From the NCBI GenBank assembly GCA_017480565.1, contig JAFVAL010000068.1, forward strand, positions 1 to 50,439: a DNA stretch of 50,439 nt, given 5' to 3'. Under the pieces are notes generated by a model. The model did no database searches. It was given only the letters and a program-made list of their open reading frames with translations, and was not told the origin of the DNA. The translations under genes were made by a program, and so were the position numbers. Within the stretch, counting starts at the first letter, position 1. Every line of letters begins with the position of its first letter. Of the stretch, positions 1-50,439 are shown one piece after another. Origin of the DNA: Lachnospiraceae bacterium. GTDB lineage: Bacteria; Bacillota; Clostridia; Lachnospirales; Lachnospiraceae.

Positions 1-422
1 AGCGCAGAAATGATACGGTTAGAGACGTCTTTTACGTCCGCGGCACGTGCCTGCATATAAGTATCATCCATCTGCGCAAACATGTCTGCAAATACAGCCG
101 CAGTATCAATGACAGCTGCCTCTGCATTCATCTTCTGCTCTTTGATCATCTCTTCGATGGACTCTTCATAATCCATGTCCTCCGCCATCATCTGATGGGT
201 TTCGAACAACAGTGCAGCGTCATCGCCTGCTTCTACACGAGCCTTCTCAGCCAGCTCGCCAAGCTGATCGATCGCCTTCGCCTGCGCTGCTTTAAATCTT
301 CCCCACTCTTCATAGACATCTTCTACTTCATAGCGGGTGATCGTGCTTTTTGCACGCTGATAAAAATAAAGGGGGCCAATCGCTACGCCTGTGGAGGCGC
401 CTTTTCCCTGAATAGAAATCAT
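1..422 (-). CDS. ptsI: PTS Enzyme I, N-terminal part (cut by window edge)
   Basis: This is the first 140 codons of phosphoenolpyruvate-protein phosphotransferase, which takes phosphate from PEP and passes it to HPr in the cytoplasm. The start reads MISIQGKGASTGVAIGP, the usual Enzyme I beginning, followed by the helical HPr-binding region with FETHQMMAEDMDYE. The active-site histidine (near residue 190 in the family) and the PEP-binding domain lie beyond the window. The ATG at 422 has an AGGAGA site just upstream. It is the last visible gene of the operon GH13 enzyme - PTS permease - HPr - Enzyme I, so both general PTS proteins are made together with one sugar-specific permease. Family assignment is secure; the partial state is only due to the window edge. 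Confidence 0.95.
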   Translation of the reverse strand, partial: MISIQGKGASTGVAIGPLYFYQRAKSTITRYEVEDVYEEWGRFKAAQAKAIDQLGELAEKARVEAGDDAALLFETHQMMAEDMDYEESIEEMIKEQKMNAEAAVIDTAAVFADMFAQMDDTYMQARAADVKDVSNRIISA

Positions 423-460
423 GGTCTATCTCCTCTTAAATGATTTCCTCGTATCTGCAA

Positions 461-480
461 GCGGCTTTACTTTAAGCCGC
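461..480 (-). other. Stem-loop between ptsH and ptsI
   Basis: GCGGCTT and AAGCCGC form a perfect 7-bp hairpin with a 6-nt loop in the 75-bp gap between the HPr and Enzyme I genes. No U-run follows, so it is more likely an mRNA-stability or processing element than a terminator (inference). Confidence 0.5.
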
Positions 481-497
481 CTGCCGGATTCTCGCAA

Positions 498-755
498 TTA
501 GAAGTTGTCCTTAAAGAACTGCTCAAGCTTTACAGCGACTTCTTCTTCGTCCTCACCCTCGATGGTGACGGTAACGGTGTCATCCTTCTTGATGCCCATG
601 CCCATCAGAGCCATCAGCTTCCGAGCGTCAGCGCTCTTCTCGCCCTTAGAAATGGTAACGATGGACTTATAGGTCTTGACTTCCTTTGCCATAACGCCAG
701 CCGGACGTGCATGGATTCCTACAGGATCAGTAATAACGTATTCAAAAGACTTCAT
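498..755 (-). CDS. ptsH: HPr-type phosphocarrier protein without Ser46
   Basis: An 85-residue HPr that carries phosphate from Enzyme I to sugar-specific EIIA domains. The active-site His15 is visible in GIHARPA. Ungapped alignment with Bacillus HPr keeps His15 and Met48 in register but puts Lys at position 46 (ADARKLMALMGMG) where HPr kinase/phosphorylase would modify Ser46. Transport should therefore work, but P-Ser-HPr/CcpA signalling through this copy should not (inference). The same ARxLMALMGMG pattern is, to my knowledge, frequent in Lachnospiraceae, so this may be a lineage trait and not a defect. The ATG at 755 follows a GGAGGA site. It sits between the PTS permease and Enzyme I genes. 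Confidence 0.95.
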   Translation of the reverse strand: MKSFEYVITDPVGIHARPAGVMAKEVKTYKSIVTISKGEKSADARKLMALMGMGIKKDDTVTVTIEGEDEEEVAVKLEQFFKDNF

Positions 756-788
756 GATTTTATCCTCCTACATGAAAATATTATTACA

Positions 789-815
789 CCGCAGCCCCTC
801 GTCCGGGGCCTGCGG
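789..815 (-). other. GC-rich stem-loop between PTS permease and ptsH
   Basis: CCGCA-GCCCC pairs with GGGGC-TGCGG around a short loop in the 68-bp gap upstream of ptsH, with a one-base bulge. It is followed by an AT-rich but not T-rich stretch. It may be a partial terminator or a stabiliser that sets different HPr and permease amounts (inference). Confidence 0.5.
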
Positions 816-823
816 AAATGTAC

Positions 824-2653
824 TTACTGAAGACCAAACTCAAACCCATCAAGGTCATCCGAGTTGGTCATCAAAACTGCAACCGTATCACTGTAGCCGG
901 CTGCTTTGATCTTCTTGCGGTCAAACTTAATCAGCTTATCGCCAGCCTTCACCTCATCGCCTTCATTTACGAAGCAGGTAAAGCCATCACCGTTCATGTT
1001 GACGGTATCGACACCGACATGAATCAGCATCTCCATGCCGCCGCCCTCAAGACCAACTGCATGTTTGCTCTCCGCAACAGAAGTGATCGTGCCATCAAAC
1101 GGAGCAAATACATACTCATCTTCCGGCTCGATGCCTACGCCTTCACCAAGGATACCGGCAGAGAAGGTCGGATCCGGGATATCGGTGTAAGGAATGACAT
1201 TACCCTTGACAGGCTGAGTCACATTTCCTTCTGCATAACGCATTACGCTTGCAGTCGGAACATCTAACTTCTCTTCTTTCTTCGGCGCATCCTCTTTCCA
1301 CAGGAACCAGGTCAGAGCAAATGCAACGCCAGCCGCGATGACAAGCTCGATCAGATACATCGGTACATTGTTGACAGCCGGGATACCAGGGATACCGGTA
1401 ACACCATAAGTCGTTGCACCAAAGCCGACCCAGGAAGCAAACAGGGAACCTACTGCACCACCGATCATGCCGCAGATGAACGGCTTCATGAAACGGAAGT
1501 TGATACCGAAGATGGCAGGCTCAGTGATACCAAGCGAAGCAGACAGGGAAGAAGGAAGCGCAACCGCTTTGGTCTTCTGGTTCTTCACTTTAAGTGCAAC
1601 CGCAAGGCAGGCACCGAACTGTGCAAAGTTTGCAGCAGATGCGATCGGCATCCAGGTGTTTAAGCCATCCTTTGCGATCATACCAGCCTCGATGACGTTG
1701 TACATGTGATGCAGACCCATGACAACCGTCCAGGGATAAATCGCACCCATGATCGCCGCACCGACACCATAACCGACCGTGATCAGCCACTGTGCTGCGG
1801 AAAGTACCCAGTTCTCGAATACGGAGAAGACAGGTCCGATGATGGTAAAGGTAATGAATGCGGTAAGGACAACCGTGCACAGAGGTGTGACAAACAAATC
1901 GATCATCTCCGGCACATGCTTGTGCAGCCATTTCTCAATCGTACACATGAGTAAAACTGCCAAGATCACCGGGATAACGTGTCCTTGGTAACCGACCTGC
2001 TGAACCGTGAAAGGTCCCAGCTTCCAGGTCGGAATCTCGCCAGCCGCATAGTTGCCGACGGTCCATGCATTGATCAGTGCCGGGTGAACCATCATAAGGC
2101 CGATTACGGCGCCGAGGAAAATGTTTCCGCCAAAGACTCTTGCTGCAGAAATTGCAACCAGTACCGGCAGAAGGGCAAATGCAGTGTTCGCAACCAAATC
2201 AAGGAACGAGAACCAGTCGGTCTCTCCAAAGGCCGGAGCGAACTTCGGGATTGCCTCGACAATACCCATCATCAGACCGGAAGCTACGATCGCAGGAAGA
2301 ATCGGAACGAAGATGTCGCCCGGTGTCTTTAAGATCTGCTTCCAAAGTGGCATACGGGATGCCGCCGCAGCCTTCACGTCCGCTTTGCTCGCTGCGGTCA
2401 GTCCGGTCACTGCAAGGAACTCGTCATATACCTTGTTGACCGTGCCGGTTCCAATGATCAGCTGCAGCTGTCCGTTGGAATCGAACATGCCCTGGACACC
2501 CTCTACTTCTTCCAGAGCCTCTTTGTTGATTTTACTGTTGTCTGCGATGACGAGACGCAGACGGGTCGCACAATGTGCAGCGCTGATGATATTATCCTTG
2601 CCACCTAAGTTAGCAAAGATCTCTTCAGCACATTTGCGATAATCAAGTGCCAT
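824..2653 (-). CDS. PTS sucrose/beta-glucoside family permease EIIBCA
   Basis: A 609-residue membrane permease that imports and phosphorylates a sugar. The order is EIIB (about residues 1-90, phosphocysteine Cys28 in AAHCATRL), EIIC (about 105-455, membrane helices starting near LKTPGDIFVPILPAIVASGL), and a glucose-type EIIA (about 475-609) with the active-site His in MLIHVGVDTV. The EIIBC part resembles sucrose permeases (ScrA) more than glucose or trehalose ones, and the fused EIIA makes it self-contained. It follows the amylosucrase-like gene by 71 bp and precedes ptsH and ptsI. Sucrose is the most likely substrate, since the neighbour is an amylosucrase-family enzyme, but a related disaccharide cannot be excluded. 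The start at 2653 has an AAGGAGAG site. Confidence 0.9.
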   Translation of the reverse strand: MALDYRKCAEEIFANLGGKDNIISAAHCATRLRLVIADNSKINKEALEEVEGVQGMFDSNGQLQLIIGTGTVNKVYDEFLAVTGLTAASKADVKAAAASRMPLWKQILKTPGDIFVPILPAIVASGLMMGIVEAIPKFAPAFGETDWFSFLDLVANTAFALLPVLVAISAARVFGGNIFLGAVIGLMMVHPALINAWTVGNYAAGEIPTWKLGPFTVQQVGYQGHVIPVILAVLLMCTIEKWLHKHVPEMIDLFVTPLCTVVLTAFITFTIIGPVFSVFENWVLSAAQWLITVGYGVGAAIMGAIYPWTVVMGLHHMYNVIEAGMIAKDGLNTWMPIASAANFAQFGACLAVALKVKNQKTKAVALPSSLSASLGITEPAIFGINFRFMKPFICGMIGGAVGSLFASWVGFGATTYGVTGIPGIPAVNNVPMYLIELVIAAGVAFALTWFLWKEDAPKKEEKLDVPTASVMRYAEGNVTQPVKGNVIPYTDIPDPTFSAGILGEGVGIEPEDEYVFAPFDGTITSVAESKHAVGLEGGGMEMLIHVGVDTVNMNGDGFTCFVNEGDEVKAGDKLIKFDRKKIKAAGYSDTVAVLMTNSDDLDGFEFGLQ

Positions 2654-2689
2654 GATACCTCTCCTTTTATGTTTGTTTTTATAATAATA

Positions 2690-2708
2690 ATCCGGCTCTC
2701 TGCCGGAT
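2690..2708 (-). other. Hairpin between GH13 and PTS genes
   Basis: ATCCGGC-TCTCT-GCCGGAT is a perfect 7-bp hairpin. In transcript sense it is followed by an AU-rich run (TATTATTATAAAAA), so it could be a leaky terminator that lowers PTS expression relative to the upstream gene. Confidence 0.5.
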
Positions 2709-2724
2709 CAATATACTTTAAGAA

Positions 2725-4572
2725 TCACATCTCGCAGATCAGCCATGCAAATCCGCGTGCCGGGATGTGCAGATTCTCAAGACTTCTCTCCTCGCCGGTC
2801 CAGAGGTCTCTAAACTGACCCTCTTCCTGCGGATGAATCGTCACATCAAATTCATAGAAATTAAAGAACGCAAGCAGCTTCTCTCCCTGATAATATCTGC
2901 CGACACCCAACACAAAGTCGGATTCGTGCGGCATCAGCCACAGATCCGCAGCTCCGTCAAAGACGCGGTGCTCTTCGTGCAGCCGCTCCATCTTGCGGAT
3001 CGCCGCAAAGATTCTGCCCTCGATTGTCTTCAGATCCTTGCGAAGCGCGGCTTTCTCCCAGTCCAGATTGCCGCGATGCAGATATCTGCTGTCCTCTTCC
3101 TTCTGCGCATCTTCGTGATACGACCAGTCATTCTCCTGCGCGATCTCATCACCGCTGTAGAGCACCGGAACACCGCTCATCGTAAACATGTAAGCGTGCA
3201 GCATCAGATCAAAGCGAAGCGCGGTATTGATCAGATCCGGATCTCCGTTTTTGAGAGCTTCTTCCAAACCGCAAAGCGATGCCGTCGTGCCGCAAAGTCT
3301 TGCATCTCCGAGACGCGGATCATCATTGTAGAGCTCGCCTCTTGCCAGGCTGTAAGGCCATTTGCCCTGGAAATAATCGTTTAAATACTTCTTATGGGCC
3401 ACTTCTTCGATGCCAAACTGCGAAAGAAAATCGTAATCAAGCCCCCAACCGATATCGTCATGACACCGCAGGTAGTTTAAGAACGTATACATCTTCGGCA
3501 GCGCGAATACCTGCGAAAGCTGATGTCTTAACAACCTCACGTCTCTCGTTGCCACCGTATGCCACGTACTCGCCATCGTTGTCACATTGTAGAGAAGATG
3601 ACACTCAGGCTTCTCCACGGTACCAAAGTAAGGAACGACCTTGCTGGGCTCCATCACAACCTCTCCGAGGAGAAGCGTTCCCGGACACACGATCTCACAA
3701 GTCAGACGCATCATGCGCACCAGTGTATGCACCTGCGGCAGGTTCCGGCAATTGGTTCCCAGCTCTTTCCAGATGTAAGGCACCGCATCCAGACGAATCA
3801 CGTCCACGCCCTGATTGCACAGGAAAAGCATGTTATCGGTCATATCGTTAAATACAACCGGATTCGCATAGTTTAAATCCCACTGATATGGCCAGAATGT
3901 TGTCATCACGACCTTGCCGGCCTCTTCACTCCAACTAAAGTTCCCAGGCGCAGTCGTCGGAAAGACCTGCGGAACCGTCTTTTCGAATTCATTTGGCTCA
4001 TCCCAGGTGTCGTAGAAGAAGAATCGATCCTGAAACTCCTTCTCGCCTGCTCTCGCACGCTTCGCCCACTCATGATCCTCACTCGTGTGATTCATCACGA
4101 AATCAAGACACGTAATGATCCCTCTGTCGTGACAGTCCGCGCAAAGCGTCGCCAGATCTTCCATCGTTCCAAGCTCCGGCTGCACCTTTCTGAAATCACT
4201 CACTGCATAGCCGCCGTCACTACGCCCCGCAGGGCTCTCTAGCAGAGGCATCAGATGCAGATAATTCACGCCGCAGTCCTGGATATAAGAGAGCTTCTCG
4301 CGCACGCCCGATAATGTTCCGGCAAATGCATTCACATACATCAACATACCGACCAGATGATGACCCTTATACCAATTCGGGTCTTGCTCTCTGATGCGGT
4401 CACTCTTCTTTAACGCTTCCGCTCTCTCTTCATATGCCGCATACATCCGGCTGACAAAATAATCGTATGCCTTTTGATCCCCGTGATACAGCTCCATGTA
4501 AAGCCAGCGAAGTTCGTCTTCTCTCTGTGCAAAACGAGCCTGAAACTCACTGCTCCAGCCAGTTTTCTCCAT
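2725..4572 (-). CDS. Amylosucrase-type glycoside hydrolase (GH13, subfamily 4-like)
   Basis: A 615-residue cytoplasmic enzyme with no signal peptide. All four GH13 motifs are visible: DFVMNHTSEDH (I), GVDVIRLDAVPYIWK with the nucleophile Asp (II), LLGEVVMEP with the acid/base Glu (III) and NYLRCHDDIGW (IV). The segments LHLMPLL, DGGYAVSDFR and GTMEDL and the long N-terminal helical part are typical of amylosucrases and sucrose hydrolases. Family members cleave sucrose, either by transglucosylation to an alpha-glucan or by hydrolysis. It is the first gene of the operon with the PTS permease, HPr and Enzyme I. A puzzle is that a PTS delivers phosphorylated sugar, which this family normally does not use. 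The ATG at 4572 follows AAGGGA. Confidence 0.88.
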   Translation of the reverse strand: MEKTGWSSEFQARFAQREDELRWLYMELYHGDQKAYDYFVSRMYAAYEERAEALKKSDRIREQDPNWYKGHHLVGMLMYVNAFAGTLSGVREKLSYIQDCGVNYLHLMPLLESPAGRSDGGYAVSDFRKVQPELGTMEDLATLCADCHDRGIITCLDFVMNHTSEDHEWAKRARAGEKEFQDRFFFYDTWDEPNEFEKTVPQVFPTTAPGNFSWSEEAGKVVMTTFWPYQWDLNYANPVVFNDMTDNMLFLCNQGVDVIRLDAVPYIWKELGTNCRNLPQVHTLVRMMRLTCEIVCPGTLLLGEVVMEPSKVVPYFGTVEKPECHLLYNVTTMASTWHTVATRDVRLLRHQLSQVFALPKMYTFLNYLRCHDDIGWGLDYDFLSQFGIEEVAHKKYLNDYFQGKWPYSLARGELYNDDPRLGDARLCGTTASLCGLEEALKNGDPDLINTALRFDLMLHAYMFTMSGVPVLYSGDEIAQENDWSYHEDAQKEEDSRYLHRGNLDWEKAALRKDLKTIEGRIFAAIRKMERLHEEHRVFDGAADLWLMPHESDFVLGVGRYYQGEKLLAFFNFYEFDVTIHPQEEGQFRDLWTGEERSLENLHIPARGFAWLICEM

Positions 4573-4669
4573 ATATCTATTCCCTTTCGAAATCCCTATG
4601 AAATGTATCTATCTCGCTTCCAAAGTGTTGTATACATCATAACATATAATTCTCGAACTTTCCACTACT
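4573..4669 (-). promoter_or_regulatory. Promoter region of the sugar operon
   Basis: The gap upstream of the GH13 gene is AT-rich and holds a TTATGATGTATAC stretch that could serve as an extended -10. No clear catabolite-responsive element or convincing -35 was found by eye. It is bounded on the right by the SNF2 gene terminator. Confidence 0.35.
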
Positions 4670-4703
4670 AAAAAATAAGTCACCTGCACTTTGCAAATGA
4701 CTT
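4670..4703 (-). terminator. Rho-independent terminator of the SNF2 gene
   Basis: AAGTCA and TGACTT with an inner TGCA/TGCA step form a hairpin followed in transcript sense by ATTTTTT. It lies 28 bp after the SNF2 helicase stop. Confidence 0.75.
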
Positions 4704-4730
4704 ATCTCTATTTGATATGATGTGAAATAC

Positions 4731-7700
4731 TCAAACCAGCAGCTCCAGAAGTTCGTCCTTGCTCATCTGCATCAGGCTTCCGCCCTCGCCGGAGAGGATC
4801 TCCTCCGCAAGGTCTTTCTTCTTCTCCTGCATGTCAAGGATTTTCTCCTCAATGGAGCCTTTGATGATCAGTTTATACACCGACACTTCCTTGGTTTGAC
4901 CGATCCGGTGTGCACGGTCTGTCGCCTGGTTCTGTACCGCAAGGTTCCACCAGGGATCATAATGGATGACGACATCCGCACCGGTCAGATTCAGTCCGGT
5001 TCCGCCCGCACGCAGCGAAATCAAGAACACCGGCGTATCGTCTTTGTTAAAGTCTTTGACCATCGCAAGACGGTCGCTGCTCTTGGTCTGCCCCGTGATC
5101 TTGTAATACGGAATCAATGCCTGTTTTAAGTCCTCTTCCAGCATCTCAAGCATCGAAACAAACTGAGAAAAGACCAGGATCTTATGGTCACCTTCGACCG
5201 CACTTTGAATCAGCTCCAGGCAAGCCTCTCGCTTCGCCGAACCACCGCGATAATTCTCGAATAAGAGCGACGGATCGCAGCAAATCTGACGAATCCTCGT
5301 AAGCTCCGCAAGAATCTGAATTTTGTTCGACTGGTACTCCGCATCAGAAGACCCTTCCAACATCTCCCGCATCCGAAGCACCTGCGCATCGTAGACATCC
5401 TGCTGATTCTTCTCCATCTTCGCATAGCGCGTCTCCTCGAGCTTCTCCGGCAGATCTGCCAGCACTTCTTTCTTGCGCCTGCGCAGAATAAATGGCCGCA
5501 CCATCCGCTGCAGTCTCAGAGAGGCATCCTCATCATGATTCTTAGCGATCGGTGTCTCCAGCTCCTCCCGAAATACGTGGTACTCGTAGAGGAATCCCGG
5601 CATCAGATAATCAAAGATGCTCCAAAGCTCGCTCAGACGGTTCTCAATCGGGGTGCCCGTCAGTGCAAATCGATGGTTCGAATGAATGATCTTCACCGAC
5701 TTTGCAGCTGCTGTTCCGTGGTTCTTAATATACTGCGCTTCATCGATCACCTGATAGTCAAATGTAATCGGATCATACAACTTGATGTCTCTGCGCAGCA
5801 TATCGTAAGAAGTAATCAGGATTTCAAACTTCTCATGGTTTACTAAGATCTCTTCGCGCTCCGCCTGCGTTCCCGCAACAACCACGGTCGTCAGAACAGG
5901 CGCAAATCTCGCAAATTCTTCCTGCCAGTTATAGGTAAGGGATGCCGGGCACGTCACCAGTGTGTGATGAGGCCGTCCTTCCTCCCTTGCGGCAAGCACA
6001 ACCGAGATCATCTGGATCGTCTTTCCCAGGCCCATTTCATCGGCAAGAATTCCGCCAAATCCAAGCATTTCCAGCGTTCTAAGCCAACGATAACCGTAGC
6101 GCTGATATTTGCGAAGCGGTGATCCAAGCCCCTGAGGCACTTCAAAATCCGCTTCGTTTACGGTCTTAAAGTCCTTCACCAGTTTACGGAATCTCGCATC
6201 CCTTTTTCCGTAAATGGACTGGCTCTGCTCCAGCATTTTATCAAGATAAAGGGCCCGGTACATTGGAATCTTCATCTGTCCCTGCGTGATCTCTTCCGGC
6301 TGTAACATCATCGCTTCCAACACCTGCGACAGTTCTTCCACCTCAGGCGCAGAAAGATCCATCAGATCCCCGGTATGCAGGCGATAAAACTTCTTCTTTC
6401 TCCGGTATGCTTCCAGAATCAGCTGCAGCTCAAAAAGATCCGTATCTTCGCTGACAAACTCCAGGTTCATCAGGTCATTTTCCAGAGAGACACCCACCGA
6501 CACCGGCAGATTTCTGCGGATGCGAATCTTGCGGAACCGATCCGTGGCCTGGACTTCGCCGATCTCCATCAGCCGGGAAAGACCTTCCTGCACAAGCTCG
6601 CTTAAGGCTTCCTCACCTTCCGCAAGAAACAGGCCATTTTCTGCATCAAACCCCGTAAAATACTCGTTTAAGACATCTTTGACCTGGGATTCCTTGCGCT
6701 CGTCGCGAATCTCCGACCACTCGTTCTCACCCTTTGTAATTCTAAATTCATTGGCACCGTAGTGAACGACAGCCCGGCACGATGCGGTATCCTCTTCGCC
6801 GTCCACGAAGAAAGAGAATGTCGCCGCAGGCGGCAGAAAAGCCGCTGTCTCCTCCGGATCTTCCTCCGTAATCTGCGCCACCTTCTCCAGATCCGGCAGC
6901 ACATCACGGTAGAACGACGCCAGATACTTACGCCCGATCGTTAAAGAGATCTGTCCGTCCCTCACAAACTCTGCGAGAAGAGACAATTCTTTCCTTCTAT
7001 GCTCTGAGATGCGAAGCAGCTGCTTCTGATTTCGATAATATCCGTACCGACTTCCCCGGTAAATCTCAGGCATCTTTCCTGTTAACGTAATTCCGTCGAA
7101 GCGGTCACCCTTCTTTAACCGGTGAATTTGCAGTTGCAGCGGAAGCTCTCCATCCGCAAATGAAAGCGCAGTCTTTTCAGCTTCTCCTTGCTCATTTACA
7201 AAAGAAGTCTCGACTGTATTTCCTAAAACCAGCTCGAAAAACCGATCTAAGAACGGCCCTTGCAAGGTCACGACTTTCCTCGTCTCGGAATAGCTGTCAT
7301 AATACGCGCCGCCCGGCTTTGCAGCCGTCTCTTCGAGCATCTCTTCTAGCATGTCGTAGAATTCCTGTGACCGCTCATCAAAGACAGTCGAAGCAAAGGA
7401 AATCTCCTGACTGGTTCCCAGTGTAATCGTTTCTCCACGGCGCACCGCAAGGATCAGCTGGTTTAAATTTCGAACAACATATAACTTGTTGAACCCGATA
7501 CGAAAACTCAGTAAGATTCGTCCGTCAGAGATCTCAAGTCTAGGCTCTAGGCGCACCTTTTTCCCGGACGCAGAGGCACTAGAAACCGTCGTCACGCGAT
7601 TCGTAAACAGCTCCAAAAAACGCCCGCCATCTTCATTGGTCGCATCTCCCGGATTCTCCCGCTCAATCCGCTCTCTTGCAAGCAAAAGCAAGGCCAGTTC

Positions 7701-8366
7701 ATGATCACAGTAGGAGATGCGCTCTGTAGAATTCTCATCCATATACCGGAACGGATGAATCCGACGGTAACATGAAAAGCTTTGACAGCTATGTTCCTTC
7801 ACTTCATCGGAACCAAGCACGATCTTTACAAGATCCGGGAACCGCTTTCCCCCGCCGATCTCGCCGTAGATCACAAGCACCTGTTCTTCGCGCCCCTGAT
7901 ACTCTGTCTCCATCCGAAGCAACCTAATCTTTCCGGTCTCGATCATCGTCTGTGCGCGCTTCATCTGCTTTTCCGACACCACAAGATTCCCCAGGATAAG
8001 GTGCAGATCAAAATACCGATACTGCACAGGCTCTTCCGCAAAAGGCCTGACTTCCCGATCATCTGAGACAGGGCCGCTCTCTTTTAACACATTGGTCTCA
8101 GTCTTTCCCATCTCCTTGGCATCGATCGCATAAAGCACCGCAGCTATATGTTTACAGCGATGCCCCGCTGCACCGTCCGGACAATTACAGGAAAGAGACG
8201 TGACCCGGTCGCCCTTTGTGCGCACCTCGACCCGGTAAATACGCGAGCCAAATACATTTGCCACATAAAGGCCTTCACTCTCTTCCCGCAACGTCACCCG
8301 GCCGTCAATATAATACCTTCTGCCTCGATCCAAACGCGTTCTCTCAAACAAATACTTCCAGTTCAT
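4731..8366 (-). CDS. SWIM zinc finger SNF2-family helicase/ATPase
   Basis: A 1211-residue DNA-dependent ATPase of the bacterial SNF2 (RapA/HepA-like) superfamily. Near the N-terminus a SWIM zinc finger is seen as CNCPDGAAGHRCKH (CxC...CxH). A long middle region of no clear fold follows. The ATPase occupies about the last 450 residues: Walker A LADEMGLGKT, Walker B IDEAQ (DEAQ in place of DEAH), TGTPIENR, and the helicase C motif with GGTGLNLTGAD and QATDRAHRIGQT. The start is placed at the ATG at 8366 (MNWKYLF) because GGGGA precedes it; an upstream ATG 42 bp away lacks a site. It probably remodels nucleoprotein or stalled polymerase complexes. It stands alone, with its own promoter region and terminator. 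Confidence 0.92.
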   Translation of the reverse strand: MNWKYLFERTRLDRGRRYYIDGRVTLREESEGLYVANVFGSRIYRVEVRTKGDRVTSLSCNCPDGAAGHRCKHIAAVLYAIDAKEMGKTETNVLKESGPVSDDREVRPFAEEPVQYRYFDLHLILGNLVVSEKQMKRAQTMIETGKIRLLRMETEYQGREEQVLVIYGEIGGGKRFPDLVKIVLGSDEVKEHSCQSFSCYRRIHPFRYMDENSTERISYCDHELALLLLARERIERENPGDATNEDGGRFLELFTNRVTTVSSASASGKKVRLEPRLEISDGRILLSFRIGFNKLYVVRNLNQLILAVRRGETITLGTSQEISFASTVFDERSQEFYDMLEEMLEETAAKPGGAYYDSYSETRKVVTLQGPFLDRFFELVLGNTVETSFVNEQGEAEKTALSFADGELPLQLQIHRLKKGDRFDGITLTGKMPEIYRGSRYGYYRNQKQLLRISEHRRKELSLLAEFVRDGQISLTIGRKYLASFYRDVLPDLEKVAQITEEDPEETAAFLPPAATFSFFVDGEEDTASCRAVVHYGANEFRITKGENEWSEIRDERKESQVKDVLNEYFTGFDAENGLFLAEGEEALSELVQEGLSRLMEIGEVQATDRFRKIRIRRNLPVSVGVSLENDLMNLEFVSEDTDLFELQLILEAYRRKKKFYRLHTGDLMDLSAPEVEELSQVLEAMMLQPEEITQGQMKIPMYRALYLDKMLEQSQSIYGKRDARFRKLVKDFKTVNEADFEVPQGLGSPLRKYQRYGYRWLRTLEMLGFGGILADEMGLGKTIQMISVVLAAREEGRPHHTLVTCPASLTYNWQEEFARFAPVLTTVVVAGTQAEREEILVNHEKFEILITSYDMLRRDIKLYDPITFDYQVIDEAQYIKNHGTAAAKSVKIIHSNHRFALTGTPIENRLSELWSIFDYLMPGFLYEYHVFREELETPIAKNHDEDASLRLQRMVRPFILRRRKKEVLADLPEKLEETRYAKMEKNQQDVYDAQVLRMREMLEGSSDAEYQSNKIQILAELTRIRQICCDPSLLFENYRGGSAKREACLELIQSAVEGDHKILVFSQFVSMLEMLEEDLKQALIPYYKITGQTKSSDRLAMVKDFNKDDTPVFLISLRAGGTGLNLTGADVVIHYDPWWNLAVQNQATDRAHRIGQTKEVSVYKLIIKGSIEEKILDMQEKKKDLAEEILSGEGGSLMQMSKDELLELLV

Positions 8367-8383
8367 ATGATCCCCAGCTTTTG

Positions 8384-8449
8384 AAAAGACTACACTAAAA
8401 CGCAACAATTTATTATAGCATAAAATGAATGTCTTGTGTGTAGTCTTTT
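8384..8449 (-). promoter_or_regulatory. SNF2 promoter flanked by a 12-bp inverted repeat
   Basis: A TATAAT box on the minus strand (8412-8417) lies between AAAAGACTACAC (8384-8395) and GTGTAGTCTTTT (8438-8449), a perfect 12-bp inverted repeat. No good -35 is seen. One arm lies just upstream of the ribosome binding site and the other upstream of the -10, so this may be a two-site operator or a transcript hairpin. Confidence 0.55.
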
Positions 8450-8470
8450 GGTTTTATTTATCAACAAATG

Positions 8471-8498
8471 AAAAATGCCACCGGAACTTCCGATGGCA
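8471..8498 (-). terminator. Terminator after the alpha/beta hydrolase gene
   Basis: TGCCATCGGAA pairs with TTCCGGTGGCA (one wobble) and is followed in transcript sense by TTTTTC, 20 bp after the hydrolase stop codon. Confidence 0.8.
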
Positions 8499-8518
8499 AG
8501 TAATTCATTTTTAACAAG

Positions 8519-9322
8519 TCATTTACACCGCAAAAATGCGAGCATCCTCTCTCTGTAATCCGGCGCTAGATCATATGCCGCATGCCCATACCCCTCATAC
8601 AAGTAAAGCTCATGCGGCATCTCCGGATTTAAGTGCTCCGCGATCTGCACGGAAGCCTCCGCGCCAAGCACCAGATCATCCTTGGAACCAATCACCAATA
8701 TTGGACAAGCAATCTTCTTTAGTTCATCCAGAAGATTGAACCCTGCCATTCCTTCCGCAAGGATCACAAACCTAGCAAGCTCTTCCGCAGTCACCGTCTC
8801 TCCCGCTGCGGCATAAGCATCCTTCAGTTGCTCGAATACCGCCGGTGGATTGATCGCCTCACCAAACGTCAGATAAAGTTCCTTCGCATCGCCTTGTTTT
8901 GCGAGTGAGATCCATTCCTTCACAACATCATTTTTCTCTTCAGAAATATACGCGGACGTGGAACCAACAATCATACGCTTCACCAACTCTGGATAGCGCA
9001 CTGCGATCTGCATCGCAATCATTCCGCCCTGCGACGCGCCAAAAAGACACACTTTTTCAAGCCCTAACGTGCGCATCGCGCAGACTGTATCCTCCGCCAT
9101 ATCCGTGATTTTATAGACCGCAGGAAGCTCATTTTTGCGCTCAAAAAGATAAATTGTAAAATCCTTTGTAAGCAGATTGTACGCGTCCGCAATTGCTTCC
9201 GCAAACCCCAGTACCTTCTGTACACTGAGACCCGGAAGGATCACAAGCACATTCTTTCCCTCACCGAAGCAGAGATAATCCATCGTAAATGCATCTGTCC
9301 TAACTGTATCGACTCTCATCAT
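8519..9322 (-). CDS. Alpha/beta hydrolase
   Basis: A hydrolase of about 267 residues with the alpha/beta fold. The nucleophile elbow is GASQGG (Ser near residue 98). The likely acid is the Asp in IGSKDDLVLG, and the His is in YEGYGHAAYDL near the C-terminus. No signal peptide. The substrate is not deducible. The reading frame begins either at a TTG at 9328, which overlaps the upstream stop as TTGA, or at ATG 9322 or 9319; I chose 9322 because a GGGGATGAG stretch lies upstream. It is translationally coupled to the ABC exporter gene, suggesting a shared operon and possibly detoxification or export of an acylated compound (inference). Confidence 0.85.
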   Translation of the reverse strand: MMRVDTVRTDAFTMDYLCFGEGKNVLVILPGLSVQKVLGFAEAIADAYNLLTKDFTIYLFERKNELPAVYKITDMAEDTVCAMRTLGLEKVCLFGASQGGMIAMQIAVRYPELVKRMIVGSTSAYISEEKNDVVKEWISLAKQGDAKELYLTFGEAINPPAVFEQLKDAYAAAGETVTAEELARFVILAEGMAGFNLLDELKKIACPILVIGSKDDLVLGAEASVQIAEHLNPEMPHELYLYEGYGHAAYDLAPDYRERMLAFLRCK

Positions 9323-9324
9323 CT

Positions 9325-10968
9325 TCAACTCATCCCCACGACACGATCTGCAATCCTCACCGTTGATTTCCGGTGTGACACCAGCACAACAGTCTTCCCT
9401 GCAGACGCCTCCTTAAGCGACTTTAAAATCACGGCCTCATTCAAGCTGTCCAGGTTTGATGTTGGCTCATCAAACAGCATAAATGGCGCGTCGTGCAGGA
9501 AAGCCCTCGCAAGTCCAATCCTTTGCCGCTCGCCGCCCGAAAGCGTCTCGCCCAGCTCTCCGACCTCAGTCTCATACCCTTGCGGAAGCGTCATGATAAA
9601 ATCATGGATCGACGCCTTCTTGCAAGCTTCTTCGATCTCTTCCTGTGTCGCATCATGCTTTGCAACGCGAATATTTCCGGCGATTGTGTCCTTAAACAGC
9701 TGGGTCTCCTGCGTCATGTAGCTCTCCAGGTCGCGCAGATTGGATGTATTGATCTCTTCGACGTTGACGTCGGAAACCGTCACATTTCCACTCCCAACAT
9801 GCCAGAAGCGCATCAGAAGTTTCAGCATCGTAGACTTCCCGCAGCCACTTTTTCCAACGATTCCGACGATCTGATTTTCCGGAAATGTCATCGACAGATC
9901 CTTTAATACCGTCTCCCCGCCGTACGAGAACGTCACGTGATCGAGCGCAGCCCCGGTAAATCCGATTTCTTCCTTCCCGGTCACGTCCTCAGTCTCTGGT
10001 TTCTCGTCGATTACCGCAAGCACGCGTGCCCCAGAGGCCACCGTCGCCTGCAGTGTTGTACCAAGACTCGCCAACGCGGTCACCGGTCCGAACGACGACA
10101 TCAATGCGATCAATGGAATTAAAAATCCGTCAAACTCCACCACTCTCTGGCTATAAAGAAATGTACATAGAGCAAGCATAGCGATATCAAAATACAAGAT
10201 AAATGTGTTCGCCAGCGCAAGATTAACGCCTGTGAGCTTGTTCATCGCATTTTGCTTTTCGGATAACTCTTTCGTCTTCTTCGTCAGTCCAGCAAGTCGA
10301 TCTTCGCCTCCACCGTACTGGATCGTCTCATCCAGTCCACGGATGCTCTCCAACATGTAGGCTGCAAGCTCACCGTTGTCTGCCCGCAGCTCGTCACCAA
10401 TCGTCCCAGAGCGCTTCGAGATGATAAATGGCAGAAGGATGCCGACACTGACAAAGGCGCACAGCGCAAGCGCCCCTAAACTCCAATGATAGGAGCCGAT
10501 GAAGATCACCATGCACATTTCCACCAAAAATGCGATACAGATTGGCGAGATCGTGTGCGCGTAAAACACCTCCAGAAGTTCCACATCCGACGTAATCAGA
10601 GCAATCAGGTCTCCCTTATCTCTTCCTTCAAGCTTCGCCGGGCAGAGTCTTCTTAACGCATGAAACACCTTGTCACGGATAATTGCAAGCAAGGTAAATG
10701 CGATATAATGATTCGTTCTTTGTTCACTGTATTTGAGTATCGCGCGCAGCAGCGCGATGACGATCAAAAGCACCCACACGGTTTTTAATGCAATCGGCAC
10801 CTCAATCTGAAGCCCGATAAGCACCGCGAATCCACCAAGAATCGGGATAAACTGCGCGCACAGATACCCGAACGTACCCATTAGAATCGCAAAAAGCATA
10901 TATCCCGTTAACGGCTTTACAAGCTTTACCATACGGAGAAGGACCTTGATTTTACTCTGCTTTTTCAT
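9325..10968 (-). CDS. Heterodimeric ABC exporter, second half (CydC-like)
   Basis: A 547-residue half-transporter with an N-terminal six-helix ABC transmembrane domain (about 1-310) and an ATPase domain (about 330-547). Walker A is GIVGKSGCGKST, the signature is LSGGERQR and Walker B is FMLFDEPTSN. It overlaps the upstream half-transporter by 17 bp, so the two should form a heterodimer. The start at 10968 (MKKQSK) has GGGAGG upstream; 20 further codons upstream are open but have no site. It resembles CydDC-type exporters, but no cydAB oxidase genes are in the window, so the substrate stays open. Confidence 0.9.
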   Translation of the reverse strand: MKKQSKIKVLLRMVKLVKPLTGYMLFAILMGTFGYLCAQFIPILGGFAVLIGLQIEVPIALKTVWVLLIVIALLRAILKYSEQRTNHYIAFTLLAIIRDKVFHALRRLCPAKLEGRDKGDLIALITSDVELLEVFYAHTISPICIAFLVEMCMVIFIGSYHWSLGALALCAFVSVGILLPFIISKRSGTIGDELRADNGELAAYMLESIRGLDETIQYGGGEDRLAGLTKKTKELSEKQNAMNKLTGVNLALANTFILYFDIAMLALCTFLYSQRVVEFDGFLIPLIALMSSFGPVTALASLGTTLQATVASGARVLAVIDEKPETEDVTGKEEIGFTGAALDHVTFSYGGETVLKDLSMTFPENQIVGIVGKSGCGKSTMLKLLMRFWHVGSGNVTVSDVNVEEINTSNLRDLESYMTQETQLFKDTIAGNIRVAKHDATQEEIEEACKKASIHDFIMTLPQGYETEVGELGETLSGGERQRIGLARAFLHDAPFMLFDEPTSNLDSLNEAVILKSLKEASAGKTVVLVSHRKSTVRIADRVVGMS

Positions 10969-12700
10969 AAGCCTTTTCCTCCCATCCGTAGTTTTCCAGT
11001 GCTTCTTGGGTTTCCCACAAATGTGCATACACGCCGTGCTTTTTCAGCAGTTCCTCATGAGTTCCACACTCCACGGCCGATCCATTCTCCATCACGTAAA
11101 TGCAATCCACACCGGTTACATTTGCGAGACGATGTGTGATCATGATCACGGTCTTCTTTCTCGCAATCTTTCGGATCTGCGCAAGAATCGCCTCTTCACT
11201 TTCGATATCAATGTTGCTTGTCGCCTCATCAAAGATATAAATCGGTGAGTCGTGCAGCATCGCTCGTGCCAGCGCAAGACGTTGTTTTTGTCCGCCGGAG
11301 AGATTCCCGGCATTCTCTAAAAGCACCGTATCAAGCCCATTTTCAAGCCTTAATTCTTCCATAAGCGAACAGTCAGAAAGCACCTGCCACAGCCTCTCAT
11401 CCGTCGCCTTAGGATCCGCCAAAAGCAGGTTCTCGCGAACCGTTCCTTTAAAGAACACTGACCCGAAACCGATGTAAGTGATGCTCTTCATCAGGCTCTC
11501 TTCAGACACCTCGCGGATATCCTTCCCATCGATTGTAAGCACGCCACTTCCCACTGAATTGCGTGCCATGATCAGCGACGCGATCGTGGATTTGCCGCTC
11601 CCAGACTCGCCGACGATTCCGACAAAACTTCCCTGTGGAATCGAAAGATCAATCCCGTGCAGGATCTCTCGCTCTCCGTCGTAGGAGAAATGTACATCCT
11701 GCAGCTCGATATCCCCGCTGCGCACAGTTTCGCGCTTCCCCTCAGGCTCATCCTCCGAGAGAAATGCAAAGATCTTGTCGCTTGCAGCCATACCGTTCAT
11801 CGCGACGTGAAAGTAACTTCCAAGCCTTCTCATCGGCAGGAAGAAGTCTGCGGAGAGCAGAATCATAAAGACCACGTTAAACAGTCCAAGATCGCCATTT
11901 ACGAATGCTTTTGTGGCAAGCAGAATTCCCAGCGCAGCACCGCCATAGGCAACGAAATCCATGATCGTTACGGAGTTTAACTGCATCGTGAGTACCGCCA
12001 TTGTCACCTTGCGGAAATGCTCGGATTCCTCGTTCATTTCGACATTCTTCTGCGCATCCGCCTGGTAGATCTTCAGCGTCGTCATGCCCTGCAGATTCTC
12101 AAGAAATGTACTTCCAAGCTTTGTGTACTGCCCCCAGTACTTTGAAAGGATCCTCTTTGCAATCTTCTGCACCATCATGATCGCACCGGGAATCAGCGGA
12201 ACACAGATCAAAAGGATCGCAGCAACCTTCCAGGAACCGCCAAATCCAAAGAGGAAAAACAAGGCGATCGGCGCCATAAATGCATAGAAAAACTGCGGTA
12301 CATATTGCCCGAAATAGCTCTCCAGCTGATCCACGCCTTCCACGGATTCCTGCACTAGCGCTGCCGTTGTGACATGCTCCCGGTACGTCGTCCCCAGCCG
12401 CAGAAGCTTCCCATAGATCTTCTCCCGCATCACACGCTTGACCGTGCGCGAAGCAAGATAGCTCATCCGCGTCGCATATTTCGTCGTGAAAAAGCGCAAA
12501 ACAACCGTTACCAGGATCACGCCAAGCGGTGCGACGAGGTCACTCAAACCCCATGCCTTGTCGTAAAACTGTTGCACGGCATAGGCGATCGTCACAATCA
12601 TCGCCACGTTGAAGCACATCTCCAGAAACTGCAAAATGATGTTCCCGACGATATACTTTTTACTCTCCGGACACATCTGCATCAAACGCTTATCAAACAT
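10952..12700 (-). CDS. Heterodimeric ABC exporter, first half (CydD-like)
   Basis: A 582-residue membrane ABC protein: transmembrane domain in about the first 320 residues, then an ATPase with Walker A GIVGESGSGKST, signature LSGGQKQR and Walker B IYIFDEATSN. Fused transmembrane and ATPase domains mark an exporter. The start region MFDKRLMQMCPESKKYI resembles CydD-like proteins. The ribosome binding site (GGGG, 9 nt before the ATG) is modest. It lies 37 bp after the flavin reductase gene and may be co-transcribed with it, and it is coupled to the second half-transporter and an alpha/beta hydrolase. Confidence 0.9.
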   Translation of the reverse strand: MFDKRLMQMCPESKKYIVGNIILQFLEMCFNVAMIVTIAYAVQQFYDKAWGLSDLVAPLGVILVTVVLRFFTTKYATRMSYLASRTVKRVMREKIYGKLLRLGTTYREHVTTAALVQESVEGVDQLESYFGQYVPQFFYAFMAPIALFFLFGFGGSWKVAAILLICVPLIPGAIMMVQKIAKRILSKYWGQYTKLGSTFLENLQGMTTLKIYQADAQKNVEMNEESEHFRKVTMAVLTMQLNSVTIMDFVAYGGAALGILLATKAFVNGDLGLFNVVFMILLSADFFLPMRRLGSYFHVAMNGMAASDKIFAFLSEDEPEGKRETVRSGDIELQDVHFSYDGEREILHGIDLSIPQGSFVGIVGESGSGKSTIASLIMARNSVGSGVLTIDGKDIREVSEESLMKSITYIGFGSVFFKGTVRENLLLADPKATDERLWQVLSDCSLMEELRLENGLDTVLLENAGNLSGGQKQRLALARAMLHDSPIYIFDEATSNIDIESEEAILAQIRKIARKKTVIMITHRLANVTGVDCIYVMENGSAVECGTHEELLKKHGVYAHLWETQEALENYGWEEKAYEKAE

Positions 12701-12737
12701 TCCTATTTACCCCACAAAGAACGACTCAGGTAACGGT

Positions 12738-13367
12738 TTATTTGCCATCCATGAAGTTCGTAAACGCTTCTTTCTCCATCACAGGACATCCATAAGCCGC
12801 CTTTGCATCCGCAAATGCCTTCATCATAAATGACATATTTCTCGCCAGATTGCGCATCGTCTGTAGTCCTTCCAGATCTTTTTTCACATCCTCCGCGGAA
12901 AAACCATGCACCTGATTCCAGTAGGTGCTCGAAGCCACCGGCATCCCACTGATCGTGAAATACTTATTCAAAACATCGAAGCTCGCGGTATTACCTCCTC
13001 TTCTGCAGCTTACCACCGCAGCACCAACCTTCATGTGTTTTGAGAAATGCGTGCTATAGAACAACCGATCCATAAATGAAAGAATCGTTCCATTGGGCGA
13101 GCCGTAGTATACAGGGCTGCCAACTACTAGGCCATCAGCCGCTTCCAACTTCGGTGCGACCTCATTTACCAAGTCATCGTTAAAAACGCATCTTCCATTC
13201 TTGGAACAAAAGCCACAGGAGACACATCCATGGATCGCCTTATTGCCCACATGGATCAGCTCGGTTTCCACGCCTTCTTCCTGGAATACCTTGATCATTT
13301 CCTCCAATGCAGTCGCCGTACATCCATGCGGATGCGGACTTCCGTTTAACAAAATCACACGTGCCAT
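12738..13367 (-). CDS. NADPH-dependent FMN reductase / flavodoxin-fold oxidoreductase
   Basis: A 209-residue protein of the iron-sulfur flavoprotein/FMN reductase family. The FMN-binding loop LNGSPHPHGCTATAL is at the N-terminus. A four-cysteine cluster CVSCGFCSKNGRC follows near residues 48-60, and GSPVYYGSP contributes to flavin binding. The cysteines fit a [4Fe-4S]-like site as in the ISF family, although spacing is not compact enough to be sure. The start at ATG 13367 is supported by GGAGGA seven bases before; an in-frame ATG 18 bp upstream lacks a site. Likely an electron-transfer reductase for anaerobic metabolism; the partner is unknown. Confidence 0.88.
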   Translation of the reverse strand: MARVILLNGSPHPHGCTATALEEMIKVFQEEGVETELIHVGNKAIHGCVSCGFCSKNGRCVFNDDLVNEVAPKLEAADGLVVGSPVYYGSPNGTILSFMDRLFYSTHFSKHMKVGAAVVSCRRGGNTASFDVLNKYFTISGMPVASSTYWNQVHGFSAEDVKKDLEGLQTMRNLARNMSFMMKAFADAKAAYGCPVMEKEAFTNFMDGK

Positions 13368-13412
13368 TGTTTTATCCTCCTTCATACTATAGCTGAGCCT
13401 CTAATCTCATCC

Positions 13413-13727
13413 TCACTCTGCATCTTCTTCCATCGTCTCCAGCAAAAAGCTCACCGGACGAAAGCCATCATTGCAGGAAATCATCGCAGACTTCGGATTC
13501 TTCATCCATCCGTCATAAATGTTTTCGCCACCGTGTGCCAGCGTCATAACAAAAGGCGAGATCGTATCCCACGCGCTTCCGCAAAAGCCCTCTGGTCGTT
13601 CCCATCCATTTGCGATAAAGGTTTGACCAAGCTGCATCATACATGCGTGCTCAATCGGATTTTCATACTCCTCCATGAGATCATCATATCTGGCAATCTT
13701 TTTCACTGTAATCCTAACTTTTTTCAT
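13413..13727 (-). CDS. TIGR04076-family small protein
   Basis: A 104-residue protein matching my memory of the TIGR04076 family: a start like MKKVRITVKK, the central PEGFCGSAWDTI block with Cys and Trp, then LAHGG and a terminal CNDGFRPVSF block. The family function is unknown and the conserved cysteines suggest a metal or redox role (inference). It has its own strong promoter (13772-13800) and a GGAGAG site upstream of ATG 13727. The FMN reductase gene follows 45 bp downstream, so the two may be one operon. Confidence 0.8.
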   Translation of the reverse strand: MKKVRITVKKIARYDDLMEEYENPIEHACMMQLGQTFIANGWERPEGFCGSAWDTISPFVMTLAHGGENIYDGWMKNPKSAMISCNDGFRPVSFLLETMEEDAE

Positions 13728-13771
13728 GTTTTACTCTCCGACCGAATGCAGGATCATTTGCTACAGAATTT

Positions 13772-13800
13772 ATTATACTGCATCCATCGGAGTTTGTCAT
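13772..13800 (-). promoter_or_regulatory. Promoter of the TIGR04076 gene
   Basis: On the minus strand ATGACA (13795-13800) and TATAAT (13772-13777) are separated by exactly 17 bp. The start codon is 45 bp downstream of the -10. Confidence 0.7.
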
Positions 13801-13811
13801 TACATGAACAT

Positions 13812-14306
13812 TCACTGCAAAATCAGACACATGATCCCAGAGAGAATCGCTGCAATCACAGCCATTCCGACGGTTCCCGTGATCCATTTCTGCCGCTTAT
13901 CCTTCGTGCTGATATAAGGCCTCAGGTCCTCTGTCCCAGGGATGATCCATGCCTTGGTATGCCCCACCCAATAGTCATCAATCAGAAAACGATCAATCAG
14001 ATTCATAATCGACAGAATGATAAACATTTGCCAAAAGCTCGGAAGAAACCCCCTCGCACCATTCACTAAATACGTGCAAATGAGTACATATGCAATGTAG
14101 CTTGGCACGCACACTCCTTTGAAAAGCATGCTGCGCTTCTTAATTGCCTCCGCAGTCGTCAAACCGAGTTCCACCACGCGTTTCTGAACCTTTGGATCAT
14201 AAAGATGAACCATTCCGATCGCACCGTTTTTGATGCCAATCGCACAGATTAGATATAGCAGAAAGCCCAGTCCGAGGCCTTCAAGAATCAGTATCAATGG
14301 AAGCAT
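13812..14306 (-). CDS. Membrane protein, PGTED family (paralogue of 19910-20416)
   Basis: A 164-residue protein with about four hydrophobic segments (near 3-25, 62-80, 88-105, 138-160). I do not recognise a named family. It is a clear paralogue of the protein at 19910-20416: both share a basic stretch after the first helix, NG(A/S)RxFL followed by F, a second helix ending in a D-rich turn, a W/L-x-x-H-(T/S)-K motif and a strictly kept IPGTED near residue 125. The start at 14306 has GGAGGGG five bases before. It follows the isoprenylcysteine-methyltransferase-like gene by 47 bp and belongs to the same operon, driven by the element at 14872-15003. Confidence 0.8.
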   Translation of the reverse strand: MLPLILILEGLGLGFLLYLICAIGIKNGAIGMVHLYDPKVQKRVVELGLTTAEAIKKRSMLFKGVCVPSYIAYVLICTYLVNGARGFLPSFWQMFIILSIMNLIDRFLIDDYWVGHTKAWIIPGTEDLRPYISTKDKRQKWITGTVGMAVIAAILSGIMCLILQ

Positions 14307-14353
14307 TCTATCCCCTCCTTCAGTGATTTAGCATCTCAAAACATCGAATATTA

Positions 14354-14845
14354 TTATTTCTTTTTCGGCAGCCAAGGCAGGCACCGATTGACTCGTCTGC
14401 AGTATTCTTCATATTCCTTGCCATACAGCTCTTTTAGCCACTTCTCCTCCGTCGCCTTCATCAGCACAGTCATGAAAAGCCAGTAGACAAATGGCAGAAT
14501 GAAAAACCAGACATTACTGACAATCAAGATCACGCCTGTGCAGACGATCATTGCGGCAGAATAAATCGGATTTCGCACAAATGCGTACGCCCCGGTTGTC
14601 ACAAGGTGATTCTCCTTAATACCGTCATCGATCTTTGAGATTGGAACTGCATAAATCCACAATGCGATGCCTGATGCAATCAGAAGAATCCCCAAGATCA
14701 TCAGAATCGTGTGCGCTCCCTCAAGCCTTCCTGATGAAAAGATCGGATGATTTCGCAGCAAAACAGCGGCCAAAGTCAGTGCCGCAATTACATAAACATA
14801 AATCGGACCCACGCCATAGATAGGGAGATGTTCTCCTTCTTTCAT
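14354..14845 (-). CDS. Isoprenylcysteine carboxyl methyltransferase (ICMT/PEMT) family membrane protein
   Basis: A 163-residue integral membrane protein with four to five helices and the ICMT/PEMT hallmark: LVTTGAYAFVRNPIYSA (G-x-Y-x-x-x-R-(N/H)-P), then the C-terminal EEKWLKELYGKEYEEYCRRVNRCLP. Family members methylate small lipids or isoprenylcysteine using S-adenosylmethionine; the bacterial substrate is usually unknown. The start is set at ATG 14845 because GGAGGAAGGG lies nine bases before it; a GTG 21 bp upstream overlaps that site. It is the first gene behind the shared operator/leader element 14872-15003. Confidence 0.87.
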   Translation of the reverse strand: MKEGEHLPIYGVGPIYVYVIAALTLAAVLLRNHPIFSSGRLEGAHTILMILGILLIASGIALWIYAVPISKIDDGIKENHLVTTGAYAFVRNPIYSAAMIVCTGVILIVSNVWFFILPFVYWLFMTVLMKATEEKWLKELYGKEYEEYCRRVNRCLPWLPKKK

Positions 14846-14871
14846 CGTCTCACACCCTTCCTCCACATAAA

Positions 14872-15003
14872 ATTAGACATTTCTAACTCAGCCATAACAA
14901 AAAGCCCATCACACAACCGTCCATCTCGGAACCAATGTATGATGGGCAAAAACACAAGTTAGTTCAGCCTAATTATATTATCAAAATGCGAAATAGATTG
15001 CAA
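14872..15003 (-). promoter_or_regulatory. Shared promoter-operator-leader element, copy 1
   Basis: Read on the minus strand: -35 TTGCAA (14998-15003), 17 bp, -10 TAATAT (14975-14980), one base, then an operator written on the plus strand as GTTAG-N6-CTAAT (14958-14973). This is followed by a leader hairpin with 8-bp stem GCCCATCA/TGATGGGC (14904-14911 and 14940-14947) with a T-run after it. A second palindrome ATTAG-N6-CTAAC (14872-14887) ends 12 bp before the GGAGG site. The same order of parts recurs at 20454-20591 and 24751-24861. Whether a repressor reads the palindromes, or the RNA folds alternatively, cannot be told from sequence alone. Confidence 0.7.
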
Positions 15004-15045
15004 GGGGGGTGGTGTGCGTCTCTATAATTCTCCCTTAGCAACATT

Positions 15046-15159
15046 CTACTCCGATCTCCTTTGAAGATACTTCTTCAGCTCATCCTCTTTGTTACATCTC
15101 CTTGCATATGCGATTCTCTTTGCGACAAATTCAGGGTTCCAAACGATCAATGTGTTCAT
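15046..15159 (-). CDS. 37-residue charged small protein
   Basis: A short ORF starting MNTLIVWNPEFVAKRIAYAR and ending with a basic, lysine- and arginine-rich tail (KKYLQRRSE). An AAGGAG site ten bases upstream of ATG 15159 supports translation. It is the last gene of the AT-rich nuclease-helicase cassette, 63 bp after the PD-(D/E)XK protein. No family is recognised. It could be a small accessory or antitoxin-like partner (inference). Confidence 0.5.
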   Translation of the reverse strand: MNTLIVWNPEFVAKRIAYARRCNKEDELKKYLQRRSE

Positions 15160-15222
15160 GATAAATGTGCTCCTTTCGATACTCCTGTTCTTTTACTTAA
15201 TACTATGAAATAGCCATATCCA

Positions 15223-15687
15223 TCAATGAAACCGTGTGAAATCCTCTGCAATGTATTTCTTATACCGATCTTTACAATACTCTTTCCTCAAACCAGTCTC
15301 TTTGTCAATTCTGTTTCCATTAAACCAAATGCTACGTTTGCCAGCATTTTTCCCAGTTCTGTTGGTAACACATTCTTTTAAAAATTCTTCTGAAGAAAGG
15401 ATCCACATGGTTTCTAATCGCTCTGAGTAGAACACAAAATAGAAATTTGGAGTAAGGTCATGGGTAACTGCTGCAAATAAAGCAGCGTCCCCATCCGTAA
15501 CCTCGGTTGATCTTGCTTTAATCTGAATTTTTATAAATGTCCCATCTTCCTTTTTTATCACAGCATCAACCCCGTGATCATCAACCAATGGTAAATAGAC
15601 ATCTAGCCCTTCCATCAACATCTTCCCGATAAGATTGTACTCCATGCGTTTGCCAAATCCGGCAGAATGACGAAATGTGATTCCCAT
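15223..15687 (-). CDS. PD-(D/E)XK nuclease-like protein
   Basis: A 154-residue protein. The nuclease core is readable: a helix with KRMEYNLIGKMLMEGLDVYLP, then VDDHGVDAVIKKEDGTFIKIQIKARS. The Asp of GVDA and the Gln-x-Lys of IQIKA fit the PD-(D/E)XK metal-binding pattern, with Gln in the position often held by Glu. It resembles small restriction-like or intron-homing-like nucleases (PDDEXK_5 type). The GGAG site nine bases before ATG 15687 is good. It lies 65 bp downstream of the nuclease-helicase gene in AT-rich DNA, suggesting a defence cassette (inference). Confidence 0.65.
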   Translation of the reverse strand: MGITFRHSAGFGKRMEYNLIGKMLMEGLDVYLPLVDDHGVDAVIKKEDGTFIKIQIKARSTEVTDGDAALFAAVTHDLTPNFYFVFYSERLETMWILSSEEFLKECVTNRTGKNAGKRSIWFNGNRIDKETGLRKEYCKDRYKKYIAEDFTRFH

Positions 15688-15752
15688 TTTCTAGTGCTCC
15701 ATTATCTGTAATGTTAAACTTTTCTGATACAATTTGCTCCATAACAAGCGCA

Positions 15753-17891
15753 TTATATCTCATCTATTCCTAAGCTTCTCAAATATTGATAAGTACTGTC
15801 ATAAAATTCTGGCAAACGTGTACTATCTTCCCAAAAACCGCTTTGAGTTTTGTTTGAATTCCCCTCAGGCACACAGATTACCATGCCTGCTCTGGCACGT
15901 GTAAGTAACACACGATAGGCATTCAACATGTATTTCTTTTTTTCTTGCTTACTTTCGGTGTCTCCGGTCACTTCATTCCATCTTGTATTGCCATTAAAAG
16001 TGAAATACCGCCACTTGCCTTCATCATATCTCATATCTGCATCCCAAAGCAGACAAGTATAGTCAAGCTCTAAACCTTGAACTTGGATTTCAGTTGCAGC
16101 GTCTTCCAAATAATTCGACGATCTTATATCTGTTTTGTCTTCCAGAAACCAGTGAACTGCATTCTCATCTCCAGAAGGAAGTATTTGTATCGCCAATGGT
16201 TTAAATCTCGCAGCTTCTTTTGTAACCAAAACTCCTGTGCGCTCCGTGCCTCGCACTTTTCCATGTAGCCACTTTCTTGCTTTAGCCATGTCACGAGTTA
16301 AAACAATGGGATAATTATCCTTAATCTCACTATAGATCTTAGATGCAGTCTCATCAAAAGTTAACAGTGCATGTACAAATGCAGAAAGTTTCTCCGCACG
16401 ATATGAGCGAAGTGATACAGCCAGATGTAAACATTCTGAGTAAACAACATTGGGTTTATTTTTTAAAAGTTCGTTGACTTTACCTTCAGCATACTCTGCA
16501 TCTGTCAATTTGGGTGAGATATAAACGTCCCAATGAGGGAACTTTTGGTTTAATGCAATGATCCATTCAGAGATACCTGCTTCGCCGGTATTAATTTCTT
16601 GGCCTCCTCCAACAAGACAGACAATAGTAGCCCAATCTTCTCTTTGGTCTAGTGACCAGATCAAAAATGCAGCTTCAGACATAGGGAAATTTGGCACCTT
16701 TAGCTTGTTACCATACGTTCCACCCCGTTTCAGATAATCAGCCAGTCTTTTATGTGTCCATGACCTTTGCGCTTCGTCAAAGATAGCAACATGTTCCACT
16801 TCACCAAAGCCAGCTTTCTCCATTTTGATGGCTTTCTCTGGATCAATCTCAAGAGTCTCATTTTCCACAGGATTCTTGATCTTTGCCAGCATATTATCAC
16901 GATACCGATGAATCATCTGAATTGATTTACTGACTTCTCGCCTAGAATCCGAAAGCTTCTTTTGCTCGTTTCTGTTAATGCATTTTTTGTAATTATCCTT
17001 CGCAAGTGCTTCAGTTAAAACCGCAACAAGCGGGCCATTTCCTGACAGATAAACAGCTCCTTCATCTTCAACTGGGACGTCTCCTCCCTGATAAGTTTGT
17101 TTAATTGCCACATCAAGCCCAACGAGAGTCTTACCTGCACCTGGCACTCCTGTAACGAAACAAATACTCTTCCTCTGTTCTTCTTTACACTTTTTGATTA
17201 CCTGAAGAATGTATCCAATTGTTCTATCGGTATAAACCTTGTCAGCTTCATGGCGAGTGATATCTTCTACAGAATGATTCTCATATAAAGATTTGGCGGC
17301 TTCGATGATAGTTGGAGTTGGCGCATATGGACTTATAATCCAGTTATGATCTACAGGTGTTTCATTAGGGAATGTTTTCACAACAGCAGTGATCAGTTCG
17401 TAAAGATGTTCTTTTCCTGTTACCAAGGGGTTCACTACCCTGTCATCGTACACAGACATCTGTATAACAGAGGAAGCCTCCTGATAATTAGTAGCAACCA
17501 AGATTGGTACAATCACCTTTTCTTCACTGAATTTATGGAAATTCTTTAGATCTAATGCATAGTCTAATACTTGGTCTACATCAGATTCCAAGATTCTAGA
17601 TTCTCCAACCTTGAATTCAATACAGAAGACAATGCCTTTGAATAATAATACAACATCAATTCTTTTACCGAGACGTGGAATATCATACTCAAATATTACA
17701 CGGGCATCATCTTCGTCAAATCGGGATATTACGTCTTGCATGATAGATATCTCGTTTTTCCACGCTTCTAAAGTGGTTGTGCGCGCTTCACCATGATATT
17801 TGTCTACTAGCTTTCCTAAAACCGACATGCCTGTTTCTTCCAAAAAGTGAGTATAACTGTTCTCGTATAAGCATCGAGGATTATCGCTCAT
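15753..17891 (-). CDS. PD-(D/E)XK nuclease fused to Schlafen-group-3-type helicase (DUF2075)
   Basis: A 712-residue protein. The N-terminal domain has Asp79 (KRIDVVLL), Glu92-x-Lys94 (CIEFKVG) and a Q-x-x-x-Y helix (DQVLDYAL), the RecB-like PD-(D/E)XK pattern. The rest is a superfamily-1-like helicase: Walker A GVPGAGKT near residue 245, Walker B IFDEAQRSW, and VLLTRARAGMVICVPE as the final helicase motif. This matches the DUF2075/SLFN-g3 helicase family, seen in defence islands. The start was moved to ATG 17891 (MSDNPRC) because AAAGGA lies nine bases before it. The gene is clearly more AT-rich than its neighbours, which fits horizontal transfer. A DNA-processing defence role is inference. 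Confidence 0.83.
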   Translation of the reverse strand: MSDNPRCLYENSYTHFLEETGMSVLGKLVDKYHGEARTTTLEAWKNEISIMQDVISRFDEDDARVIFEYDIPRLGKRIDVVLLFKGIVFCIEFKVGESRILESDVDQVLDYALDLKNFHKFSEEKVIVPILVATNYQEASSVIQMSVYDDRVVNPLVTGKEHLYELITAVVKTFPNETPVDHNWIISPYAPTPTIIEAAKSLYENHSVEDITRHEADKVYTDRTIGYILQVIKKCKEEQRKSICFVTGVPGAGKTLVGLDVAIKQTYQGGDVPVEDEGAVYLSGNGPLVAVLTEALAKDNYKKCINRNEQKKLSDSRREVSKSIQMIHRYRDNMLAKIKNPVENETLEIDPEKAIKMEKAGFGEVEHVAIFDEAQRSWTHKRLADYLKRGGTYGNKLKVPNFPMSEAAFLIWSLDQREDWATIVCLVGGGQEINTGEAGISEWIIALNQKFPHWDVYISPKLTDAEYAEGKVNELLKNKPNVVYSECLHLAVSLRSYRAEKLSAFVHALLTFDETASKIYSEIKDNYPIVLTRDMAKARKWLHGKVRGTERTGVLVTKEAARFKPLAIQILPSGDENAVHWFLEDKTDIRSSNYLEDAATEIQVQGLELDYTCLLWDADMRYDEGKWRYFTFNGNTRWNEVTGDTESKQEKKKYMLNAYRVLLTRARAGMVICVPEGNSNKTQSGFWEDSTRLPEFYDSTYQYLRSLGIDEI

Positions 17892-18021
17892 AATTGTGTT
17901 TCCTTTTGAATCCGTTATAGTCATGAGAAAGATTAGGGAAATCTTTCCTGTCATTCGCATGCTTTTATTAATCAATATTACTACAAAACTCCAATACGTT
18001 CAATGAATATCCGTGACCCAT

Positions 18022-18068
18022 GCGTCAGTTGTCGCTTCTGTCCATCACCTTCGTCCCCCCACAAGAAA
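18022..18068 (-). repeat. Post-terminator repeat, copy 1
   Basis: In transcript sense this reads GTGGGGGGACGAAGG, TGATGGACAGAAGC and GACAACTGACGC directly after a terminator T-run. Related copies follow terminators at 20620-20692 and 21893-21953. All three are in the same orientation. Confidence 0.65.
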
Positions 18069-18101
18069 ACCGCCGAAAATCATCAGTTCGATTTTCAGCG
18101 G
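18065..18101 (-). terminator. Terminator after the hydrolase operon
   Basis: CCGCTGAAAATC pairs with GATTTTCGGCGG (one wobble) and is followed in transcript sense by TTTTC. It lies about 125 bp after the hydrolase stop at 18228. The space between, 18102-18227, holds nothing else I can recognise. Confidence 0.7.
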
Positions 18102-18227
18102 CTTTTCATAAGATTCACTTATGTAATTTGTCCTGTACTGCCATTCAAATTCTACTCTGGCTTTTCTTACATTGCCATCAGCTTCTCGCAAAATTTCTAA
18201 ATCTAGCTTTCACCCCAGAAGAATTTC

Positions 18228-19172
18228 CTAAAGTCTCCTGTGGGATATTGCTTTACTAGTTGAATCCATATTTGCAATCAGCTCAATCTGTTTATAATAA
18301 TCTCTCTTACTTTCGGGAAACACAGGGGTACAGGCATAACAGTGCATCATGCCAGGTTCCTTGTGCATGTGAAGCACTGCGCCATCCCGCCTATAGGCCT
18401 TCTGGATCGCATCTGATACGCAGGCGCAGGCTTCCTCCGCGTAGAAGATATACGTTTCCGGAGCATGACGGAAATCCATTTTGTCAGGATACAACGCATA
18501 ATCCGGTGTTTGAGGATCAGCCCGCATCACTCCATCCATCATGAGCTTGAACGAGCCTTCTGGAACCATCAGATCGACCTTTTCATACTCTTCGGCCAGC
18601 GTCCACTCCTCCTTTGTCTCGGGGAATGCAAAGGGAGAATTCATAATCAGGAGGCGCGGCATCTCTACCTCATTTCCATTCCTGTTTATCCATGTAATGA
18701 GCTGCATCGCCAGAAAGCCTCCATATGAGCCGCCGACCACAGCAATGTTCCCAGCACCGTATTTGTTCTCAACAGCCTTATAAAACTCGTAGATGAGGTC
18801 AATTGTTTCTACAACAGGCACTTCCGTGAAAGGCGGATAAATAGGGTAAAAAACATCTGCACTGGTTTGTTTTCCATACCCACGTGCTATGGACACCTCT
18901 GGTTTCCAGGCATCCTTATTGCCGCCGCCATGCAGAAATAGAAGCGCCTTTTTGTGGGAAGACACTTTCTGCCTGATCATAAGCATCGGACATCCTCCGA
19001 TGTGATCAGTGCTGTATATCGCCTTATGATCTGAGGGCTCCTTGTAGGGATTCTTTTGATTGTATATTCTTGCCTTAGATATTTCACTGTCTATGTCACC
19101 GGGTTTAGGGAACAATCCCAATCGCTTTATGAAACGCAGCACAGAAACCGCTGCTTTTGCACTAAGGCTCAT
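18228..19172 (-). CDS. Alpha/beta hydrolase of the HSL (HGGG) type
   Basis: A 314-residue hydrolase of the hormone-sensitive-lipase-like family: oxyanion motif LFLHGGG, nucleophile elbow GGSYGG, and a C-terminal His in the MMHCY segment. The substrate is probably a short acyl ester. A hydrophobic N-terminal stretch (SLSAKAAVSVLRFIKRL) is amphipathic, not a clear signal peptide. The ATG at 19172 directly follows the stop of the SRPBCC gene, so both are translated from one message that begins at the promoter near 20590. Confidence 0.85.
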   Translation of the reverse strand: MSLSAKAAVSVLRFIKRLGLFPKPGDIDSEISKARIYNQKNPYKEPSDHKAIYSTDHIGGCPMLMIRQKVSSHKKALLFLHGGGNKDAWKPEVSIARGYGKQTSADVFYPIYPPFTEVPVVETIDLIYEFYKAVENKYGAGNIAVVGGSYGGFLAMQLITWINRNGNEVEMPRLLIMNSPFAFPETKEEWTLAEEYEKVDLMVPEGSFKLMMDGVMRADPQTPDYALYPDKMDFRHAPETYIFYAEEACACVSDAIQKAYRRDGAVLHMHKEPGMMHCYACTPVFPESKRDYYKQIELIANMDSTSKAISHRRL

Positions 19173-19607
19173 TTAACACACCCCCAGAAGCCTGATCCAT
19201 CTCCGCTGCCTGTGCGCATAGAAGGCCTGCGCCCACAGCCAGATGAATACGGTTTTCCAACCCGCTTTGATTTCCACCTCATCGGTGTATTCAGTCTGAC
19301 CGTTCCTTTCCAGTAGGGTGATCCGATGATCCCAGACCTGAACATGTTCATTGTGTTCGCGGCTCTGTATGACATCCATATCAAAACGCTCTATGCGAAT
19401 CACATGGGTACCGAATGGGATGAAACCGAAAAGCTTGAAGCGATAGGAAGTTGTACTCCCAATTTGCCATGCAGCACTTTTTTGCCCATCCACAGGCGTG
19501 AAGGTCGCATATGGGGCTGCGATATACTGCAGCGTTTCAAGCCGCTGGAGTCTTGAAAAGACTTCCTGCCGTGGGGCAGGAAATAATGATGTCCTTCTTA
19601 CGATCAT
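19173..19607 (-). CDS. SRPBCC (START-like) family protein
   Basis: A 144-residue protein of the polyketide-cyclase/START-like ligand-binding fold. The start has a typical PAPRQEVFSRLQRLETLQYIAAPY, followed by a WQIGSTTSYRFKLFGFIP strand block and HVIRIERFD, and a C-terminal helix. Members bind hydrophobic ligands or act as cyclases; the ligand is unknown. It abuts the downstream hydrolase gene with no gap. The gap to the next gene upstream (19608-19770) carries no ORF I can support. Confidence 0.72.
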   Translation of the reverse strand: MIVRRTSLFPAPRQEVFSRLQRLETLQYIAAPYATFTPVDGQKSAAWQIGSTTSYRFKLFGFIPFGTHVIRIERFDMDVIQSREHNEHVQVWDHRITLLERNGQTEYTDEVEIKAGWKTVFIWLWAQAFYAHRQRRWIRLLGVC

Positions 19608-19770
19608 AAGTGTTACCTTCTTACATCGGGTTCTTTACCTTGCGGCTGTTCACTATTGTATCAAAACTGCTGCTTCTTCATCTGATCCAATAGATCACCA
19701 GATTAATATAAACACAACCTTCAAACAGACTCTTTTCTCTCGGTATAAAGCAAAGATGTTTTCAAACTTG

Positions 19771-19870
19771 CTACATTGCAGGATGGATGAGCCCGCTTGT
19801 GGAAATGAGAAGATAGACGGCGAGCCACAGGATCATGGCGATCAAGATGCTGCGGACAGGTTTTTTTCAT
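19771..19870 (-). pseudogene. Small single-helix membrane peptide, frame broken at an A7 run
   Basis: An ATG at 19870 has a good GAGG site eight bases upstream and is followed by a run of seven A. In the zero frame it gives a hydrophilic, unlikely peptide. With six A instead, the frame reads a 32-residue transmembrane peptide containing VRSILIAMILWLAVYLLIST and ending at TAG 19771. Either one A was gained (mutation or sequencing error) or the ribosome/polymerase slips there. It sits between the PGTED membrane protein and the SRPBCC gene of the same operon. Confidence 0.5.
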
Positions 19871-19909
19871 TGTGACAACCTCGTTTCTTTTGTTATAGTT
19901 CCCCTTTAT

Positions 19910-20416
19910 TCAGCCTGCGATCCATGAAATCACCTGCACGACAAATCCAATCAGCAGGCATACAGGAAGCCCGATCAGCATTCCGACACAGGATCCCTTT
20001 ATATGGTACCCGTAATCATGATAGACCTCGGTCATATCCTCCGTTCCGGGTAAAATATATGTCTTCGAATGACAGAGCCAAAGAATATCTATCACGATGG
20101 CGTCATACCAGTCTACAATCAGCCACAGTCCATAGCTTACGAGAAAGCCGCTTAGAAATGAACGCGAGCCATTGACAAAATACACAACAACTCCGAGCAA
20201 AATACCCAGCACGATTGCTGCGGGAAACTTTTTCTTCACTCTTTCCAGTGTGCTTGGATTCTTCTTGTCTGGGATCTTGCCCAATTCAATGTATCGTTCC
20301 ACGATGGCAGGATGATAGCCGTATACCTTCCTGGCGGGCTCTTGTCTCACCTGCGACAAGATAGCCAAATGAAACAGCACGCAAAGCGCCACAGCTTCGA
20401 TCACAAAAATTATCAC
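19910..20416 (-). CDS. Membrane protein, PGTED family (paralogue of 13812-14306)
   Basis: A 168-residue protein with four hydrophobic segments, GTG start at 20416 and GGAGG nine bases before. It shares the block NGSRSFLSGF, the D-rich turn, CHSKTYILPGTED and overall length with the protein at 13812-14306, so the two are paralogues at moderate identity. No named domain is recognised. It is the first gene of the operon (membrane protein - small peptide - SRPBCC - hydrolase) controlled by the second copy of the shared element. Confidence 0.78.
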   Translation of the reverse strand: MIIFVIEAVALCVLFHLAILSQVRQEPARKVYGYHPAIVERYIELGKIPDKKNPSTLERVKKKFPAAIVLGILLGVVVYFVNGSRSFLSGFLVSYGLWLIVDWYDAIVIDILWLCHSKTYILPGTEDMTEVYHDYGYHIKGSCVGMLIGLPVCLLIGFVVQVISWIAG

Positions 20417-20453
20417 GATTCAACACCTCCGAGATGAATACTATTGAATATAT

Positions 20454-20591
20454 GTTAGTTTAATCTAACCGACATTCATTAAGAATGCCCATCAACAGCC
20501 GTCCATCGGGTGAACCCGGATCACTGTATGATGGGCGATAGTTCGGTTAGTCAGCACTTACTACAATAACACAAGAAACTTGTTTTTTCAA
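20454..20591 (-). promoter_or_regulatory. Shared promoter-operator-leader element, copy 2
   Basis: Minus strand: -35 TTGAAA (20586-20591), 17 bp, -10 TATTGT (20563-20568), one base, then operator GTTAG-N6-CTTAC (20546-20561, plus-strand writing), leader hairpin GCCCATCA/TGATGGGC (20487-20494 and 20529-20536) with inner ACAG/CTGT and CGGG/CCCG steps, then palindrome GTTAG-N6-CTAAC (20454-20469). CTAACCGA (20465-20472) is also complementary to TCGGTTAG (20543-20550), so the transcript could pair across the hairpin or within the second palindrome, not both. Confidence 0.75.
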
Positions 20592-20619
20592 GAGAAGCCC
20601 TCGGCTCAAAGGCATGACC

Positions 20620-20692
20620 GCGTCAGTTGTCGCTTCTATCCATCCCTTTCATCCCCCACAAAAAAAGTGCCAACGGTTTTCTCGTCAGCACT
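20620..20692 (-). repeat. Post-terminator repeat copy 2 with terminator of the ORF6N gene
   Basis: The right part is a strong terminator: a 10-bp stem AGTGCTGACG/CGTTGGCACT followed by seven T in transcript sense. The left part is the G-rich post-terminator repeat ending in GACAACTGACGC. About 60 bp (20633-20692) recur almost unchanged at 21893-21953, so the ORF6N gene lies between direct repeats. Confidence 0.75.
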
Positions 20693-20780
20693 GGTAGAAT
20701 AAAGATAACATCAGTAAGAAATTGGCCGCCTCGATTTTTCACGTTTTTTATTCTCAGCTATTACTCCTATCCTCTTAAAT

Positions 20781-21782
20781 TTAGTTTAGTTTCAATGCCG
20801 GTTGTAGAAGAAGCTCTTCAATCATTGGATAGTAAAGTCTTGTATTGTCAGCTTGCATTATCGTAGTAATCTTATTACCCGCATCTTTTGATGATGCACC
20901 ACAGTGAAATATTTTCTCCGACCGACATTTATAGTCTATAATAATATATCGATCATGAAACTTTCCACCCGTATGCCGGAAATCGAGTCTGATACTAGGG
21001 TACTCCGTCTCAAACGCATGAAATTCCGATAGGCGAAAAATATTCCTCACGTTGTCGCTGAAAATTATAATATCTACATTCGCAGGGACGCTTTTCAGCA
21101 TCAGCAGAGTCTTAGGTCCAATATAGTTATCCACAATATAAAGCTTCTTTTTTGCCTTGCTGTAAATATCCGCATATGCCGCATCAGCCTCAAACGTTTG
21201 ACCAGCATATATTACATATTCAATCCCTTTATCTGGCAGACTGAAGCTCTGTATAACTTTGGTCAGATCCTCTCTAGTTATCATTTTTTCTTTAATTTCA
21301 CTGATATGTCTTGTGTTCTCATCTATCTGTAACGATAACTTTTCAATATAGGGTTGCCCTGACAATAATGGATCCTGGCTTAAATAATCCTTCATCTGTT
21401 TAAATGCACGAATCAAAGCCTTACTCTGTCGTATTGCAAGATTCCCTTTTAGTACAGTCATCAGCATGTACACACCACTTTCAGTAAAACACCAGGGCAG
21501 ATATTTTACATTGCTACCACGACTTTCTCTGTTCAAGGTCAAATTTTTTGACCTTGAAAGTTCCTCAACCTCATCCCAGGTCAACTGAAACCGAAAATCA
21601 TCTTCGAATTTTTCAATATTGTTTTTCACCTGCTGATTAAAGGCCTTGGTTGTATATCCGTATATCTCTGCAAGATCTGATGCAAGCATAACTTTCTGAC
21701 CTCTTATCATATAAATCTTTGCCTTCAAAGATTCAACTGTAATCTCTGACGGAACAAGTTCGTTAGGTCTATTCTCGCTCAT
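20781..21782 (-). CDS. ORF6N-domain protein with C-terminal phospholipase-D-like domain
   Basis: A 333-residue protein. The N-terminal ORF6N (Bro/KilA-like, phage antirepressor family) domain spans about residues 12-130, with KIYMIRGQKVMLASDLAEIYGY and CFTESGVYMLMTVLKG. A coiled linker (LSLQIDENTRHISEIKEKM) follows. The C-terminal domain has IVDNYIGPKTLLML and GKFHDRYIIID; the HxR-x4-D resembles one half of a phospholipase D HKD motif with Arg for Lys. Such proteins are common on phages and mobile islands. The gene is AT-rich, monocistronic and bracketed by direct repeats carrying terminators. DNA binding plus a nuclease-like domain suggests a regulatory or exclusion role (inference). Confidence 0.83.
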   Translation of the reverse strand: MSENRPNELVPSEITVESLKAKIYMIRGQKVMLASDLAEIYGYTTKAFNQQVKNNIEKFEDDFRFQLTWDEVEELSRSKNLTLNRESRGSNVKYLPWCFTESGVYMLMTVLKGNLAIRQSKALIRAFKQMKDYLSQDPLLSGQPYIEKLSLQIDENTRHISEIKEKMITREDLTKVIQSFSLPDKGIEYVIYAGQTFEADAAYADIYSKAKKKLYIVDNYIGPKTLLMLKSVPANVDIIIFSDNVRNIFRLSEFHAFETEYPSIRLDFRHTGGKFHDRYIIIDYKCRSEKIFHCGASSKDAGNKITTIMQADNTRLYYPMIEELLLQPALKLN

Positions 21783-21892
21783 ATATTTTCTCCTTTTTAT
21801 ATCATTGCTATATCACTGTCATTCTCACGCTTTTTTACTCCCCAATAACACCACATGTATTCAATACTTTCAATGATAATCTGTAACTCCTT

Positions 21893-21953
21893 CTTCTGTC
21901 CATCCCCTTCATCCCCCCACAAAAAAAGTGCCAACGATTTTCTCGTCAGCACT
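21893..21953 (-). repeat. Post-terminator repeat copy 3 with terminator of the nitroreductase gene
   Basis: AGTGCTGACG and CGTTGGCACT form the terminator stem just after the nitroreductase stop (21960), followed by seven T and the G-rich repeat. It is a near-identical direct repeat of 20633-20692. Confidence 0.78.
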
Positions 21954-21959
21954 CTCTTC

Positions 21960-22487
21960 TCACATCACCTTCACGGTCTCTTCGATTGGCTTCCTCTCGT
22001 TATGCAGATGGCTGGGCTTTGACCTCTCTGACGGATATCCCATCGAGAACATCATCACCGGAATATGATTCTTCGGAAGATCCAACACCTCTGCCACTTG
22101 CTTGCTGTCAAATCCCAGCAGCCAGCAGGTATGAACACAGAGTTCTTCCGCTTCATACATCATGGTCGTAGCCACGATCGTCGCGTCCTGTTCACCAGAA
22201 TTATAATTATCGTAGCAACGATCGCTAGGATTTCTCCAGACAGTCTCTGTATCATAGCAAATTAACATCATGAGCGGTGCATTAAAATGTGAGACGCGAA
22301 CCGTTCTCAGCTTCTTCAGTGCCTCTTCACTCTGAATCACATAAATGCGCTGCGGCTGTAAGTTACATGCGGTAGGCGAGATGCGTCCTGCCTCCAGAAT
22401 CTTGTCGATAATCTCCTGCTCTACAGGTCTCTCAGTGTCAAAACGTCGCTCCGAAAAGCGATTGTTTGCCAGTTCCAAAAATGTCAT
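21960..22487 (-). CDS. Nitroreductase family protein
   Basis: A 175-residue FMN-dependent nitroreductase. The start block FLELANNRFSERRFD, the RISPTACNLQPQRIYVI block and the C-terminal VMMFSMGYPSER are characteristic. It is a paralogue of the nitroreductase at 35105-35623. The start is placed at ATG 22487, which has GGAGG eight bases before; an ATG 15 bp upstream overlaps that site. It has its own palindromic promoter region (22513-22532) and terminator, so it is a single-gene unit. Confidence 0.9.
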   Translation of the reverse strand: MTFLELANNRFSERRFDTERPVEQEIIDKILEAGRISPTACNLQPQRIYVIQSEEALKKLRTVRVSHFNAPLMMLICYDTETVWRNPSDRCYDNYNSGEQDATIVATTMMYEAEELCVHTCWLLGFDSKQVAEVLDLPKNHIPVMMFSMGYPSERSKPSHLHNERKPIEETVKVM

Positions 22488-22512
22488 CTCTATTTCCTCC
22501 ATACTTTATGTC

Positions 22513-22532
22513 ATGATATTTGATTATATCAT
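22513..22532 (-). promoter_or_regulatory. Palindromic operator over the nitroreductase -10
   Basis: ATGATAT-TTGATT-ATATCAT is a perfect 7-bp inverted repeat. It overlaps a minus-strand TATAAT box (22523-22528), 36 bp upstream of the nitroreductase start, so a repressor site is likely. No regulator gene is adjacent. Confidence 0.55.
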
Positions 22533-22558
22533 ACCGCAAGGCGGCAGAAAAGATGATT

Positions 22559-23179
22559 TTATAACAGAACCAGCAGTCCGATAAACATGATCGCCCCTGC
22601 CCAGTTTCCGCTGCCGCCCACGCGCGTCGGCATCAGGACAAGCATTAACGCAGTCGTGTTAAAAATGCAGGCCCATCTTGGCAGAGGTGTCAGCCCAGAG
22701 ACGACAGCTACGAAAAATGCAATGCCAAAGAGCAGAAATCCTGCATAGCAGACAAACATCGTAACAGAAGTCTTTTGAAAAAGCTCCGTGATGATATTCA
22801 GAGCCTCTTCTGTGCGTCCGAGCCGGACATACAGCCATTCCGGAATACCGCACAGAATATGATGTGCAATGCCAAATGTGAAGATCACACCAACCGCAAG
22901 CAACATCAGATTTGCATAGATCTCGGAAAACGACCGCATCCACAGCGCCAGTGCAAGATATCCGAAGAACATCATGCACATGGCAAGGCAACCAAGCATC
23001 ATAGCGAGAATGGCGTTTTGCAGGGGCATCCCTCGAAAGATCTCCGAAAGCTTTTTGTTATCCTTCATGTAATCAAACTTGAACCGCCCGTTTGGCATGT
23101 ACGTCATCAAACAATCACACACGCCGCAGAGCAGATGTCCGATCAGCGCAATCAGAAAAATCCATTTCATCATCGTCAT
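22559..23179 (-). CDS. Integral membrane protein (DUF6796-like)
   Basis: A 206-residue protein with about six hydrophobic segments and a short N-terminal GHLLCGVCDCLMTYMPNG motif comparable to GIGDFLLGYA in the operon's first gene, so both may belong to one family (DUF6796-like, from memory). No catalytic motif is seen. It is the third gene of the operon 24685-22559, nine bp after the ATC-hydrolase-like gene. Confidence 0.7.
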   Translation of the reverse strand: MTMMKWIFLIALIGHLLCGVCDCLMTYMPNGRFKFDYMKDNKKLSEIFRGMPLQNAILAMMLGCLAMCMMFFGYLALALWMRSFSEIYANLMLLAVGVIFTFGIAHHILCGIPEWLYVRLGRTEEALNIITELFQKTSVTMFVCYAGFLLFGIAFFVAVVSGLTPLPRWACIFNTTALMLVLMPTRVGGSGNWAGAIMFIGLLVLL

Positions 23180-23188
23180 GCTCTCTCC

Positions 23189-23902
23189 TTACTTCTTTTT
23201 ACTCAGTAATAATCCATTTTCATCCTTCACAAGCTCATACTCGGCCGCCTGAGGGCTTTGATCACCGATGATGTAGTAATCGCAGCGATCCGACGTAATA
23301 CACGTCCCTTCCCGGATCAGCGTCGCATGAAGCTTCTGCATCGCAAAATGGTCGCAGTTACACATCACCGGAAGAATCGATTCCATGTGGTGGCGTTTCG
23401 CAAACTCTGCATTCGGACATTGCGTAAAATGATAGCAGATCGCTCCGCTCTCTCTGTCATAGGAAAACCCTCCCATGCGAAACGACTCTGGCAATGTCTT
23501 GCTCTCCTTTTCCCGCGTATCACTGGTCTTCTTAAAGATCTTGCTTGCCAACCGATGATCCAGCTTACGATTCAGATTGAACACCTTCCCAAGCGCATCA
23601 AAACTGCCCATAAAGCAATCGTACACATCCTGCTGAATCTCCTCGATCGGTGGCTTATCCGGCACAACATCGTACCATGCGAAAATCAAGATCGGATCAT
23701 AGATACTCACGGTGATCTTCGCGCTGCCAAGCGCAGGCTCATCCTTCAGAAATTCCGCGTATCTAAGCTGTACCTTCTCCCAAAGCTCCTCCGCAGTCTT
23801 CTCGTCATAGTAGCGATGCAAGAGCTTTTGAACACATTTCTTCGCTTTGTCCGTGTAAATCACATGCTTTGTAAGATCGATAGGCAAATCTTTTTCTTTC
23901 AT
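23189..23902 (-). CDS. L-2-amino-thiazoline-4-carboxylic acid hydrolase-like protein
   Basis: A 237-residue cytoplasmic protein. The C-terminal part has FTQCPNAEFAKRHHMESILPVMCNCDH, HATLIREGTCITSDRCDYYIIGD; this array of Cys, His and Asp is the hallmark of the ATC-hydrolase-like family (PF14196), named after an enzyme of L-cysteine synthesis from thiazoline, though most members are uncharacterised. The start is placed at ATG 23902 (MKEKDLP) because GAGGAAAA precedes it. It sits between two membrane protein genes in one operon, suggesting a job tied to a small membrane system (inference). Confidence 0.82.
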   Translation of the reverse strand: MKEKDLPIDLTKHVIYTDKAKKCVQKLLHRYYDEKTAEELWEKVQLRYAEFLKDEPALGSAKITVSIYDPILIFAWYDVVPDKPPIEEIQQDVYDCFMGSFDALGKVFNLNRKLDHRLASKIFKKTSDTREKESKTLPESFRMGGFSYDRESGAICYHFTQCPNAEFAKRHHMESILPVMCNCDHFAMQKLHATLIREGTCITSDRCDYYIIGDQSPQAAEYELVKDENGLLLSKKK

Positions 23903-23944
23903 TTTCTTTTCCTCTATGAATTGGATCAAAATATCCTCAGTCTT

Positions 23945-24685
23945 TTATGCAATCTGATGTTCTTCTTTGAATCGGTCAAATGTCTCCTGATCCGGCAAGG
24001 CAAAAAGCAAACCGCCAAACATGAAGGCATTTCCGAAGCTCAAAAACATCGTCCCAATGCCTGCACCAAGTGCATTTCCTGAACCAAGAAGCATCGAGAT
24101 CACAAGCGCCGGGATCGCACCAACAATCAGGTTATACCATTTCGCGCTTCTCGGATAAGGTGTATACCCTTTGTCAAATGCCTTAAATTGCACGACAATC
24201 ATCGGAACCCAGAAGATGATCAGCAAAACATAAATCGGCTGAGAAAAGCCCCAAAACAGGCGATCGGCGACGAGATTTGCGGTTGCTTCATCCAATGAAA
24301 GAAGGTACTTATAGACAAGACTCAGGATGCCTATGTTCATATGTGTACCCACCGGAGCTAGCCAGATATAGCCAAAAATCCCTGCCCGGTAAATATGTGC
24401 GTACTTCGGCGCTACATCCGCCATCAGCCGATAGATCGCGAAAAATGCAAGACCCTCTAAAAAGATTCCAAGAAAACCCAAGAGGCCGCCAGCAATCATT
24501 TGCCCATCCGTGAGGTTTGGCGCACCGGATAGAAAGCTCGTTGCCAAGGTACTCGTCGGGATCTCCTTCGCATAACCAAGTAGAAAATCTCCGATCCCTG
24601 TAAGCACGGAAGCAAACAGTCCGATCGCAAGAAGCTTTTTTATCCTTGCCCGGTCCAGGTTATTATCAATTCCAATCGTATTCAT
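23945..24685 (-). CDS. Integral membrane protein (DUF6796-like), first gene of operon
   Basis: A 246-residue protein with seven or so hydrophobic segments, beginning LLAIGLFASVLTGIGDFLLGYA. No functional motif is recognised beyond similarity in layout to the protein at 22559-23179. ATG 24685 is chosen; its site (GAAGGGAA) is distant and weak, and a GTG 33 bp upstream is also open but has no site. It is the first gene behind the third copy of the shared promoter-operator-leader element. Confidence 0.72.
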   Translation of the reverse strand: MNTIGIDNNLDRARIKKLLAIGLFASVLTGIGDFLLGYAKEIPTSTLATSFLSGAPNLTDGQMIAGGLLGFLGIFLEGLAFFAIYRLMADVAPKYAHIYRAGIFGYIWLAPVGTHMNIGILSLVYKYLLSLDEATANLVADRLFWGFSQPIYVLLIIFWVPMIVVQFKAFDKGYTPYPRSAKWYNLIVGAIPALVISMLLGSGNALGAGIGTMFLSFGNAFMFGGLLFALPDQETFDRFKEEHQIA

Positions 24686-24750
24686 TACTTTACCCGCGTT
24701 CCCTTCTACTCTGTTCACGAATCAGAATGCACATCTGTCATCTCGTTCAT

Positions 24751-24861
24751 GTTAGGTATTGCTAACCCGAGGTCAAGATGAAAGCCCGCTATGCAGCCAT
24801 ACTGTATAGCGGACTGTTAGTCATCACTTACTATTATACTTCGCGCAGGTTACATTTTCAA
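24751..24861 (-). promoter_or_regulatory. Shared promoter-operator-leader element, copy 3
   Basis: Minus strand: -35 TTGAAA (24856-24861), 17 bp, -10 TATAAT (24833-24838), one base, operator GTTAG-N6-CTTAC (24816-24831, plus-strand writing), leader hairpin CCGCTAT/ATAGCGG (24786-24792 and 24806-24812), then palindrome GTTAG-N6-CTAAC (24751-24766). Spacing of promoter to operator is identical to copies 1 and 2, while the hairpin is shorter. The stretch 24862-24904 before the MerR stop shows nothing further. Confidence 0.78.
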
Positions 24862-24904
24862 GATTGGAACACACTTTTACGAATCATCTCGAAAAATCCA
24901 CGGC

Positions 24905-25630
24905 CTAGCGACAAAACACCTCAATCGCAGCTGCTGCAAACTCTGCAGCACCCTCTCCGGCATGTTTGTTGATATTCTCGGTAAATTCGCCTCCGCAGCC
25001 ATAGGCCTGCCCAAGCCCTGCCAGGATCTCTTTGGTACAGTGGTAATAATTCTCAGTAATAAATGACTGAAGCTTTCCTACTAGGGTCTGCGCTTCCTCT
25101 CCAGCCGGATCTTGATCCTTCATCTTTCCAAAATCATCAAAGATCGCCATCATCCGCTCGTTCAGATCCTGTTGCGTCTCTTCCGTTCGGCCTTTGCTCT
25201 TCTCCTCATACTCCTTATACGCATCCGTATGTCCCCAAGACGCCTTCGCCTTCGCTGCATACTCCTCTAACTTCTTCTTGTCAAATTCCTGAAAACTCAT
25301 CTCTGTTCCTCCTTCTGCTTTGATCTTCTTAGCGAGAGTGATCAGATGATCAATGTGCTCCATCTTCATCGTCAGAAGCTCAATCTGCTGCTCAAGCGCC
25401 TTCTCGCGGTCAAAATTCGGGCTTTGAATAATCGTCTTGATATCCTTCAAAGGAAACTCCAACTCGCGAAAAAGCAAAATCTGCTGCAAAGTCTCCAAGG
25501 CATCGTTGTCATAAAGCCGGTACCCCGCCTCCGTATACTGCGCAGGCCTTAGCAAACCGATCTTATCGTAATACTGCAAAGTCCGAATACTCACACCCGT
25601 GAGCTCACTCACTTCATGCACTGTCATCAT
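24905..25630 (-). CDS. MerR-family regulator with TipAS effector domain
   Basis: A 241-residue regulator. The MerR DNA-binding domain (1-75) is clear: TVHEVSELTGVSIRTLQYYDKIGLL and TEAGYRLYDNDALETLQQI. A coiled dimer helix follows, then a C-terminal TipAS-like domain (about 120-241) with a conserved helical pattern and a terminal Cys (EVFCR). TipA/Mta-type proteins sense multiple drugs by binding them in this domain. The ATG at 25630 has GGAGGG seven bases upstream. Its own promoter has the 19-bp spacer and TTACG-N3-CGTAA palindrome expected for autoregulation. Confidence 0.92.
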   Translation of the reverse strand: MMTVHEVSELTGVSIRTLQYYDKIGLLRPAQYTEAGYRLYDNDALETLQQILLFRELEFPLKDIKTIIQSPNFDREKALEQQIELLTMKMEHIDHLITLAKKIKAEGGTEMSFQEFDKKKLEEYAAKAKASWGHTDAYKEYEEKSKGRTEETQQDLNERMMAIFDDFGKMKDQDPAGEEAQTLVGKLQSFITENYYHCTKEILAGLGQAYGCGGEFTENINKHAGEGAAEFAAAAIEVFCR

Positions 25631-25654
25631 GATCCATCCCTCCTCTCAAAGAAC

Positions 25655-25685
25655 AGAATAAACTATTACGCAACGTAAGAGTCAA
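25655..25685 (-). promoter_or_regulatory. MerR-type promoter with 19-bp spacer and palindrome
   Basis: Minus strand TTGACT (25680-25685), a 19-bp spacer and TATTCT (25655-25660). The spacer contains TTACG-TTG-CGTAA. Elongated spacers with a central palindrome are the signature of MerR activation, and the TAACGTTGCGT core is close to what I recall for Mta of Bacillus. Confidence 0.85.
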
Positions 25686-25828
25686 GAAGGGATTTGAATA
25701 TTATTAATAAAAAATATAGTTCCACATTCACAACATCCAGAAAGACACGATTCAGTTTTTCCCACCCTCGCCTATCTCCGGTGTCTGGGACATTCTCTTT
25801 AGCGATGGAAAAGCCATTCCGGGCTTCG

Positions 25829-27307
25829 TCATTTTCTGCCCGCTTTCTCATCAAAGCGTTCCTTGACTGCCGTGAAGTCTTCCACAAGCTCTGCTGCGCC
25901 GAGATATGTACCCTTTTCATCCCTAACGGCTGCATAGATCACGCGCACAGGATGGTCATCGTTGGGCGTCCACACTTCCATATAGTCTCTGGCTCCGGAT
26001 TTGAAATCATCCAGCAGTTTCTTCACCATCGGCTTTACGCGCTCCGGATGGCATTCATAAGTAGAGCGATCCAGTGCAGAAAGCGGGCGGGAAAAGACCC
26101 TTCCTTCATTTGTAAAGAAACGGTTGATATCATTCTCATCAATAAAAGTGATGTCGATCGGAAGCACCTTGAAGAGTCCGTTCAGCTGAGCCATGTTCAG
26201 CTTTCCGCCAGGGAAATACAGGAGCCCGTCTGTCATGTTGGCAGGCATTGTTTTCCTGCGTGCAGCTAAAGCTTCTTCTCCATGCGTCCACTTCGGGGCA
26301 CTGTCAATAAAAACAAAGCCCATCTCTGGAAGATCCCGGTAAGCATCCAGCCATTCTTCTTCAGTCAAATGTTCCAGACACAGCGGGAAGAAGATGTTCT
26401 CCTCTTTATAGATCATCTCCTTCATGCGGTTCAGAACCGCTTTGGCGGATGCTTTTTCCGCAGCAAAGTTTTCGCCAGTCAGCGTTTGCGAGAGCCTTGC
26501 GACTTCCGCCTTGATCTCATCGTCCACGCCCCACATGACATCATTGGGACCGGTCACGCCGTGGTGCAGCAGCATCGGCATCAGGATGCTTTCTTTCTTG
26601 CTGTAGAGGATATCGATCTTCCGAAGCTTCTTCAGCGCTTCAGAAAGTGAGGATACGTCTTCTGCCTGGAGTGCTTCCAGAGCATGATCCAGGACCTTCT
26701 CCAATGCGGTATTCTCTCTGCGAAGCACGTCTACCGGATGGCCCTCCGCAACGATGGAAACAGAGGGATCCTCGTGTGCAGCCACTTTCAGCCCCGCATT
26801 TCGTTCTTCCTCTGCCCAGAGCTCCGCTTCTGTTTTTCCATGGAATAAAGCGGAATGCAGATCACAAAGCTTCTGCACTTCCTGCATGGGCAGTCCGTCG
26901 TCGATCAGTCCCTGTTCGGCTTTCACGATATCATGGACCGACACGCTTTCGAAATCTCTGACGAAATCAGCTCTGACTGACTCCAGATCTTCCCCTTGAT
27001 TTAGACGAAGGATCAAATTCTTCAGCTTCGTATTCCGGTCTTCAGCCGTGCCGGGAAGAACTACTTCATTTTCCTGCCCGGGAACTCCTGTCACCTGGAA
27101 CCCGTTTTCTGTGAGAGCGGTCAAGATCCTGTCCATCGGGATGCCTTTGATTGCAGCGCCCTTCGGGATTGTCATAACCTTCCCCATAAACTTCAGGGCT
27201 ACAGGACTTGTAATGTCCTTAAACCCTAATTCCACCATGATGCCTTTCAGCTCGGGATACTCCGAGACCAGTTCGGCAACGTTTTTTCTAAGATCTATTA
27301 CTTTCAT
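25829..27307 (-). CDS. DUF438-hemerythrin-PAS protein
   Basis: A 492-residue cytoplasmic protein. Order: DUF1858-like (about 1-65, VIDLRKNVAELVSEYPEL), DUF438 (about 90-165), a hemerythrin-like four-helix bundle (about 190-330) with several metal-ligand candidates (HPVDVLRREN, KKESILMPMLLHHG, KEENIFFPL), and a C-terminal PAS-like domain (about 365-492, with YMEVWTPNDDHPVRV). Members are linked to oxygen or nitric-oxide sensing and repair. ATG 27307 is preceded by GGAGG. It is divergent from the Crp/Fnr gene and shares its operator, so it is probably the regulator's main target. The stretch 25686-25828 shows no gene or clear terminator. Confidence 0.87.
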   Translation of the reverse strand: MKVIDLRKNVAELVSEYPELKGIMVELGFKDITSPVALKFMGKVMTIPKGAAIKGIPMDRILTALTENGFQVTGVPGQENEVVLPGTAEDRNTKLKNLILRLNQGEDLESVRADFVRDFESVSVHDIVKAEQGLIDDGLPMQEVQKLCDLHSALFHGKTEAELWAEEERNAGLKVAAHEDPSVSIVAEGHPVDVLRRENTALEKVLDHALEALQAEDVSSLSEALKKLRKIDILYSKKESILMPMLLHHGVTGPNDVMWGVDDEIKAEVARLSQTLTGENFAAEKASAKAVLNRMKEMIYKEENIFFPLCLEHLTEEEWLDAYRDLPEMGFVFIDSAPKWTHGEEALAARRKTMPANMTDGLLYFPGGKLNMAQLNGLFKVLPIDITFIDENDINRFFTNEGRVFSRPLSALDRSTYECHPERVKPMVKKLLDDFKSGARDYMEVWTPNDDHPVRVIYAAVRDEKGTYLGAAELVEDFTAVKERFDEKAGRK

Positions 27308-27330
27308 AAGCGAACCTCCTTTTGCTTTCC

Positions 27331-27405
27331 GGATACAGTATAAGCGATTTCTTTTCGCGATTCTGTATCCAGGGATACACACAAGGAGAAAATTTGATGT
27401 ATAAT
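27331..27405. promoter_or_regulatory. Crp/Fnr box between two divergent promoters
   Basis: TGTATCC-AG-GGATACA (27364-27379) is a perfect 7-bp palindrome. Its centre at 27371.5 is about 41 bp from the expected starts of both promoters: plus-strand TATAAT (27400-27405) for the regulator and minus-strand TATACT (27337-27342) for the DUF438 gene. That is class-II activation geometry in both directions. A further half-site GGATACAG (27331-27338) overlaps the DUF438 -10. Neither promoter has a good -35. Confidence 0.75.
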
Positions 27406-27434
27406 GGAATCAGAAAATCGAAAGGAGAATACCC

Positions 27435-28109
27435 ATGGATTATTCCGTACTGGAGAAGAGTGCGCTCTTTCATGGAATACCCGCTAAGGAACTTCGTAAA
27501 GTTCTTGAAGATACACCTCACCATATACAATGCTACGACAAAGGAGAGACGATCTTCCATTTGATGGAGGAAGCAGATCGCATTGGCATTCTCATAGAGG
27601 GACGTGCCCAGGCGCAGAAACCGTTCCCGAACGGGAGTCAGATCAATGTATCCGTCCGCCTGCCCGGAGAAATGATCGGTCCGGCCGCAGTGTTCTCACA
27701 AAGCCACAAATACCCCTGTGACGTGGTCGCTCTAGAGCCAGCAACCGTCATGATGTTTAGAAAGAAGGATATCCTCTCACTCATGCAGAAAGATATCCGG
27801 GTTCTTCAGAATTTCACTTTGGAAATCGCTACGGCAACCTATATGCTGCAGCAGCGTCTTGAACTGCTTTCTTATAATGGGATCGCCGAGAAAGCAGCGT
27901 TCTATCTGCTCATTCAGGCCAGGCAGACAGGAAAAAGCAGAATCAGGATTCCCGAGTCGGTCTCAAACTGGGCTATGATCATGAATGTTTCCAGACCTTC
28001 TCTTCATCGTGAACTAAAAAAACTGGAAGCAGCAGGTATGATTTCTTATGCGCCACCGATCATTGAGATACTGGATAGCAAGGCTCTGCAAAATGTTTTG
28101 AGCGATTAA
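27435..28109 (+). CDS. Crp/Fnr-family transcriptional regulator
   Basis: A 224-residue regulator: cyclic-nucleotide-binding-like sensor domain (about 15-125), dimer helix, and a C-terminal winged helix (VSNWAMIMNVSRPSLHRELKKLEAAGMI). The N-terminal domain lacks the cysteines of an FNR iron-sulfur cluster, so haem, a small molecule or a redox signal is possible. The start ATG 27435 follows AAAGGAGA. Its natural end (ILDSKALQNVLSD) abuts a deletion junction with the truncated flavodoxin on the other strand. It probably controls the divergent DUF438-hemerythrin gene in response to NO or oxygen (inference). Confidence 0.9.
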   Translation: MDYSVLEKSALFHGIPAKELRKVLEDTPHHIQCYDKGETIFHLMEEADRIGILIEGRAQAQKPFPNGSQINVSVRLPGEMIGPAAVFSQSHKYPCDVVALEPATVMMFRKKDILSLMQKDIRVLQNFTLEIATATYMLQQRLELLSYNGIAEKAAFYLLIQARQTGKSRIRIPESVSNWAMIMNVSRPSLHRELKKLEAAGMISYAPPIIEILDSKALQNVLSD

Positions 28110-28359
28110 TTCCAGCGGTACCTAATTTCCTGATAAAGCGCTCATAGGCTAAAAGATCTGCCCCAACGGGTTGGAACTCCGGCTTTAATTTGCGCTTCAC
28201 TTCAGCTTGTCCCTGATCTACGATCTCATCATAGGTCCCGGCATAGGGGCGGGCGGTATCAATCCGGACGGAATCAAAGCCTGTCTCTGCCGCGATCATA
28301 TCTGCAATCCGTTTTGTATTACCCCTTGCCTGGGAATAATAAATGACTAATGTTTTCAT
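28060..28359 (-). pseudogene. Flavodoxin, truncated after the first half
   Basis: The N-terminal 75 or so residues are flavodoxin: FMN phosphate loop YYSQARGNTKRIAD, then the variable segment up to DLLAYERFI, which is the point where intact relatives continue into the G-x-P-x-W-W block (as in the two intact flavodoxins at 31513 and 32229). After this the frame runs into sequence antisense to the end of the Crp/Fnr gene. About half of the protein is missing, including the second FMN loop. Its start overlaps the DUF4405 stop as ATGA. The junction is near 28110-28135. Confidence 0.8.
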
Positions 28360-29030
28360 TTTTCTTCTGCCTTTCCCTTTCTGGTGATTTTGCTCAGCAC
28401 ATATACAGCAAGACCCCCAAAGGACATAAATAAAATCATGATTGCCAGGTAATCAAGGATAAAGAACAGCCTTACCTCACTGAAATCGAAAAAGGCAAAT
28501 GCAACGCTTCCTGACATATACCCCGGAAAGCCTCGCTTCATAAATGCCGTAACGCCACATGTGGATATACATCCCAATCCGACAAGCAGCGCCGCAAATA
28601 CCTTTCCGTTTTTTATAAACAGCCTTTTCATCGGGGCCACCTGATGTGTTCCCGCATGGATGCTCATCAGGACAAAGCCCCAGTACGCCAGCGCCATGTG
28701 GATCTGGCGCATGATCGAGGAAACACCTGGAACCTGAATAAACGTATACAGGTGCTTTGACATCAGGATTCCGGACACCGGCTGCAGGACCATAAAAACC
28801 AGCAGCAAAATGTCCAGGATCGTCTGGAAGGTCCTTCTCACATTGTAGCGGCCCTTGAAGATCGCACCAAGCCATTGGCGGTTCTGAATCAGGTGGATGA
28901 CGATCAGAACCGTCATCACAGTTCCGATGATCTCATGAAACTTTTCTCCGATCAGCGAATAGGCCATGAGAAGAGGAAGCAGGAGGACCATCCCGATATT
29001 CACGATCAATCTGGCTTTCTTATTGTTCAT
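28356..29030 (-). CDS. DUF4405-type membrane protein (cytochrome-b-like)
   Basis: A 224-residue protein with five to six hydrophobic segments. Conserved His residues lie inside helices (FHEIIGTVMTVLIVIHLIQNRQW, IHMALAYWGFVLMSIHAGTH), giving a pattern like di-haem b561-type membrane cytochromes and DUF4405. It may carry electrons across the membrane for the flavodoxin and reductase genes of the same operon (inference). ATG 29030 has GGAGG eight bases before. Upstream lies the broken aldo/keto reductase, downstream the truncated flavodoxin. Confidence 0.78.
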   Translation of the reverse strand: MNNKKARLIVNIGMVLLLPLLMAYSLIGEKFHEIIGTVMTVLIVIHLIQNRQWLGAIFKGRYNVRRTFQTILDILLLVFMVLQPVSGILMSKHLYTFIQVPGVSSIMRQIHMALAYWGFVLMSIHAGTHQVAPMKRLFIKNGKVFAALLVGLGCISTCGVTAFMKRGFPGYMSGSVAFAFFDFSEVRLFFILDYLAIMILFMSFGGLAVYVLSKITRKGKAEEK

Positions 29031-29054
29031 CGCTCCTTCCTCCCTGGTATGAAT

Positions 29055-30185
29055 TTATTTTTCAAATGTCCTTGCCACGTTCTGAAGAATCTCACGGATC
29101 GCAAGATGCTGTGGACATACCTTCTCGCATTTTCCACACTTGATGCATTCGGAAGCCTTACCGTGACCGCCACCCGTGATGATCTCACTGTAATAGTACC
29201 CGGTGTTCCAGTTGTGGAAGGCCTCATGTGCATTCATGGCTGCGAACAGATCCGGGATGCGAATCGATTTTGGACATTGGCTCTCCTCGATGCAGTAGCG
29301 GCAGGACGTGCAGGGGATCAGATTCAGGCTTTTGAAGATCTCGCAGACCTTCCGGATCGCTTCGTGCTCTGTCCCATTCAGGGGCTTGAAGTCCTTCATG
29401 GCGCTTAAGTTATCCACCATCTGATCCATATTGCTCATGCCGGAGAGGACCATAGCCATGTTCGGGAAGCTGGCTGCAAAACGGATCGCGTAGCTGGCAT
29501 TGCTTCCGCCGTTTAAGCTCCGCAGGATCTGATCGGCTTCCTTCGGAAGATTTACGAGGCTCCCACCCTTGACCGGTTCCATGACTATGACCGTCTATCC
29601 GTGCTTTTCACAGACCTCATAGACCTTGCGGCTTTCGACGGAGGCATCCTCATAGTCCACGTAATTGAACTGGATCTGGACGATCTCGATCTCCGGGTGC
29701 TCCGTGAGGATCATGTCCAGAACATCCGCCTTATCATGGAAGGAAATACCGAAGTGACGGATCAAGCCTTCTTCCTTCAGCGCATAGCAGGTCTCATAGG
29801 CCTTGCAGCGCTTGAACTTTTGATAGTTGTTCTTGTCCTGGGCATGCATCAGGTAAAAGTCAAAATAATCGACGCCGCTCCAGGCAAGCTGTTTTTCAAA
29901 GAACGGCCGAATATCCTCCTGCTTTTTGAAGTAAGGATCCGTCAGCTTATTGGTCAGAAGGAACTGATTGCGGTCATAGCGTTTCGCCACGCAGTCACGA
30001 ATCGCGGTTTCTGACTGTCCTCCGATGTAGCCGCGTGCTGTATCAAAGTAGTTGAGACCGGCCTCGATAAAGGCATCTGCCATCCGACTGAATTCATCGT
30101 AATCGACCTGGCTGCCCTTCATCGGAAGGCGCATACAGCCAAAACCGAAGTTGCCGTGTATTTCAGGAAAGAATTTGTTTGTCAT
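29055..30185 (-). pseudogene. Aldo/keto reductase with C-terminal ferredoxin domain, interrupted by an in-frame TAG
   Basis: The reading frame starts at ATG 30185 (site AAGGAGA) and runs through an aldo/keto reductase domain: FGCMRLPM, NYFDTARGYIGG, LLTNKL and YLMHAQDK supply the Asp/Tyr/Lys/His set. A TAG at 29595-29597 interrupts it between CEKHG and TVIVMEPVKGG, after which the same frame continues to 29055 with CTSCRYCIEESQCP and CIKCGKCEKVCP, two iron-sulfur motifs. Total length (about 376 codons) and the even join fit one ancestral gene with a single Lys to amber change. It may be a recent nonsense mutation or a sequencing error. Confidence 0.83.
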
Positions 30186-30240
30186 TTAATCTGATCTCCT
30201 TCATCATTCGTTGTCACTGAATGCCGTATATACTCTTACA

Positions 30241-30262
30241 GCCAGCCGGATGACTGGCTGGC
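30241..30262 (-). other. Stem-loop between SDR and aldo/keto reductase genes
   Basis: GCCAGCC and GGCTGGC form a 7-bp hairpin with an 8-nt loop in the 88-bp intergenic gap. No U-run follows, so read-through is expected. Confidence 0.45.
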
Positions 30263-30273
30263 TTGTCTATTGT

Positions 30274-31107
30274 TTAGGCCAGCGGCTGCAGGGGGCCGTA
30301 ATAGTAAGAGGCCGTAGCGCCGCCGTCAGCAAGGAAGGTGGAACCGGTAATGAATGCACCTGCGTCGCTCATCAGAAGCTCAGCGATATTTGCCATCTCA
30401 TCCGCTGTTCCTGGCCTTCCGGCCGGGCATTTTGCAAACATGTTCTTATAGAAATCTCCGCGTGGTCCGTTGAACTCATCCACTGCCAGAGGGGTCACGA
30501 TGATTCCAGGCGCAATGTCGTTGAGCCTTGCGCCACGCTCTCCCCAGCGAATGCACTCATACATGACGCGCTTTTCGTTGCAGCGCTTCGCCAGCTGATA
30601 AGCATGGAGGGTATCTTTGATGTTTTCCGGCTGCAGCAAAGGCAGAGACAGCAGTTCTTCCGTAGGCGTCGTTGCCAGCTGCCTGTCCTCTTCGGGGGTC
30701 AGCTGAGGCATACGCCAGCCGGACTGACTGGAGATTGTAACACCCGAGCCGCCCTCCGCAATGACCTTGCCGACTTCCTCAAGAAGGACAGCCGTGCCGT
30801 ACAGATCCACCTTCAGGATAGCCTCTATCGGAGCCTGGGATGGAGACACCCCGGCCGCATTGATGAGATATTTGATCTCGCCGATTTCCTGTGCCTTTTT
30901 GATGATCGCCAGGATATCCTCTCTGGAGGAAAGATCCATTTCAAATGCGACGACGTCGTATCCGGCGTTGTTCATGATCTCTGCGATCGCTTCCGCGTTC
31001 TTTAAGTTCTTATCCCCAAGGATGATCTTTTTACCAAAACCGGTTCTGCGGGCCAGTGCCATGCCGATCTGGCCGGCACCTGTTACAAGCATAACTTCTT
31101 TCTTCAT
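30274..31107 (-). CDS. Short-chain dehydrogenase/reductase (SDR)
   Basis: A 277-residue SDR oxidoreductase. The NAD(P)-binding motif TGAGQIGMALARR is at the N-terminus, NAAGVSPS follows, and the C-terminal ends as ITGSTFLADGGATASYYY. The catalytic Ser is in TISSQSGW and the expected Y-x-x-x-K is represented by YQLAKRC, although the loop between is longer than usual. The start ATG 31107 has AGGAGA nine bases before; the 26 upstream in-frame codons overlap the preceding gene. Substrate unknown. Confidence 0.9.
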   Translation of the reverse strand: MKKEVMLVTGAGQIGMALARRTGFGKKIILGDKNLKNAEAIAEIMNNAGYDVVAFEMDLSSREDILAIIKKAQEIGEIKYLINAAGVSPSQAPIEAILKVDLYGTAVLLEEVGKVIAEGGSGVTISSQSGWRMPQLTPEEDRQLATTPTEELLSLPLLQPENIKDTLHAYQLAKRCNEKRVMYECIRWGERGARLNDIAPGIIVTPLAVDEFNGPRGDFYKNMFAKCPAGRPGTADEMANIAELLMSDAGAFITGSTFLADGGATASYYYGPLQPLA

Positions 31108-31121
31108 GATGATTCTTCTCC

Positions 31122-31499
31122 TTAATACGTGCTTGCCACACTGCGGGTGATCTTCCAACCATCTGCCGTTTTCTTTAAGCTGCATTTCTGCTGCAGACGC
31201 CAGTTATGTCTGCCACCGCCGAACACGGCAGCCGATACATAGGACTGTCCAGTAAGAACTGCAGTATTTCCACTGAGCTCTACTGTCATACTGTCATGCC
31301 TGGCTGAGAAATAATTCAGCGTCCCGTCAAGCACCGCTTTAATAAAAGCCTCTTTTGGCTGCCTCATTCCGGTCATGTGGATCAGGACAAAGCTGTCGTC
31401 CAGGACATCCCGAAGGACAGTCTCATCCTTTGTGATCATGCCGTCACACATACGGATGTAGGCTTCCTGTATTTCAATTTGATCCTGAGTCCTTTTCAT
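31122..31499 (-). CDS. NTF2-like (SnoaL/DUF4440-type) protein
   Basis: A 125-residue cone-shaped NTF2-like protein: QEAYIRMCDGMITKDETVLRDVLDDSFVLIHMTG start helix, FSARHDSMTVEL, and WRLQQKCSLKKTADGWKITRS end. Members are small enzymes or ligand binders. ATG 31499 is chosen because AAAGG lies nine bases before; an ATG six bases upstream is too close to that site. It overlaps nothing but follows the lipoprotein flavodoxin closely (stop at 31513). Confidence 0.8.
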   Translation of the reverse strand: MKRTQDQIEIQEAYIRMCDGMITKDETVLRDVLDDSFVLIHMTGMRQPKEAFIKAVLDGTLNYFSARHDSMTVELSGNTAVLTGQSYVSAAVFGGGRHNWRLQQKCSLKKTADGWKITRSVASTY

Positions 31500-31512
31500 T
31501 TCCATCAGCCTT

Positions 31513-32220
31513 TCAAAACCCAAGCTCCTTCAGCCATCCCTGAACAGATTCTCTGACCTTTTCCTGATTGTTCTGGGCATCCTGCCCGCGGATCGCCAGA
31601 CCTTTCAGCACTTCCGCATCCGGACAGGCATTCTGAAGCTTTTTATCAAATCCGGACAGGCCGCTTCCTTCGTGGGTAGAGAACGGGATCAGCGTCTTTC
31701 CAGAAAAGTTATTGTTCTCAAAGACCGTATACATGATCATCGGCCAGTCGCCCCACCAGACAGGGGCACCGACGAAGATCGTATCGTAAGCACTGAGGTC
31801 GGGCAGCTCTCCCTGATACTGCGGTCTTGCCTTGTCATTCTGCTCCTGCTTGGCAACGTCTGTCAGGGCATCGTAGGTCATCGGATAGTAATCATCTGCA
31901 GGGAGGACCTCGAAAAGGTCCGCGCCGATTTCTTTAGCGATCATCTCCGCAACGATTGCGGTATTGCCCTGATCGATCACGCCAACATTGTACTGCTCGC
32001 CGACCCTAGTGAAATAGACGACAAGGATGCCGGAAGAGTCCTCTTTGTCAGACGCAGCCGTAGCATTCGAATCTTCTTGCTTCTCAGTGTTCGATGTCGG
32101 ATCAGAAGCTTTTTCTGTCTGTGTTTTACCGCCGGTATTTGCTTCCGACGTTGTTTCGTGGCCACACCCTGTAAGGGCAAGCAACAGAACTGCCAGAATA
32201 AGGGATATCGCTCTTTTCAT
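31513..32220 (-). CDS. Flavodoxin lipoprotein
   Basis: A 235-residue protein: lipoprotein signal (KRAISLILAVLLLALTGC, lipobox LTGC), a Ser/Thr/Glu-rich linker of about 45 residues, then a flavodoxin domain with ILVVYFTRVGEQYN and the second loop VGAPVWWGDWP. The placement suggests an electron carrier anchored to the outer face of the membrane. ATG 32220 or 32223 can be the start; GAGG favours 32220. It follows the cytoplasmic flavodoxin by 8 bp in an operon under a LysR regulator. Confidence 0.88.
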   Translation of the reverse strand: MKRAISLILAVLLLALTGCGHETTSEANTGGKTQTEKASDPTSNTEKQEDSNATAASDKEDSSGILVVYFTRVGEQYNVGVIDQGNTAIVAEMIAKEIGADLFEVLPADDYYPMTYDALTDVAKQEQNDKARPQYQGELPDLSAYDTIFVGAPVWWGDWPMIMYTVFENNNFSGKTLIPFSTHEGSGLSGFDKKLQNACPDAEVLKGLAIRGQDAQNNQEKVRESVQGWLKELGF

Positions 32221-32228
32221 CATAAGCC

Positions 32229-32750
32229 TCACAGTAAGCCATTTGCAGAGAGCCATTTCTTCACGGCACCTGCGGAATTTACAGCTTCACTTCCGTGGAT
32301 GGGAAGTCCCTTTTTGACGTCAGCGCCGGGCACCAGCTTCTTGATCTCCCGTTCCGATCCGCCCATGCCGCTGCCTTCATTGGTGCACAGAGGCAGGATC
32401 GTCTTGCCAGAGAAGACATAGTGCTCCAGGAAGGTCGCCACGGCCATCGGGAAGGTTCCCCAGTAGTTCGGATAAGCCAGGACGATGGTGTCATACGCAT
32501 CGATACTGTCAAGATAATCCGCAAGCTCCGGTCTTGCCTTCTCCCGAAGGTCCTTCTTTGCTTCCTCGATGCAGGTCATATATACAGGGGAGTAAGGATT
32601 CTTCATCTCGATCTTGAAGGTGTCAGCGGAGATCATATCTTTCATCTGATTGACGACGATCTCGGTATTGCCTACCTTCACATAGCGCATAGCGCCGTTA
32701 AAATAGTTCTCATCTGCTCTGGAAAAGAAAGCGATCAATGTCTTAGCCAT
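32229..32750 (-). CDS. Flavodoxin
   Basis: A 173-residue cytoplasmic flavodoxin. FMN loops: IAFFSRADENYFNG at the N-terminus and LAYPNYWGTFPM in the middle; PLCTNEGSGMGG near the C-terminus is typical of the flavodoxin_4-type proteins. The start ATG 32750 has GGAGG eight bases before; the long open frame further upstream overlaps the divergent LysR gene and is not coding. First gene of the flavodoxin - lipoprotein flavodoxin - NTF2 - SDR - aldo/keto reductase - DUF4405 operon. Confidence 0.9.
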   Translation of the reverse strand: MAKTLIAFFSRADENYFNGAMRYVKVGNTEIVVNQMKDMISADTFKIEMKNPYSPVYMTCIEEAKKDLREKARPELADYLDSIDAYDTIVLAYPNYWGTFPMAVATFLEHYVFSGKTILPLCTNEGSGMGGSEREIKKLVPGADVKKGLPIHGSEAVNSAGAVKKWLSANGLL

Positions 32751-32784
32751 GGTTTTGTCCTCCATTTTTTCATCTTGCGGCTTT

Positions 32785-32831
32785 ATTATACCGAATAGGT
32801 ATTGCAGTGTCCAATAGAAAAGGTATATAAT
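32785..32831. promoter_or_regulatory. Divergent LysR-regulated promoters with ATACC-N5-GGTAT box
   Basis: ATACC-GAATA-GGTAT (32788-32802) contains the T-N11-A signature of LysR sites. It overlaps a minus-strand -10 TATAAT (32785-32790, with -35 TGGACA at 32808-32813) for the flavodoxin operon and lies beside a plus-strand TTGCAG-18-TATAAT (32802-32831) for the LysR gene. Confidence 0.75.
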
Positions 32832-32864
32832 CAATAGAAGAATTAAATCGCACGAGGTGATCCC

Positions 32865-33752
32865 ATGACCACAAAACAGATCGATTACTGTATAGAACTG
32901 GCCCATACGCTGAACTTCAGCCGGGCTGCAGAGAATATGTTCGTCAGCCAGCCGACGCTGACGTATCAGATAAAGCTCCTGGAGGATGAGATCGGGTTTC
33001 AGATATTCGAACGCAGCGGTAAAGGTGCGTCGCTGACCCCTGCAGGGGCGCAGTTTGTAGGTTTCCTCTCCGGCATGCGCGAAGATCTGAAACGAGCCAT
33101 TGAGCAGGGGCAGAACTTCAGCGCCAAATATACGGACAGCATTTCCATCAACATGATGGTTCGGCAGGCCATATTTTTCCTGCCGGAAGCCATGCGGCTG
33201 TTCTCCGAATCGCATCCGGAAGTGCAGATCCTTCCACAGTTCCAATACGAAAATGGCATCGAAATCTTCCTGAAAAAAGAGGTGGATATCTTGTTTGCCT
33301 TAAAAGAAGACACCCGGCAGATACCGGGTATCCGAGTGCACGATCTGTTTGAAAGCCACATCTACCTGATCGCGGGGAGAGAAGATCCTCTTGCAGAAAA
33401 GAATCTGATCAGGGAAGAAGACCTCTACGGCAGGACACTTATGGTCGGCGGTGGATCTCCTCCTGCACTTCGGGCGGTGCAGCACAGGCTCATAGCTTCC
33501 GGTCAGGTCGAATATTTCAACAGCGCAGATCATGATACGACACTGACCAATGTCGCCGCCGGACGCGGGATATGTCTGGCTCCCGGCTTTTTGAATGATC
33601 ACAGCGGACAGTTTGCCTGGATTCCCTTTGACTGCGATGAGTCCTTCTCTTGTGTCCTCTGTACGCATAAAGAAGACACAAGGCCAATCCTGAAAGCCTT
33701 CATAGAAACGCTGACAAAACTATATCAGGAAGCCGTAGCGTTTCCTCTTTAA
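32865..33752 (+). CDS. LysR-family transcriptional regulator
   Basis: A 295-residue LysR regulator: N-terminal winged helix (LNFSRAAENMFVSQPTLTYQIKLLEDEIG) and a periplasmic-binding-like effector domain from about residue 90. It is divergent from the flavodoxin operon and shares its promoter region, so it very likely controls it. ATG 32865 has GAGG eight bases upstream. The effector is not deducible. Confidence 0.93.
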   Translation: MTTKQIDYCIELAHTLNFSRAAENMFVSQPTLTYQIKLLEDEIGFQIFERSGKGASLTPAGAQFVGFLSGMREDLKRAIEQGQNFSAKYTDSISINMMVRQAIFFLPEAMRLFSESHPEVQILPQFQYENGIEIFLKKEVDILFALKEDTRQIPGIRVHDLFESHIYLIAGREDPLAEKNLIREEDLYGRTLMVGGGSPPALRAVQHRLIASGQVEYFNSADHDTTLTNVAAGRGICLAPGFLNDHSGQFAWIPFDCDESFSCVLCTHKEDTRPILKAFIETLTKLYQEAVAFPL

Positions 33753-33893
33753 ATTTTGGTCACCTGTATAGTGCTTCTCACTGAGCTCTGATACCGGATG
33801 TATTCGGTTTTTCATTGTGTTTTCCCCTGTGAAATGATATACTACCATCAACCGATAATCCCCCCTATGGGAACACATGTTAGGAGAAATGTC

Positions 33894-34319
33894 ATGAAGG
33901 ATGTATTAAACGGGTTGAAAGGAAGACCACTAGACCATATCGGCCTTGCCTGCAAGGATGTGGAAGCGAATGCGAAGTGGTATCAGGAGGAATTAGGCTA
34001 TCAGATCATCTGGAAAGCGCCGAGTCCGAAGACCGGCCGCAACGTGTATTTCTTAAAGAACGGCGGTGTCGTGTATGAGATGTACCAGCCAAATGATTTC
34101 CCGGACGCGCAGGTTGGCCTGATCGATCACATTGCGTTTGTCTCCTATGACGTGGAAGCAGATTATCAGTTTGCGCTGGAGGCAGGTTATAAGATCTGCA
34201 CGGATGGCATCGAGTCGATTCCGAACCGTTTCACGAAGACTGGCGTGAGATATTTCAAGATCTTAAGCCCGACCGGTGAGCAAGTTGAATTTCAACAGAT
34301 CATCCCGGACGAAGAATAA
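33894..34319 (+). CDS. VOC-family (glyoxalase/lactoylglutathione lyase-like) protein
   Basis: A 141-residue vicinal-oxygen-chelate protein: two beta-alpha-beta-beta-beta modules starting LDHIGLACKDVEANAKWY and LIDHIAFVSYDVEADYQF, with metal ligands likely at the His of each DHI and the Glu of VVYEMY and GEQVEFQ. It could be a glyoxalase or related enzyme. ATG 33894 is used because AGGAGA lies six bases before; the 32 upstream in-frame codons have no site. It is a single gene followed by two terminators. The 140 bp upstream shows no recognised operator. Confidence 0.87.
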   Translation: MKDVLNGLKGRPLDHIGLACKDVEANAKWYQEELGYQIIWKAPSPKTGRNVYFLKNGGVVYEMYQPNDFPDAQVGLIDHIAFVSYDVEADYQFALEAGYKICTDGIESIPNRFTKTGVRYFKILSPTGEQVEFQQIIPDEE

Positions 34320-34332
34320 TCTGAACACAAAA

Positions 34333-34373
34333 AACACCTGGCCTGTATTCTCTAAAAAGAAAGGCCAGGTGTT
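34333..34373 (+). terminator. Terminator 1 after VOC gene
   Basis: AACACCTGGCCT pairs perfectly with AGGCCAGGTGTT across a 17-nt loop and is followed by TTT on the plus strand. A-rich sequence on the other side may let it work both ways. Confidence 0.85.
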
Positions 34374-34401
34374 TTAAGTACAAATGTGTGATTTGTGGAA
34401 T

Positions 34402-34432
34402 CTCGACAAATCATTGAATTGTCGAGCTTTTT
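34402..34432 (+). terminator. Terminator 2 after VOC gene
   Basis: CTCGACAA/TTGTCGAG is an 8-bp hairpin followed by CTTTTT on the plus strand. It lies between converging genes, 53 bp before the flavin reductase stop, so two terminators block plus-strand transcription in tandem. Confidence 0.75.
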
Positions 34433-34484
34433 CACATGTAGAACGCCCTACTGAAAGAGCAACTCTATGATTTCATCTATGTGT

Positions 34485-35057
34485 TCACTTCTTCATCAAG
34501 CCTGCACCGGCATTCCATGCTTTTCCAACCTGTTCGCCTGATACATAATAACCATGCTGGAACTGATCGAATATCAGAGCCTGCAGCTTTGCAGGATCGA
34601 CCTTGCCATTCTCGGACAGAACTCTCTCTTCTGCTGCCGTGTTTACGATCTTTCCTACAATCGCATAGAAGCTTTCCGTTTCGGATACCTCCGCAAGCTC
34701 GCACTCCATCACAACCGGAAACTCTTCGATGACAGGCGCGTTTACAAACTCACTCTTTACAGCATGATATTCGGTTCTCTCAAACTTATCATTCATCTTA
34801 TTGCCGGAAGCGATTCCAAAGAAATCGGCAACATCCATATGATCTCTATCCGCGATACTGACAGTAAATGCCTTCGTCTTTAACAGGTTCTGTGTTGTTT
34901 TATGATCTTCATCAATAAACAAGGCAATTCTGTCTTCATTGCAGATCATACCCCAGGCGGCATTCATCACATTCACCTTGCCATTTTCATCGTAAGCCGC
35001 CACCATAAGCACAGGCATCGGATATACCGCCTGCACCACTCCTAAATTCTTCTTCAT
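34485..35057 (-). CDS. Flavin reductase family protein
   Basis: A 190-residue flavin reductase-like split-barrel protein: VYPMPVLMVAAYDENGKVNVMNAAWG, and FTVSIADRDHMDVADFFGIASG with the flavin-binding strand. These proteins supply reduced FMN or form low-redox flavoproteins. ATG 35057 has AGGAGA six bases before; an upstream ATG lies in the previous intergenic space without a site. Last gene of the HxlR-linked operon (NTF2 - flavin oxidoreductase remnant - nitroreductase - flavin reductase). Confidence 0.9.
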   Translation of the reverse strand: MKKNLGVVQAVYPMPVLMVAAYDENGKVNVMNAAWGMICNEDRIALFIDEDHKTTQNLLKTKAFTVSIADRDHMDVADFFGIASGNKMNDKFERTEYHAVKSEFVNAPVIEEFPVVMECELAEVSETESFYAIVGKIVNTAAEERVLSENGKVDPAKLQALIFDQFQHGYYVSGEQVGKAWNAGAGLMKK

Positions 35058-35104
35058 GTTTGTTCTCCTATCTTTTTGAGTCTGGTTCATCGCAGATTGC
35101 TGAT

Positions 35105-35623
35105 CTACAGTTCCTCCACAAAATCCTCAGTCGGTCTGTAAACATCATGCCACGGGGCATAAGGCACACAGTCTTGCGCTGCGTAACCCACCGGAAGCAG
35201 ACAGATCGGCTTTATGTAATGAGGCAGATCAAATGCTTTTGCAACCGCTTCCACATCAAACAACCGCACCCATACCGAGCCGATTCCCTCTTCCCAGGCT
35301 TCCAGCATCATATGCGTACACACAATACTGCAGTCCATCTCTCCGGAGCTGTAACCACGTTCCGTCCGGCTCTTCCAGGTCTTTCTCTCATCGCTGCAGA
35401 TCAAAAATACCATCGGTGCGCCGTAAATGCAGCGGCATAGGCGGTTGATCTTTTTCATCGCCTCATCGCTTTTCAGCACATAAATCATCTGCGGCTGGAA
35501 ATTCACCGCTGTCGGTGCAAGCTGTGCCGCTTTTAATATCTTGTCGATCTTCTCCTTCTCAATCGGTCTGTTCGAAAAGGAGCGGACAGAGAACCTGTCC
35601 GCCGCTAATTCAAGAAAATTCAT
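35105..35623 (-). CDS. Nitroreductase family protein
   Basis: A 172-residue nitroreductase with the NFLELAADRFSVRSF and LAPTAVNFQPQMIYVL blocks and LLPVGYAAQD. It is a paralogue of the gene at 21960-22487. ATG 35623 has GGAG seven bases upstream and lies 13 bp after the stop of a 31-codon remnant, so its translation is probably coupled to that remnant. An in-frame opening further upstream overlaps the remnant in another frame and is not used. Confidence 0.9.
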   Translation of the reverse strand: MNFLELAADRFSVRSFSNRPIEKEKIDKILKAAQLAPTAVNFQPQMIYVLKSDEAMKKINRLCRCIYGAPMVFLICSDERKTWKSRTERGYSSGEMDCSIVCTHMMLEAWEEGIGSVWVRLFDVEAVAKAFDLPHYIKPICLLPVGYAAQDCVPYAPWHDVYRPTEDFVEEL

Positions 35624-35636
35624 ACCCTCGCTCCGA

Positions 35637-35732
35637 TCAAATCTTTTCTGCAACAGCAAAGCCTTCCCAGACAGCATTGTAAATGGTCTTGGCCTGTTTG
35701 GCATCGCCAATGATATAGATCTCTTTACCCAT
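35637..35732 (-). pseudogene. 31-codon C-terminal remnant of an NADH:flavin oxidoreductase
   Basis: An ORF with ATG 35732 and an excellent AAGGAGA site. It contains KEIYIIGDAKQAKTIYNAV, the very end of Old-Yellow-Enzyme/2,4-dienoyl-CoA-reductase-type flavoproteins (xxVYxIGDAxxPxxIxxAxxEGxxxAxxI), which normally exceed 600 residues. The start and the tail of the gene remain in one frame while everything between is gone, as expected for an in-frame deletion. It may still serve to couple translation to the nitroreductase. Confidence 0.72.
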
Positions 35733-35766
35733 AGTATAATCTCCTTGTTTTTATGAGTCTATTTTG

Positions 35767-36135
35767 TTACAGATACTGATGGAACACCTTTGCAAGGATC
35801 TTCCACTGACCATCTTCCTTAATCAGACTGTGGAAATCCGTAAATGCCAGTCCATGCCAGTCTTCCAATGTTACACGTACAACTGCAGCAGTTCCTTCGA
35901 TGTTCAGCACATCAACCCTTGCCTTCGTCTCCGGAGCCGGTCCGAATGCATCCACAGCACCATAGAGTGCTTCGATGGAACCGTTATAATACTCTCCGTT
36001 CAGATACCCGAACATCAGTGCATTCTCTGTGAATGCAGACTTCATGATGTCACTTTTTCCTTCCTTGCAGGCTTCTGTGTACTTAGCAACCGTTGCCAGA
36101 ACCTCTTCGTAATCTGTTACTTTGATCTTATCCAT
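35767..36135 (-). CDS. NTF2/lumazine-binding-like small protein
   Basis: A 122-residue NTF2-like protein of the putative lumazine-binding type: YEEVLATVAKYTEACKEGKSDIMKSAFTENALMFGYLNG, and WKILAKVFHQYL at the end. Role unknown. ATG 36135 has GGAGG six bases before. First gene of the operon divergent from the HxlR regulator. Confidence 0.8.
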   Translation of the reverse strand: MDKIKVTDYEEVLATVAKYTEACKEGKSDIMKSAFTENALMFGYLNGEYYNGSIEALYGAVDAFGPAPETKARVDVLNIEGTAAVVRVTLEDWHGLAFTDFHSLIKEDGQWKILAKVFHQYL

Positions 36136-36213
36136 GATCGTTCCTCCTGTTTGTTTAATCTACGATTGACATTTCTGTCCTTCATAAATATAATAATAAG
36201 AATAATAAGCATT

Positions 36214-36259
36214 TTGACAAGAACGCACTTTTTTGTGATATACTATCAAAATGTATAGT
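36214..36259 (+). promoter_or_regulatory. HxlR promoter and inverted repeat
   Basis: TTGACA (36214-36219) and TATACT (36239-36244) lie 19 bp apart upstream of the HxlR gene. ACTAT-N8-ATAGT (36242-36259) overlaps the -10 and start region, a plausible autoregulatory site. The intergenic gap also serves the divergent NTF2 gene. Confidence 0.5.
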
Positions 36260-36272
36260 TAGGAGGAGTCCC

Positions 36273-36620
36273 ATGAACATTGAAAAGATCAAAACTTATA
36301 ACTGTCCGGTGGAAGCGGCGATGGATGTCATCGGCGGAAAATACAAAGCTCTAATCGTTTATGAACTGATAAATGGAACGCGCAGATACAATGAGATTCA
36401 AAAGGCGGTTCCGCAGGCAACACCCCGGATGCTCAGCAAGCAATTGAAGGAACTTGAAGAAGATGAGATCATCAACCGCACCTTATATCCTGTTGTGCCG
36501 CCCAAAACAGAATACTCCCTGACGGAATTCGGAGAGTCCCTTGTGCCGATCGTACAGGCTTTATGTGATTGGGGTGAACATTATTTTGAAGTTGCAGGTG
36601 TCCCTGTTCCCTGCGAATAA
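36273..36620 (+). CDS. HxlR-family transcriptional regulator
   Basis: A 115-residue winged-helix regulator of the HxlR type: CPVEAAMDVIGGKYKALIVYELINGTRRYNEIQKAVPQATPRMLSKQLKELE with the conserved Cys at residue 11, which in several family members senses redox-active electrophiles such as quinones or aldehydes. It is divergent from an operon of nitroreductase and flavin reductase, a classic target set. ATG 36273 has AGGAGG seven bases before. Confidence 0.93.
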   Translation: MNIEKIKTYNCPVEAAMDVIGGKYKALIVYELINGTRRYNEIQKAVPQATPRMLSKQLKELEEDEIINRTLYPVVPPKTEYSLTEFGESLVPIVQALCDWGEHYFEVAGVPVPCE

Positions 36621-36623
36621 AGA

Positions 36624-36649
36624 ATGCCCGGCAGTTACCGGGCATTTTT
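36624..36649 (+). terminator. Terminator after HxlR gene
   Basis: ATGCCCGG-CAGTTA-CCGGGCAT with TTTTT following, three bp after the HxlR stop. The 140 bp between it and the Fic gene stop (36650-36790) shows no gene. Confidence 0.85.
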
Positions 36650-36790
36650 ACTCTTCTTCAGGATTCCAGTGGCTCTTCTGCTACGCGTCCTCGCAGGCAA
36701 TTGAGGTAAAGCGGCTTATCTTCTTGTGTACTATTCGTTTTTCCTTTCCAAGCCTTCTGATCTATAAGATCTTAAGACTCGCATCCGCCG

Positions 36791-37726
36791 TTAAAATGTT
36801 TTCCAACATCTTTCCTTCAAAAATGCAACGATCGTACTTAAGTCCGATCCCTCATAGTATGCAGTCAGGAGTTTTTTAAATTCAGGAACATGTGTCTCAG
36901 GTATCACCAGTAAACCCTGACCATGGGCAACCAAAAAATGATTGGCAAAAATAACAGCTGCACGCTTATTTCCATCAATAAAGACCTGGGTTTTCATCGT
37001 ATAAAGACATAACCGGATCGCTTTATCGATATCTTCCATATCTGACAGAAGGATCCGATCGATATCATCTTTCACATCTGCTTCAAATGGAATGGGTGGA
37101 ATATAAGAAGAACCTCCAATCGTAACCGGAACACCGCGGATTCTTCCTCCATCCGAGAAAAAGCCTTCATTGACCAGTCGAGCAATATGGCAGAGCACAT
37201 AGTAGTCGCTCCTTGCTTGTATCACATCCGGATCCAGAATGGATTCCCAGGCATGCTTCAAGTTCAGGATTTTCTGTACGTCCGAAGCAGTCATTCCATT
37301 CACTTTTCCATTTTCTATAATCTCTTCTGTCTGTGGAAAAGATGTGGCAACCCCTTCCAAAACTGCCTGATCATAGATATTGGCTTTCATATTTGCTCTG
37401 GCAAAATCCAGGTTTTGGGTAACACGAGCGTCAAGTTCTGTTTCTTGATAACCCAGTTCTGTCAGAGACTTGTCCAGCTTTCTTAAGCTTCTGCGGATCT
37501 CACGTGCTTCCCGTGTGGTACGAAGAAGCAGTTGGTAAAGTTCATCAGAATAAGCACCAACATATGTGGACGAGACCCTGCTTCCAACCCGTTTTCTTGT
37601 ATACAGATAGTTTTGTCCGTTTATTGCCTTGATTTCAGGTGTGCCTTCATAGGGGATCAACGACAGTCTGGCATTTAGGTCAGTTCTTTCTCTAAGAATT
37701 GATTGTATCTTATCAAAATCGGACAT
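36791..37726 (-). CDS. Fic-family protein with Gln in place of the motif histidine
   Basis: A 311-residue Fic-fold protein. The active-site loop reads QVFIDGNKRAAVIF where the consensus is H-P-F-x-(D/E)-G-N-(G/K)-R: the catalytic His is Gln. An inhibitory-like helix motif (TSFPQTEEII) lies near residue 130. The N-terminal 100 residues are helical with a basic patch (TRKRVGSRVSS). AMP transfer would be expected to fail without the His, unless this is a regular sub-family variant. The promoter has four copies of an 11-bp operator. ATG 37726 has AGGAGG eight bases before. Single-gene unit; possible toxin-like or regulatory role (inference). Confidence 0.85.
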   Translation of the reverse strand: MSDFDKIQSILRERTDLNARLSLIPYEGTPEIKAINGQNYLYTRKRVGSRVSSTYVGAYSDELYQLLLRTTREAREIRRSLRKLDKSLTELGYQETELDARVTQNLDFARANMKANIYDQAVLEGVATSFPQTEEIIENGKVNGMTASDVQKILNLKHAWESILDPDVIQARSDYYVLCHIARLVNEGFFSDGGRIRGVPVTIGGSSYIPPIPFEADVKDDIDRILLSDMEDIDKAIRLCLYTMKTQVFIDGNKRAAVIFANHFLVAHGQGLLVIPETHVPEFKKLLTAYYEGSDLSTIVAFLKERCWKTF

Positions 37727-37740
37727 AGCAAAAGCCTCCT

Positions 37741-37839
37741 TTAGGGAACATTTCGCCTTTTATTATAGCAAGATGTTCCCTAATCGTCAAACATTATTAG
37801 GGAACATCTTTGTGTTGTTTCATCGAATATGTTCCCTAA
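37741..37839 (-). promoter_or_regulatory. Fic promoter with four 11-bp operators
   Basis: TTAGGGAACAT and its complement ATGTTCCCTAA occur four times in alternating orientation (37741-37751, 37773-37783, 37797-37807, 37829-37839). The minus-strand promoter is TTGACG (37785-37790), 17 bp, TATAAT (37762-37767). Operator 2 fills the spacer, operator 3 lies just upstream of the -35, and operator 1 lies between the -10 and the AGGAGG. Centres are 32, 24 and 32 bp apart. AGATGTTCCCTAAT and its complement form a 14-bp perfect inverted repeat. Confidence 0.88.
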
Positions 37840-37858
37840 ATCTTATCGATCCGCTCTG

Positions 37859-37948
37859 TTAATTAGTATGTGAATTACACGTCGGATCCTGCAGACTCTC
37901 CAGCATCCTGGTGAACCGCTCTTTCGCTTTGTTCATTTCTTCCGACAT
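37859..37948 (-). CDS. 29-residue small protein
   Basis: ATG 37948 with GGAGG six bases upstream starts a 29-codon frame, MSEEMNKAKERFTRMLESL and on, amphipathic and ending at TAA 37859. It lies just behind the terminator of the MBL-fold gene and before the Fic promoter. No family recognised; it could be a stub of a longer gene. Confidence 0.4.
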   Translation of the reverse strand: MSEEMNKAKERFTRMLESLQDPTCNSHTN

Positions 37949-37969
37949 TTTTGTCCTCCTTCCCAAATG

Positions 37970-38001
37970 AAAAAAGCCGCAGAGTTTGTTCTCCACGGCT
38001 T
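37970..38001 (-). terminator. Terminator after MBL-fold gene
   Basis: AGCCGTGGAG pairs with CTCTGCGGCT (wobbles included) around AACAAA and is followed by TTTTT in transcript sense, 9 bp after the MBL-fold stop. Confidence 0.82.
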
Positions 38002-38009
38002 GTAATAAC

Positions 38010-38414
38010 TTATCTCCAGAATCTATATCTGTTTTTTTCATCTTTGACTGTCGTCTGTTCCGAATGGCCGGAATATAGAATCGTTGAATCCGGCAGCCTG
38101 AATATCTTGTTTTGAATGCTCGAGACCAGTGTGTTTCGGTCTCCGCCCGGATATTTGTAGTTCCCGATGCTGTCCTTAAAAATGGTATCTCCAACAAACG
38201 CAACCTGATCACTTTCTGAGTAGTAGGTCACAGAATCCGTTGTATGTCCCGGAGTGTAGATCACTTTCAGAGCGCAATCATTTTCCCTGATGATTGCAAG
38301 TAATCTCTCCGCTTCCGCTCCGGGATCAATCAGAAAGCCGCTGCCCGTTTGCTTATCGATATAGAAGTAGCAGTTTTCTTCAAAATATCCCTTCACGGGA
38401 ACTTCTATAACCAT
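38010..38414 (-). pseudogene. MBL-fold hydrolase with the HxHxDH core deleted
   Basis: A 134-residue metallo-beta-lactamase-fold protein, about 65 residues shorter than glyoxalase-II-like relatives. The N-terminal strands (EVPVKGYFEENCYFYID, FLIDPGAEAERLLAII) join directly to the second half (LKVIYTPGHTTDSVTYY, VGDTIF, YSGHSEQTT). The stretch with the metal-binding H-x-H-x-D-H motif is absent, while later ligands TPGH, GD and SGH remain. The join keeps the frame. It cannot bind two metals normally and is probably inactive. The ATG at 38414 is preceded by AGGTGA and overlaps the DsbA-like stop. Confidence 0.78.
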
Positions 38415-38418
38415 GATA

Positions 38419-39066
38419 TCACCTGATCCTGCAGCCATCCGGGCCACAGCTCATACCGGGTTCTGTATCAGCAGCAGCGCTCTCTTCTTCCAAGGCTTTA
38501 CGCAAAACATTTTTCATTCCTTCGGTATCTTGAGCCCCAGGAATAGCATACCGCCCAATGACGAAGTAAGGAACGGCATTGATCCCGTAACGTGCGGCTT
38601 CTCTTTCATCGAGGAGAACGTCCTCCTTGTACTGATCCGAGGTCAGCAGAGCTCTTACCTCTTCCGCGTCAAGTCCGCATTTCTCACCGATCTGCTGAAG
38701 GAGATCATGGTCGGCAAGCTCTTTATTCTCTGTGAAATAGGCTTTATACAAGGCTTCTGAAACCCTATCAGCCACATCTGCGCTTTTGCTCTGCGCAAGC
38801 TTTGTCAGACGATGTGCATCCATCGTGTTGGTAAACAATGTCGTAGCATATCTGAAATCAAGTCCTTCTGCCCTTCCAAGCCCGGAGATGTGCTCAATGG
38901 AACGGCCCGCATGTTCCAGGGACAGGCCATATTTATGTGCGAATCTCGTCTGTGTATCTCCCGTTGCATGCACTCCGGCCGTCGGATCCAGCTGGAACGC
39001 TTTCATCTCGATCTGAACATCACTAAGCTCCGGTATCTCCTCTATATAAGTACAAACATGGCTCAT
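38419..39066 (-). pseudogene. DsbA/FrnE-like thioredoxin-fold protein lacking the CxxC start
   Basis: The frame from 39066 gives 215 residues. From about residue 16 it matches the FrnE-like DsbA family (DVQIEMKAFQLDPTAG, AHRLTKLAQ, VPYFVIGRYAIPGAQ), but the first 20-30 residues with the active-site C-x-x-C that should precede it are missing. No ribosome binding site is found before the ATG. Its start lies inside the small ORF at 39023-39157 in another frame, so a deletion seems to have joined two genes. The C-terminal MSCGPDGC is intact. Confidence 0.72.
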
Positions 39067-39157
39067 ACGGATGGAAATACAATTGATATGTTTCGTTCTT
39101 ATAAGTGTATGTCACTACATCTGAATTCAGATTCAGCTTTCCAAAATCTTCATTCAT
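39023..39157 (-). CDS. 44-residue ORF with good start, probable gene fragment
   Basis: ATG 39157 follows AGGAGA by six bases. The frame begins MNEDFGKLNLNSDVVTYTYK and includes YFHPYEPCLYLY, compact and tyrosine-rich, then ends at TAG 39023 within the DsbA-like region. It resembles the 5' end of a small unknown Firmicutes protein (I cannot name the family with confidence). The junction with the DsbA-like sequence is probably a deletion scar near 39035-39060. Confidence 0.5.
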   Translation of the reverse strand: MNEDFGKLNLNSDVVTYTYKNETYQLYFHPYEPCLYLYRGDTGA

Positions 39158-39168
39158 GAACTGTCTCC

Positions 39169-39444
39169 TTATGATGACCTCTTGCTTAGGTAATATTTTA
39201 CTGTTTCCGAGGCAAGGTATTCAATCAATGCTTCCATGCTGTCAAAACCGGCCGGAAGCATAAATTCTACATACCAGGCTCCGGGATAATCCCACACTTT
39301 TCTGAGATAGTCATCCACCGTTCTTGAGTCAATGACAAACTCGGCTTCCGGTACGGTCTTTCTGGCACGTTCCAATGCCAAGTCATAGATTTCATAAAGC
39401 TTTTCTTCAGCTATACGCAGATAACCCTCGTCGTAATTGTCCAT
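39169..39444 (-). CDS. Conserved hypothetical protein, 91 residues
   Basis: A small acidic helical protein: MDNYDEGYLRIAEEKLYEIY start, then a central DSRTVDDYLRKVWDYPGAWYVEF. No family recognised. ATG 39444 has GGAGAG seven bases before; the 60 upstream in-frame codons overlap the GNAT gene. It lies between an acetyltransferase and the small ORF at 39157 in one operon. Confidence 0.68.
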   Translation of the reverse strand: MDNYDEGYLRIAEEKLYEIYDLALERARKTVPEAEFVIDSRTVDDYLRKVWDYPGAWYVEFMLPAGFDSMEALIEYLASETVKYYLSKRSS

Positions 39445-39503
39445 AACATTTCTCTCCATAAAAACGTAATGAGATTGGCACAGCAAATCCTGTTTTATCC
39501 CTA

Positions 39504-40001
39504 TCAAATCCTTTTGGAATAAAGGACTTCCTCTGTGTCGAACGCGGGCTTTGAAATATCGGTCATCGTGAACCCTTTCGCTTCGTAAAAAGCCCTGGCA
39601 CGATGGTTTTCCCGGAACACCCACAGAACCACTTCGGAATATCCGGCTTCCTCGATATCTTTTAGAACCTGATCCATCATTTGACTGCCATACCCTTTAT
39701 GCCAGTTGTCCGGTAAGCTGTGAATGCAAATCAGCTCCGCCTTGCCGGTAAACTCCACATCGCGGGCCGCGTCCCAATACGCAATGCAATGGGGGCTCCC
39801 ATCCACCGAGAGAAGATATCCGTTTCCTTTGTTCTCATCCAAGAGACGCTGATACATAGCGGTCGCTCGGTCAATGTTTGTACACTTTGTTAATGTCTCA
39901 GCATCAAGAATGCCAGCAAACGCTGCCTTCCAACTTTCCGTTTGAATATAGGCCAAGGCGTTTGCGTCGCCCTGCTGAACTTTTCGAATACTTGCGTCCA
40001 T
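39504..40001 (-). CDS. GNAT-family N-acetyltransferase
   Basis: A 165-residue GNAT protein: IRKVQQGDANALAYIQTESWKAAF start, acetyl-CoA loop LPDNWHKGYGSQMMDQVL (a degenerate Q/R-x-x-G-x-G/A), and VLWVFRENHRARAFYEAKGF. The acceptor is not known. ATG 40001 is preferred since GGAG lies eight bases before; ATG 40007 is too close to it. One of three GNAT genes in the same operon. Confidence 0.9.
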   Translation of the reverse strand: MDASIRKVQQGDANALAYIQTESWKAAFAGILDAETLTKCTNIDRATAMYQRLLDENKGNGYLLSVDGSPHCIAYWDAARDVEFTGKAELICIHSLPDNWHKGYGSQMMDQVLKDIEEAGYSEVVLWVFRENHRARAFYEAKGFTMTDISKPAFDTEEVLYSKRI

Positions 40002-40028
40002 TTTCATATCTCCATAAATCAGGGTTCA

Positions 40029-40499
40029 TTAATTCGCATCAATCTGATAGGAATACCACTCGTCCGATACTCTATGAAATCCAACTGCTTCAAACGCCTT
40101 TTGGCTCTGCGTATTGAAGGAGTAGATATTCGCCTTTACCTCTTTCAGCCCCTTCTCTTTTGCAAGCGCAAGCATATTAACAATGCATCTACGCCCAATA
40201 TGAAAGTTCTGGTACTCCTTACAGACAACAATACTGATTTCTGTGTTGTCTCGGAGGGAAACATCCCCGACAAGCACACCGCGATACTGGATATAATAAC
40301 AATCACCATGCGTACTCAAATAGGTATACATACGATTCAACAAATCCAGATCATAGACGTGGTCGATATTATCAACCTGCTTGCACACATCAAGGTCCTG
40401 ATACCAGGCAAGCGCAACGTCAGGATTTGGATAATATGGAATCAGCGATATTTCTTGATCGACAATTCTCTTTCCCATTTTCTCTAAGTTGTTACTCAT
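40029..40499 (-). CDS. GNAT-family N-acetyltransferase
   Basis: A 156-residue GNAT protein: acetyl-CoA loop region CKEYQNFHIGRRCIVNMLALA, then VKANIYSFNTQSQKAFEAVGFHRV. The Gln/Arg-x-x-Gly loop is altered (NFHIGRR). It starts 15 bp after the truncated P-loop gene's stop. Acceptor unknown. Confidence 0.88.
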   Translation of the reverse strand: MSNNLEKMGKRIVDQEISLIPYYPNPDVALAWYQDLDVCKQVDNIDHVYDLDLLNRMYTYLSTHGDCYYIQYRGVLVGDVSLRDNTEISIVVCKEYQNFHIGRRCIVNMLALAKEKGLKEVKANIYSFNTQSQKAFEAVGFHRVSDEWYSYQIDAN

Positions 40500-40514
40500 A
40501 CTCTGTCCTAAGTG

Positions 40515-40643
40515 TCAAGAGGCAGATTTGTTATCCCATTGCAGATCATCTAAATCAAGATGCGATATGCCAAGTTCTTTGGAGAGTTTTTCTGCAAGGA
40601 AAGTTTTTCCGCTCCCTGGGCCTCCAATAATATGAATTTTCAT
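40515..40643 (-). pseudogene. P-loop kinase-like gene, truncated to 42 codons
   Basis: ATG 40643 with GAGG five bases upstream opens MKIHIIGGPGSGKTFLAEKL and continues through GISHLDLDDLQW, the Walker A start of adenylate-kinase-like topology-modulation/FlaR-type proteins, normally about 170-190 residues. It stops at TGA 40515 soon after this point, and no downstream domain is left before the next gene. A 3' deletion is the likely cause. Confidence 0.8.
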
Positions 40644-40684
40644 TATGTCCTCACAATACCGTTCTTCCTTCGCAGGGCTGGCAG

Positions 40685-41101
40685 TCATTCAAATGCAAGC
40701 AGATTGCCCAGATGTATCGAAAACCCAAGTGACTGATACATCTCCACATCACAGTCTGCACAGCCAACGGTCAATGACTCTGCACCGCTGTCTTGCCGGG
40801 CATACTTTACCAACTCTCTTGCAATGCCTTTATGCCGGTATTCCGGACGAATATAGAAATCTTCAAACACACCGCTTGCAGCGTAATTGAAGGTGGAAAA
40901 TCCGATCGTGATGGAACAACAGCCTGTTAATGTCGTTCCATCCCAGGCACCATAAAACAATATCCGATTCTCTTCAATTGCTTTCTTCAGCCGATTCAGA
41001 TCCTGCTCCGAAGGCATATCCTCTTCAATTTCTGCTTTATACGCCTTTTGCAGTTCCCACAATGCATCAGTCTGAGAAACCACTATTCTGGAATACTCCA
41101 T
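40685..41101 (-). CDS. GNAT-family N-acetyltransferase
   Basis: A 138-residue GNAT protein: GCCSITIGFSTF, VFEDFYIRPEYRHKGIARELVKYAR with the R-x-x-G-x-A acetyl-CoA loop, and VGCADCDVEMYQSLGFS. ATG 41101 (MEYSRIVV) has GGAGG five bases before. It follows the methyltransferase gene, with an overlap-free gap of 22 bp. Acceptor unknown. Confidence 0.9.
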   Translation of the reverse strand: MEYSRIVVSQTDALWELQKAYKAEIEEDMPSEQDLNRLKKAIEENRILFYGAWDGTTLTGCCSITIGFSTFNYAASGVFEDFYIRPEYRHKGIARELVKYARQDSGAESLTVGCADCDVEMYQSLGFSIHLGNLLAFE

Positions 41102-41123
41102 CGTTACCTCCGTAGTAAAAATT

Positions 41124-41741
41124 TTATGAAACCAGTGAAATGATACCGGCACAGTAGGAGATTTGTGTAAATATGAGCGACGGGAACTCTTTCTTCAACG
41201 CGTCCACGACGAAGTAGATTTCATCGTCATCCCATTCGTCACCCACGTCCTTCCGGCATTGTTCCAACTGGCTTCGGTTTTCAAAGGCAACATCACCGAT
41301 CAGAATCTGTCCGCCGGGGTTCAGATGAACCTGCAGCTCACGCAGGAAGGAGACCTTCTGTTCATCAGTCAGATGATGCAGGGAGTAGGTTGCAATGATA
41401 AAATCATAGCTCTGCTCCAGAAGCGGCTCCACCAATCCATGTGTGAAATCACCCTGATATAGATGAGCGTTGGGCATCTTTTCGGAAGCCAGCTCGATCA
41501 TCCGCGCTGAAAAGTCCTGGCCGTAGATTGTGCAGCCGTTTTCGTACAGCTTCGTGGTCAGCGTTCCTGTTCCAAAGCCAATGTCCAGAACAACAACGTT
41601 CGTTTTCTCCATAATGATCTTATAGATAGTTCCCAGCACATCTTTGTATCCGGCAAAAGGATAGGTGTTTCCTTCATCTGATACACCAACCGTTTTGTCA
41701 TACCCGTCTGCCCACAGGTCGAATCCTTTATTATCAAGCAT
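41124..41741 (-). CDS. Class I SAM-dependent methyltransferase
   Basis: A 205-residue Rossmann-fold methyltransferase. Motif I VLDIGFGTGTLT, then IYGQDFSARMIELA, and YDFIIATYSLHHL as motif IV. The N-terminal GFDLWADGYDKTV resembles ubiquinone/menaquinone-type small methyltransferases; the substrate is unknown. It is the first gene of an operon with GNAT genes and has two direct repeats upstream of its putative promoter. Confidence 0.9.
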   Translation of the reverse strand: MLDNKGFDLWADGYDKTVGVSDEGNTYPFAGYKDVLGTIYKIIMEKTNVVVLDIGFGTGTLTTKLYENGCTIYGQDFSARMIELASEKMPNAHLYQGDFTHGLVEPLLEQSYDFIIATYSLHHLTDEQKVSFLRELQVHLNPGGQILIGDVAFENRSQLEQCRKDVGDEWDDDEIYFVVDALKKEFPSLIFTQISYCAGIISLVS

Positions 41742-41845
41742 TAGTAAACCTCTTAATATAAAACCGAATCTACTCTATCACATAGTATCTCCGGGCGCGG
41801 CTATTACCTTCTGAATAGATTCTGCCTGCGCTAATCAATTCTGCT

Positions 41846-41932
41846 ATTATAAAGCATGCAAAATGCGGCATTTTAGTCTACATCGTTAACCGATAAGGGG
41901 GCAAAAAAAGCCTTAGTCTACACGTCTAACCA
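41846..41932 (-). promoter_or_regulatory. Methyltransferase promoter with two upstream direct repeats
   Basis: A minus-strand TATAAT (41846-41851) lies about 105 bp before the methyltransferase start. Upstream of where the -35 falls are two copies of TTAGTCTACA-(N3-5)-TAACC at about 41873-41891 and 41913-41931, 40 bp apart. This is a possible activator site pair. Confidence 0.45.
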
Positions 41933-41995
41933 GTTCAAAACGCCATAAACTCCGAAATTTTACATCAAAAGGGAATAAAGGATTTTGCCAAAAGA

Positions 41996-42030
41996 AAAAC
42001 CCCGGAAAACCGCATGTTTCCGAGGTTTTT
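41996..42030 (-). terminator. Terminator of the rplM-rpsI operon
   Basis: AACCTCGGAAA pairs with TTTTCCGGGGTT around CATGCGG, followed by TTTTTC in transcript sense, about 20 bp after the rpsI stop. Confidence 0.85.
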
Positions 42031-42049
42031 AGCCTTGTTATCCACCCAA

Positions 42050-42442
42050 TTAACGCTTGCTGAACTGAGGAGCACGTCTCGCTGCTTTGAGACCGTACTT
42101 CTTACGCTCTTTCATACGAGGATCACGAGTAAGGAATCCCGCTTTCTTAAGGGTAGGACGATAATCAGCGTCAGCCTGGCATAATGCTCTAGCGATGCCG
42201 TGACGAACTGCGCCTGCCTGACCGGTGAAGCCGCCGCCGCGTACGGTAGCGATAACATCGTACTTATCAGCTGTATCAGTTGCAACCAAAGGCTGACGAA
42301 CGATAATTCTCTGTGCTTCCAGACCGATATACTCAGTAATATCTCTCTTATTGATGGTCACTTTGCCGGTGCCGGGTACAAGATATACTCTGGCAATACT
42401 TTTCTTTCTTCTTCCGGTTCCGTAATACTTTACTGTAGCCAC
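42050..42442 (-). CDS. rpsI: 30S ribosomal protein S9
   Basis: A 130-residue S9: [21 protein letters not shown] start, [19 protein letters not shown], and the [16 protein letters not shown] tail that reaches the P-site tRNA. Normal length. It follows rplM by 22 bp and is the last gene of the unit. Confidence 0.99.
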
Positions 42443-42464
42443 TGTGATATCCTCCTTCTAACCC

Positions 42465-42905
42465 TTAATATCTTTCCTTGATCTCAAGGACTTCCGGCTT
42501 CTGAGCTGCATGCTCATGTTCCGGACCTGCATATACGTGAAGCTTCTTCATCATGCTTCTGCCAAGAGGTCCCTTCGGAAGCATACCCTTAACAGCGTGC
42601 TTAATCACTTCTTCCGGCTTCTTTGCGGACAGCTCACGAAGGGTGGTTTCCTTCATGCCGCCAACATATGCGGAGTGATGATAATAAACCTTCTGGTCAA
42701 GCTTCTTGCCGGTTACGGTGATCTTGTCTGCGTTGATGATGATCACATAGTCGCCGGTATCGATGTGAGGGGTAAAGGTGGGTTTGTTCTTTCCTCTTAA
42801 GATCTTAGCAACCTCAGAAGAAAGGCGGCCCAATGTATGTCCTGTGGCGTCAATCACATACCATTTTCTCTCGATTGTAGATGGACTAGCCATGTAAGTC
42901 TTCAT
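42465..42905 (-). CDS. rplM: 50S ribosomal protein L13
   Basis: A 146-residue L13: [20 protein letters not shown] start, [22 protein letters not shown], and [20 protein letters not shown]. Normal length. It has its own promoter and a long leader, likely an autoregulatory L13 leader. Confidence 0.99.
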
Positions 42906-43070
42906 TGATGTTCCTCCTAAAAAACTTGGAAATGAGTTTCTTATACGAAAATGCCTCCCCGGGGCTATGGTTTAGCATCCTCAAAACGGATTGTCTCGCT
43001 TGGGAAAGGCGAAACGTGCCGTCGTAATCTTGTTGTATGGGCGCACTCCTAGTGCGTCAACGCTAAATAT
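42906..43070 (-). promoter_or_regulatory. rplM leader, L13-leader-like
   Basis: A leader of about 160 nt separates the promoter (43069-43097) from rplM. It includes GCGTTGACGCACTAGGAGTGCGC near the 5' end and a GC-rich CCCCGGGGAGGCA box nearer the gene. Position and length fit the Firmicutes L13 leader, where L13 represses its own operon. I assign it by position and not by a covariance search. Confidence 0.55.
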
Positions 43071-43097
43071 TATACAGAAAGAGAATTTTGATGTCAA
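43069..43097 (-). promoter_or_regulatory. rplM promoter
   Basis: TTGACA (43092-43097), exactly 17 bp, TATAAT (43069-43074) on the minus strand: consensus at every position. About 160 bp upstream of rplM. Confidence 0.88.
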
Positions 43098-43138
43098 CAA
43101 GTTTTTGTTGATTTTTCAAGCTTTTTTAGGCTTTCTTC

Positions 43139-43891
43139 TTACTTTCTGGGATCTTTTGCAAATGTAATTCCAAGCATCGTAAGTCCCTTTGCCGGGGCCG
43201 TCGGTCCCGCGGCTTCTCGGTCCTTTGCAAGGAGGATTTTCTTCATCTCTTCCGGTTCTCTCTTGCCCCCGCCGATCTCAATCAGTGTGCCGGCAATGAT
43301 ACGCACCATATTATAGAGAAATCCATTTCCGGTGATCCGAATGCGAATGTAATCTCCTTCCCGCACCACATCACACCCATCCAATGTCCGTACAAAGTCT
43401 TTTGCCTGTGTGCCTATCGAACAGAAGCTTGTAAAATCATGTTCACCGACAAGATAGGTCGCCGCCTGCTGCATTTTCTTTACATCAAGCGGATAGTGAT
43501 AAAAATAACTATACAAGCTCGTCGTTGGCATCTCAATCGTACGGTTACAGATCACATATTCATACGTTTTCTTGCTCTCACATTTGCGAGGATGAAAATC
43601 AGAAGCCACTTCGTAGGATTCGGTGATGCGGATGTCCTCGGGCAGCCACTGATTGATCGCAAAACAAAGTTTTTCCGCCGGAATCCGGGTTTCTGTGTCA
43701 AATACAGCCACGGTGCCTAACGAGTGAACCCCGGCATCCGTACGGCTCGATCCGATCACCTGAATCTGCTCTCCCACCAACTTGGAAATGGTTTCATTTA
43801 ACACAGATTCGATCGTCGTCTGTCCTTTTTGAATCTGCCACCCGGCATACTTTGTCCCATCATAGGCGACGCGAAGTAAGATTCGTTTCAT
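43139..43891 (-). CDS. truA: tRNA pseudouridine synthase A
   Basis: A 250-residue TruA, which makes pseudouridine at positions 38-40 of tRNA anticodon stems. Start RILLRVAYDGTKYAGWQIQKG, catalytic Asp in SSRTDAGVHS, and FLYNMVRIIAGTLIEIG near the end. ATG 43891 overlaps the ecfT stop as TGATG, so translation is coupled; a longer upstream frame overlaps ecfT and is not used. Confidence 0.97.
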   Translation of the reverse strand: MKRILLRVAYDGTKYAGWQIQKGQTTIESVLNETISKLVGEQIQVIGSSRTDAGVHSLGTVAVFDTETRIPAEKLCFAINQWLPEDIRITESYEVASDFHPRKCESKKTYEYVICNRTIEMPTTSLYSYFYHYPLDVKKMQQAATYLVGEHDFTSFCSIGTQAKDFVRTLDGCDVVREGDYIRIRITGNGFLYNMVRIIAGTLIEIGGGKREPEEMKKILLAKDREAAGPTAPAKGLTMLGITFAKDPRK

Positions 43892-44697
43892 CACAAATAC
43901 AATACCTTTCCGGTAAAAATGACTGTGGCAAGATAAAGAAGCATGACCACATAAGCGATGTAGTCTCTGGACTGGTACCGAAGCGGCTTCATCTTGGTAC
44001 GTCCTTCCCCGCCGTGATAACATCTTGCCTCCATCGCCATCGCAAGATCGTCCGCGCGGCGAAATGCGGAGACAAAAAGCGGAACCAAAAGAGGCACCAA
44101 GCTTTTCGCTTTTTGTATCAGATTTCCTTCATCAAAGCTTGCACCGCGCGCCATCTGCGCCATCATGATCTTGTTCGTCTCTTCCATCAGAATCGGGATA
44201 AAACGAAGCGCAATCGACATCATCATCGCAACCTCATGCACCGGCAGTCCAAGCTTTTTAAACGGCTTTAAAAGGCTCTCAAGGCCGTCTGTGAGCTGAT
44301 TCGGCGTCGTGGTAAATGTCATCAGCGACGATCCGATGATCAAAAGGATCAGGCGCAGTGCCATAAACCCTGCATTGCGAATACCAGCATCTGTGATCTG
44401 AAAAGGCCCACCCTTCCAGTAGACGACGTCGCCCGGAGTAAAAAACAGGTTAAACATCGACATGAAAAGAAGCAGGAAAATGATCGTCTTCAGGCCTCGC
44501 AGAATATATCCCAATGGTACTTTGGAAAGCAAGATGACCGTAAATAAAAACGCGGCCACCACAAAATAACAACTGAAACTCTTAAACAAAAACAGGGAGA
44601 TGATGTACACCAGCGTACCCACAAGCTTCACGCGGGGATCCAGGCGGTGAATCACCGATTCTGCGGGATAATACTGTCCAATCGTAATCTCACGCAT
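43891..44697 (-). CDS. ecfT: Energy-coupling factor transporter transmembrane protein
   Basis: A 268-residue EcfT that joins the two ATPases to exchangeable vitamin-binding S components. Five hydrophobic segments; start ITIGQYYPAESVIHRLDPRVK, and the two coupling motifs are MAQMARGASF and AMAMEARCY (A-R-G and A-R-C types). ATG 44697 is used because GAGGAGG lies nine bases before; it overlaps the ecfA2 end by 8 bp. Confidence 0.95.
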   Translation of the reverse strand: MREITIGQYYPAESVIHRLDPRVKLVGTLVYIISLFLFKSFSCYFVVAAFLFTVILLSKVPLGYILRGLKTIIFLLLFMSMFNLFFTPGDVVYWKGGPFQITDAGIRNAGFMALRLILLIIGSSLMTFTTTPNQLTDGLESLLKPFKKLGLPVHEVAMMMSIALRFIPILMEETNKIMMAQMARGASFDEGNLIQKAKSLVPLLVPLFVSAFRRADDLAMAMEARCYHGGEGRTKMKPLRYQSRDYIAYVVMLLYLATVIFTGKVLYL

Positions 44698-45577
44698 CGC
44701 AAGCCACCTCCTCATCCCGCGAGGATGCATTTGCCGCAAATACACGTAAGATCTGATCTTTTGCCTGTTTTAACGTGATCACATCTGCACTCACCGGAAG
44801 CCCGATCTCGTGCAGCTCCTGCATCACAAGCGTCACCTGCGGCACGTCAAGGCCTAGATCTTTTAACTCCTCTTTGTGCGCAAACACACGCGCCGGTGTA
44901 TCATAAAAAGCGACTTTGCCGTGATTCATCACCAGAATCAGATCCGCATATTCCGCAACGTCTTCCATACAATGTGTCACGAAAACGACCGTAATCTGCT
45001 GCTCTTTCTGAAGCTTTGCGATCTCTCCCAAGATTTCTTTCTTACCCTGCGGATCAAGTCCTGCAGTCGGCTCATCCAAGATCAATACCTTAGGCTGCAT
45101 CGCAAGCACACCTGCGATCGCAACACGCCGTTTCTGACCGCCGGAGAGCTCAAACGGGCTCGCATCAAAGAGCGACTCCTCAATGCCCACCTGTCCTAGT
45201 GCAGTGATCGCTCTCTCCTTTTGTTCTTCCACAGAAAGTCCCAGATTCTTCGGTCCAAACATCACATCATCAAGTACAGTTGCCTCAAACAGCTGATGTT
45301 CCGGATACTGAAAGACAAGTCCGACTTGGCTGCGCAGCTTTCGAAGTGAATATCCTTCTGCGTAAATACTTTCGCCATCGTATAAGATGTCGCCTGCCGT
45401 CGCATGCAAAAGTCCGTTGAGATGTTGAATCAGCGTAGATTTCCCAGACCCTGTATGTCCGATCAATCCGATAAACTTACCATCCGGGATGGTCAGATTG
45501 ATCTGATGGAGAGCCTGGATTTCAAATCCGCTTCCTTCAGAATAGATGTAGGAGACATCTCTGCACTCGATTGCCAT
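44690..45577 (-). CDS. ecfA2: Energy-coupling factor ATPase 2
   Basis: A 295-residue ABC ATPase: Walker A GLIGHTGSGKST, signature ELSGGQKRR, Walker B VLILDEPTAG, switch His in VFVTHCMED. Together with EcfA1 and EcfT it forms the ECF energising module. It overlaps the ecfA1 coding end by 85 bp. Confidence 0.95.
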   Translation of the reverse strand: MAIECRDVSYIYSEGSGFEIQALHQINLTIPDGKFIGLIGHTGSGKSTLIQHLNGLLHATAGDILYDGESIYAEGYSLRKLRSQVGLVFQYPEHQLFEATVLDDVMFGPKNLGLSVEEQKERAITALGQVGIEESLFDASPFELSGGQKRRVAIAGVLAMQPKVLILDEPTAGLDPQGKKEILGEIAKLQKEQQITVVFVTHCMEDVAEYADLILVMNHGKVAFYDTPARVFAHKEELKDLGLDVPQVTLVMQELHEIGLPVSADVITLKQAKDQILRVFAANASSRDEEVACDA

Positions 45578-46428
45578 AGTTTCTCTATTTCCTCTCTAAA
45601 CTCCTCCGGCGTTAAGATACCATCGGGCAAAGGAAGCCCTTCTTCCTTTAACTCATGGGCCAGCTCCGTCACCTGAGGAACGTCAAGTCCGATCTCTTTT
45701 AGTTTCTCCACCTGCGAGAAAACCTCACGCGGTGTTCCCTGCAGCGCAATTCTGCCTGCATCCATTACAAATACTTTATCTGCAAACACCACTTCATCCA
45801 TGTAATGCGTAATCAGAATGACAGTGACGTTTTCTTTCTCATTTAATTCCCGCACGGTCGCAATCACGTCCTTACGTCCCGCAGGATCCAACATTGCAGT
45901 CGGCTCATCAAGCACGATACAGTCAGGCTTCATCGCCATCACGCCTGCGATGGCAACCCTTTGTTTCTGCCCACCCGAAAGGCGGTTTGGTGAATGCTTG
46001 CGGTAATGCAGCATTCCCACAGACGATAAGCTCTTCTCCACACGCTTCCAGATCTCATCCGTCGGTACACCGATGTTCTCTGGCCCAAATCCGACATCCT
46101 CCTCCACGATCGTTGCGATAATCTGGTTGTCCGGATTTTGAAACACCATCCCGGCCGTCTGCCGGATCGGAAGCAGATTTTTCTCATCCGCTGTATCCAT
46201 GCCTCCGACGATCAGCGTCCCGGATGTAGGCTTTAACAAAACATTGATCTGTTTTGCAAATGTGGACTTCCCGGATCCATTGTGCCCCAAAATCGCAATG
46301 AAATCCCCGGTCTCCACCGTCAAAGTCACATCATCGATCGCACGGTGACGCTCCGGCTCTTCGTCTTCATTTTTCGAAATCAAATAGTCATAGATCAGGT
46401 TTTTCACCTGAATCATCGGATTTTTCAT
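45493..46428 (-). CDS. ecfA1: Energy-coupling factor ATPase 1
   Basis: A 311-residue ABC ATPase: Walker A AILGHNGSGKST, signature RLSGGQKQR, Walker B CIVLDEPTAM, switch His in LITHYMD. It is about 30 residues longer than the usual CbiO1 because its C-terminal tail (SPTSILKEADLKSRLSIRSI) runs 85 bp into ecfA2. ATG 46428 has GGAAGGA before it; 24 bp upstream another ATG lacks a site. Downstream of rplQ with a terminator-like hairpin between. Confidence 0.95.
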   Translation of the reverse strand: MKNPMIQVKNLIYDYLISKNEDEEPERHRAIDDVTLTVETGDFIAILGHNGSGKSTFAKQINVLLKPTSGTLIVGGMDTADEKNLLPIRQTAGMVFQNPDNQIIATIVEEDVGFGPENIGVPTDEIWKRVEKSLSSVGMLHYRKHSPNRLSGGQKQRVAIAGVMAMKPDCIVLDEPTAMLDPAGRKDVIATVRELNEKENVTVILITHYMDEVVFADKVFVMDAGRIALQGTPREVFSQVEKLKEIGLDVPQVTELAHELKEEGLPLPDGILTPEEFREEIEKLWQSSAEMSPTSILKEADLKSRLSIRSI

Positions 46429-46473
46429 CACATTTTCCTTCCATCCATTCAAGATGCCCAGAAATTGAAATAA

Positions 46474-46497
46474 GGAGCCCGGAATTCTCCGGACTCC
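46474..46497 (-). terminator. Hairpin after rplQ
   Basis: GGAGTCCGGAG/CTCCGG-type pairing (GGAG-CCCGGAATTCTCCGGA-CTCC on the plus strand) forms a GC-rich stem, 14 bp after the rplQ stop. Only a short U-run (TTATTTC) follows, so termination may be partial and let RNA polymerase reach ecfA1. Confidence 0.6.
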
Positions 46498-46511
46498 CTG
46501 GTACCTTAAGA

Positions 46512-47048
46512 TTATACTAACTCAAGCAGTACTTCCATGGCTGCATCGCCCTTACGAGGTCCGATCTTAACGATTCTGGTATAACCACCGTTACGATTCG
46601 TATACTTCGGAGCAACATCATTGAATAATACATCCGCAACATCAACGGTCTTGGTATGTTTCTTTCTTCCCTTTGCCTCGGTCGGTACATCCTTCAAAGT
46701 GTAGAGAACCTTGTACATCTCTCTTCTTGCATGAAGTCTGGACGGAGCATCCTTCTTGATCTCCTTCTGAACTTCATCATAAACGGTCACTTTCTTGCCA
46801 TCGACAACTTCTTTGACTCTCTTGCCGTCTTTGTCCTTGCGGGCAACCTTAGCGGTAACGGTAACGGTCTCATAGTTATCCTTCTCACGGATTGCTAAGG
46901 TGATCAGATGCTCAGCGATTCTGCGAACCTCTTTTGCCTTCGCTTCCGTTGTTACAATCTTGCCATGATATAATAACTGGGTCACCTGGTTTCTCAGGAG
47001 CGCTTTTCTCTGAGAAGAGGTTCTGCCGAGCTTTCTATATTTAGCCAT
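46512..47048 (-). CDS. rplQ: 50S ribosomal protein L17, long form
   Basis: A 178-residue L17. The core is normal: [21 protein letters not shown] start and the [23 protein letters not shown] end. About 55 extra residues ([19 protein letters not shown] and beyond) sit in the middle, longer than the usual 115-130. Such a lysine-rich insertion is, as I recall, common in Lachnospiraceae L17 proteins. Confidence 0.98.
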
Positions 47049-47070
47049 AGGTATCTATCCCTCCTAAAAA

Positions 47071-48033
47071 TCAATTATCTTCCCCAAGATTCAGGCTCAG
47101 ACCCAGCTCAGCCAGCTTCGATAAAACTTCGTCCAGGGACTTACGTCCAAGGTTACGAACCTTCATCATATCCTCAGGGGTACGGTTGCACAGTTCCTCA
47201 ACCGTGTTGATGCCTGCTCTCTTCAGACAGTTGTACGAACGCACGGAAAGCTCGAGCTCGTCGATACTCATCTCGAGAGCCTTCTCCTTCTCATCATTCT
47301 TAGGCTCAACAAGCACTTCTGCAGTCTTCGCTGTCTCAGACAGATCGATAAATGCATTCAGATGCTCGGAAAGGACTTTCGCCGCAAGGCTGACAGCCTC
47401 ATCCGGAGCCAGGGTTCCGTTCGTATACACATCCAATGTAAGCTTATCGTAGTCAGTCACCTGACCGACACGTGTATTCTCAACCGTCATATTGACGCGC
47501 TCTACCGGAGTAAAAATGGAGTCTACCGGAATCACACCGATCGGAAGATCTTCATCTTTGTTCTTGTCCGCTCCGATATAGCCTCTGCCGTTGACGATGG
47601 TCAGCTCGATGAAGAGTCTGCAATCCGGGCCACCGGACAGCGTTGCGATCACCTGATCCGGATTTAAGATCTCAAGATCGGGGTCAACATGAATATCTCT
47701 TCCCGTTACAACACACTCGCCTTCAGCTTCGATGTAAGCTGTCTTGGATTCGCCGGTCTCGCTTGTATTCTTGATCGCCAGATTCTTGATGTTCATGATG
47801 ATCTCAGTCACATCTTCCTTGACACCCGGGATCGCGCTGAACTCATGAACCACACCGTCAATCTTAACCTGACTGACTGCAGTTCCCGGAAGGGAGGAAA
47901 GCATAATTCTTCTCAGGGAATTGCCCAGAGTGATGCCATAACCTCTCTCAAGGGGTTCTACGACGAAACGGCCATATCTCTTATCTTCAGAAATCTCAGC
48001 AATCTCAATCTTCGGTTTTTCAAAATCAAACAC
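47071..48033 (-). CDS. rpoA: DNA-directed RNA polymerase subunit alpha
   Basis: A 320-residue alpha subunit. N-terminal dimerisation domain with [21 protein letters not shown] and [18 protein letters not shown]-terminal domain from about residue 250 with [17 protein letters not shown] and [15 protein letters not shown]. Normal length. Confidence 0.99.
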
Positions 48034-48101
48034 GCGATAACCTCCTTTGTGGTTTCGTGCTCTTAAATGGTTTCTTGTCCCAATTAAGCCCGCTTAAGGA
48101 A

Positions 48102-48698
48102 TTATTTGGAATACAACTCGACGATAAGCACTTCGTTGACAGGAACATCGATCTGCTCTCTGGTAGGGATCTCCTTGACAGTACCGGAAAGGTTCTCCTG
48201 ATCAGCCTCAAGCCATGCAGGAACCGTCTTGCCGCCGGTCACTTCCAGAACATCTTTGTATCTCTGCAGCGACTTCTTATTCTCTCTAATCTCAATCACA
48301 TCGCCAACTTTGCAGGTGTAAGAAGGAATGTTGACAACCTTGCCGTTAACAACAACGTTCTTGTGGTCAACGATCTGTCTAGCTTCCTTACGGGTTCTTG
48401 CAAAACCAAGACGATAAACGATGTTGTCCAGACGCAGCTCAAGCAGAATCATCAGGTTCTCACCGGTTGTGCCATATTTTAACTTCTGAGCCTTCTCATA
48501 GTTGTTGCGGAAAGGCTTCTCAAGCACGCCGTAAATGAACTTCGCTTTCTGCTTCTCGCGTAACTGCATGCCGTACTCAGACATCTTCTTGCCGGCTCTT
48601 GCAGACTTTCTATTGGACTTCTTATCAATTCCCAGATAAACCGGATCCAGATCTAAGGATCTGCATCTCTTTAATACAGGTGTTAAATCTCTTGCCAT
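48102..48698 (-). CDS. rpsD: 30S ribosomal protein S4
   Basis: A 198-residue S4 that starts ribosome assembly. The start RDLTPVLKRCRSLDLDPVYLG lacks the four-cysteine zinc motif of the C+ form and so is the C- form. The S4 domain is at LELRLDNIVYRLGFARTRKEARQIVDHKNVVVNG. Normal length. Confidence 0.98.
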   Translation of the reverse strand: MARDLTPVLKRCRSLDLDPVYLGIDKKSNRKSARAGKKMSEYGMQLREKQKAKFIYGVLEKPFRNNYEKAQKLKYGTTGENLMILLELRLDNIVYRLGFARTRKEARQIVDHKNVVVNGKVVNIPSYTCKVGDVIEIRENKKSLQRYKDVLEVTGGKTVPAWLEADQENLSGTVKEIPTREQIDVPVNEVLIVELYSK

Positions 48699-48716
48699 AG
48701 TAATCTACTCCTCCTA

Positions 48717-49115
48717 TTATACTCTTCTGCGCTTAGGCGGTCTGCAACCGTTATGAGGAACAGGGGTTACATCGGTAATGCTGATTACGTTGATGCCGCA
48801 TGCCTGAAGAGCACGGATTGCAGCCTCACGGCCTGAACCAGGACCCTTAACGAAAACATCAACCTGCTTTAAACCATGAACCAGAGCAGCCTTTGCAGCA
48901 GTCTCAGAAGCCATCTGAGCCGCATAAGGAGTGGACTTTCTGGAGCCCTTGAAGCCTAAGCCACCGGCACTTGCCCAGGAGAGAGCATTGCCTTCTGCAT
49001 CTGTCAATGTCACGATAGTATTGTTAAAAGAAGCCTGAATATGTGCCTGACCTCTGTCGACATTCTTTTTGACACGCTTCTTCGTAACTTTCTTACTTGA
49101 AACTTTCTTAGCCAT
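48717..49115 (-). CDS. rpsK: 30S ribosomal protein S11
   Basis: A 132-residue S11: basic N-terminus, [46 protein letters not shown] and the [17 protein letters not shown] tail. Lies 16 bp after rpsM. Confidence 0.99.
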
Positions 49116-49131
49116 CTATGTCACCCTCCGA

Positions 49132-49500
49132 TTATTTCTTCTTGTTAGCAACAGTACGCTTCGGACCCTTTCTGGTTCTTGCGTTGTTCTTCGTATTCTG
49201 GCCACGGACAGGCAGACCTTTTCTATGACGAATACCTCTGTAGCAACCGATCTCCTGCAGCCTCTTGATATTCATAGCGATCTCACGACGAAGATCACCT
49301 TCTACCATCTGCGTAGAGTCGATGACATCACGGATTCTGGACACTTCTTCATCGGTAAGATCCTTACAACGAATGTCCGGGTTAACATTAGCTTCAGCCA
49401 GGATGCGGTTCGAACTTGCTCTGCCGATTCCGTAGATATAAGTAAGACCGATCTCGACACGTTTTTCTCTCGGTAAATCTACACCACTGATACGAGCCAT
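49132..49500 (-). CDS. rpsM: 30S ribosomal protein S13
   Basis: A 122-residue S13: [21 protein letters not shown] start, helix-turn motif [21 protein letters not shown] and the basic tail [18 protein letters not shown]. It begins the alpha operon proper and is preceded by an unusual 417-nt gap to rpmJ. Confidence 0.99.
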
Positions 49501-49917
49501 GTGATTTTACTCCTCCATACTTTTTAAAATAAATGGTTTCGGACTTTCGTCCGTCTGGTCTTATGACCTCCTGTCTGATCCAAAAGCAGTGTCCCGATTA
49601 GATGAAGATCGGTTGAAATGTACTGTCGGATCACACAAAAATCGCAGAAAAACACCTTGTCTTTCTGCTTAAAATTGCGTGAGTTCATCACGCCAGCCGC
49701 CTTAAACCATGATGAATGCATCTTAGATCAAATGCACCACCGGCATGCATCACCGTAAACGGTAAATGACAAATGCATACCGAAAGACATCAACATGAAA
49801 TGTCCCCACAGTATCACAACTTCAGGCTTTCGCCTGTGCTTGTAACACAAAAAGCAAGTCTCAATATATAATTGTCTCAGGTCGGATCACACACACCTAA
49901 TCCGTTCCTGTCAGATA
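49501..49917 (-). ncRNA. Structured 417-nt gap between rpmJ and rpsM (leader or RNA gene candidate)
   Basis: In transcript sense the gap holds a GAAA-tetraloop hairpin CGGAC-GAAA-GTCCG (49540-49553) close to rpsM, an ATGCA/TGCAT hairpin in the middle, a GGC-GAAA-GCC loop near the 5' side, and a 13-nt direct repeat TGTGTGATCCGAC at 49625-49637 and 49881-49893. No ORF with a ribosome binding site is found. In most relatives rpmJ and rpsM lie close together, so this extra sequence may be a regulatory leader binding S4 or S13, or a separate RNA (inference). Confidence 0.4.
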
Positions 49918-50031
49918 TTAGCCTTGTCTCTGTTTGTGCTTCGGGTTCTCACAGATAATCCGGATACTTCCCTTTCTTTTGATGACTTTGCACTTCTCGC
50001 AAATCGGTTTTACTGAAGATCTAACTTTCAT
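49918..50031 (-). CDS. rpmJ: 50S ribosomal protein L36
   Basis: A 37-residue L36: [20 protein letters not shown] with the zinc-binding C-x-x-C and the C-x4-H (CENPKH). This is the zinc-bound C+ form. ATG 50031 has AAGGAGG eight bases before. Confidence 0.98.
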
Positions 50032-50064
50032 TTCCAATCCTCCTTTCGCAAAAGTCCATTCCAA

Positions 50065-50093
50065 ATAATAACACAAGCATAAAATGAATGCAA
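50065..50093 (-). promoter_or_regulatory. rpmJ promoter
   Basis: Minus-strand TTGCAT (50088-50093), 17 bp, TATTAT (50065-50070), 34 bp before the rpmJ start. It lies directly after the terminator of the rRNA operon. Confidence 0.65.
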
Positions 50094-50117
50094 GCACAAT
50101 TTGCAAAAAATAAACAC

Positions 50118-50146
50118 AAAAAAAGTGCTGTATTTTCAGCACTTTT
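50118..50146 (-). terminator. Terminator of the rRNA operon
   Basis: AAGTGCTG-AAAATA-CAGCACTT followed by TTTTTG in transcript sense, about 150 bp after the 23S 3' end. The region between (50147-50297) shows no 5S rRNA gene or tRNA. Confidence 0.85.
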
Positions 50147-50297
50147 CATATTCCATACTTTACTACATACAGCCTCGCAAACGAGGAAACCATCCGATTC
50201 TGCGATTAGAATAGACTGCTTACATCACAAGCCGCCGAAAAACTTTGTGCATGCACAGTTTCTCGTAAGTCTGTCGTTTGCGTCTTCTCCTAACGCG

Positions 50298-50439
50298 CAG
50301 GTCAAGCCCTCGACCGATTAGTAGCAGTCAGCTACGTGCATTACTGCACTTCCACCTCTGCCCTATCTACCTTGTCGTCTTCAAGGGGTCTTACGAATGG
50401 GATATCTCTTCTTGAGGGGGGCTTCACGCTTAGATGCCT
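50298..50439 (-). rRNA. 23S ribosomal RNA, 3' end (cut by window edge)
   Basis: The reverse complement carries the end of bacterial 23S: GGCATCTAAGCGTGAAGCC, AAGACGACAAGGT and CTGCTACTAATCGGTCGAGG, closing with GCTTGACC. The rest of the gene lies outside the window. The exact 3' end near 50298 is estimated by comparison with known ends. Confidence 0.95.

Follow-up and report, generated by a model that had tools for sequence, protein, structure and literature searches.

EqbA, a DtxR-like repressor from ICESe2 of Streptococcus equi that lacks an SH3 domain, controls siderophore genes through Fe2+-enhanced, palindrome-dependent binding, and its operator (EqbA/eqbB) as printed contains GTTAGATGTATCTAAC, an exact GTTAG-N6-CTAAC (PMC3672683). 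The printed promoter holds one palindrome, and the accessible part of that paper describes neither a hairpin nor a second operator. In Actinobacteria, the iron-activated regulators IdeR and DtxR typically occupy 19-bp sites as two dimers and IdeR carries an SH3 domain, whereas the single-dimer IdeR consensus TTAGGNNNNCCTAA has the spacing of TTAG-N6-CTAA; an operator-coupled terminator is not mentioned in the available portion of this account (PMC8464063). Repressors bound downstream of a start site, such as CcpA, CodY, PurR, LexA and LacI, stop elongating bacterial polymerase, with release by Mfd or possibly Rho, and a dedicated hairpin and T-tract before the site are not described in the sections of that source at hand (PMC10310618). 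Such an arrangement of RNA hairpin, T-rich tract and roadblock-protein site is found at the eukaryotic gene ends where RNA polymerase I terminates at Reb1, Nsi1 or TTF1 sites that are not metal-gated; polymerase stopped by Reb1 or Nsi1 releases RNA efficiently only with an upstream hairpin, the stop lying 20 nt past the hairpin, 15 bp short of the site, and being followed by backtracking, while polymerase stopped 8 bp after the hairpin releases rapidly without backtracking (PMC12366685, as far as the text is available).

The window analysed here, a stretch of 50,439 nucleotides, contains six GTTAG-N6-CTAAC palindromes arranged as three promoter-linked pairs (Table 1). All six boxes conform to the TTAG-N6-CTAA operator pattern with at most one mismatch to GTTAGN6CTAAC, at exactly the positions given by an earlier sequence-only reading, and the window has no others at this threshold; 0.58 such sites were expected, and 0 of 100 shuffles reached six. 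Seven palindromes were found at up to two mismatches compared with 11.7 expected, and this threshold is therefore uninformative. The single promoter-operator architecture that had been claimed for the three elements was confirmed, including the single base between the -10 hexamer and box 1 on the minus strand and the second palindrome downstream of the first, at a start-to-start (equally, centre-to-centre) distance of 86, 92 and 65 bp in elements E1, E2 and E3. The proposal that the three operons form a co-regulated set is probable under this common architecture. Each element also has a hairpin between its boxes (RNAfold z of -4.5, -3.5 and -3.0, respectively). The linkage of a hairpin and T-tract to the second palindrome had been overlooked in the earlier reading.

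Table 1. Features of the three elements and their operons in the window. Hairpin-to-box 2 distances are counted from the last G-C pair of the hairpin.
Feature	Position	Strand	Basis
E1 -35, TTGCAA	14998..15003	-	sequence
E1 -10, TAATAT; 17-bp spacer, one base to box 1	14975..14980	-	sequence
E1 box 1, promoter-proximal operator (predicted)	14958..14973	-	palindrome scan and shuffles
E1 hairpin between boxes, ends 16 nt before box 2	14904..14947	-	RNAfold z -4.5; helix with two-sided changes
E1 T-rich tract after hairpin	14895..14903	-	sequence
E1 box 2, downstream operator (predicted)	14872..14887	-	palindrome scan and shuffles
Operon 1: PEMT/ICMT-like membrane methyltransferase	14354..14845	-	Pfam
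Operon 1: predicted membrane protein (from sequence) lacking a family match; paralogue of 19910-20416 and G000:C42:12808-13299	13812..14306	-	
Operon 1: TIGR04076 protein	13413..13727	-	
Operon 1, putative member: NADPH-dependent FMN reductase	12738..13385	-	
Operon 1, putative member: fused ABC half-transporter	10952..12700	-	
Operon 1, putative member: second ABC half-transporter	9325..11028	-	
Operon 1, putative member: alpha/beta hydrolase	8519..9328	-	
E2 -35, TTGAAA	20586..20591	-	sequence
E2 -10, TATTGT; 17-bp spacer, one base to box 1	20563..20568	-	sequence
E2 box 1	20546..20561	-	palindrome scan and shuffles
E2 hairpin; 17 nt from its end to box 2	20487..20536	-	RNAfold z -3.5; two-sided-change analysis
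E2 box 2	20454..20469	-	palindrome scan and shuffles
Operon 2: predicted membrane protein (from sequence) lacking a family match; paralogue of 13812-14306	19910..20416	-	
Operon 2: SRPBCC protein of the earlier reading; unmatched in Pfam and NCBIfam at E 0.001	19173..19607	-	
Operon 2: alpha/beta hydrolase	18228..19172	-	
E3 -35, TTGAAA	24856..24861	-	sequence
E3 -10, TATAAT; 17-bp spacer, one base to box 1	24833..24838	-	sequence
E3 box 1	24816..24831	-	palindrome scan and shuffles
E3 hairpin; 17 nt from its end to box 2; stem unlike E1 and E2 in sequence	24784..24814	-	RNAfold z -3.0; hairpin finder; two-sided-change analysis
E3 box 2	24751..24766	-	palindrome scan and shuffles
Operon 3: DUF6796 protein	23945..24685	-	
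Operon 3: ATC_hydrolase protein	23189..23929	-	Pfam
Operon 3: second DUF6796 protein	22559..23179	-	
Operon 3, possible member: nitroreductase	21960..22502	-	same strand and close spacing only

Across the whole genome, single boxes with at most one mismatch were not enriched, with 30 places compared to 61 for the backwards pattern, and the signal thus lies in pairs, positions and neighbouring genes. Random frequency, which the sequence-only reading had named as grounds for refutation, was in this way observed for single near-matches in the genome, but not for the window or for pairs: exact box pairs were found in 30 of 295 genomes of the order and in none with the backwards control. A looser family search gave control columns of the same order of magnitude as the matches (columns not summed). 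Conservation of the operators in related genomes had likewise been put forward as a test, and boxes recur both in relatives' loci of homologous genes (exact counts of half-site permutations are listed for 8 of 30) and across the order; in a distant homologue branch (L147-L174), they are present in 2 of 28 loci and missing from most. Among the best 80 of 123 relatives, many genomes derive from samples of rumen and gut.

The genes that follow the boxes fit a response to iron limitation, as they include ferrous and siderophore iron-uptake as well as iron-sparing functions. In the same genome, the box precedes a feo operon, a flavodoxin operon, and FeoB-associated and ferredoxin genes, and contig C42 carries a cluster that, like the EqbA-controlled genes, includes a fused ABC pair and a further transporter (PMC3672683, available in part). 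In relatives, the box precedes FeoA, FecCD, NEAT and Fur genes. A Pfam survey of 60 downstream proteins, drawn from 65 frames after leaving out the three window genes, the C42 gene and the L078 repeat, identified FeoA (14), DUF3793 (12), DUF2325 (8), FecCD (3), HMA (3), NEAT (2), Fur (1), flavodoxin (1) and NifH-like (1) among the 25 of 35 families listed.

These data suggest that the owner of the boxes is very probably a DtxR-type repressor, likely a small, EqbA-like metal repressor of the DtxR family without an SH3 domain, although the likeness to EqbA is one of operator and of description (PMC3672683, available in part). When 30 loci were fetched with a DtxR protein, 14 of them contained 26 exact boxes, with other half-site permutations at no more than one each; the query came from L095, which had been selected because it carries boxes, and this biases its 30 best relatives towards copies linked to a box. 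In seven loci from six genera (L032, L033, L070, L072, L092, L095 and L096), dtxR runs across the box region on the opposite strand. The DtxR frames, at 124-130 aa, are too short for an SH3 domain, and DACxxEH, with its Cys-x-x-Glu-His metal motif, is kept in nine of nine rows (eight distinct genes, found by the E[M/D]YL motif). The candidate gene in the genome itself (G000:C54:975-1355; PF01325, 5e-13) has only a one-mismatch box nearby, and its product would bind the boxes described here. This protein belongs to the DtxR superfamily outside the NCBIfam DtxR and MntR equivalogs, as it scores 97.6 bits against MntR (cut-off 153) and 33.5 against DtxR (cut-off 290). Overall it is nearer MntR (best PDB match 2h09), and the E[M/D]YL motif has Asp in place of the Met seen in seven relatives, which makes manganese, or another metal, a candidate signal for a DtxR-like regulator. 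We consider this very unlikely given that the targets are iron-uptake and iron-sparing genes and that the Cys-x-x-Glu-His motif is kept, its cysteine being tied to the Fe2+ response in the available part of the EqbA paper (PMC3672683); iron is the likely signal metal. The earlier reading had found no obvious owner among TetR-like genes of the window. The absence of an owner gene from the window held, but a TetR-type owner is not favoured and the evidence points to a DtxR-family repressor encoded elsewhere. Ownership by a TetR-family regulator such as G000:C42:3313-3921, whose own promoter has box-like sites, would fit with the one-mismatch box 5' of this gene (assigned by Pfam), the further boxes near its neighbour and a TetR-like reading frame that adjoins L073. 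It is nonetheless extremely improbable, as the boxes lie beside dtxR, precede feo and Fur genes across the order and equal an operator known to bind a DtxR-like protein.

The space between paired boxes was analysed in 66 gaps. Relatives' loci contributed 35 gaps from 34 of 50 loci (L078 twice); fifteen had no pair within script limits, L049 (gap 20) was paired but left out, and one pair was kept from each of L043, L063 and L066, which have several. Twenty-six of the 30 exact-pair loci were used, without the repeats L103 and L109 and without L091 and L111, which have no assignable gene; L097 was retained on its promoter with no reading frame within reach. The pair from C42 (gap 109) was added by hand, and the 66 gaps include L051 (enolase), where the promoter lies between the boxes, while the set of 65 omits it. 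Close relatives (L095/L096, L104/L106 and L088/L102) were kept separate. Pair orientation was assigned from the promoter and the gene downstream; since the gap sequence was visible at that point, the choice was not blind.

Strong hairpins were found in 42 of these gaps (200 shuffle sets: mean 14.7, maximum 23) and were not called in the other 24; the simple finder missed the E1 and E2 hairpins because of their internal loops and picked spurious ones, which counts against the totals. In 30 gaps, the distance from the end of a strong hairpin to box 2 was 15-18 nt (200 shuffle sets: mean 1.56, maximum 6), and in 21 of these it was exactly 17 nt, while the 12 remaining strong hairpins end 0-14, 19 or 27-31 nt before box 2. 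The T fraction at positions -17 to -10 of box 2 was 0.68, compared with 0.30 on the other strand and 0.31 in gap shuffles (maximum 0.37 of 1000; n = 65). Two-sided changes were seen in 6 of 12 hairpin pairs, a count that keeps L132 despite its misalignment in alignment A3. A GC-rich hairpin directly before a T-rich tract is the mark of an intrinsic terminator, and the predicted protein site at a set distance past both, as in a roadblock terminator, accompanies 30 of the 42 strong hairpins. Among unselected exact boxes at 80 homologue loci, the hairpin was not significant (5 flanks at 15-19 nt; shuffles: mean 1.9, maximum 6), and at least 0.75 T was found at -16 to -9 in 20% of 74 flanks compared to 1-9% at the other nine offsets, with near-duplicate loci kept. 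Promoter-like hexamers scoring at least 10 of 12 lie near box 1 in 43 of 65 cases and near box 2 in one, where the score reaches 10; a second promoter at box 2, suggested by the resemblance of the T-tract end to TTGACA, was rejected on these scores.

The boxes and their pairs, the hairpin, the T-tract and its polarity, the preferred spacing, the iron-gene targets and the DtxR linkage were all computed here, and on them we base the following model. The palindromes would serve as single-dimer operators for a repressor whose Fe2+-loaded form most likely binds DNA. Under iron-replete conditions, a dimer on box 1 would cover the expected start site and block initiation. Polymerases that escape would make a leader of approximately 60-85 nt to box 2 in the window, counted from the presumed start site, in which about 9 nt of T-rich sequence follow the hairpin, and would meet a second dimer on box 2 a further 8-9 bp on. 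This dimer would halt polymerase while the T-tract occupies the RNA:DNA hybrid and the hairpin lies immediately behind the enzyme, and RNA would thereby be released at a terminator that is insufficient by itself; we infer that the terminator is weak and that box 2 occupancy stimulates it. In low iron, the dimers would leave, polymerase would read through and the operon would be expressed. Given a DtxR-type owner, roadblock-assisted termination is reasonably probable in our judgement, and we lean slightly towards the whole explanation, in which iron repression at box 1 is combined with a box 2 roadblock that completes the terminator. The chances appear evenly balanced for a repressor-gated intrinsic terminator with approximately 17-bp spacing and two-step iron control in at least five families of one order. 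Against the mechanism speaks that a strong roadblock might stop bacterial polymerase 14-15 bp short of its site (15 bp for RNA polymerase I, 14 bp for EcoRI), in which case too little RNA would have emerged for the hairpin. Unlike at RNA polymerase I terminators, the hairpins here are found at gene starts, only about 17 bp separate hairpin end and site, and metal would gate the roadblock.

The same iron repressor could instead act alongside an ordinary leaky terminator, with box 2 a separate operator and the spacing mechanistically irrelevant. The hairpin and T-tract do resemble an intrinsic terminator, which would cap leakage or end a short iron-regulated RNA at this point, but for a terminator independent of box 2 no set distance from it would be needed. 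We regard this reading as unlikely, given that hairpin position follows box 2 (15-18 nt in 30 of 42 strong hairpins) and not box 1, from which the distance varies from 0 to 77 nt in the same 30 gaps, and that the T-tract keeps its place before box 2 even in L098-L101, where the hairpin is weak or absent. The first four post-hairpin positions are also less T-rich than in control hairpins after stop codons (all four T in 38 of 77 controls and in 6 of 28 here, with differing hairpin thresholds of 17 and 12), and this too was counted against an ordinary terminator.

Hairpin sequences vary widely while structure is kept, and no Rfam match was found for the window elements at gathering score or for 13 loci at E 0.5. 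Both observations suit a 5' leader stabiliser or RNA-level element, with an incidental T-tract and box 2 as a plain roadblock or second operator; however, neither a T-tract nor constant spacing from a DNA site would be required of a stabiliser, and we find this reading distinctly improbable. A riboswitch or known leader RNA was rejected for want of a match to a described Rfam family. Riboswitches and attenuators share with these loci a leader hairpin with a T-tract ahead of an operon, but no conserved aptamer or alternative fold was seen here, and the hairpin sequence is free to vary. A further proposal, that the paired boxes and intervening dyad serve cooperativity at the DNA level through several dimers, bending or looping and not transcription, draws on the feoA promoters of L033, L070 and L072, where the hairpin is itself a box. 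There is only a slim chance of this, since gap lengths range from 30 to 109 with no fixed value, which also rules against DNA phasing, and the T-tract favours the sense strand despite the palindromic box.

Our literature search found no description of an iron regulator or operator for this bacterial group. Collectively, the analysis proposes both for a large bacterial group with many members known from the rumen and gut, and places DUF2325, DUF3793, DUF6796, ATC_hydrolase and the paralogous membrane proteins in the context of iron limitation. If box 2 completes the terminator, termination would be regulated by a DNA-bound repressor instead of an RNA ligand, in a geometry akin to RNA polymerase I termination whose 17-nt rule is directly testable in vitro. 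Iron control in these bacteria would then operate in two steps, at initiation and subsequently during early elongation of transcripts already started.

Three minus-strand promoters in the window (E1, E2 and E3) head three gene groups, operons 1 to 3, and share one layout. In each, a 17-bp spacer lies between a TTGMAA -35 and the -10, and a single base separates the -10 from a 16-bp palindrome (box 1); a hairpin and then another palindrome (box 2) follow ahead of the first gene. With one mismatch or fewer to the box consensus GTTAGN6CTAAC, the window contains exactly these six sites, against an expectation of 0.58; the count stayed below six in all 100 shuffles. The hairpins of E1, E2 and E3 have folding z-scores of -4.5, -3.5 and -3.0, and end, measured from the last G-C pair, 16, 17 and 17 nt before box 2. 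Across seven elements of this type, one of them misaligned, two-sided changes occur in 6 of 12 stem pairs, which 1 of 500 shuffles reached.

Features of the window and of two further contigs (C42, C54) of the same genome
Feature	Location	Strand	Description
Membrane protein gene	window 13812-14306		operon 1 gene without family match; homologue query
Genes between operons 1 and 2	window 15223-17975		weak PD-(D/E)XK match and Schlafen-group-3 helicase; resemble a defence or mobile insertion
Three similar intergenic stretches	window about 18010-18110, 20610-20690, 21880-21960		around TCTRTCCATC...CCCCCACAARAAAA; resemble dispersed repeats with terminator
Phage-type gene	window 20781-21782		ORF6N/Bro-N protein, between operons 2 and 3
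Regulator gene	window 24905-25630	minus	MerR/TipAS-type, immediately 5' of E3, same strand
23S rRNA gene, part	window 50298-50439	minus	cut by window end
C42 cluster	G000:C42:1-20000 (L017)		large, box-controlled: TetR, fused ABC pair, ECF-type transporter (Trep_Strep (MptD-like) S component, CbiQ, double ATPase), two DUF6796, ApbA-like, SAM methyltransferase, two ATC_hydrolase proteins
DtxR-family gene	C54:975-1355		126-aa protein; sole PF01325 gene of the genome above cut-off

In the gaps, the stretches between paired boxes, the hairpin end is positioned relative to box 2 and not to box 1. Among 66 gaps, oriented by gene and promoter and not blind, 42 contain a strong GC-closed hairpin, compared with a mean of 14.7 and at most 23 across 200 sets of dinucleotide shuffles. 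Of the 42 hairpins, 30 stop 15-18 nt short of box 2, 21 of them at exactly 17 nt, and the other 12 end elsewhere; shuffles put 1.56 on average and never more than 6 in the 15-18 nt range. For the 30, the distance from box 1 to the hairpin varies from 0 to 77. When 65 gaps were aligned on box 2 alone, C or G prevailed at -21 to -18; T then dominated between -17 and -9, peaking at 0.83, and broke off abruptly at -8. Mean T content at -17 to -10 was 0.68. Before box 1 it was 0.38 on the sense strand and 0.30 on the other; shuffling the gaps 1000 times gave 0.31, and never more than 0.37. The T-tract was again the outlier, at -16 to -9, in a second set of 74 exact-box flanks not picked for pairs, 20% of which had at least 0.75 T there versus 1-9% at nine other offsets; hairpins in such flanks were not significant. 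Promoter-like hexamers scoring at least 10 of 12 accompany box 1 in 43 of 65 cases and box 2 in 1 of 65. In some feoA promoters, such as those of loci L033 and L070, the first box fills the 17-bp spacer, the second forms the hairpin and the third follows 17 nt on. At four loci (L120, L128, L131 and L133), 116-321 bp separate the boxes; a T-run precedes box 2, and the interval seems to include a small reading frame.

In the 2.78-Mb genome of 76 contigs, exact boxes number 9 and sites with at most one mismatch 30, while the same pattern read backwards gives 61, and counts of single boxes therefore prove nothing alone. Their neighbours do better. Boxes, some with one mismatch, are found 5' of feoA-feoA and feoB, and ahead of genes for a FeoB-associated Cys-rich protein, a ferredoxin adjoining dtxR, DUF6796 and a methyltransferase/metallo-beta-lactamase-fold protein, as well as at four places in the C42 cluster; a pair with a hairpin between its boxes precedes DUF2325-DUF3793-flavodoxin. 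A looser pattern matched 56 of 150 genomes of the family, one per genus, and its control, not summed, was of similar size. Exact pairs with a 30-60 bp gap occur in 30 of 295 genomes of the order, spanning five families, with none in the backwards control; our genome falls outside the 30, since none of its pairs is free of mismatches. The 60 proteins downstream of pairs include FeoA (14), DUF3793 (12), DUF2325 (8), FecCD (3), HMA (3), Trep_Strep (2), NEAT (2) and, as singles, Fur, flavodoxin, NifH-like, ATC_hydrolase and Peripla_BP_2, but also an enolase. Among the best 80 of 123 loci coding relatives of the operon 1 membrane protein, mostly on rumen and gut clostridial contigs, 37 boxes are exact, the count rises to 68 when one mismatch is allowed, and there are 7 pairs; no other half-site permutation exceeds one pair. 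A box is present somewhere in half of these loci, 40 in all: in 25 of the 31 closest, in 2 of the 28 after them and in 13 of the final 21. Box and gene family thus co-occur in the closer branch and seldom do so in one further away. Two Treponema contigs (L190 and L191) carry a relative of the membrane protein with a one-mismatch box, and may reflect transfer of the module between phyla.

The candidate regulator belongs to the DtxR family. Searching 100 genomes of the family, one per genus, with a DtxR protein from L095, a locus picked for its boxes, gave homologues in 93. The best 30 dtxR loci, chosen without regard to boxes although the query makes them lean to box-linked copies, contain exact boxes in 14 cases (26 boxes) and boxes with at most one mismatch in 18 (43 boxes), and other half-site permutations give at most one exact site each. 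At seven loci from six genera the boxes separate dtxR from the controlled gene, which is on the opposite strand. The one-dimer IdeR site is TTAGGNNNNCCTAA (PMC8464063), and EqbA of Streptococcus equi is a DtxR-like protein without an SH3 domain whose binding to its promoter palindrome, which as printed includes GTTAGATGTATCTAAC, is enhanced by Fe2+ (PMC3672683). The C54 protein keeps the Cys-x-x-Glu-His motif and has Asp where seven listed relatives have Met. By overall similarity it is nearer MntR, as is EqbA (33% to MntR versus 28% to IdeR; PMC3672683). Given this similarity and the Asp, iron as the sensed metal is inferred mainly from the target genes. The operator and its candidate regulator are probably an additional case of the DtxR/EqbA kind. 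Fur may stand below DtxR in the genus of L043, where a Fur-family gene lies downstream of a box pair with a hairpin.

The boxes, geometry, polarity, targets and DtxR linkage come directly from the computation; repressor binding, iron sensing, box-2-stimulated termination and read-through at low iron are inferred. When the RNA end lies at -9, the 9-bp hybrid coincides with the T-tract, the hairpin sits against it and box 2 is directly in front of the polymerase. The complex is then arranged as for release at an intrinsic terminator, but faces an obstacle. The iron-loaded repressor would do the stopping, and hairpin and T-tract would release the RNA. All of the first four post-hairpin positions are T in 6 of 28 gap hairpins versus 38 of 77 T-rich hairpins after stop codons, the hairpin thresholds being unequal between the two; these less T-rich positions suggest that gap hairpins are weak terminators. 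According to PMC12366685, RNA polymerase I halted by Reb1 or Nsi1 releases RNA efficiently only with a preceding hairpin, and without backtracking when stopped 8 bp past it. Bacterial repressors are known roadblocks, from which stalled polymerase is freed by Mfd or possibly Rho (PMC10310618). In the literature searched, which lies mostly outside subscription journals, we found no bacterial operator about 17 bp past a hairpin and T-tract. The weak point of the model is distance: a polymerase halted 14-15 bp short by a dimer on box 2 would leave the hairpin unable to close. For the model to work, polymerase would have to come within about 8-10 bp of box 2 before stopping, or push against a dimer that is only weakly held.

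ABC half-transporter pairs, DUF6796 pairs, ATC_hydrolase proteins and paralogous membrane proteins are common to the window operons and the C42 cluster. EqbK and EqbL, which likewise fuse permease and ATPase, share 28-30% identity with YbtP and YbtQ (PMC3672683). The C42 cluster looks like one for siderophore uptake and processing of the equibactin/yersiniabactin kind, and our guess, which fits the name ATC_hydrolase, is that the window and C42 genes take up and break down foreign thiazoline siderophores.
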